Below are positions 1-64,000 of a DNA stretch of 64,000 nucleotides, piece by piece. Under the pieces are notes generated by a model that was not told the origin of the DNA, made no database searches, and saw only the letters and a list, made by a program, of their open reading frames with translations. The position numbers were made by a program, and so were the translations under genes. How positions within the stretch are numbered: the stretch's first letter is position 1; every line of letters starts with the position of its first letter. Source of the stretch: Oscillospiraceae bacterium (GTDB lineage Bacteria > Bacillota > Clostridia > Oscillospirales > Acutalibacteraceae); contig CACYHA010000003.1 in NCBI GenBank assembly GCA_902774035.1, positions 25,173-89,172 on the forward strand, given 5' to 3'.

Positions 1-1
1 T

Positions 2-739
2 CTTTTGATGATGGCGCAATTGATGTTCAGCCTTCTCATATTCAACGATGACCAGTCGGATCCGATGCTTTATGCCGGACTTGTATATCCGTTTGTTTTC
101 TATTTACTTTGTCTGTTCGGCGCTCCGCTGATCTTTCCGCTTCTTTGGTCGATTTTTGGCTGCGCAGCGCTTTGCGTCGGTTATTATATAATGGAGCTGG
201 ACAACGTAAGCTTTCATTTGGTTTCGTTGTATGCTTTGGCGCCGTGCATATTCCTGATCACACAGCTTTCTGTCGTGAGTCAAAAAGAAAACCGGACGTT
301 CTTTTCTGTCTGTGCGCTCTTGAGCCGCCTGCTTCCGCTTGCACAGCTCGGTCTGATTCTTTATCTTGTTCTGCCCATGAACAGCTTCGACGAAGATATT
401 CTCAAGGATGACGCGCTTTATCATTCCGTTGTGTTTCTGTTCCTTGTCGTTTTGTATGTCTGGATTTCTTTTTCCGTCCGGAACTTGAAAGGCGTGGAAA
501 AACGACGTGTCACACGATTTCGCTTATCCTTTATTCTTGCCGCCGTTTCGATTCTGGAAACCCTTGTGATCAGCCGGCTTTCCATGTCGTTTGCGCTGCT
601 TCGTTCCATTCCGCTTCTTTGGGTACTGAATCTGATCTTTCTCCATGCGGCCGGGAATCCCTTTGTTTGCGCGTTCGCAGCAAAGTGCAAGCGGGCGCAG
701 GCGCGACTTTTGCAGGACGGCACAAGAAAAGGCGAATAA
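2..739 (+). CDS. Multi-pass membrane protein, 5' end probably beyond the window
   Basis: The reading frame is open to the left edge, so the true start may lie outside; the first start-like codons inside are TTG at 5 and ATG at 8 and 11. About 240 residues are visible, made mostly of hydrophobic segments separated by short charged loops, which suggests six or seven membrane helices. The C-terminus is short and basic. I do not recognise a family or motif and propose no function. It ends 40 bases before the frr promoter, so it is probably not part of the frr operon. Confidence 0.6.
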   Translation, partial: LLMMAQLMFSLLIFNDDQSDPMLYAGLVYPFVFYLLCLFGAPLIFPLLWSIFGCAALCVGYYIMELDNVSFHLVSLYALAPCIFLITQLSVVSQKENRTFFSVCALLSRLLPLAQLGLILYLVLPMNSFDEDILKDDALYHSVVFLFLVVLYVWISFSVRNLKGVEKRRVTRFRLSFILAAVSILETLVISRLSMSFALLRSIPLLWVLNLIFLHAAGNPFVCAFAAKCKRAQARLLQDGTRKGE

Positions 740-778
740 AAACATTTTCCGAAAACGTGCAAAATCTTTCAAAACCTC

Positions 779-807
779 TTGCCACATTTTTTCAGATGTG
801 CTATAAT
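779..807 (+). promoter_or_regulatory. Sigma-A type promoter for the frr operon
   Basis: TTGCCA at 779-784 and TATAAT at 802-807 are separated by 17 bases. The frr start lies 43 bases downstream. No other good promoter was seen before polC, so this may drive the whole frr-to-polC run. Confidence 0.75.
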
Positions 808-849
808 CAACTTGGTATTCCGCAATCTAACGAGAAAGAAGGAAACATC

Positions 850-1404
850 ATGAAACAGGTCTATGAAACCGCTAACACCAAAATGGGAAAGACCATCCAC
901 GCGCTGAAAGCCGAATACGGCGCCATCCGCGCCGGCCGCGCCAACCCGCAGGTGCTCGACCGTCTTTCGGTCGACTACTACGGTACGCCGACGCCGATCA
1001 GCCAGCTCGCTTCGGTCTCCGCAACGGAAGCCCGCGTGCTCACCATTGCGCCGTGGGATAAATCCGTGCTCAAGGGCATTGAAAAAGCGATCCAGGCGTC
1101 CGATATCGGCATCAATCCGCAGAACGACGGAAGCGTCATTCGTCTGACCTTCCCGCCGCTGACGGAGGATCGCCGCAAGGAGCTTGCGAAGGATGTCCAG
1201 AAGATCGCCGAAACGAGCAAGGTCGCCATTCGCTCCATTCGCCGCGACTGCATCGAAAAGCTCAAGGCGATGAAGAAGAACAGCGATATCACCGAGGACG
1301 ATCTCAAAGACGGTGAGAAGGAGATACAGAAGATCACCGACAACTTCATCAAGGAGATCGACGCCATCGCCGACGCCAAGGAAAAGGAAATCCTCGAAAT
1401 CTGA
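850..1404 (+). CDS. frr: Ribosome recycling factor
   Basis: The 184-residue product matches the usual RRF length of about 185. It carries the family signature around RAGRANPQVLD (residues about 27-37), the VDYYGTPTPI strand, and the long basic helices with IRRDCIEKLK that form the three-helix bundle. RRF works with EF-G to split post-termination ribosomes. The ATG at 850 follows GAAGGA; an upstream in-frame extension to 619 would run through the promoter and is rejected. In many Firmicutes frr is followed by uppS and cdsA, as here, although pyrH is not directly upstream. Confidence 0.97.
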   Translation: MKQVYETANTKMGKTIHALKAEYGAIRAGRANPQVLDRLSVDYYGTPTPISQLASVSATEARVLTIAPWDKSVLKGIEKAIQASDIGINPQNDGSVIRLTFPPLTEDRRKELAKDVQKIAETSKVAIRSIRRDCIEKLKAMKKNSDITEDDLKDGEKEIQKITDNFIKEIDAIADAKEKEILEI

Positions 1405-1469
1405 TCGAATAAAACGGTACGCCGTCAGGGCTCTGCTTTGGCGGCTTTCTGTATGAAAAGGAGACGCTT

Positions 1470-2201
1470 ATGCCGATCGACGGAATCAGTCTGCCGCAGC
1501 ATATTGCCATCATCATGGACGGCAACGGTCGCTGGGCAAAACAGCGCGGACTTGTGCGTACCGAAGGGCACAAAAAGGGCGCGGAGGTATTTCGAAAAAT
1601 TTGCCGCTACGCCTCGGACATCGGTGTGCGCTATCTGACCTTTTACGCGTTTTCCACGGAAAACTGGAAACGCTCAAAGCAGGAAGTCGGCGCGATCATG
1701 GATCTTTTGCGCAACTATCTGTTTGAGATGGAGGAACGCGAGCGTGAAAACGAGGGCAGCGGCTACCGCATCCGTTTCATCGGCGCGCGGGAGGGAATGC
1801 CTGCGGACATCGTCGAGCTGATGGATGCCGCCGAGGCGCGTTCCGCAGACAAAACGCACATGCACATCAACATCGCGGTCAATTACGGCGGCCGCGCGGA
1901 GATCGTGCACGCCGCAAGGCTGCTCGGCGAGCAGATCAAGGCCGGCGCTTTGCAGCCGGAGGAGATCACAGAAGAACGACTGTCCGCTCTGCTCTATACG
2001 GCGGATCAGCCGGACCCCGATCTGATCATCCGCCCCAGCGGGGAACAGCGGCTTTCAAATTTTCTTGTCTGGCAGTCGGCCTATGCCGAATTCTACTATG
2101 ACGACGTGCTCTGGCCGGATTTCACGCCTGAGGATCTCGATAAGGCGATCCTGGCCTATGCAAAACGCGACCGCAGATTCGGCGGCGTGCAATCACAATG
2201 A
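1470..2201 (+). CDS. uppS: Isoprenyl transferase (undecaprenyl diphosphate synthase)
   Basis: The 243-residue cis-prenyltransferase has the diagnostic MDGNGRWAKQRG motif near residues 14-25, whose Asp is catalytic, then RxxGHKxG-like residues and the C-terminal RPSGEQRLSNFLVWQ and YAEFYY signatures that bind the homoallylic diphosphate and magnesium. It makes the C55 lipid carrier for cell wall synthesis at the membrane. The start at 1470 follows AAAGGAG. It overlaps the unlikely upstream start of cdsA and sits in the canonical order frr-uppS-cdsA-dxr-rseP-ispG-polC, in which three genes (uppS, dxr, ispG) concern isoprenoid supply. Confidence 0.97.
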   Translation: MPIDGISLPQHIAIIMDGNGRWAKQRGLVRTEGHKKGAEVFRKICRYASDIGVRYLTFYAFSTENWKRSKQEVGAIMDLLRNYLFEMEERERENEGSGYRIRFIGAREGMPADIVELMDAAEARSADKTHMHINIAVNYGGRAEIVHAARLLGEQIKAGALQPEEITEERLSALLYTADQPDPDLIIRPSGEQRLSNFLVWQSAYAEFYYDDVLWPDFTPEDLDKAILAYAKRDRRFGGVQSQ

Positions 2202-2218
2202 GGAAGGGGGAGCTTTCT

Positions 2219-3127
2219 GTGGAAGACTCCGCAACGAAAAAGAAATTCCGTTTCAAAGGGGAACGCACCGCGTCCACCCTCGTCATCGTCGGCGTGCTGG
2301 CGGTCTATGTGGTGTCCATCCATCTGAACATCCATTGGCTGTACACGACCATTACGGCGCTTGTTGCCGCCGCGATCTGCTATGAACTGATCCATGTGGT
2401 CGGCTGCGAAAGCAAGCTGCTGTTCGGTCTGTCCATGGCCGTCAGCGCAGGCTATGTGTTTACGGTCGGGTTTCATATCACGATCCCGCATTTCCAGGTG
2501 ATCCTCAGCTTCTATCTTCTTCTGTTGCTGACGCTGGCGGTGCTGGATCATCGGCGGATTCGCTTTTTGCACGCGATCATGGCGTTTTTCGCATCCGTTT
2601 GCGTGACTTATGCGCTCTCGTGCTTTATCCGTCTGAACGATCTGCCCTATCTCAACGGCCGGTTTACGCATCTGGAGGGTCTGTTCCTGTTCTGGCTTTC
2701 CTTTACCTGCTCTTGGGTGACGGATGTGTTTGCTTTCCTTGTGGGACGCAAGATCGGCAAGCATAAAATGACGCCGGTCATCAGCCCGAAAAAAAGCTGG
2801 GAAGGCGCCGTTTTCGGAACGCTCATCACAGCCGCGATCAATGTGCTTGTGCTTCTGGGCTACACCCTTGTGGCAACAAAGCTCATGGGACGCTCAATGT
2901 TCTGGATGGAATCCCCGATCAAATATCTCTATATCGTTCCGGTTTCCGTCCTGCTTTCCGTTGTCGGAATGTTCGGCGATTTTTCCGCCTCTCTGCTCAA
3001 GCGCAATCTGGGCATCAAGGATTTCAGCAACCTTCTGCCCGGACACGGCGGCATAGTGGATCGGTTCGACAGTTGCCTGTTTGTCCTGCCGGTGCTCTAT
3101 GGTATTTTTAGCTTGATTTATGGATAA
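2219..3127 (+). CDS. cdsA: Phosphatidate cytidylyltransferase
   Basis: The polytopic membrane protein of about 302 residues ends with the CdsA signature region, including the FSASLLKRNLGIKDFSNLLPG segment and GGIVDRFDS. It makes CDP-diacylglycerol from phosphatidic acid and CTP. I chose GTG at 2219 because GGAAGGGGGA (2202-2211) stands eight bases before it. The alternative ATG at 2198 overlaps the uppS stop and has no ribosome binding site. Seven or more hydrophobic helices are visible. The N-terminal part shows little family identity, as is usual for CdsA. Confidence 0.93.
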   Translation: MEDSATKKKFRFKGERTASTLVIVGVLAVYVVSIHLNIHWLYTTITALVAAAICYELIHVVGCESKLLFGLSMAVSAGYVFTVGFHITIPHFQVILSFYLLLLLTLAVLDHRRIRFLHAIMAFFASVCVTYALSCFIRLNDLPYLNGRFTHLEGLFLFWLSFTCSWVTDVFAFLVGRKIGKHKMTPVISPKKSWEGAVFGTLITAAINVLVLLGYTLVATKLMGRSMFWMESPIKYLYIVPVSVLLSVVGMFGDFSASLLKRNLGIKDFSNLLPGHGGIVDRFDSCLFVLPVLYGIFSLIYG

Positions 3128-3158
3128 ACTATAAAATATTGGTAAGAGGCGAATCTCC

Positions 3159-4307
3159 ATGACAAAACGACTTTCTTTGCTTGGCTCCACGGGCTCCATC
3201 GGAACGCAGTGTCTCGACGTTGCTGAAAAAGCAGGGCTTGAGGTTGTCTGCCTTGCGGCGCACAGCAACAGCATCTTGCTGGAAGCGCAGGCGCGAAAGT
3301 TCCGCCCGGAACTGGTCGCGCTTGTGGACGAAGCCGCGGCAAAGGATTTGAAGGTGCGCCTTGCCGATACAAACATCCGTGTGCTTTCCGGTCTGCAGGG
3401 CGTGTGTGAATGCGCCGCCTTTGCGCACGCGGATACGGTGCTCAACAGCGTGGTTGGCATGGCCGGTCTTGCGCCGACCCTCGCGGCAATCGAAGCGAAA
3501 AAAACGATCGCGCTCGCCAACAAGGAAACGCTGGTTGCCGGCGGTGCGCTGGTGATGCGGCTCGCAAAAGAAAACGGCGTTTCGATCCTGCCGGTGGACA
3601 GCGAGCATTCCGCGATCTTTCAATGTCTGCAGGGGATGCACGACAAAGCGGAACTGAAATCGATTCTTTTAACAGCGTCGGGCGGCCCGTTCTTCGGAAA
3701 AACGAAGGCGGAGCTTGCCGGTGTGACCCTTGCCGAAGCGCTCCATCACCCCAACTGGAGTATGGGCGCAAAAATCACCGTGGACAGCGCCACGATGATG
3801 AACAAGGGCCTGGAACTGATCGAGGCCGTCTGGCTGTTCGGCGTTTCGCCGGAACAGATCCGGATCATCGTCCACCGGGAAAGCATCCTTCATTCCGCGG
3901 TGGAATTCTCCGATAACGCGGTCATCGCCCAGCTCGGTGTGCCCGATATGCGTGTGCCGATCCAGTACGCGCTGACCTATCCTGCGCGGATCGAGTCGCC
4001 TGTGAAGCGCCTGTCGCTGACCGAGCTCGGCACGCTGCATTTCTGCCTGCCGGATGAAGACACCTTCCGCTGCCTTCCGCTTTGCCGAAAAGCCATTGCA
4101 CGCGGCGGCCTCGCGCCCTGCGTCGTCAACGGCGCAAACGAGATGGCGAACCGGCTGTTCCGTAAAGGAAAGATCGGCTTTTTGCAGATCGCCGATCTGG
4201 TGGAAGGTGCGCTAGAAAATGTTGCAGGCAAGCAATCCTATACGCGCGAAGATATCTTTGCGGCGGATCAGGCCGCAAGAGACTATGTACTGAAAGCAAT
4301 GAGGTGA
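3159..4307 (+). CDS. dxr: 1-deoxy-D-xylulose 5-phosphate reductoisomerase
   Basis: The 382-residue enzyme converts DXP to MEP, the committed step of the MEP isoprenoid pathway, using NADPH and a divalent metal. The N-terminal GSTGSIG dinucleotide motif is at residues 9-15, followed by NKETLVAGG, the metal-ligand block VDSEHSAIFQ, and the HPNWSMGAKITVDSATMMNKGLE substrate region. Length matches the family. Another MEP-pathway gene, ispG, is three genes downstream. The stop overlaps the region of the rseP start, which suggests translational coupling. Confidence 0.97.
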   Translation: MTKRLSLLGSTGSIGTQCLDVAEKAGLEVVCLAAHSNSILLEAQARKFRPELVALVDEAAAKDLKVRLADTNIRVLSGLQGVCECAAFAHADTVLNSVVGMAGLAPTLAAIEAKKTIALANKETLVAGGALVMRLAKENGVSILPVDSEHSAIFQCLQGMHDKAELKSILLTASGGPFFGKTKAELAGVTLAEALHHPNWSMGAKITVDSATMMNKGLELIEAVWLFGVSPEQIRIIVHRESILHSAVEFSDNAVIAQLGVPDMRVPIQYALTYPARIESPVKRLSLTELGTLHFCLPDEDTFRCLPLCRKAIARGGLAPCVVNGANEMANRLFRKGKIGFLQIADLVEGALENVAGKQSYTREDIFAADQAARDYVLKAMR

Positions 4308-4312
4308 AAGCA

Positions 4313-5623
4313 TTGAACATTGCGCTTGCGGTCGCGCTGGCCGCTGTCTGGTCAAAGGTCTGGCCGTTTTTGGTGGCCGTGCTGTTTTTCGGCCTGATCA
4401 TTTTTATTCACGAGTTCGGACACTTCATCTTTGCCAAAGCGTTTGGCGTCAAGGTGAATGAATTTGCGCTCGGCATGGGCCCGACGCTTTTGAAAAAGCA
4501 GGGGAAAGAAACGCTCTACGCCCTGCGTCTGTTCCCCATCGGCGGCTTTTGCGCCATGGAAGGGGAGGACGAGAGCAGCGACGACGAACGCGCCTTCTGC
4601 AACAAAAAGCTCTGGCAGCGCATCATCATCGTCGCCGCCGGCGCAACCTTCAACATCATCCTCGGTCTCATCATCTGCACCTGCCTTGTCGGTTCGGAAC
4701 AGTATGTCGGAACGCAGGAGATCCTGCAGTTCCATGAAAGCGCCGTTTCCAATGCCGAGGGCGGTCTGCAGGTCGGCGACCGCATCCTGAAGATCGACGG
4801 CAAGCGCGTGTTTTCCAACGATGACATCTCCTTTTTGATGCTGCGAAACAACACCGGCGTCTATGACATGACGGTGAAGCGCGGTGGGGAAACGGTGCGT
4901 TTGCCCGAGGTGCATTTTTCCGTGCGCACCGGCGGCAACTTCTCCTATGACGAAAACAACGCCATCTCCGGTCTGAGCGCAAAAATGAAGCGCGCCGGGC
5001 TCAAAGACGGCGACGTGATCCTGACAGTCAACGGCGAAGAAGTGACCGACAACGAATCGCTTTCCGCCGCGATCCAAAAGGACAGCGACTTCGTGATCGA
5101 TTACACGGTGCGCCGCGGCGAAGAAACCGTGACGGTGGAAAAGGTCAAAATGGCAACCGTGACTGTCTTTGATTTTGTTTTGCTCGGCGTCGACAAAACC
5201 GTCGGCAACGTGCTGCTTGGCGGCGGACGTTATGCGCTGTCCATGTCCCGGATGGTTTATTTGTCGCTGTTCGATCTTTTGCGCGGTCACTACGGCCTCA
5301 GTGAGCTTGCCGGCCCCATCGGCACCGTTTCCGTGATTGCCGACATGGCGCAGGAAAGTGCAAAGAGCGCCGATCTGTCGGGACTGTTCACTATCATGGC
5401 GCTGATCACCATCAACATCGGTCTGTTCAATCTGCTTCCCATCCCGGCGCTGGACGGCGGACGGCTGTTCTTCATGCTCATCGAGCTGATCGCGCGCCGT
5501 CCCGTTCCCGCAAAATATGAAAACTGGATCCACGCGGCGGGCATGGTGCTGCTTTTGATCTTCATGGCGGTCATTTCCGCAAGCGACGTTTGGAAATGGA
5601 TCTCCGGCGTCGGGTTCTATTAA
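4313..5623 (+). CDS. rseP: RIP metalloprotease RseP/RasP (site-2 protease)
   Basis: An intramembrane zinc protease with HEFGH at residues 33-37 in the first membrane helix and the LDG motif (NLLPIPALDGGRL, Asp near residue 381) in the third. Between them are two apparent PDZ-like domains, roughly residues 125-205 and 220-285, whereas Bacillus RasP is normally described with one. It would cleave membrane-bound regulators such as anti-sigma factors or remnant signal peptides. I favour TTG at 4313 because GAGGTG lies six bases upstream; a GTG at 4304 is in frame but lacks a ribosome binding site. It overlaps or abuts dxr. Confidence 0.93.
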   Translation: MNIALAVALAAVWSKVWPFLVAVLFFGLIIFIHEFGHFIFAKAFGVKVNEFALGMGPTLLKKQGKETLYALRLFPIGGFCAMEGEDESSDDERAFCNKKLWQRIIIVAAGATFNIILGLIICTCLVGSEQYVGTQEILQFHESAVSNAEGGLQVGDRILKIDGKRVFSNDDISFLMLRNNTGVYDMTVKRGGETVRLPEVHFSVRTGGNFSYDENNAISGLSAKMKRAGLKDGDVILTVNGEEVTDNESLSAAIQKDSDFVIDYTVRRGEETVTVEKVKMATVTVFDFVLLGVDKTVGNVLLGGGRYALSMSRMVYLSLFDLLRGHYGLSELAGPIGTVSVIADMAQESAKSADLSGLFTIMALITINIGLFNLLPIPALDGGRLFFMLIELIARRPVPAKYENWIHAAGMVLLLIFMAVISASDVWKWISGVGFY

Positions 5624-5650
5624 GCCTGCAAAGAAGAGGTGATGCATACT

Positions 5651-5971
5651 ATGGCGTTGTTCGTTCATCTTTTTGTTGTTTTGCTCTTTGTGGTGCTGGC
5701 CGTTGTCTTTTGGCGCAGCAAGGGCGCTGCGCTGATCGCCGGGTATAACACTGCTTCCGAAGAAGAAAGATTGCAGACCGACGAAAATAAGCTGTGCCGC
5801 TTCATGAGCAAACTGATGCTTGCCCTAGCGGGCTGCTGGCTGGTGGCCGCGTCAAGCGAGCTGTTCCACAACACAGGGCTTCTCTGGACGGGGATCGCAC
5901 TGTTTCTTGTTGTGATCGTCGCCGGTTTGATCTATGCGAACACCGGCAACCGTTTTGAAAAAGATCAATAA
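5651..5971 (+). CDS. Small DUF3784-type membrane protein
   Basis: About 106 residues with three hydrophobic segments. The GAALIAGYNTASEEER motif after the first helix, followed by LCRFMSK, is typical of the DUF3784 family of uncharacterised Firmicute membrane proteins. ATG at 5651 is preferred because AAGAGGTG (5633-5640) is well spaced for it; upstream GTG 5639 and ATG 5642 overlap that site. It is inserted between rseP and ispG, which are otherwise commonly adjacent. Function unknown. Confidence 0.8.
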   Translation: MALFVHLFVVLLFVVLAVVFWRSKGAALIAGYNTASEEERLQTDENKLCRFMSKLMLALAGCWLVAASSELFHNTGLLWTGIALFLVVIVAGLIYANTGNRFEKDQ

Positions 5972-5995
5972 CCGAACTCTACAGGTGACGATATG

Positions 5996-7045
5996 ATGGA
6001 ACGTAGAAAAACAAAACAGGTGCGTGTCGGTTCACTTTTGATCGGCTCCGGTGCGCCTGTCTCCGTGCAGTCCATGCTGAATGTGGAGGCGCACGACATT
6101 TCCGGCAACGTAGCCCAGGCCAAAGCGCTGGAACAAGCCGGCTGCCAGATCATCCGCGCCGCCGTGCCCGATCTTGACGCCGTTTCGACCATCGCCGCGC
6201 TCAAGGAAGCGGTCAACGTACCCATCGTTGCCGACATCCATTTCAACCATAAAATCGCCCTTGCCTGCGCCGACGCCGGTGTGGACAAGATCCGCATCAA
6301 CCCCGGTAACATCGGCGCCGACGAAAACGTGAAGGCCGTGGCAGATAAATGCCGCGCCAAAGGTATCCCGATCCGCATCGGCGTGAACTCCGGCTCTGTG
6401 GAAAAAGAGATCCTTGCAAAATATGGCGCACCCACGCCCGAAGCCATGGTCGAAAGCGCCATGTACCATGTGCGGCTGCTTGAAAAGTTCGATTTTGACG
6501 ATATCGTCATCTCCATCAAATCGTCTTCCGTTCAGTCCATGATCGAGGCCTACCGTCTGGTTGCCGCGCAGTGCGATTATCCGCTGCATCTCGGCGTCAC
6601 CGAATCCGGCACGGAGCGTATGGGCCTTGTCAAATCTGCTGTTGGCATCGGCACCCTTCTGATGGAGGGCATCGGCGACACGATCCGCGTTTCGCTGACC
6701 GCTGATCCCGTCAAAGAGGTCGCCGCAGGGTTCGATATCCTTGCCGCGGCCGGGTTGAAAAACGACCGCCCGACCCTTGTCTGCTGCCCGACCTGCGGAC
6801 GCACGAAGATCGATCTGATCTCGCTTGCGCACCGGGTTGAGGAACAGCTGAAAAACGTGCATAAACCGATCACGGTCGCCGTGATGGGCTGCGTGGTCAA
6901 CGGGCCCGGAGAAGCGCGAGAGGCAGACATCGGCATCGCCGGCGGCGACGGCTGCGGGCTGCTGTTCAAAAAAGGAGAGATCATCAAAAAGGTTTCGGAG
7001 GGCGAGCTGCTCAGCGCGCTCATGGAAGAAATCGCGTTGTTATAA
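5996..7045 (+). CDS. ispG: 4-hydroxy-3-methylbut-2-en-1-yl diphosphate synthase
   Basis: The 349-residue IspG (GcpE) catalyses the penultimate MEP-pathway step, using a 4Fe-4S cluster and reduced ferredoxin or flavodoxin. The N-terminal barrel begins VRVGSLLIGSGAPVSVQSM. The three cluster cysteines are visible as CCPTCGRT and MGCVVNGPGEA near the C-terminus. AGGTGA lies seven bases before ATG 5996; ATG 5993 is an alternative. In this organism the electron supply could link to the ferredoxin pool served by the RNF complex encoded downstream, but that is inference. Confidence 0.96.
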   Translation: MERRKTKQVRVGSLLIGSGAPVSVQSMLNVEAHDISGNVAQAKALEQAGCQIIRAAVPDLDAVSTIAALKEAVNVPIVADIHFNHKIALACADAGVDKIRINPGNIGADENVKAVADKCRAKGIPIRIGVNSGSVEKEILAKYGAPTPEAMVESAMYHVRLLEKFDFDDIVISIKSSSVQSMIEAYRLVAAQCDYPLHLGVTESGTERMGLVKSAVGIGTLLMEGIGDTIRVSLTADPVKEVAAGFDILAAAGLKNDRPTLVCCPTCGRTKIDLISLAHRVEEQLKNVHKPITVAVMGCVVNGPGEAREADIGIAGGDGCGLLFKKGEIIKKVSEGELLSALMEEIALL

Positions 7046-7061
7046 AAGGAAACCGGAAACT

Positions 7062-10000
7062 ATGGAGTTCAAATTGCTTTTTGCTTCGGTGCCCGCGGCG
7101 GCCGATCTGCTGCCGGATGCGACCGAAGTTCAGTCCGTGAATCTGCAAAGAGAAGCAAGGGTACTGGATGTGACCCTTGCTTTGCCGCGTCTTGTTACGG
7201 GAAAAGAGGTCTGCGCCGCCGAAGAAGCGCTGAAAGAGGCGCTCGATCTTTCTGCGGTGCATCTTGACGTCACCATGCCGCCGCAGTGCTTTTCCGAAGC
7301 GTACTTTTCCACCCTTGTTTCCGAGGCGAAGGAGGAGATCGCAGCTTCCAACGGCTTTTTCAACGACGCCTCCTGCGCGCTGCAGGGCAATGATCTTGTG
7401 ATCACACTGCGCCACGGCGGGGCCGATGTGCTGCGCCGCTGCGGGTGCGATGCGTTCATGGAAAAGCTGATCGCCCGGCGCTTCAGCCGCACGGTCACCG
7501 TTGTTTTTGTCGGAACCGAGGTCAACATCGACGACGAAGATGTGGTCGCCATGATGAAAAACGCGGAGAAAACGAATCTGCGCATAAAAGGCGGCGATTC
7601 GTCTGAGATACATCAGAAAAAGTCGAAAGCACACCGCATGGTCGAAGGCGTTCCGCTGTATCTTGAAACGGCGAAGCCGATCTACGGCAGCAAGATCTCG
7701 AAGGATCCGAAACCGCTTTCCGAGGTCACGGCGGAAGACGGCTCCTGCACAGTTTGGGGCACCGTGTTCAAATTCGATTCCCGCGAAACGAAAGATAAGC
7801 GCTCCTGCATCATCACGTTCAATATCACCGACAACACCTACGCATATACCTGCAAAATCTTCGAGCGCAAGGAAAACTGCGATCAATTGCTCGATAAGAT
7901 CAAGGACGGCGTAACGCTGCTTTTGCGCGGCGACTTGACCTATGACAAATTCTCCGGTGAAAATGTGATCACACCCCGGGCGATCAGCCTTGTGGAAAAG
8001 ATCCCCCCTGTGGATGACGCCGAAGAAAAGCGCGTGGAGCTGCATCTGCATACAAAGATGTCGATGATGGACGGCATGACCGATCCGGCCGTGCTTGTCA
8101 AACGCGCCATCGCCTGGGGACATAAAGCCATCGCCATCACCGACCACGGCGTTGTGCAGGCTTATCCGGAGGCTGTCGCTGCCGCCGGAAACAAGATCAA
8201 GGTCATTCTCGGCATGGAAAACTATTACATCGACGATACCGAGGAACCGTTTGAGATCTGGAAAAAAGACAAAAAGCCGCAGTATTACCACATGATCCTG
8301 CTCGCGCGCAACAATACCGGTCTGAAAAACCTCTACCGCCTGATCTCAAAATCCAATCTGCAGTACTTCCACCGCAAGCCGATCATTCCGAAAAGCGAAC
8401 TGATCAAACACCGAGAGGGACTGATCGTCGGTTCCGCCTGCGAGGCCGGCGAGGTCTACCGCGCCATTGCCGGGGGAAAGAGCGACGAAGAGATCCTGAA
8501 AATCGCTTCGTTCTATGACTATCTGGAGATCCAGCCCTGCGGCAACAACGCCTATATGATCGCCAGCGACCGGTTTCCGCAGGTGCAGGGCATCTCCGAT
8601 ATCCAGGCGATGAACAAAAAAGTGATCCACACGGCGGATGCGCTCGGAAAGATGACGGTTGCAACCTGCGACGTACACTTCATCGATCCCGAAGACGCGA
8701 TATATCGCGCGATCCTGATGGCAGGACAGGGCTACCCCGACGCAGACCGTCAGGCGCCGCTGTTCTTCCGCAACACGAAGGACATGCTTGCCGAATTTGC
8801 CTATCTCGGCGAGGAGACGGCAAAGGAGGTCGTGGTCACCAATCCGAACCGCATCGCGGATATGATCGAGAACATTCAGCCCATCCCGAGCGGAAATTTC
8901 CCGCCCAGTATCGAAGGGGCGGACGATGAACTCAAACGCCTTTGCTGGGAAAAGACAAAGCGCCTCTACGGCGATCCCGTGCCCGAGTATGTGGCAAAAC
9001 GTCTGTCCCGCGAGCTGGATTCCATCATCCACCACGGCTTCGGCGTGCTTTACATGATCGCCCAGAAGCTCGTGAAGAACTCCGAGGATCACGGCTACCT
9101 TGTCGGCTCGCGCGGTTCCGTCGGCTCCTCCTATGTTGCGAACGCCGCCGGGATCTCCGAAGTCAATCCGCTGGCGCCGCATTACCGCTGCCCGAAGTGC
9201 TGTCACACGGAATTCTTCCTGAACGGCGAGGTCGGCTCCGGTTACGATCTTCCGCCGAAAGCCTGCCCCGATTGCGGCACACCGATGGAGCGCGACGGCC
9301 ACGACATTCCCTTTGAGACCTTCCTCGGCTTCAAGGGCGACAAAAGCCCCGATATCGACCTTAACTTCTCCGGCGAATATCAATTCTATGCCCATCGCTA
9401 TACCGAGGAGCTGTTCGGCATCACCCACGTGTTCAAGGCCGGTACGATCGCGACCGTTGCGGATAAAACTGCGTACGGCTTTGTAAAAAAATATCTGGAA
9501 GACCGCGGGAAAACCGTTTCCCGCGCGGAGGAAGACCGGCTCACGATCGGCTGTACCGGCGTGAAACGAACGACCGGTCAGCACCCGGGCGGCATGGTCG
9601 TTGTGCCGAACTGCTTTGACGCCGAAGACTTTACGCCTGTCCAGCATCCGTCCGACGACGCGAGCAAGGGCATGATCACCACGCATTTCGACTTCCATGC
9701 CCTGCACGATACCATTCTGAAGCTCGACAATCTCGGCCACGATGTGCCGACCCTCTATAAGCATCTCGAAGACCTGACCGGCATCCCGGCCATGCAGACC
9801 GACATCTGCGACCCGAAGATCTATCAATTGATGGAGTCGCCCGAACCGCTGAACGTGACAGCCGAGGACATCGATTGTCCGACGGGCACGCTCTCCATTC
9901 CGGAAATGGGCACAAACTTTGTCATTCAGATGCTCCTTGACGCCAAGCCGAAAAACTTTTCCGATCTGCTGCAGGTCTCCGGCCTTTCCCACGGCACGGG

Positions 10001-10787
10001 CGTGTGGCTCGACAACGCCCAGGATTTGATCCGTCAGGGCATCTGCGACATTTCCAACGTCATCGGAACGCGCGACAGTATCATGGTTTACCTGATGCAT
10101 AAGGGTCTTGATCCGAGTATGGCGTTCAAAATCATGGAGATCGTCCGCAAGGGCAAGGCGACGAAGCTGCTGACCGATGAACACAAGCAGGCGATGAAAG
10201 AGCACGGCGTGGAGCAGTGGTACATCGATTCCTGCATGAAGATCCAGTACATGTTCCCGAAGGCGCACGCCGCCGCCTATGTCAGCGCAGCGCTGCGGCT
10301 CGGCTGGTACAAGATCTACCGTCCCCTGGAATACTACGCGGCCTACATGACCGTGCGCGGCGGCGACATTGACGCTGTGGCTGTTCTGGATGGCAGGGCG
10401 GCGGTCAAACGCCTGATGGAAGAGATCAAGCACAAGGGCAAGGAAGCCCCGCCGAAAGAACAGAACATGTATCCCGGCCTGCAGGTCGTCAACGAAATGA
10501 TGGCACGCGGGATCGAGTTTTTGCCTGTGGACATCTACAAATCGGAAGCGACCACCTATAAGATCGAAGACGGCAAGATCCGTATGCCGTTCTCCGCGCT
10601 CTCCGGCGTCGGAGAAAGCGCGGCGGTTGCCCTCGCCGAAGCCCGAAACAGCGGAGAGAAATTCGTTTCTGTGGATGATTACGCCGCAAAGAGCGGCGCG
10701 ACCTCCGCAGTGATCGACGCGCTGCGGCTGGTCGGCGCGCTCAAGCATCTGCCCGAAACCCGGCAGATCAGCCTGTTTGATTTCTGA
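7062..10787 (+). CDS. polC: PolC-type DNA polymerase III alpha subunit lacking the exonuclease domain
   Basis: The 1241-residue Gram-positive replicative polymerase shows, in order: an N-terminal domain (about 1-220), an OB fold (about 221-315), a PHP domain starting HLHTKMSMMDG (about 328), a zinc region with CPKC and CPDC near residues 710-745, and the catalytic block SPDIDLNFSGEYQ (about 765) with its metal-binding aspartates. Ordinary PolC is about 1430 residues because a DEDD 3'-5' proofreading exonuclease is inserted in the PHP domain. Here GMENYYIDD (about 384-392) is followed after only 15 residues by YYHMILLARN, so that insert is missing without any frame break. ATG follows AAAGGA. 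Confidence 0.96.
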   Translation: MEFKLLFASVPAAADLLPDATEVQSVNLQREARVLDVTLALPRLVTGKEVCAAEEALKEALDLSAVHLDVTMPPQCFSEAYFSTLVSEAKEEIAASNGFFNDASCALQGNDLVITLRHGGADVLRRCGCDAFMEKLIARRFSRTVTVVFVGTEVNIDDEDVVAMMKNAEKTNLRIKGGDSSEIHQKKSKAHRMVEGVPLYLETAKPIYGSKISKDPKPLSEVTAEDGSCTVWGTVFKFDSRETKDKRSCIITFNITDNTYAYTCKIFERKENCDQLLDKIKDGVTLLLRGDLTYDKFSGENVITPRAISLVEKIPPVDDAEEKRVELHLHTKMSMMDGMTDPAVLVKRAIAWGHKAIAITDHGVVQAYPEAVAAAGNKIKVILGMENYYIDDTEEPFEIWKKDKKPQYYHMILLARNNTGLKNLYRLISKSNLQYFHRKPIIPKSELIKHREGLIVGSACEAGEVYRAIAGGKSDEEILKIASFYDYLEIQPCGNNAYMIASDRFPQVQGISDIQAMNKKVIHTADALGKMTVATCDVHFIDPEDAIYRAILMAGQGYPDADRQAPLFFRNTKDMLAEFAYLGEETAKEVVVTNPNRIADMIENIQPIPSGNFPPSIEGADDELKRLCWEKTKRLYGDPVPEYVAKRLSRELDSIIHHGFGVLYMIAQKLVKNSEDHGYLVGSRGSVGSSYVANAAGISEVNPLAPHYRCPKCCHTEFFLNGEVGSGYDLPPKACPDCGTPMERDGHDIPFETFLGFKGDKSPDIDLNFSGEYQFYAHRYTEELFGITHVFKAGTIATVADKTAYGFVKKYLEDRGKTVSRAEEDRLTIGCTGVKRTTGQHPGGMVVVPNCFDAEDFTPVQHPSDDASKGMITTHFDFHALHDTILKLDNLGHDVPTLYKHLEDLTGIPAMQTDICDPKIYQLMESPEPLNVTAEDIDCPTGTLSIPEMGTNFVIQMLLDAKPKNFSDLLQVSGLSHGTGVWLDNAQDLIRQGICDISNVIGTRDSIMVYLMHKGLDPSMAFKIMEIVRKGKATKLLTDEHKQAMKEHGVEQWYIDSCMKIQYMFPKAHAAAYVSAALRLGWYKIYRPLEYYAAYMTVRGGDIDAVAVLDGRAAVKRLMEEIKHKGKEAPPKEQNMYPGLQVVNEMMARGIEFLPVDIYKSEATTYKIEDGKIRMPFSALSGVGESAAVALAEARNSGEKFVSVDDYAAKSGATSAVIDALRLVGALKHLPETRQISLFDF

Positions 10788-10806
10788 TGCTGTGCATCAG
10801 AAATCA
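10778..10806 (+). repeat. 12-bp inverted repeat over the polC stop codon
   Basis: TGATTTCTGATG (10778-10789) and CATCAGAAATCA (10795-10806) are perfect reverse complements around a 5-base loop. The polC stop lies within the left arm. No T-run follows, so it is not a normal intrinsic terminator; it may protect the mRNA end or cause pausing. Confidence 0.6.
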
Positions 10807-10880
10807 GATGGTAGATATTAGATGTTAGATCGAGGGGCGCCGCCTGCGGCGATGCGCCGAAGCGATGATTGTGTGACGCC
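10807..10880. repeat. Low-complexity TTAGAT-type repeat followed by a GC-rich hairpin
   Basis: Positions 10811-10830 contain repeats of the type TAGATATTAGATGTTAGAT, related to the reverse complement of the sequence at 29718-29762. It is followed by a GC hairpin (10836-10858) with GGCGC CGCC paired to GGCG AT GCGCC. This is non-coding and probably part of a dispersed repeat family. Confidence 0.4.
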
Positions 10881-10891
10881 CGACAGATTTG

Positions 10892-11644
10892 ATGAAAAGT
10901 ATGACAGAGATTTCTTTGCTTCCCGACGAACACCTGGAGCCTCTCGGCGGCGGACTGCGCCTCGTGGTCTCTCCGGCGCACATCTTCTCCACTGATTCGA
11001 TTTTGCTTTCCCATTTTTCCGAGATCCGCAAACGCGACACGGCCTGCGATATCGGCACGGGCAGCGGCGTGATTCCGCTGCTCTGGTGCAAACGCGAGAC
11101 CGGCCCCATCACTGCCGTGGATATTCAGGAAAAAGCCTGTGCCCAGCTTGCAAAAAGCCTTGCGCTCAATCATCTGGAAGACCGTATCACGGTTGTTCAC
11201 GGCGATCTGCGCGAGAAGCATCCGCTTCTTCCTTGGGGCTCGTTTGATCTTGTGACAATGAATCCGCCGTATTTCGCGGCCGGCGCCGGCATAGAGAGCT
11301 TGGCAAACAGCGACCGGCTGACACGGCATGAAACGGAATGCACGCTGGAAGACGCGGTGCAGACAGCGGCAAAGCTTCTGCGCTTCGGCGGCAGGTTCTG
11401 CCTTTGTCAGAAGCCTGAGCGCCTGAGCGATGTGACCTTTGCGCTGCGGGAAGCAAAGCTCGAACTGAAGCGGCTGCGCTTTGTTGCGCAAAAAGAAGGC
11501 AGGGCGCCTTGGCTCTTCCTCGCCGAGGGAAAACGCGGCGCAAAGCCGGGCGTCAGAGTGGAACCCCAGCTAGTGCTGCAGAACGTCGACGGCAGCGATA
11601 CCGCTGAAATGGCCGAAATCTTCGGAGACTACAGAAACGGGTGA
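10892..11644 (+). CDS. trmN6: tRNA1(Val) (adenine37-N6)-methyltransferase family protein
   Basis: The class I SAM methyltransferase of about 250 residues is of the YfiC/TrmN6 type. The SAM-binding DIGTGSGVIPLL lies near residue 53 and the catalytic NPPY for adenine N6 methylation near residue 125. An N-terminal LVVSPAHIFSTDSILLSHF segment is characteristic. No clear ribosome binding site distinguishes ATG 10892 from ATG 10901. It is followed by rsmI with a gap of only five bases, a pairing common in Firmicutes (yabB-yazA-yabC order). RNA target is assigned by family only. Confidence 0.88.
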   Translation: MKSMTEISLLPDEHLEPLGGGLRLVVSPAHIFSTDSILLSHFSEIRKRDTACDIGTGSGVIPLLWCKRETGPITAVDIQEKACAQLAKSLALNHLEDRITVVHGDLREKHPLLPWGSFDLVTMNPPYFAAGAGIESLANSDRLTRHETECTLEDAVQTAAKLLRFGGRFCLCQKPERLSDVTFALREAKLELKRLRFVAQKEGRAPWLFLAEGKRGAKPGVRVEPQLVLQNVDGSDTAEMAEIFGDYRNG

Positions 11645-11649
11645 AGAAT

Positions 11650-12489
11650 ATGACAGGCACTCTTTACATTGTCGGTACGCCGATCGGCAACCTCGGCGAT
11701 CTTTCGCCGCGCGCACTCGAAACGCTGAAAGCGGTCGATTTCATCGCCGCCGAAGACACCCGCGTGACCTTGAAGCTGCTGAACCATTTTGAAATCAGAA
11801 AACCGCTCATCAGCTATTTTGAACACAATCGCCGCGAAAAAGGCGAAGCGATCGCCGAACGGCTGCGGGCAGGGGAGTCCTGTGCGCTCGTAACGGACGC
11901 CGGTATGCCCGCGATCTCCGACCCGGGGGAGGATCTTGTCGATCTTTGCCATTCCCGCGGGATCCTCGTGTGTGTTGTGCCGGGGCCGACGGCGTTTGCC
12001 TCGGCGCTGGCGCTGAGCGGTCTGCCTGTGGGACGTTTTACCTTTGAAGGCTTTCTCAGTATGAACAAGCCTTCCCGCCGCGCGCATCTGCAATCGCTGC
12101 AAAAAGAAACGCGCACCATGGTGTTTTATGAAGCGCCTCATAAGCTGATGCGCACGCTGGGCGATCTTTTTGAAGCGTTCGGCGACCGCAAGATCGCACT
12201 TGTGCGCGAGATCACGAAGATCCACGAAGAAGTGATCCGAACAACACTGAAACATGCATTGACGATTTATGACGAAGACCATCCGCCGAAAGGCGAATTT
12301 GTCCTCGTTGTGACAGGAAAAGAAGAGGCGAAAGAGAGCGTATCTCCGGAAGAGGCTGTTGCCCGTGCAAGGGCGCTGCTGGAAAGCGGACTCGCTCCTT
12401 CCGCAGCCGCAAAACAGGCGGCGAAAGAGACCGGATTCAAAAAAGGCGACCTGTATCAGGCGTTGCTGAATGAAGGAGAACAGACATGA
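11650..12489 (+). CDS. rsmI: 16S rRNA (cytidine1402-2'-O)-methyltransferase
   Basis: The 279-residue tetrapyrrole-methylase-fold enzyme starts GTLYIVGTPIGNLGDLSPRALETL and has the AEDTRVTLKLLNHF, DAGMPAISDPG and VPGPTAF motifs that define RsmI. It methylates C1402 in the ribosomal P site. ATG 11650 follows GGTGAAG; GTG at 11641 overlaps the previous stop and is less likely. Its stop overlaps the next start by four bases (ATGA at 12486). Confidence 0.96.
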   Translation: MTGTLYIVGTPIGNLGDLSPRALETLKAVDFIAAEDTRVTLKLLNHFEIRKPLISYFEHNRREKGEAIAERLRAGESCALVTDAGMPAISDPGEDLVDLCHSRGILVCVVPGPTAFASALALSGLPVGRFTFEGFLSMNKPSRRAHLQSLQKETRTMVFYEAPHKLMRTLGDLFEAFGDRKIALVREITKIHEEVIRTTLKHALTIYDEDHPPKGEFVLVVTGKEEAKESVSPEEAVARARALLESGLAPSAAAKQAAKETGFKKGDLYQALLNEGEQT

Positions 12490-13100
12490 TCGACTGGTTC
12501 CGACAATACTGGCCCTATGCGCTGGCGCTCGTTGCCGCCTGCGCGTTCGCTGCGTTCATGATCAAAAAGGCGGCTGCGGCTTATCGAAAGCATCAAACGG
12601 AGTTTCACGCGCAAGAAGCCAAAATGCGCCGCTTGAAAGCGCTGAAAGAAACCTACGTGCCTCTGTCGAGGGAAGCGATCGCAAACGCTGCGCCGGACGA
12701 GCTGCTTGAGGGAACGGCGTTGGGTCTGCAGTTGAAGCTGCAAAAGGAAGAGAACATGGAACGCGCGTTTCTTGCGCTCAATGAAGGACAGCAGTTTATC
12801 TATACCCTCGATGTGTTTCTTTCAGACAAAACCGCAGCGGTATTCTTCAAAGAGAACGGCCAGATTTTGATCAGTCGGATCGCGCCCGCGTTTTGCGCCG
12901 TCGGCCTTTCGGAGTTTCAGCCGCAGATCGAAAAACTCGCGGTGATGTTTGATGAAAACGATGAAACAACCTCTCTTGATCGCGCATTCATTGCTGCGGC
13001 AGATGAAGTTTTTTCCTCGGGTGATCTTTTAACTAAGATTAAGCTGCAGGGAGCAAACTATATTCAGCATCATCCCGAAATGTTTTGTGCAAACGATTGA
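12486..13100 (+). CDS. Hypothetical protein with one N-terminal membrane helix
   Basis: A 204-residue protein translationally coupled to rsmI (ATGA overlap). One transmembrane helix spans about residues 9-28, followed by basic residues and a predicted helical, probably cytoplasmic domain rich in Lys, Glu and Ala. The C-terminal half (ALNEGQQFIYTLDVF onward) looks globular. I recognise no family. No signal peptidase site is evident. A good promoter starts right after its end, so it closes this operon. Confidence 0.75.
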   Translation: MIDWFRQYWPYALALVAACAFAAFMIKKAAAAYRKHQTEFHAQEAKMRRLKALKETYVPLSREAIANAAPDELLEGTALGLQLKLQKEENMERAFLALNEGQQFIYTLDVFLSDKTAAVFFKENGQILISRIAPAFCAVGLSEFQPQIEKLAVMFDENDETTSLDRAFIAAADEVFSSGDLLTKIKLQGANYIQHHPEMFCAND

Positions 13101-13125
13101 CAGACAAACCGTTTCATTGTATAAT
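13097..13125 (+). promoter_or_regulatory. Consensus sigma-A promoter before the lipoprotein gene
   Basis: TTGACA at 13097-13102 and TATAAT at 13120-13125 with a 17-base spacer: a perfect match to both hexamers. It overlaps the stop of the preceding gene. The start at 13182 lies 57 bases downstream. Confidence 0.85.
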
Positions 13126-13181
13126 TATCTTTAATGTATCATTTGTTCAGAATCCATCCTTTCGCAACGGAGGCGATCTTC

Positions 13182-14096
13182 TTGAAAAAAGTTTTAGCTG
13201 TGGTGCTTGTGCTGGCGCTGGCGATTTGTTTTGCCGCATGCCGCAAAGGGGACGACACCACCACGACCCAAAGCCCGTTGACGGCGAGTCTGCCCGACGA
13301 CTTCCCGAGCGGAGATGAATCCGATACAGACGTCGATCCGCAGGACGTTTCCGTATCCGACACCGACAGCGCAACGATGATTCTGACGACCCAGGCCGGA
13401 CAAACCATGCCGACGGTCTCCACAACGGCGTTCGTTCCGCAGCCTGTGACGACGACCCCGGGCGGCAACTTGACCGTCCCGACGATGAGCGCTCCCGGTG
13501 TGAGCGTTTCTTCCCAGCAGCCGTACACTTACAGCACGGTGCCCGGCGGCGCATCGGTTCCGGCCTATCTTTCCACGACCCGTGTGCAGCCGACCTTTAA
13601 TACCACGACGCAGTATTCTCCTTATACCGCCGTCACCCCCGCGCGTTCCAGCACGACTTCCACAACAAACTCTCTGATTCCCACGCTGCCGAGCCTGACA
13701 AATTCCGGCGTAACGACAACCACCCGTCCCACGACGGCTCCGACGACTGCCGGCCCGGTGACCCGCAGCTCCAAGACGGTGGATATCAACGATTATGCGA
13801 CGACGTCCGACAAAAAGCTGGTCGTGACGATCGACCCCAAGGGCTGGGACGGTTCGTTCCAGAACAACAGCCAGAATATCACCGTCAAGGTGGACGGCGT
13901 GAGCAAAACGGCGCCGGCTTCCGTAAAGGCAAACACAAAAAACGCCGACGGTTATCAATATATCACCATTGACCTGAGCGAGCTTTCGGTTCCGGAGGGC
14001 GCAAACGTGCAGTTCACGATCCCGTCCGCGTTTCTTCAGACGACCAACGGCGCCCAGTATAACAGCGCATTTTCCGGCGCTTATACCATGATGTAA
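13182..14096 (+). CDS. Secreted lipoprotein with long Thr/Ser-rich linker
   Basis: A 304-residue protein. TTG at 13182 is chosen because CGGAGG (13168-13173) precedes it by eight bases; from there the product begins MKKVLAVVLVLALAICFAAC, a lipoprotein signal with the modified Cys at about residue 20. Residues about 25-200 are a low-complexity stretch dominated by Thr, Ser, Pro and Val (runs such as TTTTRPTTAPTTAG), likely an extended cell-wall-spanning linker. The last 100 residues form a compact, beta-rich domain of unknown family (VDINDYATTSDKKLVVTID). Probably surface-exposed; ligand unknown. Confidence 0.8.
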   Translation: MKKVLAVVLVLALAICFAACRKGDDTTTTQSPLTASLPDDFPSGDESDTDVDPQDVSVSDTDSATMILTTQAGQTMPTVSTTAFVPQPVTTTPGGNLTVPTMSAPGVSVSSQQPYTYSTVPGGASVPAYLSTTRVQPTFNTTTQYSPYTAVTPARSSTTSTTNSLIPTLPSLTNSGVTTTTRPTTAPTTAGPVTRSSKTVDINDYATTSDKKLVVTIDPKGWDGSFQNNSQNITVKVDGVSKTAPASVKANTKNADGYQYITIDLSELSVPEGANVQFTIPSAFLQTTNGAQYNSAFSGAYTMM

Positions 14097-14125
14097 CCAT
14101 TGCTTTGGAAGGGGGCTGTTTCGGT

Positions 14126-15025
14126 TTGTATGATATCATCATCATCGGCGCGGGTCCTGCCGGTCTGACGGCAGCGATCTATGCGCGCCGCGCGCAGAAA
14201 AGCGTGCTTGTTTTGGAAAAAGAAACCTTCGGCGGTCAGATCACCCATGCGCCGAAAGTCGAAAATTATCCCGGCTTTCTGCAGATGAGCGGCAACGAGT
14301 TTGCGGAAAAGCTGATCGAACAGGCGTTGAATCTTGAGACTGAGATCGAGCTGGATGAAGCGAAAGCGATCGTTGACGCCGGCGAAATCAAAAAGGTTGT
14401 CTGCGAAAACGCGACCTATGAAGGAAAGACCGTGATCCTTGCCGCCGGTGCAAAGCATCGGCAGCTCGGCGTTGACCGTGAAGATGAATTCACAGGCAAC
14501 GGCGTGTCCTATTGCGCAGTCTGCGACGGCGCGTTTTATGCCGACCGGATCGTTGCCGTCATCGGCGGCGGAAACTCCGCGCTGCAGGAGGCGGTCATGC
14601 TCTCCGAGCTTTGCCGCGAAGTTACTTTGGTTCAAAACCTCGCTTTCTTTACCGGGGAACAGCGTCTGCTTGAGATCCTGCAGCAGCGCGACAACGTGAA
14701 GTTTATCACAAACACCGTTGTCGACGCGCTTCACGGAGAAGACGCGCTCACGGAAATCACGTTAAAGAATACGGTGACAGGAGAATACACGGATCTTCCT
14801 GTGGACGGCATTTTTGTTGCCGTCGGGCAGGAGCCCGAAAACGAACCTTTTGCGGACGTTGTCCCGCTGGATGCGCAGGGCTATGTGATCTCTGACGAAA
14901 CCTGCACATTGGGCAACGGCATCTTTGTTGCCGGGGATTGCCGCACAAAACGCGTTCGGCAGATTGCGACGGCTGTCGGTGACGGCGCAAGCGCTGCGGT
15001 TGCCGCCTGCCGCTTTCTTGGCTGA
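14126..15025 (+). CDS. trxB: Thioredoxin reductase (NADPH)
   Basis: The 299-residue low-Mr flavoprotein has the N-terminal FAD motif IIIIGAGPAGLTAA, the redox-active CAVC (in SYCAVCDGAFY, near residue 132), the NADPH motif VIGGGNSALQEA and the C-terminal FAD-binding GIFVAGDCRTKRVRQIATAVGDG. It reduces thioredoxin in the cytoplasm. TTG at 14126 is chosen since GGAAGGGGG (14107-14115) sits ten bases upstream; a TTG at 14105 overlaps that site. No thioredoxin gene is adjacent. Confidence 0.95.
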   Translation: MYDIIIIGAGPAGLTAAIYARRAQKSVLVLEKETFGGQITHAPKVENYPGFLQMSGNEFAEKLIEQALNLETEIELDEAKAIVDAGEIKKVVCENATYEGKTVILAAGAKHRQLGVDREDEFTGNGVSYCAVCDGAFYADRIVAVIGGGNSALQEAVMLSELCREVTLVQNLAFFTGEQRLLEILQQRDNVKFITNTVVDALHGEDALTEITLKNTVTGEYTDLPVDGIFVAVGQEPENEPFADVVPLDAQGYVISDETCTLGNGIFVAGDCRTKRVRQIATAVGDGASAAVAACRFLG

Positions 15026-15035
15026 TTGTTCATCA

Positions 15036-15084
15036 GGCACCTCTAAAAACCTCGCGTTCAAACGACTTGAGTTTTAGAGGTGCC
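15036..15084. mobile_element. 49-bp MITE-like remnant with 13-bp terminal inverted repeats
   Basis: GGCACCTCTAAAA (15036-15048) and TTTTAGAGGTGCC (15072-15084) are perfect inverted repeats. They match the ends of the 161-bp element at 42532-42692. The interior, read on the minus strand, contains CAAGTCGTTTGAACGCGA, nearly identical to the left interior of the larger copy. It therefore looks like an inverted, internally deleted copy of the same family. It lies between trxB and the MFS gene and might also form an RNA hairpin. Confidence 0.75.
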
Positions 15085-15110
15085 CCATCGTTAAATGAAG
15101 GAGTTTTTCT

Positions 15111-16334
15111 ATGGACACGAAAGCGAAAAGAGCCGTAATCGGCGCAATGATCGCCCTGTTCGCTAACATGGGCATCAATTCCACCTTTTCCATCTTTCTT
15201 CCCACGTTTACCGGTATCTGGGGCGAGGAGAATATCACGGCTATTTCGCTTTCTGCAACCCTCGGCTGCGTCATGACGTTCCTTTGCTCCACATTCCTGT
15301 TCGCTCCGCTGCTGAAAAAGATCGAACCGCGTGTGATCTTTGTGATCTGCGGCGTTCTCGCTGTCGCTTACTGCCTGATCTGCAGCAATGCCGTCGCCGT
15401 CTGGATGATCATCGTCGCCGGTCTTGTCGGCGGCGTCAACCTTGCCTTTGGCACTCACGCCATGGGTGTTGCGGCCATCACGCCGTATTTCGGCAGCTAC
15501 GGCGCAAAGCTCCCGACGGTCATCGCGCTGGTGCTCGCCTCCGCTTCCGTCGGCGCAACCGCGTTTTCCTTCCTGGGTTCATTGCTCAGTGTGATGAGCT
15601 GGAGAACGCTTTACCTGGTGATTCTCGCAATCGTTCTGGTCTGCAACATCGCAGCGTTCTTCATCGTTCCGAAGCAGGAGATTTCGCAGACGTCCGCTTC
15701 TGCCGCCGCGCAGCAGGATGCGCCCGAGGTTCCGGGTCTGAAACTCGGCCGGGCGATCAAAACGCCGTCCTTCTGGCTCGCGTTTTTCGGCATACTCTTC
15801 CTTGCCATCTCTTATTTGGGCGTCAGCACCTATATGCCGTCTTTGCTGAACGCAAACGGTCTCGGTGCATCCGCTCCTGCCATGCAGGGCATCATGCAAG
15901 GCGTCGGCATCCTCTTTGTCTTCCTCGGCGGAACGATTTCCGAAAAGCTCGGCGTCAGGGGACTGATTCTGGTCACCGTGATCCCGCTGATTGTCGGCGC
16001 GCTGATCTATGCCCTTGTTTTCCCGCATATGGCGGTCGTCTGGCTTGCGGTCATTTGCTCCGTTCTCTGCGTCACAGGCGCAATGACGTCGAACATCTGC
16101 CCGGTCATCACGGCCACCCTCTTCGGCAACAAAGATTTGAACTCCATCAATCCGATCTATTCCGGCGGCGCGTTCTGGGGCGGCGCGGCGCTCGCAACCA
16201 TTGTGATCCCCGCCGTGATCAAAGCGTCCGGCTTTTCCAACGGTTATCTCACCGCTGTTGGGATCTGCGTCGCCGGCGCAGCGCTGCTTTTCCTCGCGCT
16301 GGCCGCAAATCCGACGAAAAAACAGGCCGCATAA
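15111..16334 (+). CDS. Major facilitator superfamily transporter
   Basis: The 407-residue protein has about twelve hydrophobic helices and a central cytoplasmic loop (Ala/Ser/Gln-rich, about residues 188-210) between the two six-helix halves, which fits MFS. The substrate cannot be told from sequence; its general look resembles the oxalate/formate antiporter and related organic-acid carriers, but that is weak. GAAGGAG (15097-15103) precedes ATG 15111. A strong terminator follows, so it is the last gene of its unit. The small MITE-like element sits directly upstream. Confidence 0.85.
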   Translation: MDTKAKRAVIGAMIALFANMGINSTFSIFLPTFTGIWGEENITAISLSATLGCVMTFLCSTFLFAPLLKKIEPRVIFVICGVLAVAYCLICSNAVAVWMIIVAGLVGGVNLAFGTHAMGVAAITPYFGSYGAKLPTVIALVLASASVGATAFSFLGSLLSVMSWRTLYLVILAIVLVCNIAAFFIVPKQEISQTSASAAAQQDAPEVPGLKLGRAIKTPSFWLAFFGILFLAISYLGVSTYMPSLLNANGLGASAPAMQGIMQGVGILFVFLGGTISEKLGVRGLILVTVIPLIVGALIYALVFPHMAVVWLAVICSVLCVTGAMTSNICPVITATLFGNKDLNSINPIYSGGAFWGGAALATIVIPAVIKASGFSNGYLTAVGICVAGAALLFLALAANPTKKQAA

Positions 16335-16363
16335 GGTCGCTTTGCAATCTCATTTTTCAATTA

Positions 16364-16395
16364 CCGCAGATTTCTTTTGGATCTGCGGTTTTTTT
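16364..16395 (+). terminator. Intrinsic terminator after the MFS gene
   Basis: CCGCAGAT (16364-16371) pairs with ATCTGCGG (16381-16388) and is followed by seven T. Confidence 0.9.
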
Positions 16396-16399
16396 GTAA

Positions 16400-16431
16400 G
16401 ATTTGTTTAATATTATTTATGATTTGTTTAA
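16400..16431 (+). promoter_or_regulatory. 11-bp direct repeats upstream of the lipase promoter
   Basis: GATTTGTTTAA occurs at 16400-16410 and again at 16421-16431, 21 bp apart, i.e. two helical turns. The second ends seven bases before the -35 box. This geometry suits a dimeric activator that binds same-face tandem sites. Which regulator uses it is unknown. Confidence 0.45.
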
Positions 16432-16438
16432 AAAACCG

Positions 16439-16468
16439 TTGACTTTTTATAAGAATTTATAGTATAGT
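16439..16468 (+). promoter_or_regulatory. Promoter for the lipase gene
   Basis: TTGACT (16439-16444) and TATAGT (16463-16468) with an 18-base spacer. The -10 box is contained in a perfect palindrome (16463-16477). Confidence 0.6.
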
Positions 16469-16477
16469 TTAACTATA
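16463..16477. promoter_or_regulatory. 15-bp palindrome overlapping the -10 box, candidate operator
   Basis: TATAGTT-T-AACTATA is a perfect 7+1+7 palindrome that covers the -10 element. Its placement fits a repressor site. The DNA is AT-rich here, so chance is possible. Confidence 0.4.
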
Positions 16478-16514
16478 AAAAGGAAAATGCCGTTGTTTTG
16501 GAGGGGGTCGAAAA

Positions 16515-17708
16515 ATGGCGTTTCAGAATCATTTTCCCGCGGTATTTGTCCATGGCGTCTACGGTTGGGGACCCGAAGAAGGCATCGATCAAAAGATGCC
16601 CTACTGGGGTGTGTCCTCCGGAAATCTGATGGCGTTTTTGAACGACCGGGGCTATGAAAGCTATGCGCTTTCCGTCGGTCCGGTGTCCTCCGCCTGGGAC
16701 CGCGCCTGCGAGATCTATGCCTGTCTGACAGGCACCACCGTGGATTACGGCGCCGCGCATTCCGCCCGAAACAACCACCGCCGCTTCGGACGCACCTATG
16801 AGAAGCCGCTGTTTGAAGGCTTTTCACCCGAAAAAAAGATCCATCTGATCGGCCACTCCTTCGGTGGAAGCTCCGTGCGGATGTTTGCCTGTCTGATGGC
16901 GTTCGGCAGCGAGGAGGAGCGGCAGGCAACGCCGGAAGGGGAGCTCTCCGGTTTGTTTGTCGGCGGAAAAGCGGACTGGATCAGCAGCGTCACGACGCTT
17001 TGCGCTCCGCATAACGGTTCCCAGCTCATCAATCTCTCCGAAAAGATCCATTTGATGCCGCTCGTGAAGCGCGTCACGCTTGACTGGGTCTCCACCGTCG
17101 GCCGTACACCGCTGCAGTCCGGCTTTGTGGATTTTCATCTGGAACAGTTCGGCGCCAACAATACCCCCGGCAAGCGCGACCTGCGTGATTTCTTTCAGGT
17201 GCGCCGTGTGTTGAATCGGACGACTGACAGTGTGCAGGTCGATCTGATGAAGCAGGGGAATGAGGAGATGAACGCTCGGCTTCGCATCGTGCCGTCGATC
17301 TGCTATTATTCCTATTATTTCAACTGTGTTTCACGCGTGGGCAGAGCGGACCGCTTCCGTGCGACAGACGCCGATTTCGGCTTCCTTCGCGAGATGGCGA
17401 ACCTTGTCCTGCGTTTTTACCGCCGTGATATGCTTGCCGGAAGGCTCTCTTATGACGATCTTGCCGGCGACGGACTTGTTCACATCAGCTCCGCCACGCA
17501 TCCAAAAAACGAGCCGTTCAAGCTCTTTGACCCGGAAAACATCGAGCGCGGCATCTGGCAGGTCATGCCTGAACAGCGCGGCGACCACGGCACGGCGATC
17601 GGTCTGTTTGCTCCGCCGGAGCGCACACATGCGTTTTATCTCGAGCTGATGTCTCTTCTGGCCAAAACCGAGGAGAAAACAGACAAATCCGCTCGAGTTG
17701 ATGCTTGA
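16515..17708 (+). CDS. Cytoplasmic triacylglycerol-lipase-like alpha/beta hydrolase
   Basis: The 397-residue protein begins with PAVFVHGVYGWG (oxyanion strand) and has the nucleophile elbow LIGHSFGG with Ser near residue 115. The VDYGAAHSARNNHRRFGRTY block resembles the staphylococcal and Geobacillus lipase families (I.5/I.6). A plausible catalytic His is in RGDHGTAIGL near residue 360 and the Asp earlier (GDGLVHISS). Unlike those enzymes it has no signal peptide, so it probably acts inside the cell. GGAGGGGG precedes ATG 16515. It has its own promoter with a candidate operator and tandem upstream repeats. Confidence 0.85.
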   Translation: MAFQNHFPAVFVHGVYGWGPEEGIDQKMPYWGVSSGNLMAFLNDRGYESYALSVGPVSSAWDRACEIYACLTGTTVDYGAAHSARNNHRRFGRTYEKPLFEGFSPEKKIHLIGHSFGGSSVRMFACLMAFGSEEERQATPEGELSGLFVGGKADWISSVTTLCAPHNGSQLINLSEKIHLMPLVKRVTLDWVSTVGRTPLQSGFVDFHLEQFGANNTPGKRDLRDFFQVRRVLNRTTDSVQVDLMKQGNEEMNARLRIVPSICYYSYYFNCVSRVGRADRFRATDADFGFLREMANLVLRFYRRDMLAGRLSYDDLAGDGLVHISSATHPKNEPFKLFDPENIERGIWQVMPEQRGDHGTAIGLFAPPERTHAFYLELMSLLAKTEEKTDKSARVDA

Positions 17709-17720
17709 CACACAATTTCA

Positions 17721-17742
17721 TAAAGAATTGATGAATTCTTTA
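17721..17742. terminator. AT-rich 9-bp hairpin after the lipase gene, possible weak terminator
   Basis: TAAAGAATT (17721-17729) and AATTCTTTA (17734-17742) are perfect complements around GATG. No long T-run follows, so termination would be weak at best. Confidence 0.35.
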
Positions 17743-17743
17743 T

Positions 17744-17807
17744 TATTGCAATCAAAACAAACCTATAATTTTTTATAAATTATTTTCTGAAATCCTATTG
17801 CAATCAA
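17744..17807. promoter_or_regulatory. Two identical 12-bp sites 52 bp apart upstream of the protease gene
   Basis: TATTGCAATCAA occurs at 17744-17755 and 17796-17807. Each contains the self-complementary octamer ATTGCAAT. The second covers the -35 region of the protease promoter, and 52 bp is close to five helical turns. This looks like a repeated operator that could allow looping or cooperative binding. No regulator gene lies nearby. Confidence 0.5.
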
Positions 17808-17826
17808 TCACGATCTTGTCTATAAT
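17798..17826 (+). promoter_or_regulatory. Promoter of the giant protease gene
   Basis: TTGCAA (17798-17803) and TATAAT (17821-17826) with a 17-base spacer. The transcript would carry a leader of about 200 bases before the start at 18035. Confidence 0.7.
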
Positions 17827-17829
17827 AGT

Positions 17830-18034
17830 ACAAGATATAGTGTTATTTTGAAATTAATTTACACAATTTTATCTTTTGTCGATCATTATCGGTATCTGAC
17901 GTCGAGATTTTGAAGGTGAGCGGTTACTTTCTTTCCTTCAAGCGGCGTCGGGTGTTTTCTGCTTTCGGTTTGAGGCGCATCCGGTTCGCGTTGCGTTTTG
18001 AATAAAAAATTCATCGGAGAAAGGAAAATCCACC
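17830..18034 (+). promoter_or_regulatory. Long 5' leader of the protease mRNA
   Basis: This roughly 200-base untranslated leader holds no convincing gene. One modest stem is visible: TTGAAGG (17910-17916) with CCTTCAA (17935-17941). Base composition shifts from AT-rich to mixed near 17900. I recognise no known riboswitch. The ribosome binding site AGAAAGGA is near 18016-18023. Confidence 0.4.
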
Positions 18035-21000
18035 ATGAAAAGCAAAAAAGTCCTGGCCGTTTTGCTGGCAGTTCTGATGCTTCTCTCCTCCATGACCGTG
18101 GCGTTTTCCGTGTTCGCTGCAGATGTGGCCGAGGCCGCGTCTGAAGAGGCAGCACAGGAAGTCACCTACACGAAGGAAGAGCTGCAGGAAATTTCCGACA
18201 AATACGGCTACGATCTGACGAACGATCAGATCGACGCGATCCTCACCGGAGAAACGACACTCTCTGAGGCCGTCGGCGACAAAGAGGAAGATGCGATCCT
18301 CATTGTTGAGCTCGAAGGTCAAGGTGCGCTTGCAGGCAGCGACAGCTCCGAAGCGACCAGCGAGAGAGTGCAGAATGCGCGCGACAGCATTGAAAAGGTG
18401 CAGCGCGACATCCAGAAGAAGATCGCGAAGAAAGTGATGAAGAGCAAGGACCTTGATGTCAAGTATTCTTATTCACTTTTGACCAACGCTTTCGCAATGA
18501 TCGGCAAACCCTCTCAAATCAATGAAATCGCTGCGATCAAAGGCGTCAAGTCCGTCTACACTGCGCCGATTTGGACGCCGATTCCGACCGACGCCGAGCC
18601 CGACGCGATCTCCACCGAGCACGCGGCGAACTACTTCACCGGCAGCGACAATACCACGACCAGCAAAGGTACGGGTACGGTTGTCGCCATCATCGACACC
18701 GGCCTTGACTGCACCTATTCTTATAACAGCAGCTCGAAGCTCGTGACGACGACCTTCCATGAGGCGTTTAGCAATGATGTTGAAAACCCGAAGCTTGACA
18801 AGACGACGGTGCAGAACATCTATGTGAACAAATCCCACGCCTACAAGCAGGCGCCCACAAACTCCAATATGCGCACCGCGTATAAGAACAGCATCTACCG
18901 CAGCACGAAAGTGCCCTATGCGTTCAGCTATTCCGACGACAACATGTTTGCGGGCCATACCTACAACTCCAACCTTGAAACATGGTCTTCCTGGAGCTGG
19001 GCGTTCAGCTATTTCAATGACGACGAGCAGGGCGACCACGGTACCCATGTTGCCGGTATCACCGCCGGTTACGCAGTGGATGACGAAGGCGCCGTCACAT
19101 TTGAAGGCGTTGCGCCCGACGCGCAGATCCTTGTCATGAAGGTCTTCGGCAACAAGCGTGCCGGTAACTATGCCGATATCCTTGCCGCTGTGGAAGACTC
19201 CGTCCTCTTTGGCGCAGACGTTATCAACCTTTCCCTCGGCTCCTGGGCCGGCTTCAGCTACGGCGGCGACCGCCCGAGCTATGACGCCGCGTTTGAGGCT
19301 GCTGCCGACGCCGGTGTGGTGGTCTGCGCCGCTGCCGGTAACGACTACACCGCCGCGAAGGGTACCCTTTACGGCAACGACAAGGCCCTTGCCTCCAACC
19401 CGGACAACGGCATTGTCAGCGCTCCCGGTTCCTATGACGACAACCTTGCCGTTGCGTCCATGGCGAGCAAAGATTACTATGCAAAATCCGTCCAGATCGG
19501 CGGAAGAAACATTGCGTTCACCAACAACGCGTCTGATTCCTCCCGCAGCATTGAAAAACATGCCGGAACAACCAAGGACTACGTTGTCTTGAAAGACGAG
19601 GACGGCAATATGCTGACCGGTACGGATGGCGACTTTGAAAAGTACGGCAAAAAACTGTATGGCAACTACGTGGTCATTCGCCGCGGCCAGACCTTTACGG
19701 AGACTGCGCAGCGCGCGGCTGACGCCAGCGCGATCGGCTTGATCGTCTGCGACCATTCCGACGGCTCCCTCGTCAACATGATGGAGAACACGGATGTCAA
19801 GATCCCCGCGATCTTCATTTCCAAGGCGGACGGCGATTTCATCCTTTCGCTGGAATCCGATCCGGCCACCACCCACAAGATCAACATCACCAACACCAAC
19901 GCCTATACCGTGAACCCGGATGCAGGCAAAATGTCTGACTTCTCCTCCTGGGGCGTCACGCCTGATCTGAAGCTGAAGCCCGAAATCACCGGTTACGGCG
20001 GCAATGTGTTCTCCACGCTGAAGGGCAACAATTACGGTCTGATGAGCGGTACCTCCATGGCCACGCCGTATCTTGCCGGTGTGTCCGCGCTGGTTGCGCA
20101 GAGAATCAAGGAGATGACCACTGGTTCCCTGACAAGCGCCGAAGCTGCGCTGAAGGTTTATGAAACCGCCGCCACAGCAGCGAATATTACGAATTATTAC
20201 GGTTACAACCTTACGAACCAATACATCAACGCGATCGGCGCTGCATCGAAGGTGAAGTATACAGAGGCGTTCAAAAACAAGATTGAAGCCGCAAGAGCTT
20301 CTTACGATGCACTTGATGCAGCCCAGCAGGGCAAGGTCACTGCCGCCCAGCTCAAGAAGCTGACCGACGCGGAAGCGAAATGGGCGACGCTTGAAGCGAC
20401 TGCTCGCGCCAACGAGACTGACAACGCCGCTGCCGATGCAGTGTCCGCGCTCATCGCCGCCATCGACACGGCTGCGCCGACCGCTGAAAGCGTTGCTGCG
20501 GCAAGAACTGCTTATGACGCTTTGACTGCCGCGCAGAAGAAGCTGGTGCTCAACCTTACGGTTCTGACCTATGCCGAGAACAGACTGAATAATCCTTCGG
20601 CGAACGCAGCTGCTGTTGACACGCTGATCACCAACATAGGCGCAGTTACCGCTTTCAACTCCGCAACGATCTACAAGGTAAAGCTTGCGAGAGAAGCCTA
20701 TGAAAAACTGAACGACACTGAGAAGGCACTCGTCCAAAAGCTCGGCATTGAAAATGTCGACAAGCGAGACTTTGCCAAATCTGTCATGATGAGCACGGCA
20801 ACGCCTGTCATCGACGAAGAAAACGCGATGCCGTACTCCCCGCGCCGCCAGGGCGCAGGTCTCGTCAACATTGATGCGGCTCTTGCTTCCAAAGCGTATG
20901 TGACCGTTCCGGGCAGCCCGACTCCGAAGCTCGACCTCGGCGACGACAAGGCCAAGACCGGCGTCTATGAGATGACCTTCAACGTGGTCAACATCGGCGA

Positions 21001-24000
21001 CGTGGATTTGACCTTCGACGTTTCCGCGACCGTCCAGACCGAAAAGGTCGCAATCGAGGATGTCTCCTACCAGACCCGCCGCATCGATCCCGAAAAGGCC
21101 GCCGCGTTCAAAGAGACCGGCCTTGAATTCCGCGAAAAATCCTATGGCGAACGCGTTTATGCGATCGACGAGTTGGAAGACGTGAAGTTCATGAGCGGCG
21201 AACCTTATGACCTGACCGCGCTGTCCACCGTGACCGCGAACACCGTCACCGTCCCGGCCGGTCAGACCGTTGCCGTGACCGTGACCGTCACCCTTGGCGA
21301 CGACGCGAAGGCCTACATGGACGAAAACTTCGTCAACGGCATCTATGTGGAAGGCTTCATTAAGCTGACCAGCCAGACCGAAGGCCAGCCCGACCTGAAT
21401 GTTCCCTACATGGGCTTCTACGGCGACTGGACCCAGGCTCCGATGCTCGACGAAGGCACATGGGAAGATAACTTCTTGGGCAACCCGGTACATCCGCAGA
21501 TGGCTGTTTCCACCGGTTCGAACGTCTACTGGGGATCCATGGTCGGTTATTACCTCTATCCGCTCGGTTTGCCGAACTCCAGCGGCACGTATAATCCCTA
21601 TGACCTTTACAACGATGGCGCGACTTACATTCCCGACGTTCGCAACGTCTTTGGCGGCGAGCGTCAGCTCCACTCCGACATGCTCGGCGCCGAGCTTGGC
21701 CTGCTGCGCTCTGCGGGAACGATCAAGTTTGAAGTGAAAAACACGCAGACCGGCGAGGTCTATTACACAGCGAACACGACGAACGTCCGCAAGTCCTTCT
21801 ATTACAGCGAATCCGTTGGCATGGTCAATCCCGGCTACTTCGGCGACAGCGACGTTTTGATGTTTGACGGCAAGATCCAGGGCACGCAGACATTTATCCC
21901 GCCCGGAACGCAGGTGACCTATACTGCCACCGTTCTGCCAGATTACGGCAGCGAGGCGGATGTTCACAACGTCAACAACACCTTCTCGTTCAAAGCCTAC
22001 TATGACACGCAAAAACCGACGATCGACGCGGTGCAGTGCTATCTGGATGAAAATACCGGCGATGTGATGCTCCATATGGCAGCCTCCGACGATTTCTTTG
22101 TCAGTGAAATCAACTATGCAATTTGTGGCTATGACGCCGGCGGCACGGAAGATACGGTTTATCTGCACACCATGTTTGAACCGGAGCACCCGGGCGATAC
22201 CGTGGAAGAAACGATCAATGTTTCCGAATGGGCAAGAGAGGGCGGCCTGGTTCAGGTGCGTAATGTTGAGATTGACGGCGATGACTTCACCCAGAAGGAA
22301 ACGGAGAACCCGCATCCCGCTTACGGTGGGCTCTATACTAGCACATACTATCTTAGTTTCTTCGATAACGTAAAGGTAAGCTGTGTGACCGACGTTCTTC
22401 CGGTTGGCTCCGAAGCGCAGCTCAACGTGGACTTTACCTACGGTGAAAAGCTGCTCGGCGGCACACCGCTGATTGTTGACCATAACAACAGCGACTTTGG
22501 TTTGGAAGAAGATTTCATCTATTCCACCTCCAATCCCGACGTCCTGCGCGTTTCCGCGGAAGGCAAGCTGATTCCGGTTTCCGCCGGCTACGCTGATGTG
22601 ACCGCGACCGGCCGCTACGGCAAGGCGAACAACTCCATGCGCATCCGCGTGATCGAAGATCCCGTTCAACTGCAGATCGCTGCCGCGAATGACGGCGATA
22701 CCGTTACCTTGACTGAGGACGCCTATGATTCCTCGCTTCTGATCAACAAGGACATCGTTCTTGACCTGAACGGCCACACCATCCACGGCATTGACGGCTA
22801 TCCCGCCATCCGTGTGATCGGCGGCAACGTCACCATCAAGAACGGCTCCGTGGACGCGAAGTTCAGCGAAGATTCCCAGAACGCGCTTCTGACCGACATT
22901 CTGGAAGACAACGCTGCGGCGATCAAGGTTGAGGGCGGCAATGTCACACTCGAAGGCCTGAACATCAAGGGCGCAACCTTCGTCCGTGAAGGCGAAACGA
23001 TCATCGGCGGCTCCGCTGTGGTTCAGTCCGGTGCTTCCAACCTGACCGTGAAGCTCTGCGACCTTGCGGGTCTCTACGCGGTCAACAACGCCGCTTCCAC
23101 CGGTTCGACGACCTTTGTTTCCGGCAACTTCGAGGGCATCCTCGGTTCCGTGGCCGATATGAAGAAGGTCACCAAGAGCGAAGGCTCCGAATTTATCGAT
23201 ATCACCAACACCCTTGCGGGCGACGATCTCAGCTATCTCGGCACCATCGAAGGCGGCTCCGCCAGCTATATCCTGCCGCCGTCTGATCTTGTTTTCACTG
23301 CTGAACAGATCGCGCAGGCTGTTCCTTCGGAAAACAGCGCAATTGCCTATGACGCTGAAAAAGGCTGTGCAACCTTCACCATGAGAACGGCCGGCGATTC
23401 CGCAAACGCGACGGATTACTATCTGAAGTTCCCGGGTGTGAACATCAATGCCGAAGATTATGCCTTTGCTGCAATTATTTCCGGCGGTGCACCGAGTGGC
23501 TTCACCTATCATAAGCCGAGCTTCAGTAATTCGAGCACATTCTATAACAATTATCTCTCCGGTGAATTAAACTGGACGAGGCAATCCGAGCTTGATGGCG
23601 GGGTTTACACCTACGTGAAAGCGCTTTCTGCCTGCAGAGAATTTGCCGGCGAGGTCACCGATCTGTATTTCTGCCCGGGCGGCGACAGCACCTATGGCGT
23701 GAACGCGAACGATCAGTTCGATTTCTATGCGATCGGTTTCTTCAACAACAAGGCTGACGCCATGTCCTTCGCCTATGGTACCGCGAACGCCTACACGAAC
23801 AACCTCAAGGTTGCCGCGCCGCAGAGCTTCAACACCCAGCTCATCATTGACGGCACGACCCTGAACGTCAACACCTCCTTCCCGGATGAATCCGACGGCA
23901 AGTACAAGTGGACGGCGAACGAGCTGTCGCTCTACACCAGAACCGTGAACGGCGACAACACCTTCAACGATGAATTCGTGGAATCCAAGCCGATCACGCC

Positions 24001-27000
24001 GGATGCAAACGGCGACGTCTCCGTCAGCTTCGAGGGCATCGACCCGTCCAAGGCCTATGTGGTCAAGGTCAACTTCGCCCTTTCGCTCACCGCGGAAGAT
24101 AAGACGAACTTCTTCACCGTTTCCGAAGCTTCCGCTTCCGCTCTGGTCAAGGCGTTCCCGGATCTCCTTGACGAAATGATGGGCGTGAACGAGATGGAAG
24201 AAGCGGTCACGAACCTTGCGAACTTCTTCCTGTATGAGATGCGTCTTGGCTTCGTGGAGCGCGATGCGCGTCACTATGACTGCCCGCTCGGCCCGGCGTA
24301 CGCGAAGAACTATCCGTACATCGACGAGTATCCGAACATCATCTGCGCAAACTCCAACAACAGCTACACCACCTGGACGGCCTATTGGGATAAGAAGACC
24401 TTCAATGAATTCATCGGCTGGGATGATGTTTCCTGGAACGGTGAAGTAACGCGCAAGTCCTACGCGATCCTGTTCGCCTCCATCCTCGGCGACGCAAAGA
24501 TGGTCGATTTGATGGCCAATCTTGAAGAGTCTGTTCCGGCGGCGACCTGGGAGATGCTTGATCCGGTTCTTCGCACCGGTAACTTCGGCCAGTACGGTTC
24601 CATCCCCGCCTATAAGGAACAGCTTGCCGCGCTGAAGGCTGCCGCTGTGGGCGCAACGCCGCGCGAAGAGCTCGTGAACGGCCTGACCTACCTTGCCAAC
24701 AACTTCATCTCGCTGTACGCTTCTGTGTTGGGCGTCATCAACAGCCTTTACACGCCGGGCGCTGAGTTCAAATCCTACAGCGATCCGACGGCGAATGACA
24801 GCTTGATGAACGTGCTTGCCGGCAAGCAGATCACCACGACTTACAACTTCGGCGGTCACAACGACAGACAGGCCAGAATGATCGAGCTGGTTGACGCCTG
24901 CTACGCCGCGAACGACTACACCCAGAACGCAAAGGCCGGTCTCATGAGCGCCATGAACGCTGCCCTTTACGGCACGCTTGCCAGCTATGCGACCGACGCT
25001 GCCGATCTGATGAACCTGTACTTCGACAGCAATCCGATCGAAGGCGGCGTGATCGACCTCGGCAGAAACGCTGAGTACGAATCCGAAGCCAACTATGACG
25101 GCTATATCGAGTATGAGCTGAACGGCGGCAAGAACAACGACGCCAACCCGATCGGTTATCAGCGTCTGCTGCCTGTCACCTTCGCGGAACCGACCAAAGA
25201 AGGCTACACCTTCGCTGGCTGGTACACCACGGCTGACTTTGCCGACGGCACCGAAATCACCGGTACCACTGCAACCACCGAAGGCGACCTGACCGTCTAT
25301 GCGAAGTGGACCATCAACGTCTACACCATGACCTTCATGCTCGGCGACAATGTGGTTGACACCGTCTCCTATACCTACGGCGAACAGACCGCTCCCACAA
25401 GCAACCTGAATGTGACCGACGGCCTGACCTTCAAGTATTGGTACGGCGACGATTCCTCCAAGGCTTATGATTTCGGTCCGATGCCCGCGCACGACGTGGT
25501 TCTGAAAGCGCAGCTCAGCTACATGTCCCTCGACTCCTTCGACAAGGACGGCGACGTCTATGTCTGGCCGAAGGATGACAACGCATCCCTGCGTCTGACA
25601 GTCGACAGAGACTGCGTGATCGACTTTAACGGCAAGATCGTCTCCAACATGAACGACCTTGCAATCATCGTGATTGAAAAGGGCGCCAAAGTCACCATCA
25701 AGAACGCTATCTTTGCGCCCGCGGATTACCTTGGCACCTCCGATGAAAATTACACCATCTTTGTGGACAGCAATGCCGACGGCAACCGCTCTGTGCTCAC
25801 GCTTGAAAACTGCGTGGTCAAGGGTGCTGTGAGCAGAACGCCCGACGGCTCCTTCGCCTCCTGCAGCGCGATCAAGCTGAAGAACGGCTCGCTGAAGATG
25901 AACAACTGCGTCGTCACCGGTATGTATGCGGTGGACAACACGAAGTACAGCACGGTCACCTATACGCCCGACGTCACCTACGGCACCGGTGTGTATGCCG
26001 GCGTTGTCAAGACCTTTGTTTCGAACACGAATGTTGTGATGAGCACAGGCAGAGTGATCGATGCAAGCGCATTTGTGAGCGACGCTCCCGCAGCCGATGC
26101 TTATGCGAACCGCGTGATCGTTGTTGCGCCCAGTGAGTTCAATGTCAACACCTTCGATTTCGAATACCTGCCCGACAATGACGAGGTTCAGATCAATCCG
26201 GTGTCTGTGGATGCTCTGGCGCTTCCGGATGGCTCCGACTTCACCTATGTTCCGACTGCAGCAGGCTTTGACGATACTGTCAATCCGCTGGTTGACGGCA
26301 GCGTGACGATCGGCGGCTTCATGGTTGGCACGCATACGATGAAGGCGAACTACAGCGTTGCTGTGAACCTTGCTGCTGAGACTGCCGCGTTCATCTATGA
26401 TCTGGATGATGCGCTTACTGCTGCTGCCAAGGCTGAGATCTCCACCTTTGACGCACAGCTTCCCGAGTACGACAGAATCATCACAAAGTGGAACAACAAC
26501 AAGGATAAGATCATCTCCAAGTTCTCCCAGTATGCGGACAATGCGCTTCTGAGCCCGTATCTGAAAGAGATGCGCGAAGCCATCGACAACATCAACGGCA
26601 CCGGCACCAAGGAAGGCATCCTGCCGAGACTCGAGGCAATGCTTGACGCTTACAAGGCGCTCACGACCGACGCGCAGAAGCTTGCCTGGCTGCTTGAAAA
26701 CAAGAGCGCCGTGATCGCTCTGACGATTGATCTTCGCGACAACGTGGATGTGATCTGGAATTCCTGCGTCATGCTGAACGCTCTGGCGAACACCTTCCTC
26801 GGCGCGGACTACACCGACAAGCTGATTCAGGTCAAAGAAATTTATGAAGAAGTCGGCGCACATTGCGAGGCTGTTGAAAAGCTTCCGAGCTTTGCTGCAT
26901 CCAATTATGCCGCCGCCTCCGATAAGACTGCGTTTGTCAACACGCTGCTTGGCGCTTCCGCTGCATATGGCGGCGAGAAGAAAGTGGAGGGTCTGACCGA

Positions 27001-27631
27001 CCTCGGCGACAATGTCTCCTTCACCCGCTACATTGACCCGACCAATGAGAGCTTCAGCGCTCCGACCAAGTTTACGGTTCTTGTGAACTCCAAGCTGAGC
27101 GACATCGTGATTCCGGATGAATTCCCGAGAATCGAATGGAAAACGCCGAACACCGAATTGAAAGAACTCGGCATCTTCCCGGTCGCTGCGATTTACACAC
27201 CGACCGATACGGTGAAGTACAACACAGTTGAATTCACCATCGATGTGGAAGTCATCTCCCCGGCGACCTATTGTGAACGCAACGGCCACAACTACGGTGA
27301 ACTGATCGTTGTTCAGCCGGATTGCACGCATGACGGCAACGCAACAAGAGTTTGCTCCATGTGCGGCGACGTGAAGGTGGAAGAGGTTTCCGCGAAGCTC
27401 GGCCACATTGATGAAGACAACAACAACATCTGCGACAGATGCAAAGCCTACATCAATGATACCGGTAAGGGCGGTGTGAACCTCATCCTCGGTTTCCTGA
27501 ATTACATCTCCAGCTTCCTGCGCGGTGTGCTTCAGGTGCTGACCCGCTCCAATACGGCAAGCGGCACCTCGGTCTTCGACTCCGACAACTGGCTTGTTCG
27601 TTTCCTGAGATGGCTCTTCAAAAACATCTGA
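18035..27631 (+). CDS. Giant secreted subtilisin-like (S8) serine protease, multidomain
   Basis: 3198 residues with a signal peptide (about 1-29, ending FSVFAA) and an N-terminal prodomain-like region. The S8 domain has Asp221 (AIIDTGLD), His335 (GDHGTHVAG), oxyanion Asn436 (AAAGND) and Ser674 (SGTSMATP), with a PA-type insert around 515-620 as in lactocepin/C5a-peptidase relatives. A helical repeat block (about 742-912) interrupts the domain before the SPRRQGAG segment. Then follow Fn3-like/DUF1034 regions, a BIG2-like domain, a beta-helix-like stretch (about 1545-1720), a large unknown part, a Listeria-Bacteroides repeat (EGYTFAGWY, about 2390), a second beta-helix-like stretch (about 2500-2670), a C-terminal CxxC module (CSMCG, CDRC) and an amphipathic tail. 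No LPXTG or SLH anchor is seen. Confidence 0.9.
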   Translation: MKSKKVLAVLLAVLMLLSSMTVAFSVFAADVAEAASEEAAQEVTYTKEELQEISDKYGYDLTNDQIDAILTGETTLSEAVGDKEEDAILIVELEGQGALAGSDSSEATSERVQNARDSIEKVQRDIQKKIAKKVMKSKDLDVKYSYSLLTNAFAMIGKPSQINEIAAIKGVKSVYTAPIWTPIPTDAEPDAISTEHAANYFTGSDNTTTSKGTGTVVAIIDTGLDCTYSYNSSSKLVTTTFHEAFSNDVENPKLDKTTVQNIYVNKSHAYKQAPTNSNMRTAYKNSIYRSTKVPYAFSYSDDNMFAGHTYNSNLETWSSWSWAFSYFNDDEQGDHGTHVAGITAGYAVDDEGAVTFEGVAPDAQILVMKVFGNKRAGNYADILAAVEDSVLFGADVINLSLGSWAGFSYGGDRPSYDAAFEAAADAGVVVCAAAGNDYTAAKGTLYGNDKALASNPDNGIVSAPGSYDDNLAVASMASKDYYAKSVQIGGRNIAFTNNASDSSRSIEKHAGTTKDYVVLKDEDGNMLTGTDGDFEKYGKKLYGNYVVIRRGQTFTETAQRAADASAIGLIVCDHSDGSLVNMMENTDVKIPAIFISKADGDFILSLESDPATTHKINITNTNAYTVNPDAGKMSDFSSWGVTPDLKLKPEITGYGGNVFSTLKGNNYGLMSGTSMATPYLAGVSALVAQRIKEMTTGSLTSAEAALKVYETAATAANITNYYGYNLTNQYINAIGAASKVKYTEAFKNKIEAARASYDALDAAQQGKVTAAQLKKLTDAEAKWATLEATARANETDNAAADAVSALIAAIDTAAPTAESVAAARTAYDALTAAQKKLVLNLTVLTYAENRLNNPSANAAAVDTLITNIGAVTAFNSATIYKVKLAREAYEKLNDTEKALVQKLGIENVDKRDFAKSVMMSTATPVIDEENAMPYSPRRQGAGLVNIDAALASKAYVTVPGSPTPKLDLGDDKAKTGVYEMTFNVVNIGDVDLTFDVSATVQTEKVAIEDVSYQTRRIDPEKAAAFKETGLEFREKSYGERVYAIDELEDVKFMSGEPYDLTALSTVTANTVTVPAGQTVAVTVTVTLGDDAKAYMDENFVNGIYVEGFIKLTSQTEGQPDLNVPYMGFYGDWTQAPMLDEGTWEDNFLGNPVHPQMAVSTGSNVYWGSMVGYYLYPLGLPNSSGTYNPYDLYNDGATYIPDVRNVFGGERQLHSDMLGAELGLLRSAGTIKFEVKNTQTGEVYYTANTTNVRKSFYYSESVGMVNPGYFGDSDVLMFDGKIQGTQTFIPPGTQVTYTATVLPDYGSEADVHNVNNTFSFKAYYDTQKPTIDAVQCYLDENTGDVMLHMAASDDFFVSEINYAICGYDAGGTEDTVYLHTMFEPEHPGDTVEETINVSEWAREGGLVQVRNVEIDGDDFTQKETENPHPAYGGLYTSTYYLSFFDNVKVSCVTDVLPVGSEAQLNVDFTYGEKLLGGTPLIVDHNNSDFGLEEDFIYSTSNPDVLRVSAEGKLIPVSAGYADVTATGRYGKANNSMRIRVIEDPVQLQIAAANDGDTVTLTEDAYDSSLLINKDIVLDLNGHTIHGIDGYPAIRVIGGNVTIKNGSVDAKFSEDSQNALLTDILEDNAAAIKVEGGNVTLEGLNIKGATFVREGETIIGGSAVVQSGASNLTVKLCDLAGLYAVNNAASTGSTTFVSGNFEGILGSVADMKKVTKSEGSEFIDITNTLAGDDLSYLGTIEGGSASYILPPSDLVFTAEQIAQAVPSENSAIAYDAEKGCATFTMRTAGDSANATDYYLKFPGVNINAEDYAFAAIISGGAPSGFTYHKPSFSNSSTFYNNYLSGELNWTRQSELDGGVYTYVKALSACREFAGEVTDLYFCPGGDSTYGVNANDQFDFYAIGFFNNKADAMSFAYGTANAYTNNLKVAAPQSFNTQLIIDGTTLNVNTSFPDESDGKYKWTANELSLYTRTVNGDNTFNDEFVESKPITPDANGDVSVSFEGIDPSKAYVVKVNFALSLTAEDKTNFFTVSEASASALVKAFPDLLDEMMGVNEMEEAVTNLANFFLYEMRLGFVERDARHYDCPLGPAYAKNYPYIDEYPNIICANSNNSYTTWTAYWDKKTFNEFIGWDDVSWNGEVTRKSYAILFASILGDAKMVDLMANLEESVPAATWEMLDPVLRTGNFGQYGSIPAYKEQLAALKAAAVGATPREELVNGLTYLANNFISLYASVLGVINSLYTPGAEFKSYSDPTANDSLMNVLAGKQITTTYNFGGHNDRQARMIELVDACYAANDYTQNAKAGLMSAMNAALYGTLASYATDAADLMNLYFDSNPIEGGVIDLGRNAEYESEANYDGYIEYELNGGKNNDANPIGYQRLLPVTFAEPTKEGYTFAGWYTTADFADGTEITGTTATTEGDLTVYAKWTINVYTMTFMLGDNVVDTVSYTYGEQTAPTSNLNVTDGLTFKYWYGDDSSKAYDFGPMPAHDVVLKAQLSYMSLDSFDKDGDVYVWPKDDNASLRLTVDRDCVIDFNGKIVSNMNDLAIIVIEKGAKVTIKNAIFAPADYLGTSDENYTIFVDSNADGNRSVLTLENCVVKGAVSRTPDGSFASCSAIKLKNGSLKMNNCVVTGMYAVDNTKYSTVTYTPDVTYGTGVYAGVVKTFVSNTNVVMSTGRVIDASAFVSDAPAADAYANRVIVVAPSEFNVNTFDFEYLPDNDEVQINPVSVDALALPDGSDFTYVPTAAGFDDTVNPLVDGSVTIGGFMVGTHTMKANYSVAVNLAAETAAFIYDLDDALTAAAKAEISTFDAQLPEYDRIITKWNNNKDKIISKFSQYADNALLSPYLKEMREAIDNINGTGTKEGILPRLEAMLDAYKALTTDAQKLAWLLENKSAVIALTIDLRDNVDVIWNSCVMLNALANTFLGADYTDKLIQVKEIYEEVGAHCEAVEKLPSFAASNYAAASDKTAFVNTLLGASAAYGGEKKVEGLTDLGDNVSFTRYIDPTNESFSAPTKFTVLVNSKLSDIVIPDEFPRIEWKTPNTELKELGIFPVAAIYTPTDTVKYNTVEFTIDVEVISPATYCERNGHNYGELIVVQPDCTHDGNATRVCSMCGDVKVEEVSAKLGHIDEDNNNICDRCKAYINDTGKGGVNLILGFLNYISSFLRGVLQVLTRSNTASGTSVFDSDNWLVRFLRWLFKNI

Positions 27632-27668
27632 TCTGAGCATCATCCCTTAACCGCACCAAAAATGCACT

Positions 27669-27699
27669 GGACTGGCGCTTCGGCGCCAGTCCTTTTTTT
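27669..27699 (+). terminator. Intrinsic terminator after the protease gene
   Basis: GGACTGGCGC and GCGCCAGTCC form a perfect 10-bp stem with a TTCG tetraloop, followed by seven T. Confidence 0.95.
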
Positions 27700-27761
27700 G
27701 GGCAGCCGAAGATTCACGCGTTGCGGGAACATCGGTCGCTAAAATAAATTCTCTGTGCGTC

Positions 27762-27790
27762 TTGCTTTTTTTCGCCGTATGGTATAGAAT
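27762..27790 (+). promoter_or_regulatory. Probable promoter of the RNF cluster
   Basis: TTGCTT (27762-27767) and TAGAAT (27785-27790), spacer 17. It is the only reasonable promoter between the terminator at 27699 and apbE. Confidence 0.5.
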
Positions 27791-27827
27791 ATACTTGTTT
27801 CATTTTGCGCTGAAAGGAGCTGCGTCT

Positions 27828-28832
27828 GTGGAGCGTCGAAAGAAAATCGTTTCTGCGCTGGTGATCCTGCTGGCAATTGCCGCCGCAGTGGCCATCGGCG
27901 TGCTGGCGCAACGGCGATCTGCGGATTATGAGGCGGAATCCTACAACGGGATCGCCATGGGCACCATTGTCTCCATGAAGCTCTATGATGAAACCGCGCC
28001 CGCACTTTCAAAACAGGTGATGGCGCAGATCGATGCGCTGGAACAGACGATCTCCTGGCGTGTGGAATCTTCGCCTGTGGCTGCGCTCAACCGCAGCGGC
28101 GCCTGCAGCAACGAGACCGTTTCCTCTGTTGTTGCGCAGTGCGCCCCGATCAGCGACGCCGCAAACGGCGCGTTCGATCTGACGATCGGCAAGGTCAGCG
28201 AGCTTTGGGATTTCGGCGGTGAAAAGCAAGGCGTTCCGGAGCCTGACGCGCTTCGAGATGCGCTGCGGTCCGTGGATTACAAAGCATTGACGGCTGACGG
28301 CGCTTCCGTAACGGCAAAGAGCGGGCAGCATCTCGATCTCGGCGCGGTCGGCAAGGGCCTTGCCTGCGACAGGATCCGCGCGCTTCTTTCTCTCACCGAT
28401 ATCAAAGGCGCCGTTGTTTCCGTTGGCGGCAGCATTCTTTGCTTCGGCAGCCGCAACAAAGCCGGTGAACCCTGGCGCGTTGCGATCCGCCATCCGCGCA
28501 GGGAGGATGCGCTGCTCGGCACGATCCGGCTCAAAGAAGGCTTTGTTTCTACCTCGGGTGATTATGAAAAATTCTTTGAACAGGATGGAAAACGGTATTT
28601 TCATATTCTTGATGCGCGTACCGGCTATCCTGCCCGGACCGAGCTTTGCAGTGTGACCGTTGTGTGCGACAACGGACTGCTCTCGGATGCGCTTTCCACC
28701 GCCTGTTTTCTGCTCGGAAGGGAAGAGAGCGAACCTTTGCTGGAGCGTTACAACGCTTCGGCGGTGTTTATGACCAAAGAAGGCGAGATTTCCACCTTCG
28801 GCAATGTCGATTTTACTGCCAATGAAAGCTGA
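27828..28832 (+). CDS. apbE: FAD:protein FMN transferase
   Basis: The 334-residue protein has an N-terminal membrane or lipoprotein-like helix (about residues 7-25) and the ApbE domain: MGTIVSMKLYD, HLDLGAVGKGLACDRI, SVGGSILCFGS, and the C-terminal HILDARTGYPARTE and LSDALSTACFLLG motifs. It transfers FMN from FAD to a Thr of target proteins outside the membrane. The targets are almost certainly RnfD and RnfG, encoded downstream. GTG 27828 follows AAAGGAG; in-frame upstream codons lie before the ribosome site. Confidence 0.95.
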   Translation: MERRKKIVSALVILLAIAAAVAIGVLAQRRSADYEAESYNGIAMGTIVSMKLYDETAPALSKQVMAQIDALEQTISWRVESSPVAALNRSGACSNETVSSVVAQCAPISDAANGAFDLTIGKVSELWDFGGEKQGVPEPDALRDALRSVDYKALTADGASVTAKSGQHLDLGAVGKGLACDRIRALLSLTDIKGAVVSVGGSILCFGSRNKAGEPWRVAIRHPRREDALLGTIRLKEGFVSTSGDYEKFFEQDGKRYFHILDARTGYPARTELCSVTVVCDNGLLSDALSTACFLLGREESEPLLERYNASAVFMTKEGEISTFGNVDFTANES

Positions 28833-29208
28833 ACGGTCGATGTTTCGCTTCGGCGACGGAATTGTTTATGCTGTGCTCGTTCTGCTTTGCGCTGCGTTGT
28901 TCTTGCTGCCTTTGCTGCAAAATCGGAGCGGAGCCTTGATCGCAGAACTGATCGTTGACGGCGAAACGGTTGAGGAAGTCGCGCTTTCCGCGCTCTCGGA
29001 ACCGGTCGTTCGCGAGGTGCGCGGCTGCAAGATCATCTTTGCGCGCAGCAGCGTGCATTTTGCGCAGGCGGATTGTCCGGATCAGCTCTGTGTGAAAACT
29101 GGAGAGATCCGTTTGCCGGGGGAGAGCATCGCCTGTGTGCCGAACCGCGTTGTCGTAACGCTGCGGCAGACCGGTGCGAACGATCCTTATGATGTGGTGG
29201 CTTATTGA
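28822..29208 (+). CDS. NusG domain II-containing membrane protein
   Basis: About 128 residues: one N-terminal transmembrane helix (about 13-32), then an extracellular beta-rich NusG_II domain with VREVRGCKIIF and the conserved paired cysteines in ADCPDQLCVKTG, followed by IACVPNRVVVTL. Proteins of this kind are regular companions of rnf clusters in Clostridia; role unknown. ATG 28822 overlaps the end of apbE, and ATG 28840 is an alternative; neither has a strong ribosome site. The stop overlaps the next start by one base. Confidence 0.85.
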   Translation: MKAERSMFRFGDGIVYAVLVLLCAALFLLPLLQNRSGALIAELIVDGETVEEVALSALSEPVVREVRGCKIIFARSSVHFAQADCPDQLCVKTGEIRLPGESIACVPNRVVVTLRQTGANDPYDVVAY

Positions 29209-29747
29209 TGAAACGGCATTTTTCAACAAAAACCGTTGCCCTGCTTGGGGTTTTCGGTGCGCTCGCGCTTGTGCTCAGCTTTCTGGAAAACGTGCTTTTG
29301 CCGGATCTTCCGCTGCTTCCGCCCGGTGCGAAGCTGGGGCTGTCCAATATTGTTACGACGGTTGTCGGTGCGCTGCTCGGTGCGCCCGCCGCCTTCGCAG
29401 TTGCGCTTTTAAAAGCGTTGTTCGCCTTTGTTACCCGCGGCGTGACCGCCGGTCTGATGAGCTTTTCCGGCGGGATGCTGTCCGTTGCCGGACTGGTGCT
29501 TCTGCTTCGCCTGCGCGGACATTGTCTGACATTTTTGGGGATCAGCGTCGTCTGCGCCGCCCTGCATAATCTCGGCCAGCTCCTTTGCGCGTCTGCTTTG
29601 ACAGGCACACTCTCTTTGGTGAATTACGGCAAGTATCTTTTGCTGTTTTCTTTGATCACCGGCACATTGACCGGCATCATGCTGAATCTCGTCATGCCGG
29701 TATTGACTCGAAGCATATCTAATCTAACGTCAAAAACTAATGTCTAA
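29208..29747 (+). CDS. Gx transporter family membrane protein
   Basis: The 179-residue protein has about six hydrophobic helices and the PPGAKLGLSNIVTTVVG motif diagnostic of the Gx transporter family (formerly called heptaprenyl diphosphate synthase component I). The FAFVTRGVTAGLMSFSGG helix is also conserved. It is structurally of the ECF/riboflavin-type substrate-binding class, and its position next to apbE and rnf suggests uptake of a flavin, quinone or polyprenyl compound; that is inference. Its last codons run into a TTAGAC-like repeat. Confidence 0.85.
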   Translation: MKRHFSTKTVALLGVFGALALVLSFLENVLLPDLPLLPPGAKLGLSNIVTTVVGALLGAPAAFAVALLKALFAFVTRGVTAGLMSFSGGMLSVAGLVLLLRLRGHCLTFLGISVVCAALHNLGQLLCASALTGTLSLVNYGKYLLLFSLITGTLTGIMLNLVMPVLTRSISNLTSKTNV

Positions 29748-29762
29748 AATCTAATGTCTAAT
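29718..29762. repeat. Short degenerate repeat spanning the end of the Gx transporter gene
   Basis: CTAATGTCTAA occurs twice (29737-29747 and 29751-29761) next to TCTAATCTAACGTC. The sequence forms the last codons and stop of the Gx gene. Its reverse complement resembles the repeat at 10807-10830 downstream of polC. Confidence 0.5.
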
Positions 29763-29778
29763 TGGAGGAATGAGAACA

Positions 29779-31125
29779 TTGAGTAAGGTGGTTCCGGGAG
29801 TGCTTACTGCCGTTGGCCGTGTGCGCGGCGGTGTGAGCGTTGAACATAATAAAAACACGGCCGAAATGCCTGTGGAGCGTATGCCTGAGCCGGAGCGCGT
29901 CGTGCTGCCGATGCAGCAGCACATCGGCGCACCCTGTGTGCCGACCGTGAAACCGGGCGACAAGGTTTCCGTCGGCCAGGTGATCGGCGACAGCGACAAG
30001 TTCGTCAGCGCGCCGATCCATGCTACGATTTCCGGCACAGTGAAATCCGTGGGCGACGTGAAGCTGGCTAACGGCCTGATCACAAAAGGCGTCACGATCG
30101 AATCTGACGGGGAACACCGTCTGTTCGAGGGTCTGGAGCCTCCGAAGGTCACGAACCGGCAGGAGCTTTGCGCTGCCGTGCGTGCCAGCGGCCTCGTCGG
30201 TCTTGGCGGCGCCGGTTTTCCGACTCATGTGAAGCTAAATTTCCCGCCGGACAAGAAAATCGACACCCTCGTGATCAACGCCGCGGAGTGCGAGCCGTAT
30301 ATCACGGTCGATTACCGCGAGTGCATAGAGAACACAAAGAATATTCTGGACGGCGTCTATAAGCTCAAGGATCTGCTCGGGATCGAGAACGTCGTCATCG
30401 CCATCGAGGACAACAAGCCCCGCGCCTTCAAAAACCTCAAGGAGATCGCCGATCTCGACAACGACGAGGGCGACGCCGTGAAACTGATGGTTTTGAAATC
30501 CAAGTATCCTCAGGGCGCGGAAAAAATGATGGTGCTTTCCGCCACGGGCCGCAAGGTGCCGCCCGGAAAGCTGCCTGCCGATGTGGGCTGCGTTGTGATG
30601 AACGTCGGCTCCGTTGCCTTTGTCGCGCGTTATCTTGCCACGGGTAAGCCGCTGATCAGCCGCTCCATCACGGTGGACGGTTCGGCCATTGCCAACCCGA
30701 AGAATCTGCGCGTGCCCATCGGTACCAACATTCAGGATATCATCGATTATTGCGGCGGCTTCAAGGCCGAGCCGCGCAAGATCCTTTGCGGCGGCCCGAT
30801 GATGGGCATTGCGATCTGCGATACGCAGGCGCCGATCTGCAAGCAGAACAACGCTTTGCTTGCCTTTGCGGACAAAAAAGGCGGCGTTAAACCCGAACGT
30901 GCCTGTATTCGCTGCGGCCGCTGCGTGCAGGTCTGCCCCATGAGCCTGATGCCGACCGTGATCGAACGGCAGGCGCGTATCAAGGATGTGGAAGGCCTGA
31001 CCCGCAGCAGCACCATGGTCTGCATGGAGTGCGGTTCCTGCGCCTATGCCTGTCCGTCCGGTCGTCCGCTGGTGCAGTATATGCGCCTCGGCAAACAAGT
31101 CTTGCGTGAAGGGAGTGGTAAGTAA
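29779..31125 (+). CDS. rnfC: RNF complex subunit RnfC
   Basis: The 448-residue peripheral, electron-input subunit. The RnfC N-terminus appears as VERMPEPERVVLPMQQHIGAPC, followed by the NADH/FMN-binding Complex1_51K-like region with GGAGFPTHVKL and INAAECEPYITVDYR. Two 4Fe-4S sites, CIRCGRCVQVCP and CMECGSCAYACP, lie near residues 375 and 415. TTG 29779 is chosen because GGAGG (29764-29768) is ten bases upstream; ATG 29770 is too close to it. RnfC exchanges electrons with NAD. Confidence 0.95.
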   Translation: MSKVVPGVLTAVGRVRGGVSVEHNKNTAEMPVERMPEPERVVLPMQQHIGAPCVPTVKPGDKVSVGQVIGDSDKFVSAPIHATISGTVKSVGDVKLANGLITKGVTIESDGEHRLFEGLEPPKVTNRQELCAAVRASGLVGLGGAGFPTHVKLNFPPDKKIDTLVINAAECEPYITVDYRECIENTKNILDGVYKLKDLLGIENVVIAIEDNKPRAFKNLKEIADLDNDEGDAVKLMVLKSKYPQGAEKMMVLSATGRKVPPGKLPADVGCVVMNVGSVAFVARYLATGKPLISRSITVDGSAIANPKNLRVPIGTNIQDIIDYCGGFKAEPRKILCGGPMMGIAICDTQAPICKQNNALLAFADKKGGVKPERACIRCGRCVQVCPMSLMPTVIERQARIKDVEGLTRSSTMVCMECGSCAYACPSGRPLVQYMRLGKQVLREGSGK

Positions 31126-32123
31126 TGGCAAAAAAACTGACTGTCAGCGCGTCGCCGCACGTGCGTTCCAGTGAAACATCCGCAGGCATCATGCTGGATG
31201 TGATCATTGCGCTGGTTCCCGCGCTTGTCATGGCGTGCGTCTATTTCGGAACCCGTGCGCTTGCGCTCAGCGCCGTTTGTGTCGGCACTGCGGTGCTTGC
31301 CGAATGGCTCTCGCGCAAGGCCATGAAACGCAACAATACGATCGGAGACCTCAGCGCCGTCGTTACCGGCCTGATTCTCGCGTTCAATCTTCCTGCCACG
31401 CTGCCGCTCTGGATGGCGGCCATCGGTTCGATCATCGCGATCGTTGTGGTCAAGCAGATGTTCGGAGGCATCGGTCAGAACTTTGTCAACCCGGCCATTA
31501 CGGCGCGTATCATTTTGATGATGTCCTTCCCGGCGGCCATGGCGAAATGGATCGCACCCTTTGAATCCGCCTGGAACGCCGACGCCGTGACGCAGGCGAC
31601 GCCGATGGCGCTGCTCGGCTCTGTGACCGGCGGAGATGTTTCCGCTGTGGAAGAGCTGCCGTCCCTGACACAGATGCTGCTCGGCGTACATGGAGGCTCC
31701 ATGGGTGAGGTCTGCACAGTTGCACTGCTTGCCGGCGCGCTGTATCTTCTGCTGCGCCGCGTGATTTCTCCGGCAATTCCGTTTTCCTTTATCGGCACCG
31801 TTGCCGTCTGTATGCTCTTTGCCGGAAAGTTCAATCTTTCCTTTGTGGCGTATGAGCTGCTCGGCGGCGGCCTGATTCTCGGCGCGTTCTTCATGGCGAC
31901 CGATTACACAACGTCGCCGCTCACACGCAAGGGACGCATCCTCTTCGGTATCGGCTGCGGACTGCTCACCTCGGTGATCCGACTGTTCGGCTCCCTGCCG
32001 GAAGGCGTCTCGTTCTCCATCATTCTGATGAACATCCTGGTGCCGCATATCGAGCGGCTGACCACTGCAAAGCCCTTCGGCTATGAAAAAGAAAAGAAGG
32101 AGAAGGAGGCGGCGAAAGCATGA
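31125..32123 (+). CDS. rnfD: RNF complex subunit RnfD
   Basis: The 332-residue integral membrane protein resembles NqrB. The motif DAVTQATPMALL places the covalent FMN on Thr159. FVNPAITARI is another conserved stretch. About nine or ten helices are visible, and the C-terminus is basic and Lys/Glu-rich. The ATG shares one base with the rnfC stop, so the two are translationally coupled. It is part of the ion-translocating path. Confidence 0.96.
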   Translation: MAKKLTVSASPHVRSSETSAGIMLDVIIALVPALVMACVYFGTRALALSAVCVGTAVLAEWLSRKAMKRNNTIGDLSAVVTGLILAFNLPATLPLWMAAIGSIIAIVVVKQMFGGIGQNFVNPAITARIILMMSFPAAMAKWIAPFESAWNADAVTQATPMALLGSVTGGDVSAVEELPSLTQMLLGVHGGSMGEVCTVALLAGALYLLLRRVISPAIPFSFIGTVAVCMLFAGKFNLSFVAYELLGGGLILGAFFMATDYTTSPLTRKGRILFGIGCGLLTSVIRLFGSLPEGVSFSIILMNILVPHIERLTTAKPFGYEKEKKEKEAAKA

Positions 32124-32695
32124 AAGAGAGCAAAGCAAAAAACATTCTGATCCCGACGCTGGCGCTGTTCCTGATCTGCCTGATCGCAACGGTTCTTCTT
32201 GCCCTGACCAATCAGGTCACGGCGGAAACGATCGAACAAAATGCGGCCGAAACCGCGAACGCCGCCCGTTCCGAAGTGCTTGAAGCTGCCTCGTTTTCCG
32301 AAGAAGCCACAGAGGAAAGCACCGGTCTGACTTACTGCGTCGGTCAAAACGAAGCGGGGGAGACCGTCGGTTATGTTTTCTCTGCGGCTGCAAAGGGGTA
32401 CGGCGGGGACGTAAAAGTCATGGTCGGCTATGATCTCAGCGGCACGATCACCGGCTTTACGATCCTTGATTGCAGCAACGAGACGCCCGGTCTCGGACAA
32501 AACAGCAAAAAGCCCGAATTTATGAACCGTTTTCCCGGGAAAAGTGGCGAGCTGACCGTGGACAAGTATTCCAACGACGGCCAGAATGTTCAGGCGATCA
32601 CTGCCGCGACGATCACATCCAAGGCAGTCGTGAAGGCGGTCAACACCGCGACCGAAGCGTTTCGGAATCTGACAGGAGGTGCGAGCAATGGCTGA
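32120..32695 (+). CDS. rnfG: RNF complex subunit RnfG
   Basis: The 191-residue protein has one N-terminal helix (about 9-30) and an extracytoplasmic FMN-binding domain. The flavinylation motif is TAATIT (residues 161-166), a variant of the usual SGATxT, with Thr166 as the expected FMN site for ApbE. ETPGLGQN is the other family block. It overlaps rnfD by four bases (ATGA). Confidence 0.95.
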   Translation: MKESKAKNILIPTLALFLICLIATVLLALTNQVTAETIEQNAAETANAARSEVLEAASFSEEATEESTGLTYCVGQNEAGETVGYVFSAAAKGYGGDVKVMVGYDLSGTITGFTILDCSNETPGLGQNSKKPEFMNRFPGKSGELTVDKYSNDGQNVQAITAATITSKAVVKAVNTATEAFRNLTGGASNG

Positions 32696-33410
32696 GAAAA
32701 AATCTCTCTTCAAGGAGTTTTCCAAGGGTATCGTCATTGAAAACCCCGTGCTGCGCCTTGTGCTCGGCACCTGCCCGACGCTTGCGACCACGACCTCTGT
32801 GCAGAGCGCGGTCGGCATGGGCCTTGCGGCTTCGATCGTTCTCGTCTGTTCCAACATCGTGATTTCCGTGTTGCGCAAGGTCATCCCCTCGAAGGTGCGT
32901 ATCCCGGCCTATATCGTTGTGATCGCATCCTTCGTGACGGTTGTTCAAATGCTGGTAAAAGCGTTCACACCGGAGCTTGACGAACAGCTTGGCGTGTATC
33001 TTCCGCTGATCGTTGTGAACTGTATCATCCTCGGCCGTGCGGAAGCCTTTGCCGGAAAAAATCCCGTCCTTGCTTCCGCAGTGGACGGCCTCGGTATGGG
33101 CGTCGGTTTCACGGCGGCGCTGTTCCTGATGAGCGCGATCCGCGAGATCCTCGGCGCCGGTTCGTTCTACGGGCTGAGCATTCCCGTGCTTTCCGCAAAT
33201 CCCATGCTGATCTTCATTCTCCCGCCGGGCGGCTTCTTCGTGTTCGGACTGCTGATGGCGGTCGTCAACCGCCTTGCCGAAAAACGGGGCAAACCCCGTG
33301 CGGAGCTTCGCGGCTGCGAGGCTTGCCCGATGAACGCGACCTGCAAACTGCATAATGAGGGCGCCGAAGCGCCGGTTGCCGAAACGAAAGGGGAGGTGAG
33401 CGCATCATGA
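32688..33410 (+). CDS. rnfE: RNF complex subunit RnfE
   Basis: A 240-residue membrane subunit with about six helices and the paired-family motifs NPVLRLVLGTCPTLA and LPLIVVNCIILGRAEAFA, whose cysteines are thought to hold an iron centre at the RnfA/RnfE interface. The C-terminal soluble tail carries CEACPMNATC, a Cys-rich extension seen in clostridial RnfE. AGGAGGT (32674-32680) inside the end of rnfG serves ATG 32688. Confidence 0.95.
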   Translation: MAEKKSLFKEFSKGIVIENPVLRLVLGTCPTLATTTSVQSAVGMGLAASIVLVCSNIVISVLRKVIPSKVRIPAYIVVIASFVTVVQMLVKAFTPELDEQLGVYLPLIVVNCIILGRAEAFAGKNPVLASAVDGLGMGVGFTAALFLMSAIREILGAGSFYGLSIPVLSANPMLIFILPPGGFFVFGLLMAVVNRLAEKRGKPRAELRGCEACPMNATCKLHNEGAEAPVAETKGEVSAS

Positions 33411-33997
33411 CAAAAGGACTTGTCGCCATTCTTCTCACAGCGATCCTGACGCAGAACTTTGTGCTTGCAAAGTTCCTCGGCATCTGCCCCTTCCTCGGCG
33501 TTTCCAAAAAGCTGAACACCGCCGTCGGCATGAGCGCAGCCGTCATCTTTGTTATGGCGCTCGCGACAGCCGTAACCTATCCGATCAATCTTCTCCTGGA
33601 AAGCAAGGGCCTTGCATATCTGCAGACCATCGTTTTCATTCTCGTGATTGCGGCACTGGTGCAGCTCGTTGAGATCATTCTCAAAAAGTATATTCCTGCG
33701 CTTTACAGTGCGCTCGGCATCTATCTGCCGCTGATCACAACCAATTGCGCTGTGCTCGGCGTAGTCATTCTGAATGTGCAGAACGAGTACAACTTTGCCC
33801 AGTCCATGTTCAACTCTGTCGGCGCCGGTCTTGGTTTCATGCTGGCCATGGTCATGTTTGCCGGTGTGCGCGAGCGCATGGAATCCTGCGAAGTGCCGAA
33901 GTTCATGAAGGGCCTGCCGATCACGCTTGTTGCGGCTTCTCTGGTGTCCGTGTCCTTTCTGGGCTTTACCGGCATCGTGGAACACATTTTCGGTTAA
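33407..33997 (+). CDS. rnfA: RNF complex subunit RnfA
   Basis: A 196-residue, six-helix membrane protein paralogous to RnfE with inverted topology. The hallmark motifs QNFVLAKFLGICPFLG and LPLITTNCAVLGV each contain the conserved Cys that ligates the shared iron centre. ATGA overlap with rnfE. Confidence 0.97.
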   Translation: MTKGLVAILLTAILTQNFVLAKFLGICPFLGVSKKLNTAVGMSAAVIFVMALATAVTYPINLLLESKGLAYLQTIVFILVIAALVQLVEIILKKYIPALYSALGIYLPLITTNCAVLGVVILNVQNEYNFAQSMFNSVGAGLGFMLAMVMFAGVRERMESCEVPKFMKGLPITLVAASLVSVSFLGFTGIVEHIFG

Positions 33998-34009
33998 GGA
34001 GGGGCGGCT

Positions 34010-34822
34010 ATGAATGGAATTATGATCCCGGTCATCCTTGTGGCGGCCATCGGCTTGATCGCCGGTCTCGGCCTTTCCGTTGCGTCGATCGTGTTTGCTG
34101 TGCCGAAGGATGAAAAAGCAGAAGCGATCCGAGAGGTGCTTCCCGGCGCGAACTGCGGCGCCTGCGGCTATTCCGGCTGTGACGGCTATGCAGCCGCGCT
34201 TTCCAAAGGCGAAACCGATGTTTGCAACAAATGCACCCCCGGCGGCAACGACGTTGCAAAGCAGGTGGCACAGATCATGGGTCTGGAAGCCGGTGCGGTG
34301 ACCCCGCAGGTTGCGGCAGTCATGTGCTGCGGCAACAGCGCAAATGTGGACACCAAGCTCGATTACAGCGGTGTGCATTCCTGCAAGATCGCAACACAGC
34401 TTTTCGGCGGACCGAAAGCCTGCGTTTACGGCTGCATCGGCTTCGGCGACTGTGTCGAGGTCTGTCCCTACGAGGCGATCTTCATCTGTGACGGCGTTGC
34501 GCGCATTAATCCCGACAAGTGCCGCGCTTGCCAGCTCTGTGTGAAGACCTGTCCGCGCGGACTGATCGACATGTTTCCGCTTGATACGGTCAAGTCTGCT
34601 GTTCTCTGTGTCAATCACGACAAGGGCGCAAATACGCGCAAACAGTGCAAGGCTGGCTGCATCGGCTGCATGAAGTGTGAGAAGGTCTGTCCGCAGGGTG
34701 CAGTGAAAGTTGAAAACTTCTGCGCAAAGGTCGATTACGACAAGTGTTCCGGCTGCGGCCAGTGCCACGAGGTTTGTCCTGTCGGCTGCATTGATCTTTA
34801 TGAGATCAAAAAGCACTTCTGA
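34010..34822 (+). CDS. rnfB: RNF complex subunit RnfB (ferredoxin-interacting)
   Basis: A 270-residue subunit with an N-terminal membrane helix, then the four-Cys Fe-S domain (ANCGACGYSGCDGYA, with CNKC) and several 4Fe-4S ferredoxin motifs: CIGFGDCVEVCP, CRACQLCVKTCP, CIGCMKCEKVCP and CSGCGQCHEVCP. This is the electron entry point from reduced ferredoxin. AAGGAGGGG precedes ATG 34010. It is the last gene of the cluster, in the C-D-G-E-A-B order known from Acetobacterium and clostridia, and is followed by a terminator. Confidence 0.97.
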   Translation: MNGIMIPVILVAAIGLIAGLGLSVASIVFAVPKDEKAEAIREVLPGANCGACGYSGCDGYAAALSKGETDVCNKCTPGGNDVAKQVAQIMGLEAGAVTPQVAAVMCCGNSANVDTKLDYSGVHSCKIATQLFGGPKACVYGCIGFGDCVEVCPYEAIFICDGVARINPDKCRACQLCVKTCPRGLIDMFPLDTVKSAVLCVNHDKGANTRKQCKAGCIGCMKCEKVCPQGAVKVENFCAKVDYDKCSGCGQCHEVCPVGCIDLYEIKKHF

Positions 34823-34870
34823 ATGACCGACGATTCACACAAAGCTTGAACGTTTGCCGTCAGGGTTTGC

Positions 34871-34894
34871 GCAGCCGAGCAAATCTTCGGCTGC
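34871..34894. repeat. 8-bp hairpin after rnfB
   Basis: GCAGCCGA (34871-34878) and TCGGCTGC (34887-34894) are perfect complements with an 8-base loop. No T-run follows; it may protect the RNF transcript's 3' end. Confidence 0.45.
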
Positions 34895-34910
34895 CTGATC
34901 TCTCCAATTT

Positions 34911-34940
34911 TGCCTCCTCTTGAAACCGGGGAGGCTTTTT
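34911..34940 (+). terminator. Intrinsic terminator of the RNF cluster
   Basis: GCCTCC (34912-34917) pairs with GGAGGC (34930-34935), followed by five T. Confidence 0.75.
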
Positions 34941-34958
34941 AATTTCTGCGTGGTCGTT

Positions 34959-35042
34959 GCGGCGGAGCAACCGCGCTTCGCGCGGTTCACCCGTGCTTGA
35001 TCGCACGGGTGCCGCGTGCCTTTGGCACGCGGGCTCCGCCGC
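34959..35042. repeat. 84-nt perfect four-way-junction palindrome
   Basis: An outer 10-bp stem, GCGGCGGAGC (34959-34968) with GCTCCGCCGC (35033-35042), encloses three adjacent perfect 8-bp hairpins. They are 34969-34987 (AACCGCGC/GCGCGGTT), 34989-35010 (ACCCGTGC/GCACGGGT) and 35013-35031 (CGCGTGCC/GGCACGCG). Only four unpaired bases lie between the helices. It has no tRNA features. It may be a dispersed extragenic palindromic element or a structured RNA; it lies between the RNF terminator and the htpG promoter. Confidence 0.75.
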
Positions 35043-35111
35043 CTGTCGCCCGGCGCGAAATATCGACAGCCCTGGATTTCAATTTCTTTTTCCATATTTT
35101 TGTTAGAACCC

Positions 35112-35139
35112 TTGACAAATCTCAAAAGTTGGCTATAAT
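35112..35139 (+). promoter_or_regulatory. htpG promoter
   Basis: TTGACA (35112-35117) and TATAAT (35134-35139), spacer 16. The CIRCE operator begins five bases after the -10 box. Confidence 0.85.
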
Positions 35140-35143
35140 AGTT

Positions 35144-35170
35144 TTAGCACTCAAACAGAACGAGTGCTAA
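35144..35170. promoter_or_regulatory. CIRCE element (HrcA operator)
   Basis: TTAGCACTC-N9-GAGTGCTAA, a perfect match to the CIRCE consensus, covers the expected transcription start. HrcA repression with heat induction of htpG is the direct implication. Confidence 0.95.
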
Positions 35171-35234
35171 TTCCTTGCAGATGCAAAACATCAGTGCTTA
35201 TTCTGCAAATGATTTTAAGATTCAGGTGAATAAA

Positions 35235-37112
35235 ATGGCAAAAAAACAATTCAAAGCGGAATCCAAAAAGCTGCTCGACATGATGATCCATTCGATCTAT
35301 ACGAACAAGGACATTTTCCTTCGCGAGCTGATCTCGAATGCCAGCGATGCGCTGGACAAGCTCTATTATCATTCGCTCAGTGAGGACGTTTCCGGCCTTT
35401 CGCGCGCGGATTACAGGATCGAGCTTGCTGTCGATAAGGACGCGCGTACATTGACCGTCAGCGACAACGGCTGCGGTATGAGCGATAAAGAGCTGGAAAG
35501 CAATCTCGGCACCATCGCGCGCAGCGGATCTCTCGATTTCAAAGACGGTCTGGAAAACAAATCCGATGTGGAGATCATCGGCCAGTTCGGCGTCGGTTTT
35601 TATTCTGCGTTTATGGTGGCCGACAAAGTGACGGTCGTCAGCCGTGTGCACGGCAGCGACGACGCCTTTGTCTGGGAGTCCTCCGGTGCGGACGGTTATA
35701 CGCTGAAGCCTGCGGAAAAGGCGGCAGCCGGAACGACCATTACGCTGCACATCAAAGAAGACACCGACGATGAAAAATACAGTCAGTATCTGGATACGTA
35801 TAAGATCCGCGAGATCGTTTCAAAATATTCCGATTATATCCGTTATCCGATCATGATGGATATCGAATCACAGAAGCTCAAAGAGGGCACTGAGGACGAA
35901 TATGAGACCGTGATCGAGCCGACCCAGCTCAACTCCATGGTTCCCCTCTGGCGCAAAAACAAGAACGAGATCTCGAAAGAGGACTATGATAATTTCTATC
36001 AGTCCAAATATTACGATTATGAAGCGCCGGTACTCACGATCCATTCCAAAACGGAAGGTCAGGTCACGTATGACGCGCTGTTGTATGTTCCGTCTCATGC
36101 AGCCTATGATTATTACACCAAAAACTTTGAAAAGGGTCTGCAGCTTTACACGAACGGCGTTCTGATTATGGATAAGTGTGCGGATCTTTTGCCCGATCAT
36201 TTCTCCTTTGTCAAGGGTCTGGTTGATTCCGCCGATCTGACGCTGAACATCTCCCGTGAAACCCTACAGCAGGATCATCTGCTCAAGATCATTGCAAAGA
36301 ATCTGGAGAAGAAGATCAAATCCGAGCTGGAAAAGCTGCTCAAAAACGACCGCGAGGCTTATGAAAAGTTCTTTAAGGCCTTCGGTCTGCAGCTCAAATT
36401 CGGCGTCTACAACAGCTTCGGCGCCCACAAGGATATCCTCAAAGACCTGCTGCTGTTTTATTCGTCCTCCGAGAAAAAGCTCGTGACGCTTGCGGAATAT
36501 GTTTCCCGCATGAAAGAGGAGCAAAAGACGATCTATTATGCGCCCGGAGAAACCACCGATAAAATCGACATGCTGCCCCAGGCGGACGCTGTGAAGAGCA
36601 AGGGCTTCGAGATCCTTTATCTGACCGACGATGTTGATGAGTTTGCGCTGCAGATGCTGCGGGAATACGACGGAAAATCCTTCACAAACATCTGTGCCGA
36701 CCAGTTGGATCTTGACAGCGATGACGAAAAAAAGGCACTGGAAGGCGAAAATGAAGCCAATAAGGACCTGCTTTCCTTTATGAAAGACTGCCTCGGCGAA
36801 GCTGTGAGCGCCGTTCGTTTCACCAACAAGCTGAAAAATTACGCGGTCTGTCTGACCAGCGAAGGCGCACTTTCGCTGGAGATGGAAAAAGCGCTCAACC
36901 AGATGCCGAACGCGCAGGGAATGAAGGCACAGCTTGTGATGGAGATCAACCTGGCGCATCCCGTTGCGGAAAAGCTGAAAACGCTCTATGTGACCGATCA
37001 GGAAAAGCTGAGGGATTACGCGAAGCTCCTTTATGCGCAGGGCTGTCTCATCAGCGGAAAGAGCATCGACGATCCGGCGGAACTCAGCCGTCTGATCTGC
37101 GATCTTATGTAA
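35235..37112 (+). CDS. htpG: Molecular chaperone HtpG (Hsp90)
   Basis: A 625-residue bacterial Hsp90. The N-terminal GHKL ATPase begins ESKKLLDMMIHSIYTNKDIFLRELISNASDALDKL, followed by VSDNGCGM, and GQFGVGFYSAFMVADKV for the lid. The middle domain carries VPLWRKNKNEIS and SRETLQQD with the catalytic-loop Arg. The C-terminal dimerisation domain is complete. ATG 35235 follows CAGGTGA and gives the usual start; an in-frame extension to 35175 would run from the edge of the CIRCE element and is rejected. Controlled by the perfect CIRCE upstream. Confidence 0.97.
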   Translation: MAKKQFKAESKKLLDMMIHSIYTNKDIFLRELISNASDALDKLYYHSLSEDVSGLSRADYRIELAVDKDARTLTVSDNGCGMSDKELESNLGTIARSGSLDFKDGLENKSDVEIIGQFGVGFYSAFMVADKVTVVSRVHGSDDAFVWESSGADGYTLKPAEKAAAGTTITLHIKEDTDDEKYSQYLDTYKIREIVSKYSDYIRYPIMMDIESQKLKEGTEDEYETVIEPTQLNSMVPLWRKNKNEISKEDYDNFYQSKYYDYEAPVLTIHSKTEGQVTYDALLYVPSHAAYDYYTKNFEKGLQLYTNGVLIMDKCADLLPDHFSFVKGLVDSADLTLNISRETLQQDHLLKIIAKNLEKKIKSELEKLLKNDREAYEKFFKAFGLQLKFGVYNSFGAHKDILKDLLLFYSSSEKKLVTLAEYVSRMKEEQKTIYYAPGETTDKIDMLPQADAVKSKGFEILYLTDDVDEFALQMLREYDGKSFTNICADQLDLDSDDEKKALEGENEANKDLLSFMKDCLGEAVSAVRFTNKLKNYAVCLTSEGALSLEMEKALNQMPNAQGMKAQLVMEINLAHPVAEKLKTLYVTDQEKLRDYAKLLYAQGCLISGKSIDDPAELSRLICDLM

Positions 37113-37139
37113 ACAGAAGATGCAACAGCCCCACAAGAA

Positions 37140-37172
37140 AACCGCACAGTCCGTTTGCCGGACTGTGCGGTT
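37140..37172. terminator. Bidirectional terminator between htpG and the minus-strand gene
   Basis: A 14-bp perfect stem, AACCGCACAGTCCG (37140-37153) and CGGACTGTGCGGTT (37159-37172). It is flanked by A-rich bases on the left and TT-AAG-TTTT on the right, so it can serve both converging genes. Confidence 0.85.
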
Positions 37173-37187
37173 AAGTTTTGTTGAAAG

Positions 37188-37655
37188 TTATGCGGAACGG
37201 AATTCGTTCGCGGTGTTGATGACGTTGATGGAGATCCGGATCATGTGGATCATGGTTTTGAGTGCGCAGATCACAGTGTCAAACGCTGTAACATTGGAGC
37301 TGCTGGCCGACCAGGATGCAGTCAGATACGTGATGGTGCCGACATAGATCTCATCACCGGGGAAAACGTCTTTGCCGTTCTCGTCTTTCCAGCAACGGAA
37401 GTTTTTGCCGATGGCGATCGGATAGTCTTCCGAAACTCTGCAGTAGCCCGGGCCGTCGAACATGACGGTGGTGGCCGGCATATACATTGTTTTTGCGTCG
37501 CCGCTCTGATAAACGATGCCGTAAGCCTTCGGATCCTCCAGCTCGAGACCGAATTCTTCGCTCAGGGTATCTTTGATCTCATCGGCGAACACGGCGGGCG
37601 TAAGCGTAAAGCACAGGCAAAGCAGTGCAAGCAGGACAGAAATGACTTTTTTCAT
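37188..37655 (-). CDS. Small secreted protein, unknown family
   Basis: A 155-residue protein with a clear signal peptide (MKKVISVLLALLCLCFTLTPAVFA) and a mature part of about 130 residues. The middle (MYMPATTVMFDGPGYCRVSED, then FRCWKDENGKDVFPGDEIYVG) has two Cys that may pair, and an SH3-like or DUF-type beta fold is plausible. The C-terminus (CALKTMIHMIRISINVINTANEF) is amphipathic. I do not recognise the family. AGGAGG lies eight bases before the ATG, inside a perfect inverted repeat. Confidence 0.75.
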   Translation of the reverse strand: MKKVISVLLALLCLCFTLTPAVFADEIKDTLSEEFGLELEDPKAYGIVYQSGDAKTMYMPATTVMFDGPGYCRVSEDYPIAIGKNFRCWKDENGKDVFPGDEIYVGTITYLTASWSASSSNVTAFDTVICALKTMIHMIRISINVINTANEFRSA

Positions 37656-37663
37656 GAAAGAAC

Positions 37664-37691
37664 CTCCTTGAAACTTTAATCTTTCAAGGAG
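37664..37691. promoter_or_regulatory. 10-bp inverted repeat covering the ribosome binding site of the 37655 gene
   Basis: CTCCTTGAAA (37664-37673) and TTTCAAGGAG (37682-37691) are perfect complements with an 8-base spacer. The arm nearer the gene holds its Shine-Dalgarno sequence on the minus strand; the other arm abuts the -10 box. It could be a DNA operator or an RNA hairpin that hides the ribosome site. Confidence 0.6.
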
Positions 37692-37697
37692 ATTATA
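37692..37697 (-). promoter_or_regulatory. -10 box of the small secreted protein gene
   Basis: TATAAT on the minus strand (ATTATA as written). A poor -35 (TTATAA) lies 16 bases upstream. The rest of the 37698-37839 gap is AT-rich with no gene seen. Confidence 0.5.
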
Positions 37698-37839
37698 CTC
37701 TTTTCATTTTCAGTTATAATTCGATATAAGAAAAAAGATAAAGAATCATGAAAAAAAGTTGACTATTTTTTTTGCTGTCCGTTAAAATTCATCATTCGTT
37801 CATCAAGTCGACAAACAAACAACATGATTGAAGCCGGCG

Positions 37840-38889
37840 TTAAAACGGATAATCGGACAGCGCACGAAACACATAGCCCTCGTCCCGTGCCCGGTCAATG
37901 ATCTCGCCGAGAGCTTGTGCGTTGTCCTTTGAGACCGCGTGCAGCAAAATGACGGCGCCGGGGTGCAGCCTTTCCGTCACGGTCTTCACAGCGTTTTCTT
38001 TGCCTTGCTGGTTGTTTACGTCCCAGTCGTTGTAGGCAACGGACCAGAACACGCTGCAATATCCCAGTGACTGCACGAGGTCGAGCGCACTTTCGCTGTA
38101 TTCTCCTGCCGGAAAGCGGAAGAATTTTGCGCAGTAGCCGAAATCGGTGCGCAGCTCATTCTCGGTGCGTTCGATCTCATCCTTCATTTGCGTGCGGGAA
38201 ATGGTCGGAAACGAGGGGTGCGTGTCGGAATGGTTGCCGACGATGTGCCCTTCGCGGATCATGCGCGCGATCAGTTCCGGCTGGGAACAGATATGGTCTC
38301 TCGTGCAGAAAAATGCGGCAGGCACCTGCTTTTCCTTCAGCGTGTCAAGAATCACGCTTGTCAGGTTTTCATATTCATAGCCGCAGTCGAATGTCAGATA
38401 GAGCACCTGCTCCGTGCTCTTGCGGTCAAGCGTCAGCGCGCCGAATTTGTCGAACGTGTCCTGGAACGCAATTACCGTGGGATGTGCCTTTCCGTTGGCG
38501 GCAGGGCCGTGGGAATGCCCCATTTTCTGTGTGGAAAGCCCGCGGCTGTTCTCCGGATCGTTGACGGTATAATGCACTTCATCGAGCGCGACAAGACCTG
38601 TCGGAAGGCTGCCCCCGGCGGCGCCTTTTAGAATGCCGCCGAAGGCCACGGGCATCGACTCCGTCAGCACCGGGACCTGCGTCGGCTTTTCCATCGCTTC
38701 GGCGTCGTCCGAGCTTTCTTCCTCGCGTTTGTCGGTCGGCTCTGCGCTTCCTCCCTGCGAGCCGTTGCGTGTGCTCTGCAGTTCAGAGGACGGAACTCCC
38801 TCCAGCAGCCGGTCGTCCCTGCAGGCGCAAAGACACAGCAGTGTCGCGCAGCAGAGCACCCATGCAAGACTTTGCTTGAATCGCTTCAT
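37840..38889 (-). CDS. PdaA-like polysaccharide deacetylase lipoprotein (CE4)
   Basis: A 349-residue protein with a lipoprotein signal (MKRFKQSLAWVLCCATLLCLCAC), a charged linker rich in Ser/Glu/Asp (about 30-75) and a C-terminal NodB domain. Catalytic motifs are LTFDCGYEYENLT (the second Asp of the classical TFDDG replaced, as in PdaA's TFDNGYENG), GNHSDTHPSF, FRFPAGEYS and VILLHAVSKD. The closest known family is PdaA, which deacetylates muramic acid to make muramic delta-lactam in spore cortex. ATG directly follows the 59-residue gene with one base between them and lacks its own strong ribosome site, suggesting coupling. Confidence 0.85.
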   Translation of the reverse strand: MKRFKQSLAWVLCCATLLCLCACRDDRLLEGVPSSELQSTRNGSQGGSAEPTDKREEESSDDAEAMEKPTQVPVLTESMPVAFGGILKGAAGGSLPTGLVALDEVHYTVNDPENSRGLSTQKMGHSHGPAANGKAHPTVIAFQDTFDKFGALTLDRKSTEQVLYLTFDCGYEYENLTSVILDTLKEKQVPAAFFCTRDHICSQPELIARMIREGHIVGNHSDTHPSFPTISRTQMKDEIERTENELRTDFGYCAKFFRFPAGEYSESALDLVQSLGYCSVFWSVAYNDWDVNNQQGKENAVKTVTERLHPGAVILLHAVSKDNAQALGEIIDRARDEGYVFRALSDYPF

Positions 38890-38890
38890 C

Positions 38891-39070
38891 TTACTTCAAA
38901 AAATCCTGAAAGCCGTCAAGCAGGTCTCCGACGCGTTTCATGGCCGTGTTGACGGTTTTCATCGCCTTTTTCTTCAGCGACGGCTGCATCATTGCGGATC
39001 CGACGAGCATTACGGCGGAGCCGACTGCCATTGTGACTCCTACAGCGCTCAGAACAGATTTTGTTTTCAT
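38891..39070 (-). CDS. 59-residue membrane protein upstream of the deacetylase
   Basis: The product begins MKTKSVLSAVGVTMAVGSAV and has one Gly/Ala/Val/Met-rich hydrophobic helix (about 5-30) followed by a strongly basic amphipathic segment (PSLKKKAMKTVNTAMKRVGDLLDGF). AGGAGG stands eight bases before the ATG at 39070. It is one base away from the PdaA-like gene, so the two are surely co-transcribed. No family recognised; a small partner or anchor is possible. Confidence 0.7.
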   Translation of the reverse strand: MKTKSVLSAVGVTMAVGSAVMLVGSAMMQPSLKKKAMKTVNTAMKRVGDLLDGFQDFLK

Positions 39071-39148
39071 AACTGATTCCTCCTTTGAGATTGTATCTTT
39101 AGTATTGCTGTTTTTCTTTGAAAAATTATGAAAAAATAAGGAAAACAC

Positions 39149-39177
39149 TTTTCAATGGTTCGTTTTTATGATATAAT
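39149..39177 (+). promoter_or_regulatory. trmL promoter with extended -10
   Basis: TTTTCA (39149-39154), spacer 17, TATAAT (39172-39177) preceded by TGA, giving a TGnTATAAT extended -10. Confidence 0.65.
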
Positions 39178-39206
39178 AAACGACAGATTATGGAAGGAGC
39201 GATCAG

Positions 39207-39713
39207 ATGCCGACGCTGAATATCGTTTTGGTGGAACCGCAGATTCCGCAAAACACCGGTAACATTGCGCGTACCTGCGCGGCGACCGGCGCACGGCTGC
39301 ACCTTGTGGAGCCGATGGGCTTTCGCGTGGATGACAAAAAGCTCAAACGTGCCGGCCTTGATTATTGGCATCTGCTGGACATCACATATTACGCTTCTTT
39401 GGCTGATTTTTTTGAACAGCATCCCGACGGCGCATTCTTTTATTTTACGACCAAGGGCAGAACGATCCACTCCGACGCCGTGTATCCCGACAATGTCTAT
39501 CTTGTTTTCGGCCGGGAGGACGCAGGACTGCCGGAATCGCTGCTCAGGCAAAACCCCGAACGCTGTCTGCGTCTGCCGATGCGCGACGCGGCCCGCAGTC
39601 TGAATCTTTCCAACTCGGTCGCCGTCGGCGTTTACGAGGTCTTGCGGCAATGGGGCTATCCGGCGCTGCAATGGAAGGGTCAACTGCACAACGGCACTTG
39701 GGAAGAAGCATGA
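39207..39713 (+). CDS. trmL: tRNA (cytidine34/uridine34-2'-O)-methyltransferase TrmL
   Basis: A 168-residue SPOUT methyltransferase. The N-terminal NIVLVEPQIPQNTGNIARTCAA and the knotted C-terminal blocks VFGREDAGLPE, RLPMRDAARSLNLSNSVAVGVYE match TrmL/CspR. It methylates the wobble base of tRNA-Leu isoacceptors. GGAAGGAG precedes the ATG. The stop overlaps the region of the next start. Confidence 0.95.
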   Translation: MPTLNIVLVEPQIPQNTGNIARTCAATGARLHLVEPMGFRVDDKKLKRAGLDYWHLLDITYYASLADFFEQHPDGAFFYFTTKGRTIHSDAVYPDNVYLVFGREDAGLPESLLRQNPERCLRLPMRDAARSLNLSNSVAVGVYEVLRQWGYPALQWKGQLHNGTWEEA

Positions 39714-39727
39714 AAGCAGGTGACTGC

Positions 39728-40576
39728 GTGAAAAAGAACAAAACGCTTTCGGTCGTCCTCGCTGTCGGGATCGCGTGCAATCTTGCGCTCTTTCTGACAA
39801 AGCTATATATCGGCCTTTCGGTCAACAGCGTATGCATCTGGTCGGACGCGATCAACAACCTTGCCGATTCTCTTTCGTGCGGTCTGTCTTTTGCTTTTCT
39901 TTGTGTCACTGCGCGCGTCAGCAGAGACCGGCTGCCCTTTGTGGCCGATAAGGCGCAGCAGCTTTTGTCTTTTGTTTTGGCGGTCGTTGTGATGATCGTC
40001 GGTTTCTCGTTTGCGTATTCCTCGCTGGAACGGTTTTTGTATCCGACGCCGATCTGGTTCCAGATGAAATTCTTCTATGTCCTTCTGGCAACCGCGGCGG
40101 TCAAGCTCGCCATGTTCTTCTTTTACCGCTTTTATGCGCGAAAAACCGCTTCCGGCGTGCTGCGCGTGATGCAGCAGGACAGCATCCTTGATTTTTTCAT
40201 CACGCTCACAACGCTGATCTCCTTTGCTTTGACGCAGTATGTGGATTTCGCCGTCGATGCGGTGTTCGGTCTGCTGATCAGCATTCTCATCTGTATCAAT
40301 GCCGGGAAGATGATCCGTGACGCTGTGACCGCGCTTTTGAATATCGTTCCGAAAAGCAAACGGGATCGGCTCTATGAAATGCTTTCGGAAAGTCCGCTGT
40401 TTTCTTCTGTGCCCGATGTCCGCTTTGATATCGACGAAGAAAACGATGTGACGGCGACCGTCGCTTTGCCGCAATGCGCTTTAAAGCAAGCCCTCTTTGC
40501 CAAAGAATGCGTCAGACTGACGGAACAATGCTTGCAACAAACAGGCATAAAGCTGTGCTTTGTCCTGTATGTATAA
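39728..40576 (+). CDS. Cation diffusion facilitator family transporter (short form)
   Basis: About 282 residues with five or six helices and the metal-site motif WSDAINNLADSLS in helix 2 plus QDSILDFFITL in helix 5, as in CDF exporters of Zn, Fe or Mn. The cytoplasmic C-terminal domain is present but short. GTG 39728 is preferred because AGGTGA precedes it; ATG 39710 overlaps trmL (ATGA) and is also possible. It is a different subtype from the CDF protein encoded at 42710-43885. Confidence 0.82.
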   Translation: MKKNKTLSVVLAVGIACNLALFLTKLYIGLSVNSVCIWSDAINNLADSLSCGLSFAFLCVTARVSRDRLPFVADKAQQLLSFVLAVVVMIVGFSFAYSSLERFLYPTPIWFQMKFFYVLLATAAVKLAMFFFYRFYARKTASGVLRVMQQDSILDFFITLTTLISFALTQYVDFAVDAVFGLLISILICINAGKMIRDAVTALLNIVPKSKRDRLYEMLSESPLFSSVPDVRFDIDEENDVTATVALPQCALKQALFAKECVRLTEQCLQQTGIKLCFVLYV

Positions 40577-40616
40577 AGAAAAGGAAGGAGTGGCAGCGCT
40601 GCTGCCGAAGAAGCCC

Positions 40617-41912
40617 ATGAGTCAAGACAATATTACCCCGAAACCAAAGAAGAAAGCCGGAAAGATCTTTTTGCGCATTCTTTGCGTTTTCCTTTGCGTT
40701 CTTCTTGTTTTTATCGGCGTGACCACGCTGGTCAGCGTTTTCGGAAACCGCGCCAACACGAAAAAGGCCGCCTCGTTCCCCGCGGTCGAGATCAAGAACC
40801 GCATTGCGCCCGAAAAAGACGAAGACGGCAACTGGACGTTCACGACCGATGACGATTTCAAAGTGCTCCAACTGACCGACATTCACATCGGCGGCGGCTG
40901 GATGTGCCTGAAAAAGGACGCGATGGCGCTCAACACCGTTGCCGCCATGATCTCTGCCGAGCAGCCGGATCTTGTGATCATCACCGGCGATATCGCCTAT
41001 CCCGTGCCCTTCCAGGCCGGTACGTTCAACAACAAATCTTCGGCGAAGATCTTTGTTGAACTGATGGAAAAGCTCGGCGTATACTGGACCTTAGCGTTCG
41101 GCAACCACGACACCGAGGCTTACAGCTATTTTGACCGTGAGGATATGGGCGATTTCTATGAGAATGTTGCCGCGAATTCCAAGTACTGCCTGTTCCAGAA
41201 AGGCCCCGAAGACGTGGACGGTGTCGGCAACCAGATCGTCAACATCAAAAACGGCGACGGCATCGTGACCGAGTCTCTGTATCTCTTCGACAGCCATTCC
41301 TATACCGACAACGACTACTTCGGCATCCTTTGGAAGTATGACAATATGCATGAGAACCAGGTCGAATGGTACAGAAACACCCTCGCGAGGACGAACGAGA
41401 AGAACGCCGCTGCCGCTGAGGCTGCCGGTGTCGACGCGCCCGAAATGGTGAAATCCCTGGCCTTCTTCCACATCCCGCTGACCGAAATGAAGGATGCGTG
41501 GGATGAATATGCCGCCAACGGCTATCAGGACACCGAAAATGTCAAGCTGATTTACGGCGTCGCCGGCGAAACCGGAAAAGTTGTCTACGGCGGCGTACAT
41601 GAAGACAACCTGTTCGAAACGATGCAGGAGCTCGGCTCCACCAAGGGCGTTTTCTTCGGACATGACCATTACAATCACTTTTCCTTTGATTATAAAGGCA
41701 TCCGTCTGACCTACGGCATGAGTGTGGACTATCTCGCTTACCCCGGCATCTATAAGCTCGGCGGTCAGCGCGGCTGCACCCCGATCATCATCCATCCGGA
41801 CGGAACCTTCGATTATTCGCAGGAAAACTACTATCAGGACAAATACACCTCTCTTTATGAGAAGGAATCTGTTTCGATGCAAGAGGTCACCTATGCCACA
41901 GAGGAAGGATAA
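40617..41912 (+). CDS. Membrane-anchored metallophosphoesterase
   Basis: About 431 residues. An N-terminal basic stretch and one membrane helix (about 17-40) place a calcineurin-like phosphoesterase outside. Motifs in order: LQLTDIHIGG, ITGDIAYP, FGNHDTE, FFHIPL and FFGHDHYNHF, which together form the two-metal centre. The fold is like purple-acid-type or Icc-type phosphoesterases; the substrate is unknown. The start is unsure: AAGGAAGGAG (40581-40590) would best fit a CTG near 40599, while ATG 40569 and 40617 are in frame. I give 40617 as the conservative choice. Confidence 0.82.
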   Translation: MSQDNITPKPKKKAGKIFLRILCVFLCVLLVFIGVTTLVSVFGNRANTKKAASFPAVEIKNRIAPEKDEDGNWTFTTDDDFKVLQLTDIHIGGGWMCLKKDAMALNTVAAMISAEQPDLVIITGDIAYPVPFQAGTFNNKSSAKIFVELMEKLGVYWTLAFGNHDTEAYSYFDREDMGDFYENVAANSKYCLFQKGPEDVDGVGNQIVNIKNGDGIVTESLYLFDSHSYTDNDYFGILWKYDNMHENQVEWYRNTLARTNEKNAAAAEAAGVDAPEMVKSLAFFHIPLTEMKDAWDEYAANGYQDTENVKLIYGVAGETGKVVYGGVHEDNLFETMQELGSTKGVFFGHDHYNHFSFDYKGIRLTYGMSVDYLAYPGIYKLGGQRGCTPIIIHPDGTFDYSQENYYQDKYTSLYEKESVSMQEVTYATEEG

Positions 41913-42453
41913 CGAACGATCATCGGAAGTCAAGCGTCTGCAGGCGGATATCAAAGGCGGACAGGGAACCTTCTTTCTTGCTGTGATCGTTTCCCTGATC
42001 TATGTCGTTCGCTTGCTGATTGCGAAGAATTTCAACTTCTTTTTCAGTCTGTTTGTCCCGGAGCTGCTGCTGAAAAGCGCCGCTTTCACAAAGGACTACC
42101 CGTCGACATTCGGCGCACAGTACAGCAGTGACTTTTCGGCGTTCGCGCAGGGCATGATCCCGAATGTGGTTGTTTGGGCCGCGCTTGCTTTGCTTTTCGG
42201 CGTTTCGATCATGCTGAGCATTTTTGCGCGCCGCAAGCATATGCTGGTCATCGGCGAGCTGGTGATCTACGGCGTGGATACTCTGCTCGTTTGGGTGTTT
42301 CACCTTCTCTCCGAGCCGGAGGTGTTTTCGCTGAACGCGTTGATCGACCCGATCTTTCATCTGTTTGTGCTGATCCTTTTGATCCGCAGCACCGTTGCGA
42401 CCGTGAAGCTGAAAAAACGCGGCTTTACGGAAGCAGAGCTTGACTTTTATTGA
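41893..42453 (+). CDS. Four-helix membrane protein, unknown
   Basis: A 186-residue protein overlapping the phosphoesterase by 20 bases. AAGAGGT (41880-41886) sits just upstream of ATG 41893, so the overlap looks real and translationally coupled. After a charged N-terminus (RKDNERSSEVKRLQADIKGGQG) there are four hydrophobic helices and a basic C-terminus. I recognise no family. The next bases hold a strong terminator. Confidence 0.75.
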   Translation: MPQRKDNERSSEVKRLQADIKGGQGTFFLAVIVSLIYVVRLLIAKNFNFFFSLFVPELLLKSAAFTKDYPSTFGAQYSSDFSAFAQGMIPNVVVWAALALLFGVSIMLSIFARRKHMLVIGELVIYGVDTLLVWVFHLLSEPEVFSLNALIDPIFHLFVLILLIRSTVATVKLKKRGFTEAELDFY

Positions 42454-42481
42454 GAAACTCAGCGATTCCTCAGGAATCGAC

Positions 42482-42526
42482 AAAACCCGCCCCTTGCGTT
42501 TGACGTCGCAAGGCAGCGGGTTTTTG
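42482..42526. terminator. Strong terminator, probably bidirectional
   Basis: AAAACCCGC (42482-42490) with GCGGGTTTT (42516-42524), and inside it CCTTGCG (42492-42498) with CGCAAGG (42507-42513). A T-run follows on the plus strand; A-rich bases precede on the left. Confidence 0.85.
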
Positions 42527-42531
42527 TAATC

Positions 42532-42692
42532 GGGCACCTCTAAAAACGCAAGTCGTTTGAGCGCGATGCAGATTTTATCGTCAGATTGCCTGAATTTGAC
42601 GCAGGAATCCATTCGGCTTTCAAGAAAAAATTGGGCAATCTGACGGTGAAAGGTGCGCGCGATCGAGCGGCGCGCAGTTTTTAGAGGTGCCC
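42532..42692. mobile_element. 161-bp MITE-like element with 15-bp perfect terminal inverted repeats
   Basis: GGGCACCTCTAAAAA (42532-42546) and TTTTTAGAGGTGCCC (42678-42692) are perfect inverted repeats. Inside is a second perfect pair, CGTCAGATTGCC (42579-42590) and GGCAATCTGACG (42634-42645). No coding capacity and no transposase. Flanks are AATC and AATT, so no clear target duplication. It shares its termini and left interior with the 49-bp copy at 15036-15084. It sits between converging genes. Confidence 0.8.
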
Positions 42693-42709
42693 AATTCTGT
42701 GCGGAACCG

Positions 42710-43885
42710 TTATTCGGCCGCTTCGCTGAAATCTGCGTCAAGAACGATGATGATCTTGTAATCGGGGTACTGCTTTTGAACCTCGTCGCAAATCGTTTCA
42801 TATGTCTGAAAACGGTCTTTGGCGTCAAAACCGAGGATCACGTCAAAACGCAGGATCATTTTTTCGTTGTCAACGTTGAATCCGTGCATCTGCAGCACCT
42901 GGGGATACTTTGAAAGAAGCTGCTGCACATCGTTCCTCATCTGCAGCGCGACGGGATCCTTTGAGTTGAATGCGTAAACGCCGATGGCGGTCAGAATCAC
43001 CTGGTGGCGCTGATAGACCTCGTATGTGATCTCGCGGATCAGCACGTCGATCTCCTTGGCGTCCATATCGTCCGGAACCTCGATATGGACGGAGCCGTTG
43101 TAGTTTTCCGGGCCGTAGTTGTGCAGAACAAGGTCATATACGCCCTGCACCTGCGGAAATGAGATCACGGTTTTGCGGATATCGTTTGCAAGCTGTGCGT
43201 CCACCCGCTCCCCGAGAAGCTCCGAGATCGTGGAACGCAGCATATCCACGCCGGATTTGATGATGACAAGCGAGATGGCAGCCGCCAGATAGCTTTCCAG
43301 CGAGATGCCTTTCCAAAGATAGATCCCGGCTGCAACCAGGGTCGCAGCGGAGATCACAGCGTCGAGCATCGCGTCTTTGCCGGAGTTGAAAAGAGACTCC
43401 GAGTTGACTTTTTCTCCGGTGCGCTTCACGAACAAACCGAGCACGATCTTGACCGCCACAGCGACCGCGACGATGACGATCGCGGCAACGGAATAATCCG
43501 GGGTCTGCGGATGAAGGATCTTTTTGACGGATTCCGTCAGCGAAGCAAGGCCGGCGTAGAGCACCAGAACGGAAATGAGCATCGCGCTCAGATATTCGAC
43601 ACGGCCGTGGCCGAAGGGGTGTTTGCGATCCGGGGCTTTCCCGGCGAGCTTTGTTCCGATGATGGTGATCAGCGACGAAGCCGCGTCGGTGATGTTGTTC
43701 ACCGCGTCAAGAACGATGGCGATGGAGTTTGAAGCAAAGCCGACGATCGCTTTGAACGCGGCGAGAAATACATTCGCCGCAATGCCGACAAAGCTTGTTC
43801 GGATAATGATTTTTCCGCGCTGATCGCCGTTTTTGTTTGTGAACGACGCGTTGTCGGCCGTTTCGGTCTGCGCTTTTTTCGCCAC
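42710..43885 (-). CDS. Cation diffusion facilitator metal exporter (long form)
   Basis: A 391-residue CDF protein. Helix 2 has LDAVNNITDAASS and helix 5 has GKDAMLDAVISAA, the Asp-rich metal sites; HPFGHGRVEYLSA is the conserved loop. The cytoplasmic domain (from about 210) is longer than usual and contains VHIEVPDDMDAKEIDVLIREITYEV. It resembles the FieF/MntE group, exporting Mn, Fe or Zn. GTG 43885 is preferred, as GAAAGG lies nine bases upstream; ATG 43894 abuts that site. It diverges from recQ. Confidence 0.88.
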   Translation of the reverse strand: MAKKAQTETADNASFTNKNGDQRGKIIIRTSFVGIAANVFLAAFKAIVGFASNSIAIVLDAVNNITDAASSLITIIGTKLAGKAPDRKHPFGHGRVEYLSAMLISVLVLYAGLASLTESVKKILHPQTPDYSVAAIVIVAVAVAVKIVLGLFVKRTGEKVNSESLFNSGKDAMLDAVISAATLVAAGIYLWKGISLESYLAAAISLVIIKSGVDMLRSTISELLGERVDAQLANDIRKTVISFPQVQGVYDLVLHNYGPENYNGSVHIEVPDDMDAKEIDVLIREITYEVYQRHQVILTAIGVYAFNSKDPVALQMRNDVQQLLSKYPQVLQMHGFNVDNEKMILRFDVILGFDAKDRFQTYETICDEVQKQYPDYKIIIVLDADFSEAAE

Positions 43886-43909
43886 AAAAATCATCCTTTC
43901 GTTTCTCTC

Positions 43910-43984
43910 GGTAACCGGCTGGTCCGTTCGGCGTGCGAAATCTTGCGTTCGGGATTGTCGCTTCCGGGTGGAGCATCGGTTACC
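43910..43984 (-). promoter_or_regulatory. 5' leader of the CDF gene, bracketed by an 8-bp inverted repeat
   Basis: GGTAACCG (43910-43917) and CGGTTACC (43977-43984) are perfect complements 59 bases apart. They enclose most of the CDF leader. If transcription starts at or before 43984 they would close a structured leader; from the -10 position it may start a few bases inside. It does not match the Mn (yybP-ykoY) or Ni/Co (czcD) riboswitch patterns as I know them. Confidence 0.35.
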
Positions 43985-43986
43985 CT

Positions 43987-44015
43987 ATCATAGCACTTTT
44001 TTTGCGGCCGTGCAA
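43987..44015 (-). promoter_or_regulatory. Promoter of the CDF gene (minus strand)
   Basis: On the minus strand TTGCAC (44010-44015) and TATGAT (43987-43992), spacer 17. Confidence 0.65.
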
Positions 44016-44036
44016 GAGATTTTTCTTGCATGGCCG
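44005..44036. promoter_or_regulatory. Inverted repeat covering both divergent -35 boxes
   Basis: CGGCCGTGCAAGA (44005-44017) and TCTTGCATGGCCG (44024-44036) are complementary at 12 of 13 positions with a 6-base spacer. Each arm contains one -35 hexamer, of the CDF and recQ promoters. One bound regulator could control both genes. Confidence 0.6.
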
Positions 44037-44054
44037 TTTGATTTCATGTATAAT
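44026..44054 (+). promoter_or_regulatory. recQ promoter
   Basis: TTGCAT (44026-44031) and TATAAT (44049-44054), spacer 17. Confidence 0.75.
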
Positions 44055-44106
44055 CATCAGAGAACCGTTTTATGATTCTTTATCACGCCGGAAAGGAGAA
44101 AGCCAA

Positions 44107-45597
44107 ATGACGAAGGAAACCGTGCTGAAGGACTGCTTCGGATTCAACGCTTTTCGTCCGCTGCAAGCTGAGATCATCGACAGCCTTCTTTCCGGAAAGG
44201 ATACGTTGGCCGTGTTGCCGACAGGCGCGGGAAAATCCGTTTGCTTTCAGGTGCCGGCGTTGATGCTTCCCGGTATAACGCTGGTCATTTCTCCTCTGGT
44301 CGCATTGATGAAGGATCAGGTATCCGCTCTCAGGGAAAAGGGCGTGCCGGCGCTGTATCTCTCCGCCGGGCACAGCGAAAACGAGATGGCTTTTCTTTTC
44401 CGTGCGCTGCAGAAGGGAACATATCGGCTGCTTTATATCGCGCCGGAGCGGCTGCGGTCCGCGCGTTTTCAGGCGGTCGTCAAAACGCTGCCGCTGTCGA
44501 TGGTCGTTGTGGATGAAGCGCACTGCGTATCCCAGTGGGGGCATGATTTTCGTCCGTCCTATCTCGAGATCGCGCAGTTCCTTTCCGGCGTTTCGCCGCG
44601 GCCCGTTGTCTTTGCCTGCACGGCGACGGCAACCGCGCGTGTGCGTGCGGATATCTGCGAAAGCCTTCGTCTGTCGGATCCCGCGCGGTTCGTCGGCTCC
44701 TTTGACCGGAAAAACCTGTTTTTTGAAGTACGCCGAACCGTGAACAAAGAGGCGCTGCTGCGCTCATATCTGCGTTCGTTCGCCGATCGCAGCGGGATCG
44801 TTTACTGCGCAACGCGAAAAACGGTCGACGCGCTTTTTTTAACGCTTGCCGCAGAAGGCTTTTCCGTCTGCCGCTATCACGCAGGGATGCGCACGGATGA
44901 ACGCAGGGCGCAGCAGAACGCGTTTTCATCCGATGAGCGCCGCGTCATGATTTGTACCAACGCTTTCGGTATGGGAATCGATAAGGCAAATGTCGCGTTT
45001 GTGATCCATTATCAGATGCCTGCGGATCTTGAAAGCTACTATCAGGAGGCGGGCAGAGCCGGACGAAACGGAGCGCGGGCTGACTGCGTGTTGTTTTATG
45101 ATCCGCGAGACGCGATGCTGCAGCGCTTTTTGATCGACCGCAGCGCTTCGCAGATGCAGGGGAATGCGCCGGAAAACCGGCTGCAGCTTCGGCAAAAAGA
45201 AGAACGCCTTTCAAGTATGCGGCGGTATGCGCTTTCAAAAACCTGCCTTCGCGCTGAGATCCTGCGCTATTTTGGAGAAACGGCGCCGGAGCATTGCGGC
45301 AATTGCGGCGTCTGCTGCGCGGAAAAGCGTGCGCTTCTGCACCCGGAACCGCTGCCCGAACCGCAGCCGGACCCGGCTTTGCTGAAACGTCTGACTGCGC
45401 TTTGCCGAACCGTTGCCGCGCAAAACGGCGTGCCGTCTTTCGCGGTCTTCACACATCGGACGCTGGAACGGATGGCAGCCATCAGGCCGCTGACGGAACA
45501 GGCTTTCGGACAGATCAAGGGCGTTACCGCGCGAAAAAAGGAAAAGTATGCCGCCGTTTTTCTCAAAGAAATCCATAAAAGTCAGAGGAAATCTTGA
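44107..45597 (+). CDS. recQ: RecQ-family DNA helicase without the winged-helix domain
   Basis: A 496-residue helicase. FGFNAFRPLQAEIID (RecQ motif 0), LPTGAGKSVCFQVPAL (Walker A), VVDEAHCVSQWGHDFRP (DEAH box plus aromatic-rich loop), ATATARVRADI, and MICTNAFGMGIDKANVAFVIHYQ with YYQEAGRAGRNG. The zinc module uses Cys380, Cys397, Cys400 and Cys403. From there the chain goes by a Pro-rich linker straight to an HRDC-like domain (about 425-490), so the roughly 100-residue RQC winged helix is missing, explaining the length below about 590. ATG 44107 follows AAAGGAG. Confidence 0.93.
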   Translation: MTKETVLKDCFGFNAFRPLQAEIIDSLLSGKDTLAVLPTGAGKSVCFQVPALMLPGITLVISPLVALMKDQVSALREKGVPALYLSAGHSENEMAFLFRALQKGTYRLLYIAPERLRSARFQAVVKTLPLSMVVVDEAHCVSQWGHDFRPSYLEIAQFLSGVSPRPVVFACTATATARVRADICESLRLSDPARFVGSFDRKNLFFEVRRTVNKEALLRSYLRSFADRSGIVYCATRKTVDALFLTLAAEGFSVCRYHAGMRTDERRAQQNAFSSDERRVMICTNAFGMGIDKANVAFVIHYQMPADLESYYQEAGRAGRNGARADCVLFYDPRDAMLQRFLIDRSASQMQGNAPENRLQLRQKEERLSSMRRYALSKTCLRAEILRYFGETAPEHCGNCGVCCAEKRALLHPEPLPEPQPDPALLKRLTALCRTVAAQNGVPSFAVFTHRTLERMAAIRPLTEQAFGQIKGVTARKKEKYAAVFLKEIHKSQRKS

Positions 45598-45622
45598 AAT
45601 CATCGGAAAAAACTGTTATAAT
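45594..45622 (+). promoter_or_regulatory. recJ promoter
   Basis: TTGAAA (45594-45599) and TATAAT (45617-45622), spacer 17; the -35 overlaps the recQ stop codon. Confidence 0.7.
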
Positions 45623-45654
45623 AAAAAGAAAAATCAAAAGGGGAGGGAGTTCAA

Positions 45655-47694
45655 ATGCACAGAAAACAATGGAAGGTCGCTTCTGTCGATAAAGCACTGG
45701 CGGCACAGATCGCCGAGACCTGTCAACTGGATGCGTTTGCGGCGCTGCTGCTGTCCTCCCGCGGTATGACGCAAGAAACCGAAATCTCCGCGTTTCTCAA
45801 TGATTCGCCGGATCTCTGCGACCCGTTTTCCATTTGTGATATGGACAAAGCCGTCGCTGCGGTTCACGATGCGCTGGAAAACGGACAGCGGATCGCTGTT
45901 TACGGCGACTATGATGCCGACGGCGTGACCGCATCCTCTCTGCTGTATCTCTATCTTGAAATGGTCGGCGCGGATGTGGTCTGTTATATTCCCGACCGCA
46001 ACACCGAGGGCTACGGTCTGAACTGCAAGGCGATCGACCGTCTGTTTCAGGATGGCGTTCAACTGATCATCACCGTGGATAACGGCATTTCCGCGATCAG
46101 CGAAGCGGAACATATCTACGATCTCGGCATGAAGCTTGTTGTTACGGATCACCACAGAGTCGGTTCGTCGCTCCCGCGGGCGGAAGCGATCGTTGATCCG
46201 CACCGCAGCGATTGCACATGTCCCTTCCGCGATTGGGCCGGCGTGGGCGTCGCGTTCAAGCTGGTTTGCGCCCTCTCTCCGGAGGATGAATGGCCGGAGC
46301 TGCTGGAACAGTTTGCCGATCTCATCAGCCTTGGAACGATTGCGGACATCGTGCCCCTTTGCGGCGAAAACCGCAGTCTTGTCAAGGCCGGCCTTCAGCA
46401 GATCGACCGCGGGCAGAATCTCGGCCTGCGTGCGCTGAAAACGGCCGCAGGCGCCGATCAAAAAACATTGACCGCCAACGGCGTCGCGTTTTCGCTGGTG
46501 CCGCGGATCAATGCCGTTGGGCGCATCTCCCGCGCGGACAAAGCGTTTGAATTGCTGATTTCCGAAAATGAGGATTCCGCGCTTCAAATCGCGCAGGAGA
46601 TCAGCGACTGCAACGCCGAACGGCAAAGACTGGAGCAGGAGATCTTTCGCCAGGCCCAGCAGCAGCTTGCCGAACAGCCGGAAATGCAGTTTGACCGCGT
46701 GCTCGTTTTTGCCGGTGAAGGCTGGCACGGCGGCGTGATCGGCATCGTTGCCGCGCGCATTGTCGAGCGTTACGGAAAGCCGTGTATCGTCATCACGTAT
46801 GAGGGCGACGAAGCCAAAGGCTCCGGCCGCAGTCTCGACGGCTTTTCCCTTTATGACTGTATCAACAGCGCGTCGGATCTTTTGACCCATTTCGGCGGGC
46901 ATATGCTCGCCGCCGGGTTCGGGATCCGTACCCGGGATCTTGCGGAATTCAGATCCCGTGTGAATCAATATGCCAAAACCGTGGAAATGCCGTTCCCGAC
47001 GGTGGAGGTGGATTGCCGTCTGCGCCCGTCGTTCATCTCGGCGGAGCTTTTGCCGGTGATCTCCATGCTGGAACCCTTCGGCGCAGGCAATCCGCAGCCG
47101 ACCTTCGGCCTTTTCGATATGAAGCTCCTTTCCGTGCAGGGCGTCGGCGGGGACAAGCACGTGCGCTTGAATCTGCAGCGCGGCGACAGCACGGTCCAGG
47201 CGCTCAAGTTCGGCGTTTCGCCCGAAGCGTTTCCCTATGTTCCCGGCGACAAGCTGGATCTTGCGGTGCGGCTGGAGCCCAATGAATATATGGGCGTCCG
47301 ACGGGTCAGTATCTATATCAGGGAGATCCGCATGGCAGGCACGGACGACAGCCGCTTTTTGCGTTCTGTGCGTCTGTATGAAACGATGCGCCGCGGCGAG
47401 AAGGTGAAACCCGCGGCCGCGCGGTATTGCTGCCCGGATCGCTCGTTTATCACAACGGTCTATCGTTATATCAAACAGCATACGGTTTATGAAGGAGACA
47501 CGGACGTGCTCTGTTACCGTCTCGGCGGCGACGGCGCTGAGGCCTGCCGTGTGCTGATGAGCATCGACATTCTCAAGGAACTCGGCATTCTGAAGATCGC
47601 GCCGAACGGCAGGATTGAAGAAGTCCCGGGCGCAAAGGCGCAGCTTGACACATCGGTTCTTTTGTGCCATTTGCGCGCGCTCGTTTCCGAGTGA
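45655..47694 (+). CDS. recJ: Single-stranded-DNA-specific exonuclease RecJ
   Basis: A 679-residue DHH-family nuclease. The core has AVYGDYDADGVTASSLLY, LIITVDNGISA, VTDHHRVG, ADIVPLCGENR and, further on, VPRINAVGRISRA. The DHHA1 domain shows GWHGGVIGIVAARIVERYGKPCIVI and GSGRSLDGFSLYDCI with HFGGHMLAAGF. An OB fold and an extra C-terminal domain, typical of Firmicute RecJ, follow. It degrades ssDNA 5' to 3' in recombination and repair. GGGGAGGGAG precedes the ATG. Confidence 0.96.
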   Translation: MHRKQWKVASVDKALAAQIAETCQLDAFAALLLSSRGMTQETEISAFLNDSPDLCDPFSICDMDKAVAAVHDALENGQRIAVYGDYDADGVTASSLLYLYLEMVGADVVCYIPDRNTEGYGLNCKAIDRLFQDGVQLIITVDNGISAISEAEHIYDLGMKLVVTDHHRVGSSLPRAEAIVDPHRSDCTCPFRDWAGVGVAFKLVCALSPEDEWPELLEQFADLISLGTIADIVPLCGENRSLVKAGLQQIDRGQNLGLRALKTAAGADQKTLTANGVAFSLVPRINAVGRISRADKAFELLISENEDSALQIAQEISDCNAERQRLEQEIFRQAQQQLAEQPEMQFDRVLVFAGEGWHGGVIGIVAARIVERYGKPCIVITYEGDEAKGSGRSLDGFSLYDCINSASDLLTHFGGHMLAAGFGIRTRDLAEFRSRVNQYAKTVEMPFPTVEVDCRLRPSFISAELLPVISMLEPFGAGNPQPTFGLFDMKLLSVQGVGGDKHVRLNLQRGDSTVQALKFGVSPEAFPYVPGDKLDLAVRLEPNEYMGVRRVSIYIREIRMAGTDDSRFLRSVRLYETMRRGEKVKPAAARYCCPDRSFITTVYRYIKQHTVYEGDTDVLCYRLGGDGAEACRVLMSIDILKELGILKIAPNGRIEEVPGAKAQLDTSVLLCHLRALVSE

Positions 47695-47739
47695 CCGGAG
47701 AAATATCGTGTTTCTGAGTTTTGTTTGCGGAGGTGAATC

Positions 47740-49944
47740 ATGATGACAGAACAACACGGAGAGCTGGGATTCCAAAAGCTGCTTGAAACGCTGCGCGATT
47801 CAACGTTTCCGGAAGCCGAGATCACACGGATCACGCAGGCTTATATCTTTGCGCGCGACGCCCATGAAGGGCAAAAGCGGCGTTCCGGCGAACCGTATAT
47901 CATCCACCCCGTGGCGGTTGCGCAGATCCTTGCGGAAATGGGTATGGACGGTGATTCCATCTGCGCCGCGCTGCTGCACGACGTTGTGGAAGATACGCCC
48001 GTGACCGCGCAGGAGGTTCGCACGAAGTTCGGCGAATCCGTGGAACAGCTTGTGGACGGCGTCACGAAGATCGGTCAGATCCCATACTCCCTGACCCAGG
48101 AGGAGCAGCAAAACGAAAACATCCGAAAAATGCTGCTCGCAATGTCCAAGGATATCCGTGTCATCATCATCAAGCTGGCCGACCGCGTACACAATATGCG
48201 CACCCTTTCGTTTATGCCGGAGGAGAAGCGCCGCTTCAAGGCGAAAGAAACGCTGGAGATCTATGCGCCCATCGCGCACCGTCTCGGTATCCGCGCCTTT
48301 AAGGAGGAGCTGGAGGATCTTGCGATCCGCTATCTTGACCCGGTCGCCTATAATGAGATCGCCCGCACGCTGGAATCCCAGGTGGAATCGCGGCAGGCGT
48401 TCCTTGAAAAAATCGAGAACCAGATCGAAGAGCGCGTGCGGCAGGATGTGCCGAATGTGCATCTGACCGGCCGGATCAAATCTGTCCACGGGATCTACCG
48501 CAAGACCTATATGCTCGGACGGACGATGGATGAGATCTATGACATCTATGCGGTGCGTCTCATTGTCGATTCGGTGTTTGAATGCTATTACTGTCTCGGT
48601 ATCATCCACGATATGTTCAACCCTCTGCCGGGCAGATTCAAGGATTATATTTCCACCCCGAAGCCGAACATGTATCAGTCGCTGCACACGACCGTCATCG
48701 GCAAGGACGGGATCCCCTTTGAAGTGCAGATCCGCACATGGGAGATGCATTATACCGCGGAATACGGCATTGCCGCCCACTGGAAATATAAGCTCGGTAT
48801 CGGCGGGAGCGATAAGTTTGAAGAGCGGCTGGCATGGATCCGCCAGCTTCTTGAAAGTCAGAAGGAAAGCGACGACGTTGAGGAGATCGTCAACGTGATC
48901 AAAAGCGATTTTTCCTCGGACGAAGTTTTTGCCTTCACGCCGAAGGGCGATGTGATCAGCCTGCCCATGGGCTCCTCCATTGTCGATTTTGCCTATGCCA
49001 TTCACTCCGCCGTCGGTTCCAAGATGATCGGCGCAAAGGTCGACGGGCGCATCACGACCCTCGACCATAAAATCAACAACGGCGAGATCATCGAGATCCT
49101 CACATCCTCCACGCCGCGCGGCCCGAGCCGCGATTGGCTGAAGATCGCAAAAACCTCCTCCGCCCGCAGCAAGATCAAAAGCTGGTTCAAAAAAGAAAAA
49201 CGCGACGAAAACATCGTCGAAGGCCGCGCGGAGGTCGAACGGGAATTTCGCCGCAACAATATCGTCCTGCCGGAAAAGCAGATGGCGGAGTTCCTGCAGA
49301 AGATCGCCGAAAAGCAGCGCTGCGCAACGGTGGATGATCTGTTTGCCAGCATCGGCTACGGCGGTTTGTCTCTGACAAAGATCATCCCGAAGATCCGGGA
49401 AGAGTACAATAAGCTCGTCAGGGAAAACGACCCGAAGCAGGAAGAGCCCGTGCCGGAGCTTCCGCAGCAGAAAAAGGTGATGAAAAGCCCGGAAGGGATC
49501 ATCATCGAAGGCATCGACAATTGCCTGATTAAGTTTTCCCGCTGCTGCGATCCGCTGCCCGGCGATGAGATCATCGGTTTTATCACTCGCGGACACGGGG
49601 TTTCCATTCATACGCGCACCTGCTCAAACGTGCCACGCAACCTTTCGCTTGCGGCTGAACCGGAGCGTTGGGTTCGCGCCACCTGGGACACGAAGACCAC
49701 AAGCTCCTACCGTGTGACCCTCGGCATCACCTGTGTCAACCGCGTCGGTATGCTTGCCGACATCTCCGCCCAGATCGCCAATATGCATGTGATGATCCAC
49801 TCGATCTTCACAAAAGAGACCAAGGATACGCATATCATCATCTATGTCACCGTGACCGTGAATTCGGCTTCTCACCTGCATTCGCTGAGCGAAAAGCTGA
49901 AAAAAGTCAAGGGCGTTGTCTCTGTGGAAAGAACCGGACTGTAA
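47740..49944 (+). CDS. rel: Bifunctional (p)ppGpp synthetase/hydrolase (Rel)
   Basis: A 734-residue long RSH protein. The hydrolase HD domain has [12 protein letters not shown] and the intact HDVVEDT motif near residue 84. The synthetase has [22 protein letters not shown] and [15 protein letters not shown] with EVQIRT. TGS ([27 protein letters not shown]), helical, zinc-finger (CCDPLPGDE) and ACT domains follow. Both activities look intact. It governs the stringent response at the ribosome. GGAGGTGA precedes ATG 47740; ATG 47743 is next to it. Confidence 0.97.
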
Positions 49945-49954
49945 AGGAGTCATT

Positions 49955-50413
49955 ATGAAAGCTGTGATTCAACGTGTTTCCCAAGCTGCTGTCTGTGTTG
50001 ACGGCGCGACCGTCGGCGAGATCGGCCGGGGATATCTGATCCTGCTCGGCGTGATGAACGGCGACGGAGAAGCCCAAGCCGCGCTGCTGGCCAAGAAATG
50101 CGCCGAACTGCGTGTCAATGAGGATGAGAACGGCAAAATGAACCGCTCGCTGCTCGACATCGGCGGGGAAGCGCTCGTTGTTTCGCAGTTTACCCTGTGC
50201 GCCGATGTTTCCCACGGGCGCCGTCCGTCGTTTACTCCGTCCGCACCGCCGCAGGAAGCGGACAGGCTTTATCGGTATTTTTGTGCTCAATTGGAACAAA
50301 ACGGCGTTCAGAAGGTGCAAACCGGCGTCTTCGGTGCGGATATGCAGGTCTCTCTGGTCAATGACGGACCCGTAACGATTCTCTATGACACAGATCTCTG
50401 GAACAGGAAGTGA
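49955..50413 (+). CDS. dtd: D-aminoacyl-tRNA deacylase
   Basis: A 152-residue DTD protein: [17 protein letters not shown] at the start, the catalytic-site motif [18 protein letters not shown] and the C-terminal [10 protein letters not shown] cross-subunit Gly-Pro motif. It removes D-amino acids and Gly from mischarged tRNA. AAAGGAG precedes ATG 49955, ten bases after the rel stop; the pair rel-dtd is a common Firmicute operon. Confidence 0.96.
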
Positions 50414-50417
50414 AAGC

Positions 50418-51056
50418 ATGAAAGTGGTTCTGAGCTGCTGCGAACTCGGCATGCTGCCGACAAATTGCTATGTTGTGCGGGATATGCAGCAGGGCAAAAG
50501 TCTGGTAATCGATCCGGCCGTTTACGACAACACCCTTGTGCAGACCCTGCGCAAGCTGGAGATCGAGCATCTGGACTATATCCTTTTGACCCACGGCCAT
50601 TACGACCATATCCTCGGCGTTCATTCCTTGAAAGCCAACTTCGGCGGAAAGCTGGTCATCCACGCGGACGAGGCTGAATTTCTTTCGAACGCCGGCCTGT
50701 CTCTGGCGCACGGCTTTTTCAATCATATGCATACCGGCGTTCAGGCCGATATTCTTGTGCATGAGGGCGACAAGCTCCCCTTTGGCGGCGGCGAGATCGA
50801 AGTGCTCCATACGCCGGGCCACACGCGCGGCAGCGTTTGCTACCGGCTGGATGATTTTTTGTTCTGCGGCGATACGATATTCCGCGAGAGCGTCGGACGC
50901 ACCGATCTTCCGACGGGCGACTTTGCACAGCTTTGTGCGTCGATCCAGCGCCTTGCGGCGTTGAAAGGGGACTGCAAGCTCTTTCCCGGTCACGGCGAAG
51001 CCACAACGCTTTCTCATGAACGCATCAACAATCCGTATTTGTTTTACAGCTTATGA
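50418..51056 (+). CDS. Metallo-beta-lactamase-fold hydrolase (YcbL/glyoxalase II-like)
   Basis: A 212-residue enzyme with the metal motif LLTHGHYDHILG, HTPGHTRGSVCYR and LFCGDTIF and LFPGHGEATT, as in small glyoxalase II-like proteins. It has no large substrate-binding C-terminal domain, so the thioester substrate is uncertain. AGGAAG precedes ATG 50418. Its stop overlaps the hemZ start (ATGA). The order rel-dtd-MBL-hemZ is widespread in Clostridia. Confidence 0.92.
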   Translation: MKVVLSCCELGMLPTNCYVVRDMQQGKSLVIDPAVYDNTLVQTLRKLEIEHLDYILLTHGHYDHILGVHSLKANFGGKLVIHADEAEFLSNAGLSLAHGFFNHMHTGVQADILVHEGDKLPFGGGEIEVLHTPGHTRGSVCYRLDDFLFCGDTIFRESVGRTDLPTGDFAQLCASIQRLAALKGDCKLFPGHGEATTLSHERINNPYLFYSL

Positions 51057-52543
51057 ATCTGATCATTCAAAACCATGCTTTTCAATATGAGATCGAAAAG
51101 CTCGTTCGCGTGTTTTATCCGCATACGAAGATCCGCGTGACAGACGCGCCGAACGGGGAACCGGACTGCATTTTGACTGCGGTGGAGCCCAAAGCTGACG
51201 GCGCGGATCTTCTGGTGCGCGCCTGCCTTTGCGGCGCATCGCTCGAAAAGACGGCAGCAGCGTTCTTTTCCGATGTTCTTGACAACGAGACTAACGAGGA
51301 TTATCTGGAACGCAAGCTCGTGCTGCTGCTGTTTCATGTGCTGCGTGAACTGACGGGTTATACGCCGCCCTGGGGCATTCTCACCGGGGTGCGTCCGGCA
51401 AAGCTGATGAGCCGCCTTGTGCGCGACTGGGGCGAAGAAAAAGCCTGTGCCTACTTTACGGACGAGGTGCTGGTGTCGCCGAAAAAAGCCGCTCTCGCTT
51501 CTGCGGTTGCGAAAGCGGAAGCCGCCATTCTTGCCGCTTCCCGTCCGGCATCCTTTTCGCTTTACATATCCATCCCGTTTTGTCCCTCGCGCTGCAGCTA
51601 TTGTTCGTTTGTCTCCCATTCCAACGAGGCGGCGAAACGGCTGATCCCGGCGTATATGGAACATTTGCTGCGTGAGATCGCCGCAACAGGCGCACTTGCA
51701 AACGCGCTTTGCCTGCGCCTTGAAAGCATTTACATCGGCGGCGGAACTCCAACGGCTCTCGGCGCTGAAGATCTGACGCGGATTACCGACTGCATCCGCG
51801 CGCATTTTGATCTTTCCGCCCTGCGGGAATATACCATTGAAGCTGGCCGCCCCGACAGCGTGACAAAAGAAAAACTGCTTGCCATCCGAAACGGCGGAGC
51901 GACACGCATCAGCATCAACCCGCAGACCTTCAACGACGATGTGCTGCGTGAGATCGGCCGCAGGCATTCCGCGGCGCAGACGCTGGACGCCATGGCTTTG
52001 GCGCGTTCGCTCGGTTTTGACAACATCAATATGGATCTGATCGCCGGTCTGCCGACCGATACGGTCGAAAGCTTTCGCGGCACCCTGGAGACCACGCTTG
52101 CGCTGGCGCCCGAGAATATCACGATCCACACCCTTGCGCTCAAACGTGCTGCGACGCTTGTAACGGAGCAGCTTCCTGTCGGCGACGCCGCGCAGACCGA
52201 GCAGATGCTTGCGCTCGCCGCGCGGGCGCTGACGGAAAACGGCTATGCGCCCTATTATATGTATCGGCAGAGCAATTGCATCGGCAATCTCGAAAACGTC
52301 GGCTGGGCAAAGCGGGGCAGGGAGTGTCTTTACAATGTCTATATGATGGAGGAGTGCCATACGGTGCTCGCCTGCGGCGCAGGAGCTGTCACAAAGCTTT
52401 GCGTGCCGCTTTCCAACAACGTGGAACGCATTTTTAACTTCAAATACCCATATGAATATATCGACCGCTTCGAAGAACTGATGGCACGAAAAGATCGTGT
52501 CGCGTCGTTTTACGAAGAAGAATTTGAGGGGTTTAGGGAATAA
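51053..52543 (+). CDS. hemZ: Coproporphyrinogen dehydrogenase HemZ
   Basis: A 496-residue radical SAM enzyme. The cluster motif CPSRCSYC (Cys177, Cys181, Cys184) lies after a long N-terminal domain specific to HemZ (with YTPPWGILTGVRPAKLMSRL). YIGGGTPTAL, SINPQTF and NINMDLIAGLP follow, as in HemN/HemW relatives. HemZ proteins of clostridia often occur without a full haem pathway, so its physiological role here is not certain. It is coupled to the upstream hydrolase gene. Confidence 0.92.
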   Translation: MNLIIQNHAFQYEIEKLVRVFYPHTKIRVTDAPNGEPDCILTAVEPKADGADLLVRACLCGASLEKTAAAFFSDVLDNETNEDYLERKLVLLLFHVLRELTGYTPPWGILTGVRPAKLMSRLVRDWGEEKACAYFTDEVLVSPKKAALASAVAKAEAAILAASRPASFSLYISIPFCPSRCSYCSFVSHSNEAAKRLIPAYMEHLLREIAATGALANALCLRLESIYIGGGTPTALGAEDLTRITDCIRAHFDLSALREYTIEAGRPDSVTKEKLLAIRNGGATRISINPQTFNDDVLREIGRRHSAAQTLDAMALARSLGFDNINMDLIAGLPTDTVESFRGTLETTLALAPENITIHTLALKRAATLVTEQLPVGDAAQTEQMLALAARALTENGYAPYYMYRQSNCIGNLENVGWAKRGRECLYNVYMMEECHTVLACGAGAVTKLCVPLSNNVERIFNFKYPYEYIDRFEELMARKDRVASFYEEEFEGFRE

Positions 52544-52594
52544 GAAACTCCGGAAGGATCTTCCTTCTTCCCTGCAGGGAGGTGCCGCCGATCC

Positions 52595-53515
52595 ATGCCC
52601 AATCATCTTGCTGCCGCCGAGCAGATCAATAAGAACATCTCCGCTGACCCGAAGGGCTTTATCACAGCCTGTGAGGGCGCGTTTTCCAACAAAGTGACCG
52701 CTGTGGCCGATTCCATTGCCGATCTGCCCGGCAACCGGCTGGTGATGCTGGCAGGGCCGAGCTCTTCCGGAAAGACCACGACCGCAAAGCTGCTTGCCGC
52801 CGAGTTTGCCCGCCGGAATCGCCGCGCACTGACGGTCTCACTGGATGATTTTTATCTCGGCCGCGACGTGCCGTATAAATTTGAAGACGGAACGCCGGAT
52901 TATGAAACGGTGCAGTCGCTCGATGTGCCGTATATCAAGGTTTGTCTGCAGTCTTTGCTGAACACCGGCCGCTGTTTGCTGCCGCGCTTTTCGTTTCAAA
53001 CCGGTGCGCGGGAGGAAACGCTGATCGAAACCTCGATCGGCAAGGATGACATCGTGATCGTGGAAGGCCTTCATGCGCTGAATCCGCTGATCACCGCCGC
53101 GCTGGACGAGGACAGTCTTTCCAGGCTGTATGTTAATGTTTCAACGCGTCTGACCCGGGAAAACGACATTTTGTTTTCCAAACGGGAGCTGCGGTTCGTT
53201 CGTCGCCTTGTGCGAGACTATCAGTTCAGAAACACATCGGCAGATTTAACGTTTTATCTGTGGGACGGCGTGCGAAAAGGGGAGGACCGCTATCTTTTTC
53301 CCTTCAGCCCGCTTGCCGAGATCAGGATCGACTCCATCCATTATTACGAACCTTGCGCGTTTAAAAGCTTTGCCGTGCCGTTGCTCTCGCAGATCGAGGC
53401 CGACAGCCGCTATTATCCTGTCGCGCAGACCATTCTCGAAAAATTCAAGCCGTTCCCGACGATCGACCGTTCCCTAATCCCGCCCCACTCTCTGCTGCGG
53501 GAATTCATCGGATAA
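52595..53515 (+). CDS. Uridine kinase-like P-loop kinase
   Basis: A 306-residue protein with the Walker A GPSSSGKTTTAK near residues 54-65, SLDDFYLGRD typical of uridine/phosphoribulokinase-type enzymes, then VIVEGLHALNP and RLVRDYQFRNTSA. It corresponds to the kinase half of a larger Firmicute family that also has an N-terminal TGS-like domain, absent here. GGGAGGTG precedes ATG 52595. Nucleoside kinase activity is likely by family; substrate unproven. Confidence 0.85.
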   Translation: MPNHLAAAEQINKNISADPKGFITACEGAFSNKVTAVADSIADLPGNRLVMLAGPSSSGKTTTAKLLAAEFARRNRRALTVSLDDFYLGRDVPYKFEDGTPDYETVQSLDVPYIKVCLQSLLNTGRCLLPRFSFQTGAREETLIETSIGKDDIVIVEGLHALNPLITAALDEDSLSRLYVNVSTRLTRENDILFSKRELRFVRRLVRDYQFRNTSADLTFYLWDGVRKGEDRYLFPFSPLAEIRIDSIHYYEPCAFKSFAVPLLSQIEADSRYYPVAQTILEKFKPFPTIDRSLIPPHSLLREFIG

Positions 53516-53529
53516 CAGGAGGTACCACC

Positions 53530-55293
53530 TTGGAAGAACGTAAAAAACAATCTTTTCTGACCGGCGCGGGTGTGCTGGCCATTGCCACGATCCTGGTCAA
53601 GATCATCGGCGCGCTGTATAAAATCCCGCTGACGAACCTTATGACCACCGAGGGTTATGCCTTTTTTACCGGCGCCTATGCGGTGTATAATCCGCTGTAT
53701 GCCATTTCCATGGCCGGTTTGCCCGTCGCGGTTTCCAAGCTGGTTTCTCAAAACGTACAGGCCGGAAGAATGCGCGACGCGCAAAGCCTGTTCCGTGTGT
53801 CGCGGCGACTGTTTCTGTTCGTCGGTCTTGCCGGGACCCTGCTGCTGGCCGCGCTGGCCATCCCGTATTCCAATTTTGTGAAATCGCCGATGAATTACGT
53901 CAGCATCCTTGTGGTCGCGCCCTGTATCCTCTTCTGCTGCCAGATGAGCTCCTTTCGCGGCTATTACGAGGGTCTCAAGAACATGACGCCCACGGGTGTT
54001 TCCCAGGTGATCGAAGCGGCGATCAAGCTCGTTGTCGGTCTTGCGGCGACCTATGTGTTTTTCAATCGCAGCCTGGCGAATTATCAGGCCAACAATGTCG
54101 GCGGCGAAATGCATGCCTTCGGGCTGGACGTGCATTCCGAAGCGGAATTTCTTGCGGCGATGTATCCCTATTCCGCAGCGGTTGCCATTTCCGGCGTGAC
54201 GCTCGGCTCCATGGTCGGCTTGCTGTATCTCTTTATTCACTATAAGCGCAAGGGTTTCGGCTTTACGCGGGAAGAGCTGGTGAATTCTCCCGCGCCGCAA
54301 AGCGACAAGGTGCTGCGTGGGCAGATTATCCGCTTTGCAGCGCCGGTCGCGCTTACGAGCGTCATTCTCAATCTTTCGAACATGATCGACGATCTGACGA
54401 TCCGCACACGGCTCAGTCACGCCGTGGATGTCGGCATGGACGTCATCAAAGGACTGTATGCCGGGCCGCTTGCTGCCGCCGGAACGCTGGACACCGGGAT
54501 CAAGGATTTTCTCTACGGCGCCCACGGCTCCGTTTTGAATTTGAAAAACCTCATTCCGACCATCACGCTGACCCTCGGCATCAGCGCGATCCCCGTGCTG
54601 TCTGCCGCCTGGGAGAAAAAGGACAAGCGTGAGATCAAGACCACGATCGAATCCGCGCTGCGCATCTGCATGATGCTTGCGCTTCCTGCCGGCTTCGGCA
54701 TGGCGGCGCTGGCCGAACCGATCCTCAAACTGCTCTATCCCGGCGAAGCGCACGTGACGCCGATCACGGCGCCGCTGCTGGTCGTCTACGGCCTTTGTAT
54801 GTTCCTGTTCTCCACAACCTCGCCGATCACGAACATGCTGCAGGCGGTCGGGCGCACCGACGTGCCGGTGAAGACCATCGCCATCGGCTCCGTGATCAAG
54901 ATCGCCATGAACTTCCTGCTGATCGGCAATCCCGAGATCAATATCCACGGCGCACCGATCAGCACGGCGGTGATGTATGCTGTGATGATCACGATCAATC
55001 TGACGATGCTGCTGCGCGTCACAAAGACGCGGATCAATTTTGTCTCTGTGTTTTTGAAGCCGTTCGTCTGCGCTGCCGTTTGCGGTTTCTCAGCATTTTT
55101 CAGTTATGGCATATTCATGCGCTTTCATGTTCTGCAGGGAACGCTTGCGACTGTCGGAGCGATCTGTGTTGGCGGCCTTTTCTATGTCATTATGCTGTTC
55201 TTGGTCAAGGGAATTGCCAAAGATGATGTGGAAATGTTACCAAAAGGAGAAAAAATTGCAAAAGTCCTTGCAAAATATCAATTATTGGGGTAA
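53530..55293 (+). CDS. MOP-family lipid flippase (SpoVB/YabM-like)
   Basis: A 587-residue membrane protein with about fourteen helices of the MATE/MOP superfamily: FLTGAGVLAIATILVKIIGALYKIPL at the start, SMAGLPVAVSKLVS, and SSFRGYYEGLKNMTPTGVSQVIEA. It would move a polyprenyl-linked wall or polysaccharide precursor across the membrane. The following mazG and rqcP genes match the Bacillus order yabM-yabN-yabO, so a YabM-like role is more likely than sporulation SpoVB itself. TTG 53530 follows AGGAGG. Confidence 0.9.
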   Translation: MEERKKQSFLTGAGVLAIATILVKIIGALYKIPLTNLMTTEGYAFFTGAYAVYNPLYAISMAGLPVAVSKLVSQNVQAGRMRDAQSLFRVSRRLFLFVGLAGTLLLAALAIPYSNFVKSPMNYVSILVVAPCILFCCQMSSFRGYYEGLKNMTPTGVSQVIEAAIKLVVGLAATYVFFNRSLANYQANNVGGEMHAFGLDVHSEAEFLAAMYPYSAAVAISGVTLGSMVGLLYLFIHYKRKGFGFTREELVNSPAPQSDKVLRGQIIRFAAPVALTSVILNLSNMIDDLTIRTRLSHAVDVGMDVIKGLYAGPLAAAGTLDTGIKDFLYGAHGSVLNLKNLIPTITLTLGISAIPVLSAAWEKKDKREIKTTIESALRICMMLALPAGFGMAALAEPILKLLYPGEAHVTPITAPLLVVYGLCMFLFSTTSPITNMLQAVGRTDVPVKTIAIGSVIKIAMNFLLIGNPEINIHGAPISTAVMYAVMITINLTMLLRVTKTRINFVSVFLKPFVCAAVCGFSAFFSYGIFMRFHVLQGTLATVGAICVGGLFYVIMLFLVKGIAKDDVEMLPKGEKIAKVLAKYQLLG

Positions 55294-55315
55294 AATATGG
55301 AGGTAGTCCAAAGCC

Positions 55316-56122
55316 ATGGTAGATTTTGATTTTAAAGACAGCTACAGCTTTGAAGATTTGGTAAAGATCGTTGCGCTTTTGCGTGCGCCGGGCGGCTGCC
55401 CCTGGGACAGAGAGCAGACGCACAGCTCGATCAAGCAGTCGTTCATTGAAGAGACTTATGAAGTGATCGAGGCCATCAACAAAGACGATAAAGCTCTGAT
55501 GTGCGAGGAACTCGGCGATGTGCTGCTGCAGGTCGTGTTTCATGCGCAGATGGAGCGGGAGACCGGCACGTTCGATATGTCGAATGTCTGCGACGGGATC
55601 TGCAAAAAGTTGATCGAACGCCATCCCCATGTGTTCGGCGAAGTCAAGGTCGGTTCCAGTGCCGAGGTGCTCGATAATTGGGACACCATCAAGCGCAAAA
55701 GCAAACAGCAGGCGACCCAGGGCCAGGCGATGCAGAAGATCCCGCTCGAGCTTCCCGCGCTCATGCGTGCGCAAAAGCTGCAAAGCAAGGCGAAAAAAGC
55801 CGGCTTTGATTGGGACGATGTCTCCGGCGCATATGACGCGCTGCAAAAGGAGATCGTCGAGCTGAAAGAAGCGCAGAAAAGCGGCAGCAGGGAAACGATG
55901 CAGGATGAGCTCGGCGACGTCCTGTTTTCGGCAGTCAACATCGCGCGTTTTCTTGATCTGGACGCCGAACAGTCGCTGATGGGTGCCAACGATAAATTCC
56001 TTTCGCGTTATCTTCTGGTCGAAGAGCTTGCGCAAAAGCGCGGGATCGACATGAAAACAACGCCGATTGAGGAACTGGACAAGCTTTGGGACGAGGCCAA
56101 AGCGCAACTTCGATCCAACTAA
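55316..56122 (+). CDS. mazG: Nucleoside triphosphate pyrophosphohydrolase MazG
   Basis: A 268-residue tandem MazG protein. The first domain has LRAPGGCPWDREQTHSSI, EETYEVIEAI and EELGDVLLQVVFHA; the second has the weaker DELGDVLFSAVNIARFL. It hydrolyses non-canonical or excess NTPs. GGAGGT precedes ATG 55316. Unlike Bacillus YabN there is no fused tetrapyrrole methylase domain. Confidence 0.95.
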   Translation: MVDFDFKDSYSFEDLVKIVALLRAPGGCPWDREQTHSSIKQSFIEETYEVIEAINKDDKALMCEELGDVLLQVVFHAQMERETGTFDMSNVCDGICKKLIERHPHVFGEVKVGSSAEVLDNWDTIKRKSKQQATQGQAMQKIPLELPALMRAQKLQSKAKKAGFDWDDVSGAYDALQKEIVELKEAQKSGSRETMQDELGDVLFSAVNIARFLDLDAEQSLMGANDKFLSRYLLVEELAQKRGIDMKTTPIEELDKLWDEAKAQLRSN

Positions 56123-56167
56123 GGGTGCGAGCCCTTGTGGAAAATATATTTACTGGAGGACTTTCAA

Positions 56168-56440
56168 ATGAATAAAGTCGAATTGATCAACGCCGTTGCG
56201 GCAAAAACAGGTTTTTCCAAAAAAGACGCTGACAAAGCAGTCAATGCTGTCATCGGTTCCATCGAGGACGCTCTCAAGGCCGGTGAAAAAGTGCAACTGA
56301 TCGGCTTCGGTACCTTCGAAGTGAAGGAAAGAGCCGCCAGAACCGGACGCAATCCCCAGACCGGTGCTGCTGTTGAAATCGCTGCTTCCAAGGTTCCTGC
56401 TTTTAAGGCCGGCGCTGCGCTCAAGAAAGCGCTGAAATAA
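56168..56440 (+). CDS. hup: DNA-binding protein HU
   Basis: A 90-residue HU protein: [29 protein letters not shown] helices, the [21 protein letters not shown] arm that intercalates in DNA, and a C-terminal helix ending [19 protein letters not shown] precedes ATG 56168; an upstream in-frame extension to 56135 is rejected. It lies between mazG and rqcP. Confidence 0.97.
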
Positions 56441-56530
56441 GCAAAGATTCCATGGGTTGCCTTTTGGGTGTTTTTCGAAAGAAAGCGCCCGCAGGGGTGA
56501 CCCTTTTTCTGTTTTTAAGGAGATGCCATT

Positions 56531-56773
56531 ATGCGGTTGGATAAGTATCTGAAGGTTTCGCGCATCATCAAACGCAGGACCGTTGCCAACGAAGTCTGCG
56601 ACGCAAAACGTGTGCAGGTCAACGGCAAGGCTGCGCGGGCGTCCTATGATGTGAAGGTCGGCGATGTGATCGAGATCCAGATGGGCGAACATCTGCTGCG
56701 CGCAAAGGTGCTTCTTGTCACCGAACATGTGACAAAGGCGGATGCTTCGGCAATGTATGAGATCCTTCCCTGA
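56531..56773 (+). CDS. rqcP: S4-domain ribosome quality-control protein RqcP
   Basis: An 80-residue S4 RNA-binding protein: MRLDKYLKVSRIIKRRTVANEVCDAKRVQVNG, then VKVGDVIEIQMG. It matches YabO/RqcP, which helps RqcH add C-terminal Ala tails to stalled nascent chains on the 50S subunit. AAGGAG precedes the ATG. The 90-base gap after hup carries no strong terminator. Confidence 0.93.
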   Translation: MRLDKYLKVSRIIKRRTVANEVCDAKRVQVNGKAARASYDVKVGDVIEIQMGEHLLRAKVLLVTEHVTKADASAMYEILP

Positions 56774-56823
56774 CAAAGAAAATTGCAACAAAACTTAAAA
56801 AAGTGCTTTTGGAGGTGCTTTTT

Positions 56824-58182
56824 ATGAAACTGAATTTGATTCCGAAACCGAACAAACTCGAAGAACTCGGCGGCGTGCGGAATTTGAACGACGGCGAGCT
56901 GACACTTCGGCGCGACGAAACAATTCCCGCCGAAGGCTACCGTCTGATGCTGACCGCAGACGTAGCCCTGCTGGAATTCTCGACGGATGCGGGCGCGTTT
57001 TACGGCAAACAGACTTTGCGCCAGCTTCGCCGGGAGGACGGCACCGTGCCGCTGGTCAAGATCGAAGATGCCCCGGAATTCGCCTGGCGCGGCTTTATGA
57101 TCGACTCCTCGCGCCACATTCAGACGCTTGACGAGATCAAGGCTTTCATCGAGGCGGCCGCATCCTTCAAATGCAATGTCTTTCACTGGCATTTTTGCGA
57201 TGATCCTGGCTGGCGCATGGAGAGCGAGCGTTATCCGCTGCTGAATTCCGTCGGTTCCTGGCGTGACGGCTGGGGCTTCAACAATCCGAACCCCGAACGC
57301 TACGGCGGCTATTTCACCAAGGCGCAGATCCGGGATCTGGTGCAGTTCTGTGCGGACCGTTTTATTACCGTTGTTCCCGAGTTTGATATTCCCGGCCATT
57401 CCTCTGCGGTCATCAAGTCGTATCCCTGGCTTTCCTGCACGGAAGAGGAAGTCGATGTGACAACGAACGCCGGCGTGTTCAGCAACGTGCTCTGCGCAGG
57501 CAAGGACGAAACATTTGCGTTCTGCGAAGGCGTTCTTGAAGAGATCATGGAGCTCTTCCCGGGAAAATATATCCATATCGGCGGTGACGAAGTACCGAAG
57601 GATCACTGGAAAGCATGCCCGAAGTGTCAGGCGCGCATCAAAGCGGAAGGTTTGAAGGATGCCGAAGAACTGCAGGGCTACTTCACAAAGCGGATCGCCG
57701 CTTTCCTGCGCAGCCACGGGAAAACGCCCATCGGCTGGAACGAGGTGCTTGACGCGGGAATGCTGCCGCAGGATGTTGTTGCGGCAAAGTGGCATGACCG
57801 CCGGAATCTCTGCGATCCCTTTGCCAACGCCGGCGGCAGGATCATCATGGAGGAGACCTCCAATGTGTATCTTGACTATGACTACAGAACGACCCCTCTG
57901 AAAAAGACCTACAGCTACGATCTTTTGCCGGATTCGCTCACTGAGGAAGGAAAGAAAAACGTTCTCGGTGTCGAAGCGCCGATCTGGACGGAATGGGTCG
58001 AAACCTTTGACCGTATGTGCTACATGTGCTTCCCCCGCCTTGCCGCAATGGCCGAGGTCGGCTGGACAAAGCGCGAACGGAAGGATTACGAGGACTTCAA
58101 ACGTCGGATCGAAGCGCATCGGGATGCGCTTGCGGCCCTCGGCGTCAAGATGGCGCCGCAATCCGATTGGGATCCTGCGTAA
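56824..58182 (+). CDS. Glycoside hydrolase family 20 beta-N-acetylhexosaminidase
   Basis: A 452-residue GH20 enzyme. The N-terminal GH20b-like region (residues about 1-90) leads into FAWRGFMIDSSRHIQTLDEIKAF, WHFCDDPGWRMESERYP, VPEFDIPGHSSAVI and the catalytic IGGDEVP with Asp255-Glu256. WTEWV closes the barrel. There is no signal peptide, so it should act on short imported N-acetylhexosaminides in the cytoplasm. GGAGGTG precedes ATG 56824. It is the first gene of a six-gene run ending with a GH4 enzyme and a sugar kinase. Confidence 0.93.
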   Translation: MKLNLIPKPNKLEELGGVRNLNDGELTLRRDETIPAEGYRLMLTADVALLEFSTDAGAFYGKQTLRQLRREDGTVPLVKIEDAPEFAWRGFMIDSSRHIQTLDEIKAFIEAAASFKCNVFHWHFCDDPGWRMESERYPLLNSVGSWRDGWGFNNPNPERYGGYFTKAQIRDLVQFCADRFITVVPEFDIPGHSSAVIKSYPWLSCTEEEVDVTTNAGVFSNVLCAGKDETFAFCEGVLEEIMELFPGKYIHIGGDEVPKDHWKACPKCQARIKAEGLKDAEELQGYFTKRIAAFLRSHGKTPIGWNEVLDAGMLPQDVVAAKWHDRRNLCDPFANAGGRIIMEETSNVYLDYDYRTTPLKKTYSYDLLPDSLTEEGKKNVLGVEAPIWTEWVETFDRMCYMCFPRLAAMAEVGWTKRERKDYEDFKRRIEAHRDALAALGVKMAPQSDWDPA

Positions 58183-58223
58183 TGATCTCCTGTCCTTGAA
58201 TCATTTAAAAGCGGAGGCTGATT

Positions 58224-59348
58224 ATGAATCCATTTGTTCTTTTGATTTTACTGTTTGTTGTTTGCGAAATCGTTCTGACGGCGGTTCAGTTCCTGCTCAG
58301 AAAACGCAAATGCAAGCTTTGGGTACGTATTCTTCTGATCGTATTAAAGTTTTTGCTTTCTTTTTCCTTCGCCGCGCTGGTAATGGCCGGTCCCGTGCAG
58401 CTTCGTGTTGTGCAGCCGCTGATGATGGCGGCCTACCTCGTTTTGCTCGGCGACGCCGTTGCCGATCTGTTTTACAGCGTCTATCAATACGGCTTCAAAA
58501 AAGAGCGGAAATTCGTGGTCTTCAAGGTCGTCAGTCTGTTGTTCGGCATCGCGATTCTGGTTTACGGAATGCTGAATATGCAGTATGTTTCGGCAAGATC
58601 GCACACCTATACTTCCGAAAAGCTTTTCTCGGAGCATAAGGTGGTTTTCGTCGCAGACATGCACGTCGGTTCGGCGCAGCCTTTCTCCGTGACGGAAAAA
58701 ACGGTGGACGCGATGCGAAAGGAGCTGCCGGATGCTCTGATCCTCGGCGGCGATATCACGGACGACTATACGACCAAAGAGGAGATGCAGGCGACGTTTG
58801 CGCTCTTCAAGGATTTCGGCTGCCCGGTTTATTATATTTTCGGCAACCATGATCTGCAGCCGCATGCCGAATATGCAAACGGAACGCAATATACCGAGCA
58901 GGAGCTGGAATCGGTGTTGACAGAAAACGGCATTCTGATCCTGCGCGACACCTATGCGCAGATCGGAACGGATCTCCTTCTGCTCGGACGCGAGGACATC
59001 TCCGCCGGCAAACTGCGCAAAAAAGCTTCGAAAATCGTCAATCCGCTGCCCGAGGCTTATCTCATCGTTGCGGATCATCAGCCGGTTCAGGCAAAGGAAA
59101 ACCTCAAGATCGGCATGGATCTGCAGCTTTCCGGCCATACCCACGCCGGGCAGTTGTTCCCGCTGAAATGGCTCTATGCGCTGATCGGCGGTTACGTTTA
59201 CGGAGACTATGAGATCGGTGACGCCGTGATGAATGTCAGCGCCGGCGCCTGCGGCTGGAGATTGCCGCTGCGCACGGATGCGCATTGCAATTATGAGGTC
59301 ATCACCTTGAAGCCTGCGCCCCGTCAGGCGCAGACCGCCGAGGAATAA
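58224..59348 (+). CDS. Membrane metallophosphoesterase (YkuE-like)
   Basis: A 374-residue protein with four N-terminal membrane helices (about 4-22, 33-52, 60-82, 100-120), then a calcineurin-like domain: VVFVADMHVGS, LILGGDITDD, YIFGNHDLQ, LIVADHQP and LQLSGHTHAGQLFP. Similar to YkuE-type enzymes that act on lipid or nucleotide phosphates. Substrate unknown. GGAGG precedes ATG 58224. It lies 41 bases after the GH20 gene. Confidence 0.88.
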   Translation: MNPFVLLILLFVVCEIVLTAVQFLLRKRKCKLWVRILLIVLKFLLSFSFAALVMAGPVQLRVVQPLMMAAYLVLLGDAVADLFYSVYQYGFKKERKFVVFKVVSLLFGIAILVYGMLNMQYVSARSHTYTSEKLFSEHKVVFVADMHVGSAQPFSVTEKTVDAMRKELPDALILGGDITDDYTTKEEMQATFALFKDFGCPVYYIFGNHDLQPHAEYANGTQYTEQELESVLTENGILILRDTYAQIGTDLLLLGREDISAGKLRKKASKIVNPLPEAYLIVADHQPVQAKENLKIGMDLQLSGHTHAGQLFPLKWLYALIGGYVYGDYEIGDAVMNVSAGACGWRLPLRTDAHCNYEVITLKPAPRQAQTAEE

Positions 59349-59377
59349 GGCCTCTGTAAAGAAGCAAGGAGTTTTGT

Positions 59378-60466
59378 ATGATCTTTGAAACCCCTGTTGT
59401 GTATGCCGTTGGAAACACCTATCAGATCATGTTTTATCTGAACGTCGACGCCTATGCTTCCGTAACAATCGGAACGCAGACGTTTGACGATGCTGTTTGC
59501 GGCAATATGCGTTCTCTGCCCGGGATGCGGCGCATCACCGTACCGATGGAGACATTGGATACGGCAAAGGCATATTCTCTGCGCATTGAGCGCATTGAGG
59601 CGCGGCTGAAATACCGAACGCGATCCCTCGGCGTCGAAACATACCGATTCGAGTTCCATCCGGTGCCGAAGGACGACGCTCGCGCTTATATGATCGGCGA
59701 CGCGCACGGCGACCTCGACGGCGCTGTCAGTGCGGCGCAGGCTTACGGCAGCTTTGATTTTCTGATCGTGAACGGCGACATCGGCGAAACTGCCGATGAA
59801 ACGCAGGCGCTCTCGGCATACCGGCTTGCCGTGATGCTGACCGGCGGGACGAAACCCGTTATATATGCGCGCGGCAACCACGAAAACCGTGGGGCTGCCG
59901 CCGAACTTCTGCCGGACTTTATCCCGCTTCGCGACGGCTGCACCTATTACACCTTCCGTCTCGGTTCGGTCTGGGGCATTGTGCTCGACTGCGGCGAAGA
60001 CAAAGAGGATGACCACGTTGAATACGGCGGCTCTGCTCGCTTTCACGATTTTCGCCTGCGGGAGACCGCGTATTTGCAAACGGTCATTGCGGACGCCCAA
60101 AAGGAATTTCGTGCGCCCGGGGTTGCGCATCGCCTGTGTGTCGTCCATGCGGATTTTCCGTTTGTGCAGGAACCGCTCTTTGATACGGAGCGTGCGCTTT
60201 ATCAGGTCTGGTGCGATCTGCTCGGCGAAATGGGGGTTGAACTGATGGCGATGGCGCACACGCACCGCTATTGTTATGCCCTGCCCGGAGATCCTGCGCT
60301 TCGTTTGAAAACGCCATGTCCCGCGCTGATCGGCACCTGTAAAAACGAAACCACAGTCGGCGGAACCGGGCTGTTGTTCGGAAAATCCGGCGTGGAGTAT
60401 CGCTTCACAGCCAACGAAGCATGGATGAGCGAATCCTTCATGCAGTGCAAAGGGGAGCCATCATGA
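59378..60466 (+). CDS. Cytoplasmic metallophosphoesterase with N-terminal beta domain
   Basis: A 362-residue protein. Residues 1-100 are beta-rich (purple-acid-phosphatase-like N-domain), then YMIGDAHGDLDGA, LIVNGDIGE, YARGNHENRG, CVVHADFPF and MAHTHRYCY provide the two-metal site. No signal peptide or helix. AAGGAG precedes the ATG. The end overlaps the HAD gene by four bases. It is unlike the YkuE-type neighbour in architecture. Confidence 0.85.
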   Translation: MIFETPVVYAVGNTYQIMFYLNVDAYASVTIGTQTFDDAVCGNMRSLPGMRRITVPMETLDTAKAYSLRIERIEARLKYRTRSLGVETYRFEFHPVPKDDARAYMIGDAHGDLDGAVSAAQAYGSFDFLIVNGDIGETADETQALSAYRLAVMLTGGTKPVIYARGNHENRGAAAELLPDFIPLRDGCTYYTFRLGSVWGIVLDCGEDKEDDHVEYGGSARFHDFRLRETAYLQTVIADAQKEFRAPGVAHRLCVVHADFPFVQEPLFDTERALYQVWCDLLGEMGVELMAMAHTHRYCYALPGDPALRLKTPCPALIGTCKNETTVGGTGLLFGKSGVEYRFTANEAWMSESFMQCKGEPS

Positions 60467-61065
60467 TCCGTAATATTGTTTTTGATCTGGGCCGTGTCCT
60501 TGTCGGCTTTCAGCCGGATGCGTATCTTCGTTCCTTCGGGTACGATGAAGAAACGGTTCAGACTTTGCTGCAAACGATCTTCGGTCCGACCTGGCGGTTC
60601 TATGATCGCGGCGACATTCCGACGGTCATTGCCCTGCGGGAAAGACTTGTCCACGATTATCCGAACTATGAAGCGCAGATCCATCGGGTGCTGCGCCCCG
60701 ACTGGGTAAAGATCCACACACTGAAAGAGGACACCGCGGCCTATCTGCATGAACTCAAGGGCCGCGGATACCGTATCTATCTTTTGTCGAATCTCGCCAG
60801 AGAATCCCATGCGTTTGTGCGCGGCTATGATTTCTTTTCCGATCTGGACGGCGGTGTGTTTTCCTATCAGGAGCATGTCTGCAAGCCGGAAGAAGAGATC
60901 TATCACATTCTGCTTGATCGCTACGATCTTTTGCCGGAGGAAACGCTGTTTCTCGACGACTGCGCGGAAAACATCGAAGCAGCCGAACGCTTGGGGATCC
61001 GCGGCATTGTGTTTACTGAGCTTTCTGCTGTGATCCCGCAGGTGGAAGCTTTGCTTGCAAATTGA
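60463..61065 (+). CDS. HAD-superfamily phosphatase
   Basis: A 200-residue HAD hydrolase. The nucleophile motif is VFDLGRVLVGFQP, with Gly-Arg in place of the more common Gly-Asn; the YLLSNLARES and KPEEEIYHILLDRY segments and FLDDCAENIEAAERLGI complete the site. A helical cap lies at about residues 18-80. AAAGGGGAG precedes ATG 60463, which overlaps the previous stop. A sugar phosphate substrate is plausible from context. Confidence 0.9.
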   Translation: MIRNIVFDLGRVLVGFQPDAYLRSFGYDEETVQTLLQTIFGPTWRFYDRGDIPTVIALRERLVHDYPNYEAQIHRVLRPDWVKIHTLKEDTAAYLHELKGRGYRIYLLSNLARESHAFVRGYDFFSDLDGGVFSYQEHVCKPEEEIYHILLDRYDLLPEETLFLDDCAENIEAAERLGIRGIVFTELSAVIPQVEALLAN

Positions 61066-61086
61066 AACAACGGAAAGGAAATCCAA

Positions 61087-62451
61087 ATGAAACTTGCTGT
61101 GATCGGCGGCGGCGGTGTGCGCTCCATGTTCCTCGCAAAGAGCATTGCGCAAAAGGCTGCCGCGCTTTCCATCGAAGAACTGGTCTTCATGGACAACAAC
61201 GAAAAAAAACTGAACATCTACGGGAAAATGGCAAAGGTCGTTGCGCAAAAGCTGAATCCGGATCTGCGGTTTGTTTTGACCGCAGACGCGGCGGAAGCGA
61301 TTCGCGGCGCCGATTACGTTATCACGACCATCCGCGTGGGCGAGGACGACATGCGCGTGAAGGATGAGCGCATCGCCCTGAACATGGGCGTGCTCGGCCA
61401 GGAGACCACCGGCGCGGCGGGCCTTTCCTTTGCGATGCGCAGCGTGGACGCCCTTGCCGGCTATTGCGAACTGGTCAAGCAATATGCCAAACCCGGCTGC
61501 AAGGTGTTCAATTTCACCAACCCGGCCGGCGTGGTCTCGCAGACCTTGCGCGACATGGGGTACGATTTCACTTACGGCATCTGCGACGCCCCGAGCGGTA
61601 TGCTGCGCACCTTTGAAAAGCTCTACGGTGCGCCGGAGGGCAGCGCAAAAGGGGAGGTCTACGGCCTGAACCATCTCTCCTATTTTCAGTCCGTGACCAT
61701 GAACGGCCGCGAGGTGTTGCATGAGCTGATCGAAAACGATCGCGCCTATGCGGACACTGATCTGCGTTACTTTGAAAAATCGCTGCTGCGCGAACGCGGC
61801 GCCATTCTCAACGAGTATCTCTATTATTTCTATTACCGCGAAAAGGCGGTGGCAAACATTCTCGCCGCGCCGCAGACCCGCGGGGAGCAGATCGCCGAGA
61901 TCAACAAACAAATGACCGCCGAACTGGAACAGCTCGACGTGGAAAAAGAGTTTGACAAGGCGCTTGCCGTTTTTGAACACTGGTACGGCGAGCGTGAAAA
62001 CAACTATATGGCGGCGGAATCCGGCGTGAAACGGCAGTCTGAATGGTCGTTTGACATCTTCGGCGCGGACGATGGCGGCTATGCGGGCGTGGCGCTGAAC
62101 TTCATCCGGATCGCCCAAAGCGGCGGCGTGGATTCCATGATCCTCTGTGTGCCGAATGACGGCGCGATCGACGGCCTGCGCGACACCGACGTGGTCGAGA
62201 TCACCTGCGATATCAAGGACGGCGAAGCGGTTCCCCACCATTTCGGCGCGGTTGACGAACAGAATCTCGAACTGATCCGCCGCGTGAAGATCTATGAGCG
62301 CCTGTCCAGCGAGGCGATCCGCACAAAATCGCGCACCAAAGCCATCGAAGCGCTGACGCTGCATCCGCTTGTGGCGTCCTACAGCCTCGCCACGGCCTTG
62401 GTGGACGCCTATCTTGAACACAACAAAGCCTATATAGGAGCATGGACATGA
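61087..62451 (+). CDS. Glycoside hydrolase family 4 enzyme
   Basis: A 454-residue NAD- and Mn-dependent GH4 enzyme. LAVIGGGGVRSMFLAKSI is the dinucleotide site, FNFTNPAGVVSQ follows, and the Mn ligands are Cys166 (GICDAPSG) and His196 (GLNHLSYF). GH4 enzymes cleave phosphorylated or free alpha- or beta-glycosides by a redox mechanism; the similarity is to the 6-phospho-beta-glucosidase side, but the substrate is not certain. GGAAAGGAAA precedes the ATG. It overlaps the kinase gene by four bases. Confidence 0.93.
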   Translation: MKLAVIGGGGVRSMFLAKSIAQKAAALSIEELVFMDNNEKKLNIYGKMAKVVAQKLNPDLRFVLTADAAEAIRGADYVITTIRVGEDDMRVKDERIALNMGVLGQETTGAAGLSFAMRSVDALAGYCELVKQYAKPGCKVFNFTNPAGVVSQTLRDMGYDFTYGICDAPSGMLRTFEKLYGAPEGSAKGEVYGLNHLSYFQSVTMNGREVLHELIENDRAYADTDLRYFEKSLLRERGAILNEYLYYFYYREKAVANILAAPQTRGEQIAEINKQMTAELEQLDVEKEFDKALAVFEHWYGERENNYMAAESGVKRQSEWSFDIFGADDGGYAGVALNFIRIAQSGGVDSMILCVPNDGAIDGLRDTDVVEITCDIKDGEAVPHHFGAVDEQNLELIRRVKIYERLSSEAIRTKSRTKAIEALTLHPLVASYSLATALVDAYLEHNKAYIGAWT

Positions 62452-63365
62452 GTTTTATCGCCGGCGCAGGCATCACGAATGTGGACCTGCTGTATCAGAA
62501 TATGCCGCGCATCCCCGATGTGGGCGAGGAGGTCTATACCGACCGCTTTTCGATGCAGCTCGGCGGGGGACTGCCCGCAACGCTGATCAACCTCGGCCGC
62601 CTCGGCGTGCCTGCAAAGATCGCCACGGAGCTGGGCGACGATCTGTTTTCGCGTTTTGCAAAGGCGCAGTTTGAAAACGCGAACGTCCGGCCGCTGAACC
62701 TTTACCGCGGCAGCGGCATTCCGGTCAACATCACCAGCGCGATCATCCTCGATCATGACCGCAGCTTCATCACCTACGGCAAGAGCGATATGCAGCCCGA
62801 CGACGAGGCCAAAGAAGCGTTTTATCAAATGGCAACGGGCGCGAAGCTCTGCCTGATGTCCCCCGGCGGTTTTCTGGACGTCTATCGCAAGCTGAAAGCC
62901 GAGGGCACCGTTCTTGTGCTGGACATGGGCTGGGACGACGAGCTGAGCTTTGAAAAGTACGCCGATGAGCTGGCGCTTGCCGACATCTACACGCCGAACC
63001 GTAAGGAAGTCCTGCGTCTCACAGGCTGCAGCGACCCGCTCGACGCGGCGAACGCTCTGAAAAAGTACTTTGACCGCGTGGTCGTCAAGGTGGACAAAGA
63101 CGGCTGCATCGGCATCGACCAAAGCGGCGCGTTCTTTTGCAAAAGCCTCGAGCGCTTCCAAAACGTGGACAGCACCGGCGCGGGCGACGCTTTTCTTGCG
63201 GGTCTGTGCTACGGCCTGTTCCATGAAAGACCGCTGCGCGAGTGCATCGCTTTCGGCAACGTCACGGGCGGCAAGGCCGTCACCGCTGTCGGCGCTTTGT
63301 CTGCGTATGTGACGGAAGGGGAGCTGCTTGATCTGGCGAAGGAAGCCCGGATCACGGCGCTTTGA
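62448..63365 (+). CDS. PfkB/ribokinase-family sugar kinase
   Basis: A 305-residue carbohydrate kinase. FIAGAGITNVDLLYQNMPRIP and LGGGLPATLINLGRLG at the N-terminus bind sugar, and VDSTGAGDAFLAGLCYG holds the catalytic Asp247 and the anion hole. ATG 62448 is preferred as TAGGAG (62435-62440) lies seven bases upstream; ATG 62442 is too near. Overlap ATGA with the GH4 gene. It probably phosphorylates the sugar released by GH20 or GH4. Confidence 0.92.
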   Translation: MSFIAGAGITNVDLLYQNMPRIPDVGEEVYTDRFSMQLGGGLPATLINLGRLGVPAKIATELGDDLFSRFAKAQFENANVRPLNLYRGSGIPVNITSAIILDHDRSFITYGKSDMQPDDEAKEAFYQMATGAKLCLMSPGGFLDVYRKLKAEGTVLVLDMGWDDELSFEKYADELALADIYTPNRKEVLRLTGCSDPLDAANALKKYFDRVVVKVDKDGCIGIDQSGAFFCKSLERFQNVDSTGAGDAFLAGLCYGLFHERPLRECIAFGNVTGGKAVTAVGALSAYVTEGELLDLAKEARITAL

Positions 63366-63413
63366 CCGAGATTTGTTTTGTCAGAGATTTACTGTGCTTT
63401 TTTTCATGCGCTT

Positions 63414-63442
63414 TTGCGGGGAATTTCATACTTTGGTATAAT
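63414..63442 (+). promoter_or_regulatory. Upstream promoter of the last gene
   Basis: TTGCGG (63414-63419) and TATAAT (63437-63442), spacer 17. Its -10 box shares its last T with the -35 of the next promoter. Confidence 0.5.
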
Positions 63443-63470
63443 TGACAAGGGCTTTTGCGTGTGATAAAAT
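63442..63470 (+). promoter_or_regulatory. Downstream promoter of the last gene
   Basis: TTGACA (63442-63447) and TAAAAT (63465-63470), spacer 17, with TGA before the -10 (extended -10). Confidence 0.75.
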
Positions 63471-63500
63471 GAATACAAGAAATATGAAGGAGGTCTCTTT

Positions 63501-64000
63501 ATGAAAACCCCTAAAAAAGTGCGTTCTCTCCTGCTTGCCGCTTTGATGCTTGCGTCGGTCATGGCGTTTGCCGCTGTGCCTGCGAGCGCATACAGCGTCG
63601 GCGACATCATCCTGTTCGGCAACTATCCGCAGACGAAGGTCAGCGAGACGACCGCGCTGGAAAACGCCGCCAACGCCGCAACATGGAACAGCTACGGCTA
63701 TTATATCGGCACCGACAGCAACGACGCCGATATGACTAAAAGTGCTTTTATGCAGTATGCCGATTTTGTTTCCGGCGGCGTCAAATACCGTGCTGTGAGA
63801 TTTTCAAAGTACAGACCCTTGTGCACAAGTTGGACCTCGAGCGCAGACAATTCAAGACAGTACGATAACGGCTATTTCACAAACACGACTTATTATTTCA
63901 AATATGAGCCGCTGGAGTGGCGCGTGCTTGATCCGTCCACCGGTCTTGTTTTGTGTGAAGCCCTTATTGATGCGCAGGCTTTTCAAAACCTCGTCCGATT
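63501..64000 (+). CDS. Secreted surface protein, 3' end outside the window
   Basis: An open frame of 166 codons that continues past the right edge. It starts with a signal peptide (MKTPKKVRSLLLAALMLASV, cleavage after ASA near residue 30). The mature part SVGDIILFGNYPQTKV, then KYRAVRFSKYRP and YEPLEWRVLDPSTGLVLCEALID, resembles the DUF6273 domain of clostridial surface proteins, often joined to InlB-type or S-layer modules further on. GAAGGAGG lies before the ATG. Confidence 0.8.
   Translation, partial: MKTPKKVRSLLLAALMLASVMAFAAVPASAYSVGDIILFGNYPQTKVSETTALENAANAATWNSYGYYIGTDSNDADMTKSAFMQYADFVSGGVKYRAVRFSKYRPLCTSWTSSADNSRQYDNGYFTNTTYYFKYEPLEWRVLDPSTGLVLCEALIDAQAFQNLVR

Follow-up and report, generated by a model that had tools for sequence, protein, structure and literature searches.

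PolC is generally described as a replicase with a built-in DEDD proofreader. In the sections of Timinskas et al. 2014 drawn on here, the inserted exonuclease domain (Exo) is called a hallmark of PolC, although exo-less enzymes, found in Clostridia and Negativicutes, make up 6% of PolCs and 16% of the PolC+DnaE1 systems; PolC is also stated to carry a clamp motif (PMC3919608). Excerpts of a second study place the DEDD domain of PolC in a loop beside the PHP nuclease site, and state that DnaE1 of Mycobacterium tuberculosis (Mtb) proofreads with a nine-ligand PHP site and that Gka PolC, one of whose PHP ligands is altered, has no exonuclease activity there (PMC5636811). A survey of bacterial DNA polymerases from 2026 maps proofreaders of the PHP and DnaQ kinds; in the portion of its text considered here, genomes that combine an exo-less PolC with the absence of any DEDDh protein receive no separate mention (PMC12926913).

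The gene studied here is the chromosomal PolC of a genus of rumen and gut Clostridia, and lies in a window of 64,000 nucleotides, the whole stretch of DNA that was analysed. Relatives' records are named Clostridia, Ruminococcaceae, Oscillospiraceae or Acutalibacter. By its sequence features, this enzyme is the published exo-less variant and not a canonical PolC. It resembles the exo-less PolCs in the consulted sections of Timinskas et al. in lacking the Exo insertion, in the pairing of PolC with DnaE1 and in its conserved PHP ligands (PMC3919608). The pairing, as in Clostridia, is seen in its own genome as one DnaE-type match over the NF005298 cut-off (G000:C28). The exo-less architecture is already published, and the window PolC is a further example. 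The frequency and recurrence of this architecture and the exo-less genomes with no RNase_T match were not found in the parts of the literature examined.

Domain architecture of the window PolC

The polC gene, encoding an exo-less PolC-type DNA polymerase III alpha subunit, occupies positions 7062 to 10787 of the forward strand, on which all features described below also lie. It is a single open frame of 1241 aa that starts with ATG and ends with TGA. The product passes both PolC equivalog cut-offs (NF001688, 1440.9 bits against a cut-off of 873; TIGR01405, 1312.2 bits against 1043.45), and the Geobacillus PolC chain 3f2b aligns collinearly with residues 218-1240. Pfam matches at E≤1 comprise PHP, Pol3 alpha, fingers and HhH, and the layout is that of PolC, with the OB fold N-terminal to PHP, followed by Pol3 and (HhH)2. 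The OB-fold region (about residues 218-315; 7713-8006) is assigned by collinearity with 3f2b, its Pfam match lying below the cut-off (PF01336, 15.5 bits), and strands are present there in a predicted model. Of the N-terminal NI/NII domains, a weak candidate for a II-like region was seen at residues 80-151 (7299-7514), with a PF11490 match of 16.2 bits, below the cut-off of 26.3.

The PHP domain (PF02811, 116.5 bits, residues 326-485) was delimited from Pfam and the ligand columns. Its first part (8031-8237) holds the ligands H328, H330, D361, H362 and E386, and its second part (8283-8681) holds H410, C460, D537 and H539. Between the two lies a junction of 15 residues (8238-8282), at the site where other PolCs have about 190 residues of Exo. 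The motif PDIDLNF (residues 763-769; 9348-9368), inside a PF07733 match to residues 623-815, presumably contains the polymerase active-site aspartates. The helix-hairpin-helix region follows at residues 1150-1235 (10509-10766; PF14579, 52.3 bits, cut-off 25.6), and the C-terminus carries QISLF (residues 1235-1239; 10764-10778), which we take to be the sliding-clamp motif. Upstream of polC, at 1470-7045, are uppS, cdsA, dxr, an M50/rseP-like protease gene, a 110-aa frame and ispG (GcpE), in that order, all identified by Pfam except the 110-aa frame; this gene order presumably resembles that at other Firmicute polC loci. A search of the window with Rfam returned nothing at gathering scores.

The collinear OB, PHP, palm, fingers and HhH domains are shared with canonical PolC, as represented by the 9qpc chain and Geobacillus 3f2b. 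Unlike the window PolC, 9qpc includes the Exo region, which lies between the two stretches in which it matches. The 3f2b chain is itself without Exo and has GSGSG there, apparently an engineered deletion, of which the window PolC is a natural likeness. The model predicted for residues 205-700 has a mean pLDDT of 86, and of 73 in the block with most of the junction. In a fold search with this model, PolC 3f2b ranked at the top, followed by other PolC and DnaE chains; the later matches, to PHP phosphoesterases and, weakly, to unrelated chains with an OB fold, added nothing new.

Absence of the exonuclease domain

An earlier note on this DNA had held that GMENYYIDD in the PHP domain is joined to YYHMILLARN by only 15 residues and that the exonuclease is gone. 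Frame coordinates, Pfam and a dedicated profile all bear this out. GMENYYIDD corresponds to residues 384-392 and YYHMILLARN begins at residue 408, with the 15 residues of the junction between them. No RNase_T match was found in the window PolC with Pfam at E≤1, nor did a profile made from the Exo domains of 48 PolCs that have one match it with filters off at E≤100. The same profile picks up all 68 PolCs with Exo, at E≤3.3e-63, and none of the 122 exo-less frames at E≤0.01. The size deficit fits as well: E386 and H410 are separated by 23 residues in the window PolC and by 10-40 (median 23) in 118 exo-less PolCs, against 197-219 (median 213) in the 68 exo-containing ones. That is, the hallmark insertion within PHP is missing. 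The note's clean domain loss agrees with the intact flanking domains, the gap common to relatives and the nesting of exo-less among exo-containing PolCs described below; it is near certain, from the sequence comparisons, that the window PolC itself has lost its Exo.

Distribution in the genus, the order and the phylum

A long PolC match is present in 33 of the 34 genomes that represent the genus, the own one among them; the remaining one, G033, yielded a piece of 55 residues only. The distance from PHP to the GSRGS motif is 354-357 residues in the 30 genus loci examined, own included (357 in the window PolC), and 542-545 in the exo-containing relatives L100, L105, L106, L108 and L112-L114. Across the order, where the earlier note had suggested mapping the domain, its presence is mixed. 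The PolC model is matched in 128 of 147 genomes; by a hand count based on profile span and frame length, 16 of these lack Exo and 111 have it, the PolC of G090 among the latter being split over two frames, and that of G175 is unreadable. All 16 exo-less PolCs, i.e., our gene and 15 others, were read out. They belong to four families: the own family, in part; family f2, with all nine genomes drawn; family f19, with genus g26; and f24, with one genome.

For the phylum, we drew 219 genomes with a requested completeness of at least 90%, the own genome being added, and found a PolC match in 163. Among the matches listed (150 of the 163), 66 are exo-containing, 81 exo-less and three truncated frames, so that by hand count the exo-less share is 81 of the 147 classifiable PolCs listed. 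Read-outs of 45 of the 147 (20 exo-containing, 25 exo-less) all agree with the hand count. Exo-less PolCs thus look common in this group, judging from these frames. The share is well above the frequencies in the consulted sections of Timinskas et al. 2014, although the sampling differs, because PolC+DnaE3 systems (Bacilli) are about twice as many in the 2014 set (PMC3919608). In a phage collection, PolC-like matches were also obtained; among 881 records, the best 10 are faecal contigs without annotation.

Origin of the exo-less state

The PolC core tree was a quick one, computed without bootstrap from 136 chosen rows with the Exo columns removed; its root was set by three rows that were labelled as Bacilli-type from their high model score. 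Pieces of the own gene (L002, L003) and exact duplicates were left out, and L031, L033, L082 and L110 were additionally kept off. On this tree exo-less PolCs are nested among exo-containing ones, with 15 changes of Exo state, 12 of them on starred (well-supported) branches. If Exo was never regained, the tree implies 21 losses, or 12 after merging across weak branches. In a tree of the exonucleases, a 97/97 branch separates 38 embedded Exo domains from 32 solo ones; the embedded ones are mostly from this order, the bootstrap of this tree is unsettled and some long branches come together. A residue signature of loss was also sought, by screening 590 columns and testing the 14 best in independent pairs with a sign test. 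None was convincing; position 476 (D/E) came nearest, with a median p of 0.06, and the other columns were weaker.

The gap could in principle reflect an assembly deletion, as the earlier note had allowed, or a mis-joined frame, and the own genome is indeed 85% complete and in 48 contigs. The same gap is, however, found in the 30 genus loci and in named records of many other assemblies; therefore, there is no assembly deletion, and this reading, to which we give next to no probability, is in effect refuted by the relatives. The changes of Exo state can be explained in two ways, since counts of states do not by themselves separate gain from loss. Exo may have been absent originally and have entered related lineages on several occasions, by insertion or through re-insertion by recombination; the placement of the exo-containing L100 and L112-L114 among exo-less rows would agree with this. 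Yet the insertion point is identical in the alignment rows listed, the sampled embedded Exos (mostly of this order) are one group and the outgroup rows are exo-containing, and we regard several gains as very improbable. The state changes are best read as repeated loss: a single insertion followed by repeated loss appears favoured because the embedded Exos are one group and the insertion point is identical.

Fission of Exo into a separate gene is not supported for the lineages sampled: at the 97/97 branch, the solo exonucleases of both f2 and f19 are set apart from the 38 embedded Exos.

The PHP metal site

The nine PHP ligands of the window PolC (H328, H330, D361, H362, E386, H410, C460, D537 and H539), which the earlier note had singled out for checking, are all intact and conform to HHDHEH[C/H]DH. 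The form HHDHEHCDH is present in 117 of 118 exo-less main PolCs, the exception being L258 with D to E, and in 65 of 68 exo-containing PolCs, the other three having HHDHEHCNH (last D to N); these counts are without L124 and L133, which are truncated or split, and without the second copies L134 and L135. The PHP sites of those second copies are degenerate. Six further exo-less PolCs that were read have all ligands intact. Within the order, the ligands are intact in 98/98 exo-less and 48/48 exo-containing PolCs; because they are equally intact in both classes, intact ligands are permissive and do not point to a takeover. The PHP site of the main DnaE1 is intact in 28/28 genomes, and the PolC loop without Exo, 23 residues here, is near the length of the DnaE1 loop, which is 20 in most. 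As far as the excerpts on Mtb DnaE1 go, that enzyme is alike in having nine PHP ligands and a loop next to the site, and differs in being of DnaE type with measured activity, whereas the present enzyme is a PolC with a predicted one (PMC5636811).

Stand-alone exonucleases

A search with PF00929 gave a match in 17 of 23 exo-less genomes of the order and none in six. In 19 exo-containing genomes of the order it recovered the PolC Exo in all, and an additional match in 13; solo RNase_T proteins are thus no commoner with Exo loss (17/23 vs 13/19, Fisher p 0.74). Among 35 exo-less genomes of the phylum, 23 have an RNase_T match and 12 have none, and the PolC of each of these 12 is exo-less with its ligands intact. 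Six of the 12 are single contigs (G198, G300, G272, G367, G343 and G194). An RNase_T match is therefore absent from 18 of the 58 exo-less genomes in the order and phylum sets, a point of difference from the consulted sections of Timinskas et al. 2014, where the sampling differs (PMC3919608). In 15 of these 18, TIGR00573 at E≤10 found nothing either; the remaining matches were at E 0.17 in G300 and at E 0.0018, in a 905-aa frame, in G367 and G343. By eye, the 905-aa frame of G343 resembles a DinG-type helicase with a decayed exonuclease. Very diverged or non-homologous exonucleases would be missed in these counts, and incompleteness could explain some of the absences (G011 is 87% and G057 86% complete). 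MutS exceeds its cut-off in 29 of 30 genomes.

Proofreading at the fork

The earlier note had left fidelity to either a separate DnaQ-like exonuclease or the PHP domain. The former would act for PolC in trans, on the model of epsilon acting for E. coli DnaE, and a search of the own genome did find one solo DEDDh protein, of 436 aa (L034; RNase_T 71.4 bits). It is related to DEDDh proteins of some genus members and has no counterpart in others, and no clamp-like motif was seen in it with the two patterns tried. The exo-less g26 has a solo exonuclease of 176-207 aa in 3/3 genomes, a search of two exo-containing f19 genomes gave no match of similar length and strength, and the solo exonucleases of f2 form a clade of their own; these lineages would suit proofreading in trans. 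Against it, solo enzymes are not enriched with Exo loss and stand outside the PolC Exo domains sampled, and within the genus RNase_T has no match in 5 of 12 genomes (own genome searched separately) and TIGR00573 at E≤10 none in 7 of 18. As a general replacement for the lost Exo, a stand-alone DEDD exonuclease is not supported by this patchy occurrence, and we consider proofreading in trans improbable.

A more serious contender is that DnaE1 is the chief replicase and PolC an accessory, so that proofreading by PolC would be dispensable. The idea of DnaE1-led replication was raised by Timinskas et al. 2014, where Clostridia with DnaE1 only are also noted in the sections consulted (PMC3919608). 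It would be in keeping with the PHP site of DnaE1, intact throughout the genomes read, and with family f10, in which eight of nine genomes (83-98% complete) have DnaE-type matches only and the ninth, G129, holds a broken relic of an exo-less PolC. A dispensable enzyme would, however, be expected to decay more often, whereas a long PolC match is retained throughout nearly all of the genus, the PHP ligands of PolC are conserved and a clamp motif was recognised in 113 of the 122 exo-less frames, some of those without it being truncated. We therefore think it rather unlikely that DnaE1 has made proofreading by PolC dispensable.

We favour the PHP option of the earlier note, which the nine intact ligands support. 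In this account, the DEDD exonuclease between the PHP ligands E386 and H410 was lost in its entirety in an ancestor, and what remained was a loop of about DnaE1 length and a complete PHP metal site. Proofreading at the fork would then most likely fall to two PHP sites, that of PolC and that of DnaE1, its partner, with MutS repair acting afterwards. As a whole, this proposal seems to us slightly better than an even bet. Because the ligands are intact, alternatives are lacking and DnaE1 provides a precedent, the PHP site most likely cuts 3' ends in PolC and thereby keeps fidelity. Against the proposal are the RNase_T matches in 17/23 and 23/35 exo-less genomes, the solo DEDDh protein of the own genome, which is only 85% complete, the equal intactness of the ligands in both PolC classes of the order, and the 14 tested columns, none of which gave a convincing signature of loss.

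Implications

Taken more broadly, many Clostridia-related replisomes may work without DEDD proofreading, their PolC proofreading by the ancestral PHP site as mycobacterial DnaE1 does, a state that would have been reached repeatedly; to this wider reading we give a little less than an even chance. Should exo-less PolCs be the majority in an even draw of the phylum, and some single-contig genomes be without an RNase_T-family match, such species would allow direct tests of whether a PolC proofreads with its PHP site and of how a PolC+DnaE1 fork keeps its fidelity; in some of these relatives, the older, built-in metal site may be the only recognisable proofreader left.

Additional PolC frames and related records

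Short second PolC-like frames of 829 and 900 residues were observed at L134 (G065:C9) and L135 (G146:C52), respectively. Both are exo-less, i.e., without the DEDD proofreading exonuclease (Exo) inserted in the PHP domain of canonical PolC; both also lack the C-terminal HhH/clamp part and have degenerate PHP metal ligands. The main PolC of each host genome contains Exo. An Exo-containing PolC broken into two frames, of 683 and 799 residues, occurs at L133 (G090:C13). G001, a genome of the window's own genus, has two full-length PolC matches, on G001:C5 and G001:C14, each of exo-less length and with 74% and 61% identity, respectively, to the PolC of the window; the 4% contamination of this genome may explain the duplication.

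The best 10 of 881 phage-collection records are unannotated faecal contigs; 'Bacteriophage sp.' records such as MT836562 and MT837681 contain PolC-like genes with 48-57% identity and most of the length covered. These contigs are probably bacterial DNA. Elsewhere in the window, the ORF list includes a frame of 3198 residues at 18035-27631 on the forward strand; judged by eye, its product resembles a secreted protease of the subtilisin type that carries long repeats.

Solo exonucleases, MutS and second DnaE copies

In g26, an exo-less genus of family f19, a solo DEDDh exonuclease of 176-207 residues was observed at L198, L199 and L203, and is a candidate for proofreading in trans; it was unmatched in the two exo-containing f19 genomes searched. 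The window's own genome encodes a 436-residue DEDDh protein (L034:1489-2799), with the exonuclease at its N-terminus, no Pfam match in its C-terminal half, and a patchy distribution across the genus. At L297 (G343:C1:1714000-1717500), the exonuclease part of a DinG-like frame seems, by eye, to have lost its acidic residues.

G235 is exo-less, with zero RNase_T matches. Its MutS (G235:C1:1009119-1011168) is fragmented, with stops, but whole in three other genomes of its family, f44; either the organism is naturally a mutator or the sequencing is at fault.

The second DnaE copies at L295 (G272) and L296 (G202) have the PHP motif HHDHEHCNH, in which the last D is changed to N, as in the Bacilli-type PolCs of the set analysed.

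Apparent absence of PolC from family f10

Nine genomes were sampled from f10, a family of the window's order (G042, G067, G086, G102, G116, G129, G142, G156 and G170, with locus L224 listed alongside), and eight of these have DnaE-type matches only. PolC is thus apparently absent from f10. G129 has a PolC relic, frame-shifted and exo-less, on a 4.4 kb contig that may itself be contamination. The history suggested for f10 is that Exo was lost first, and then PolC.
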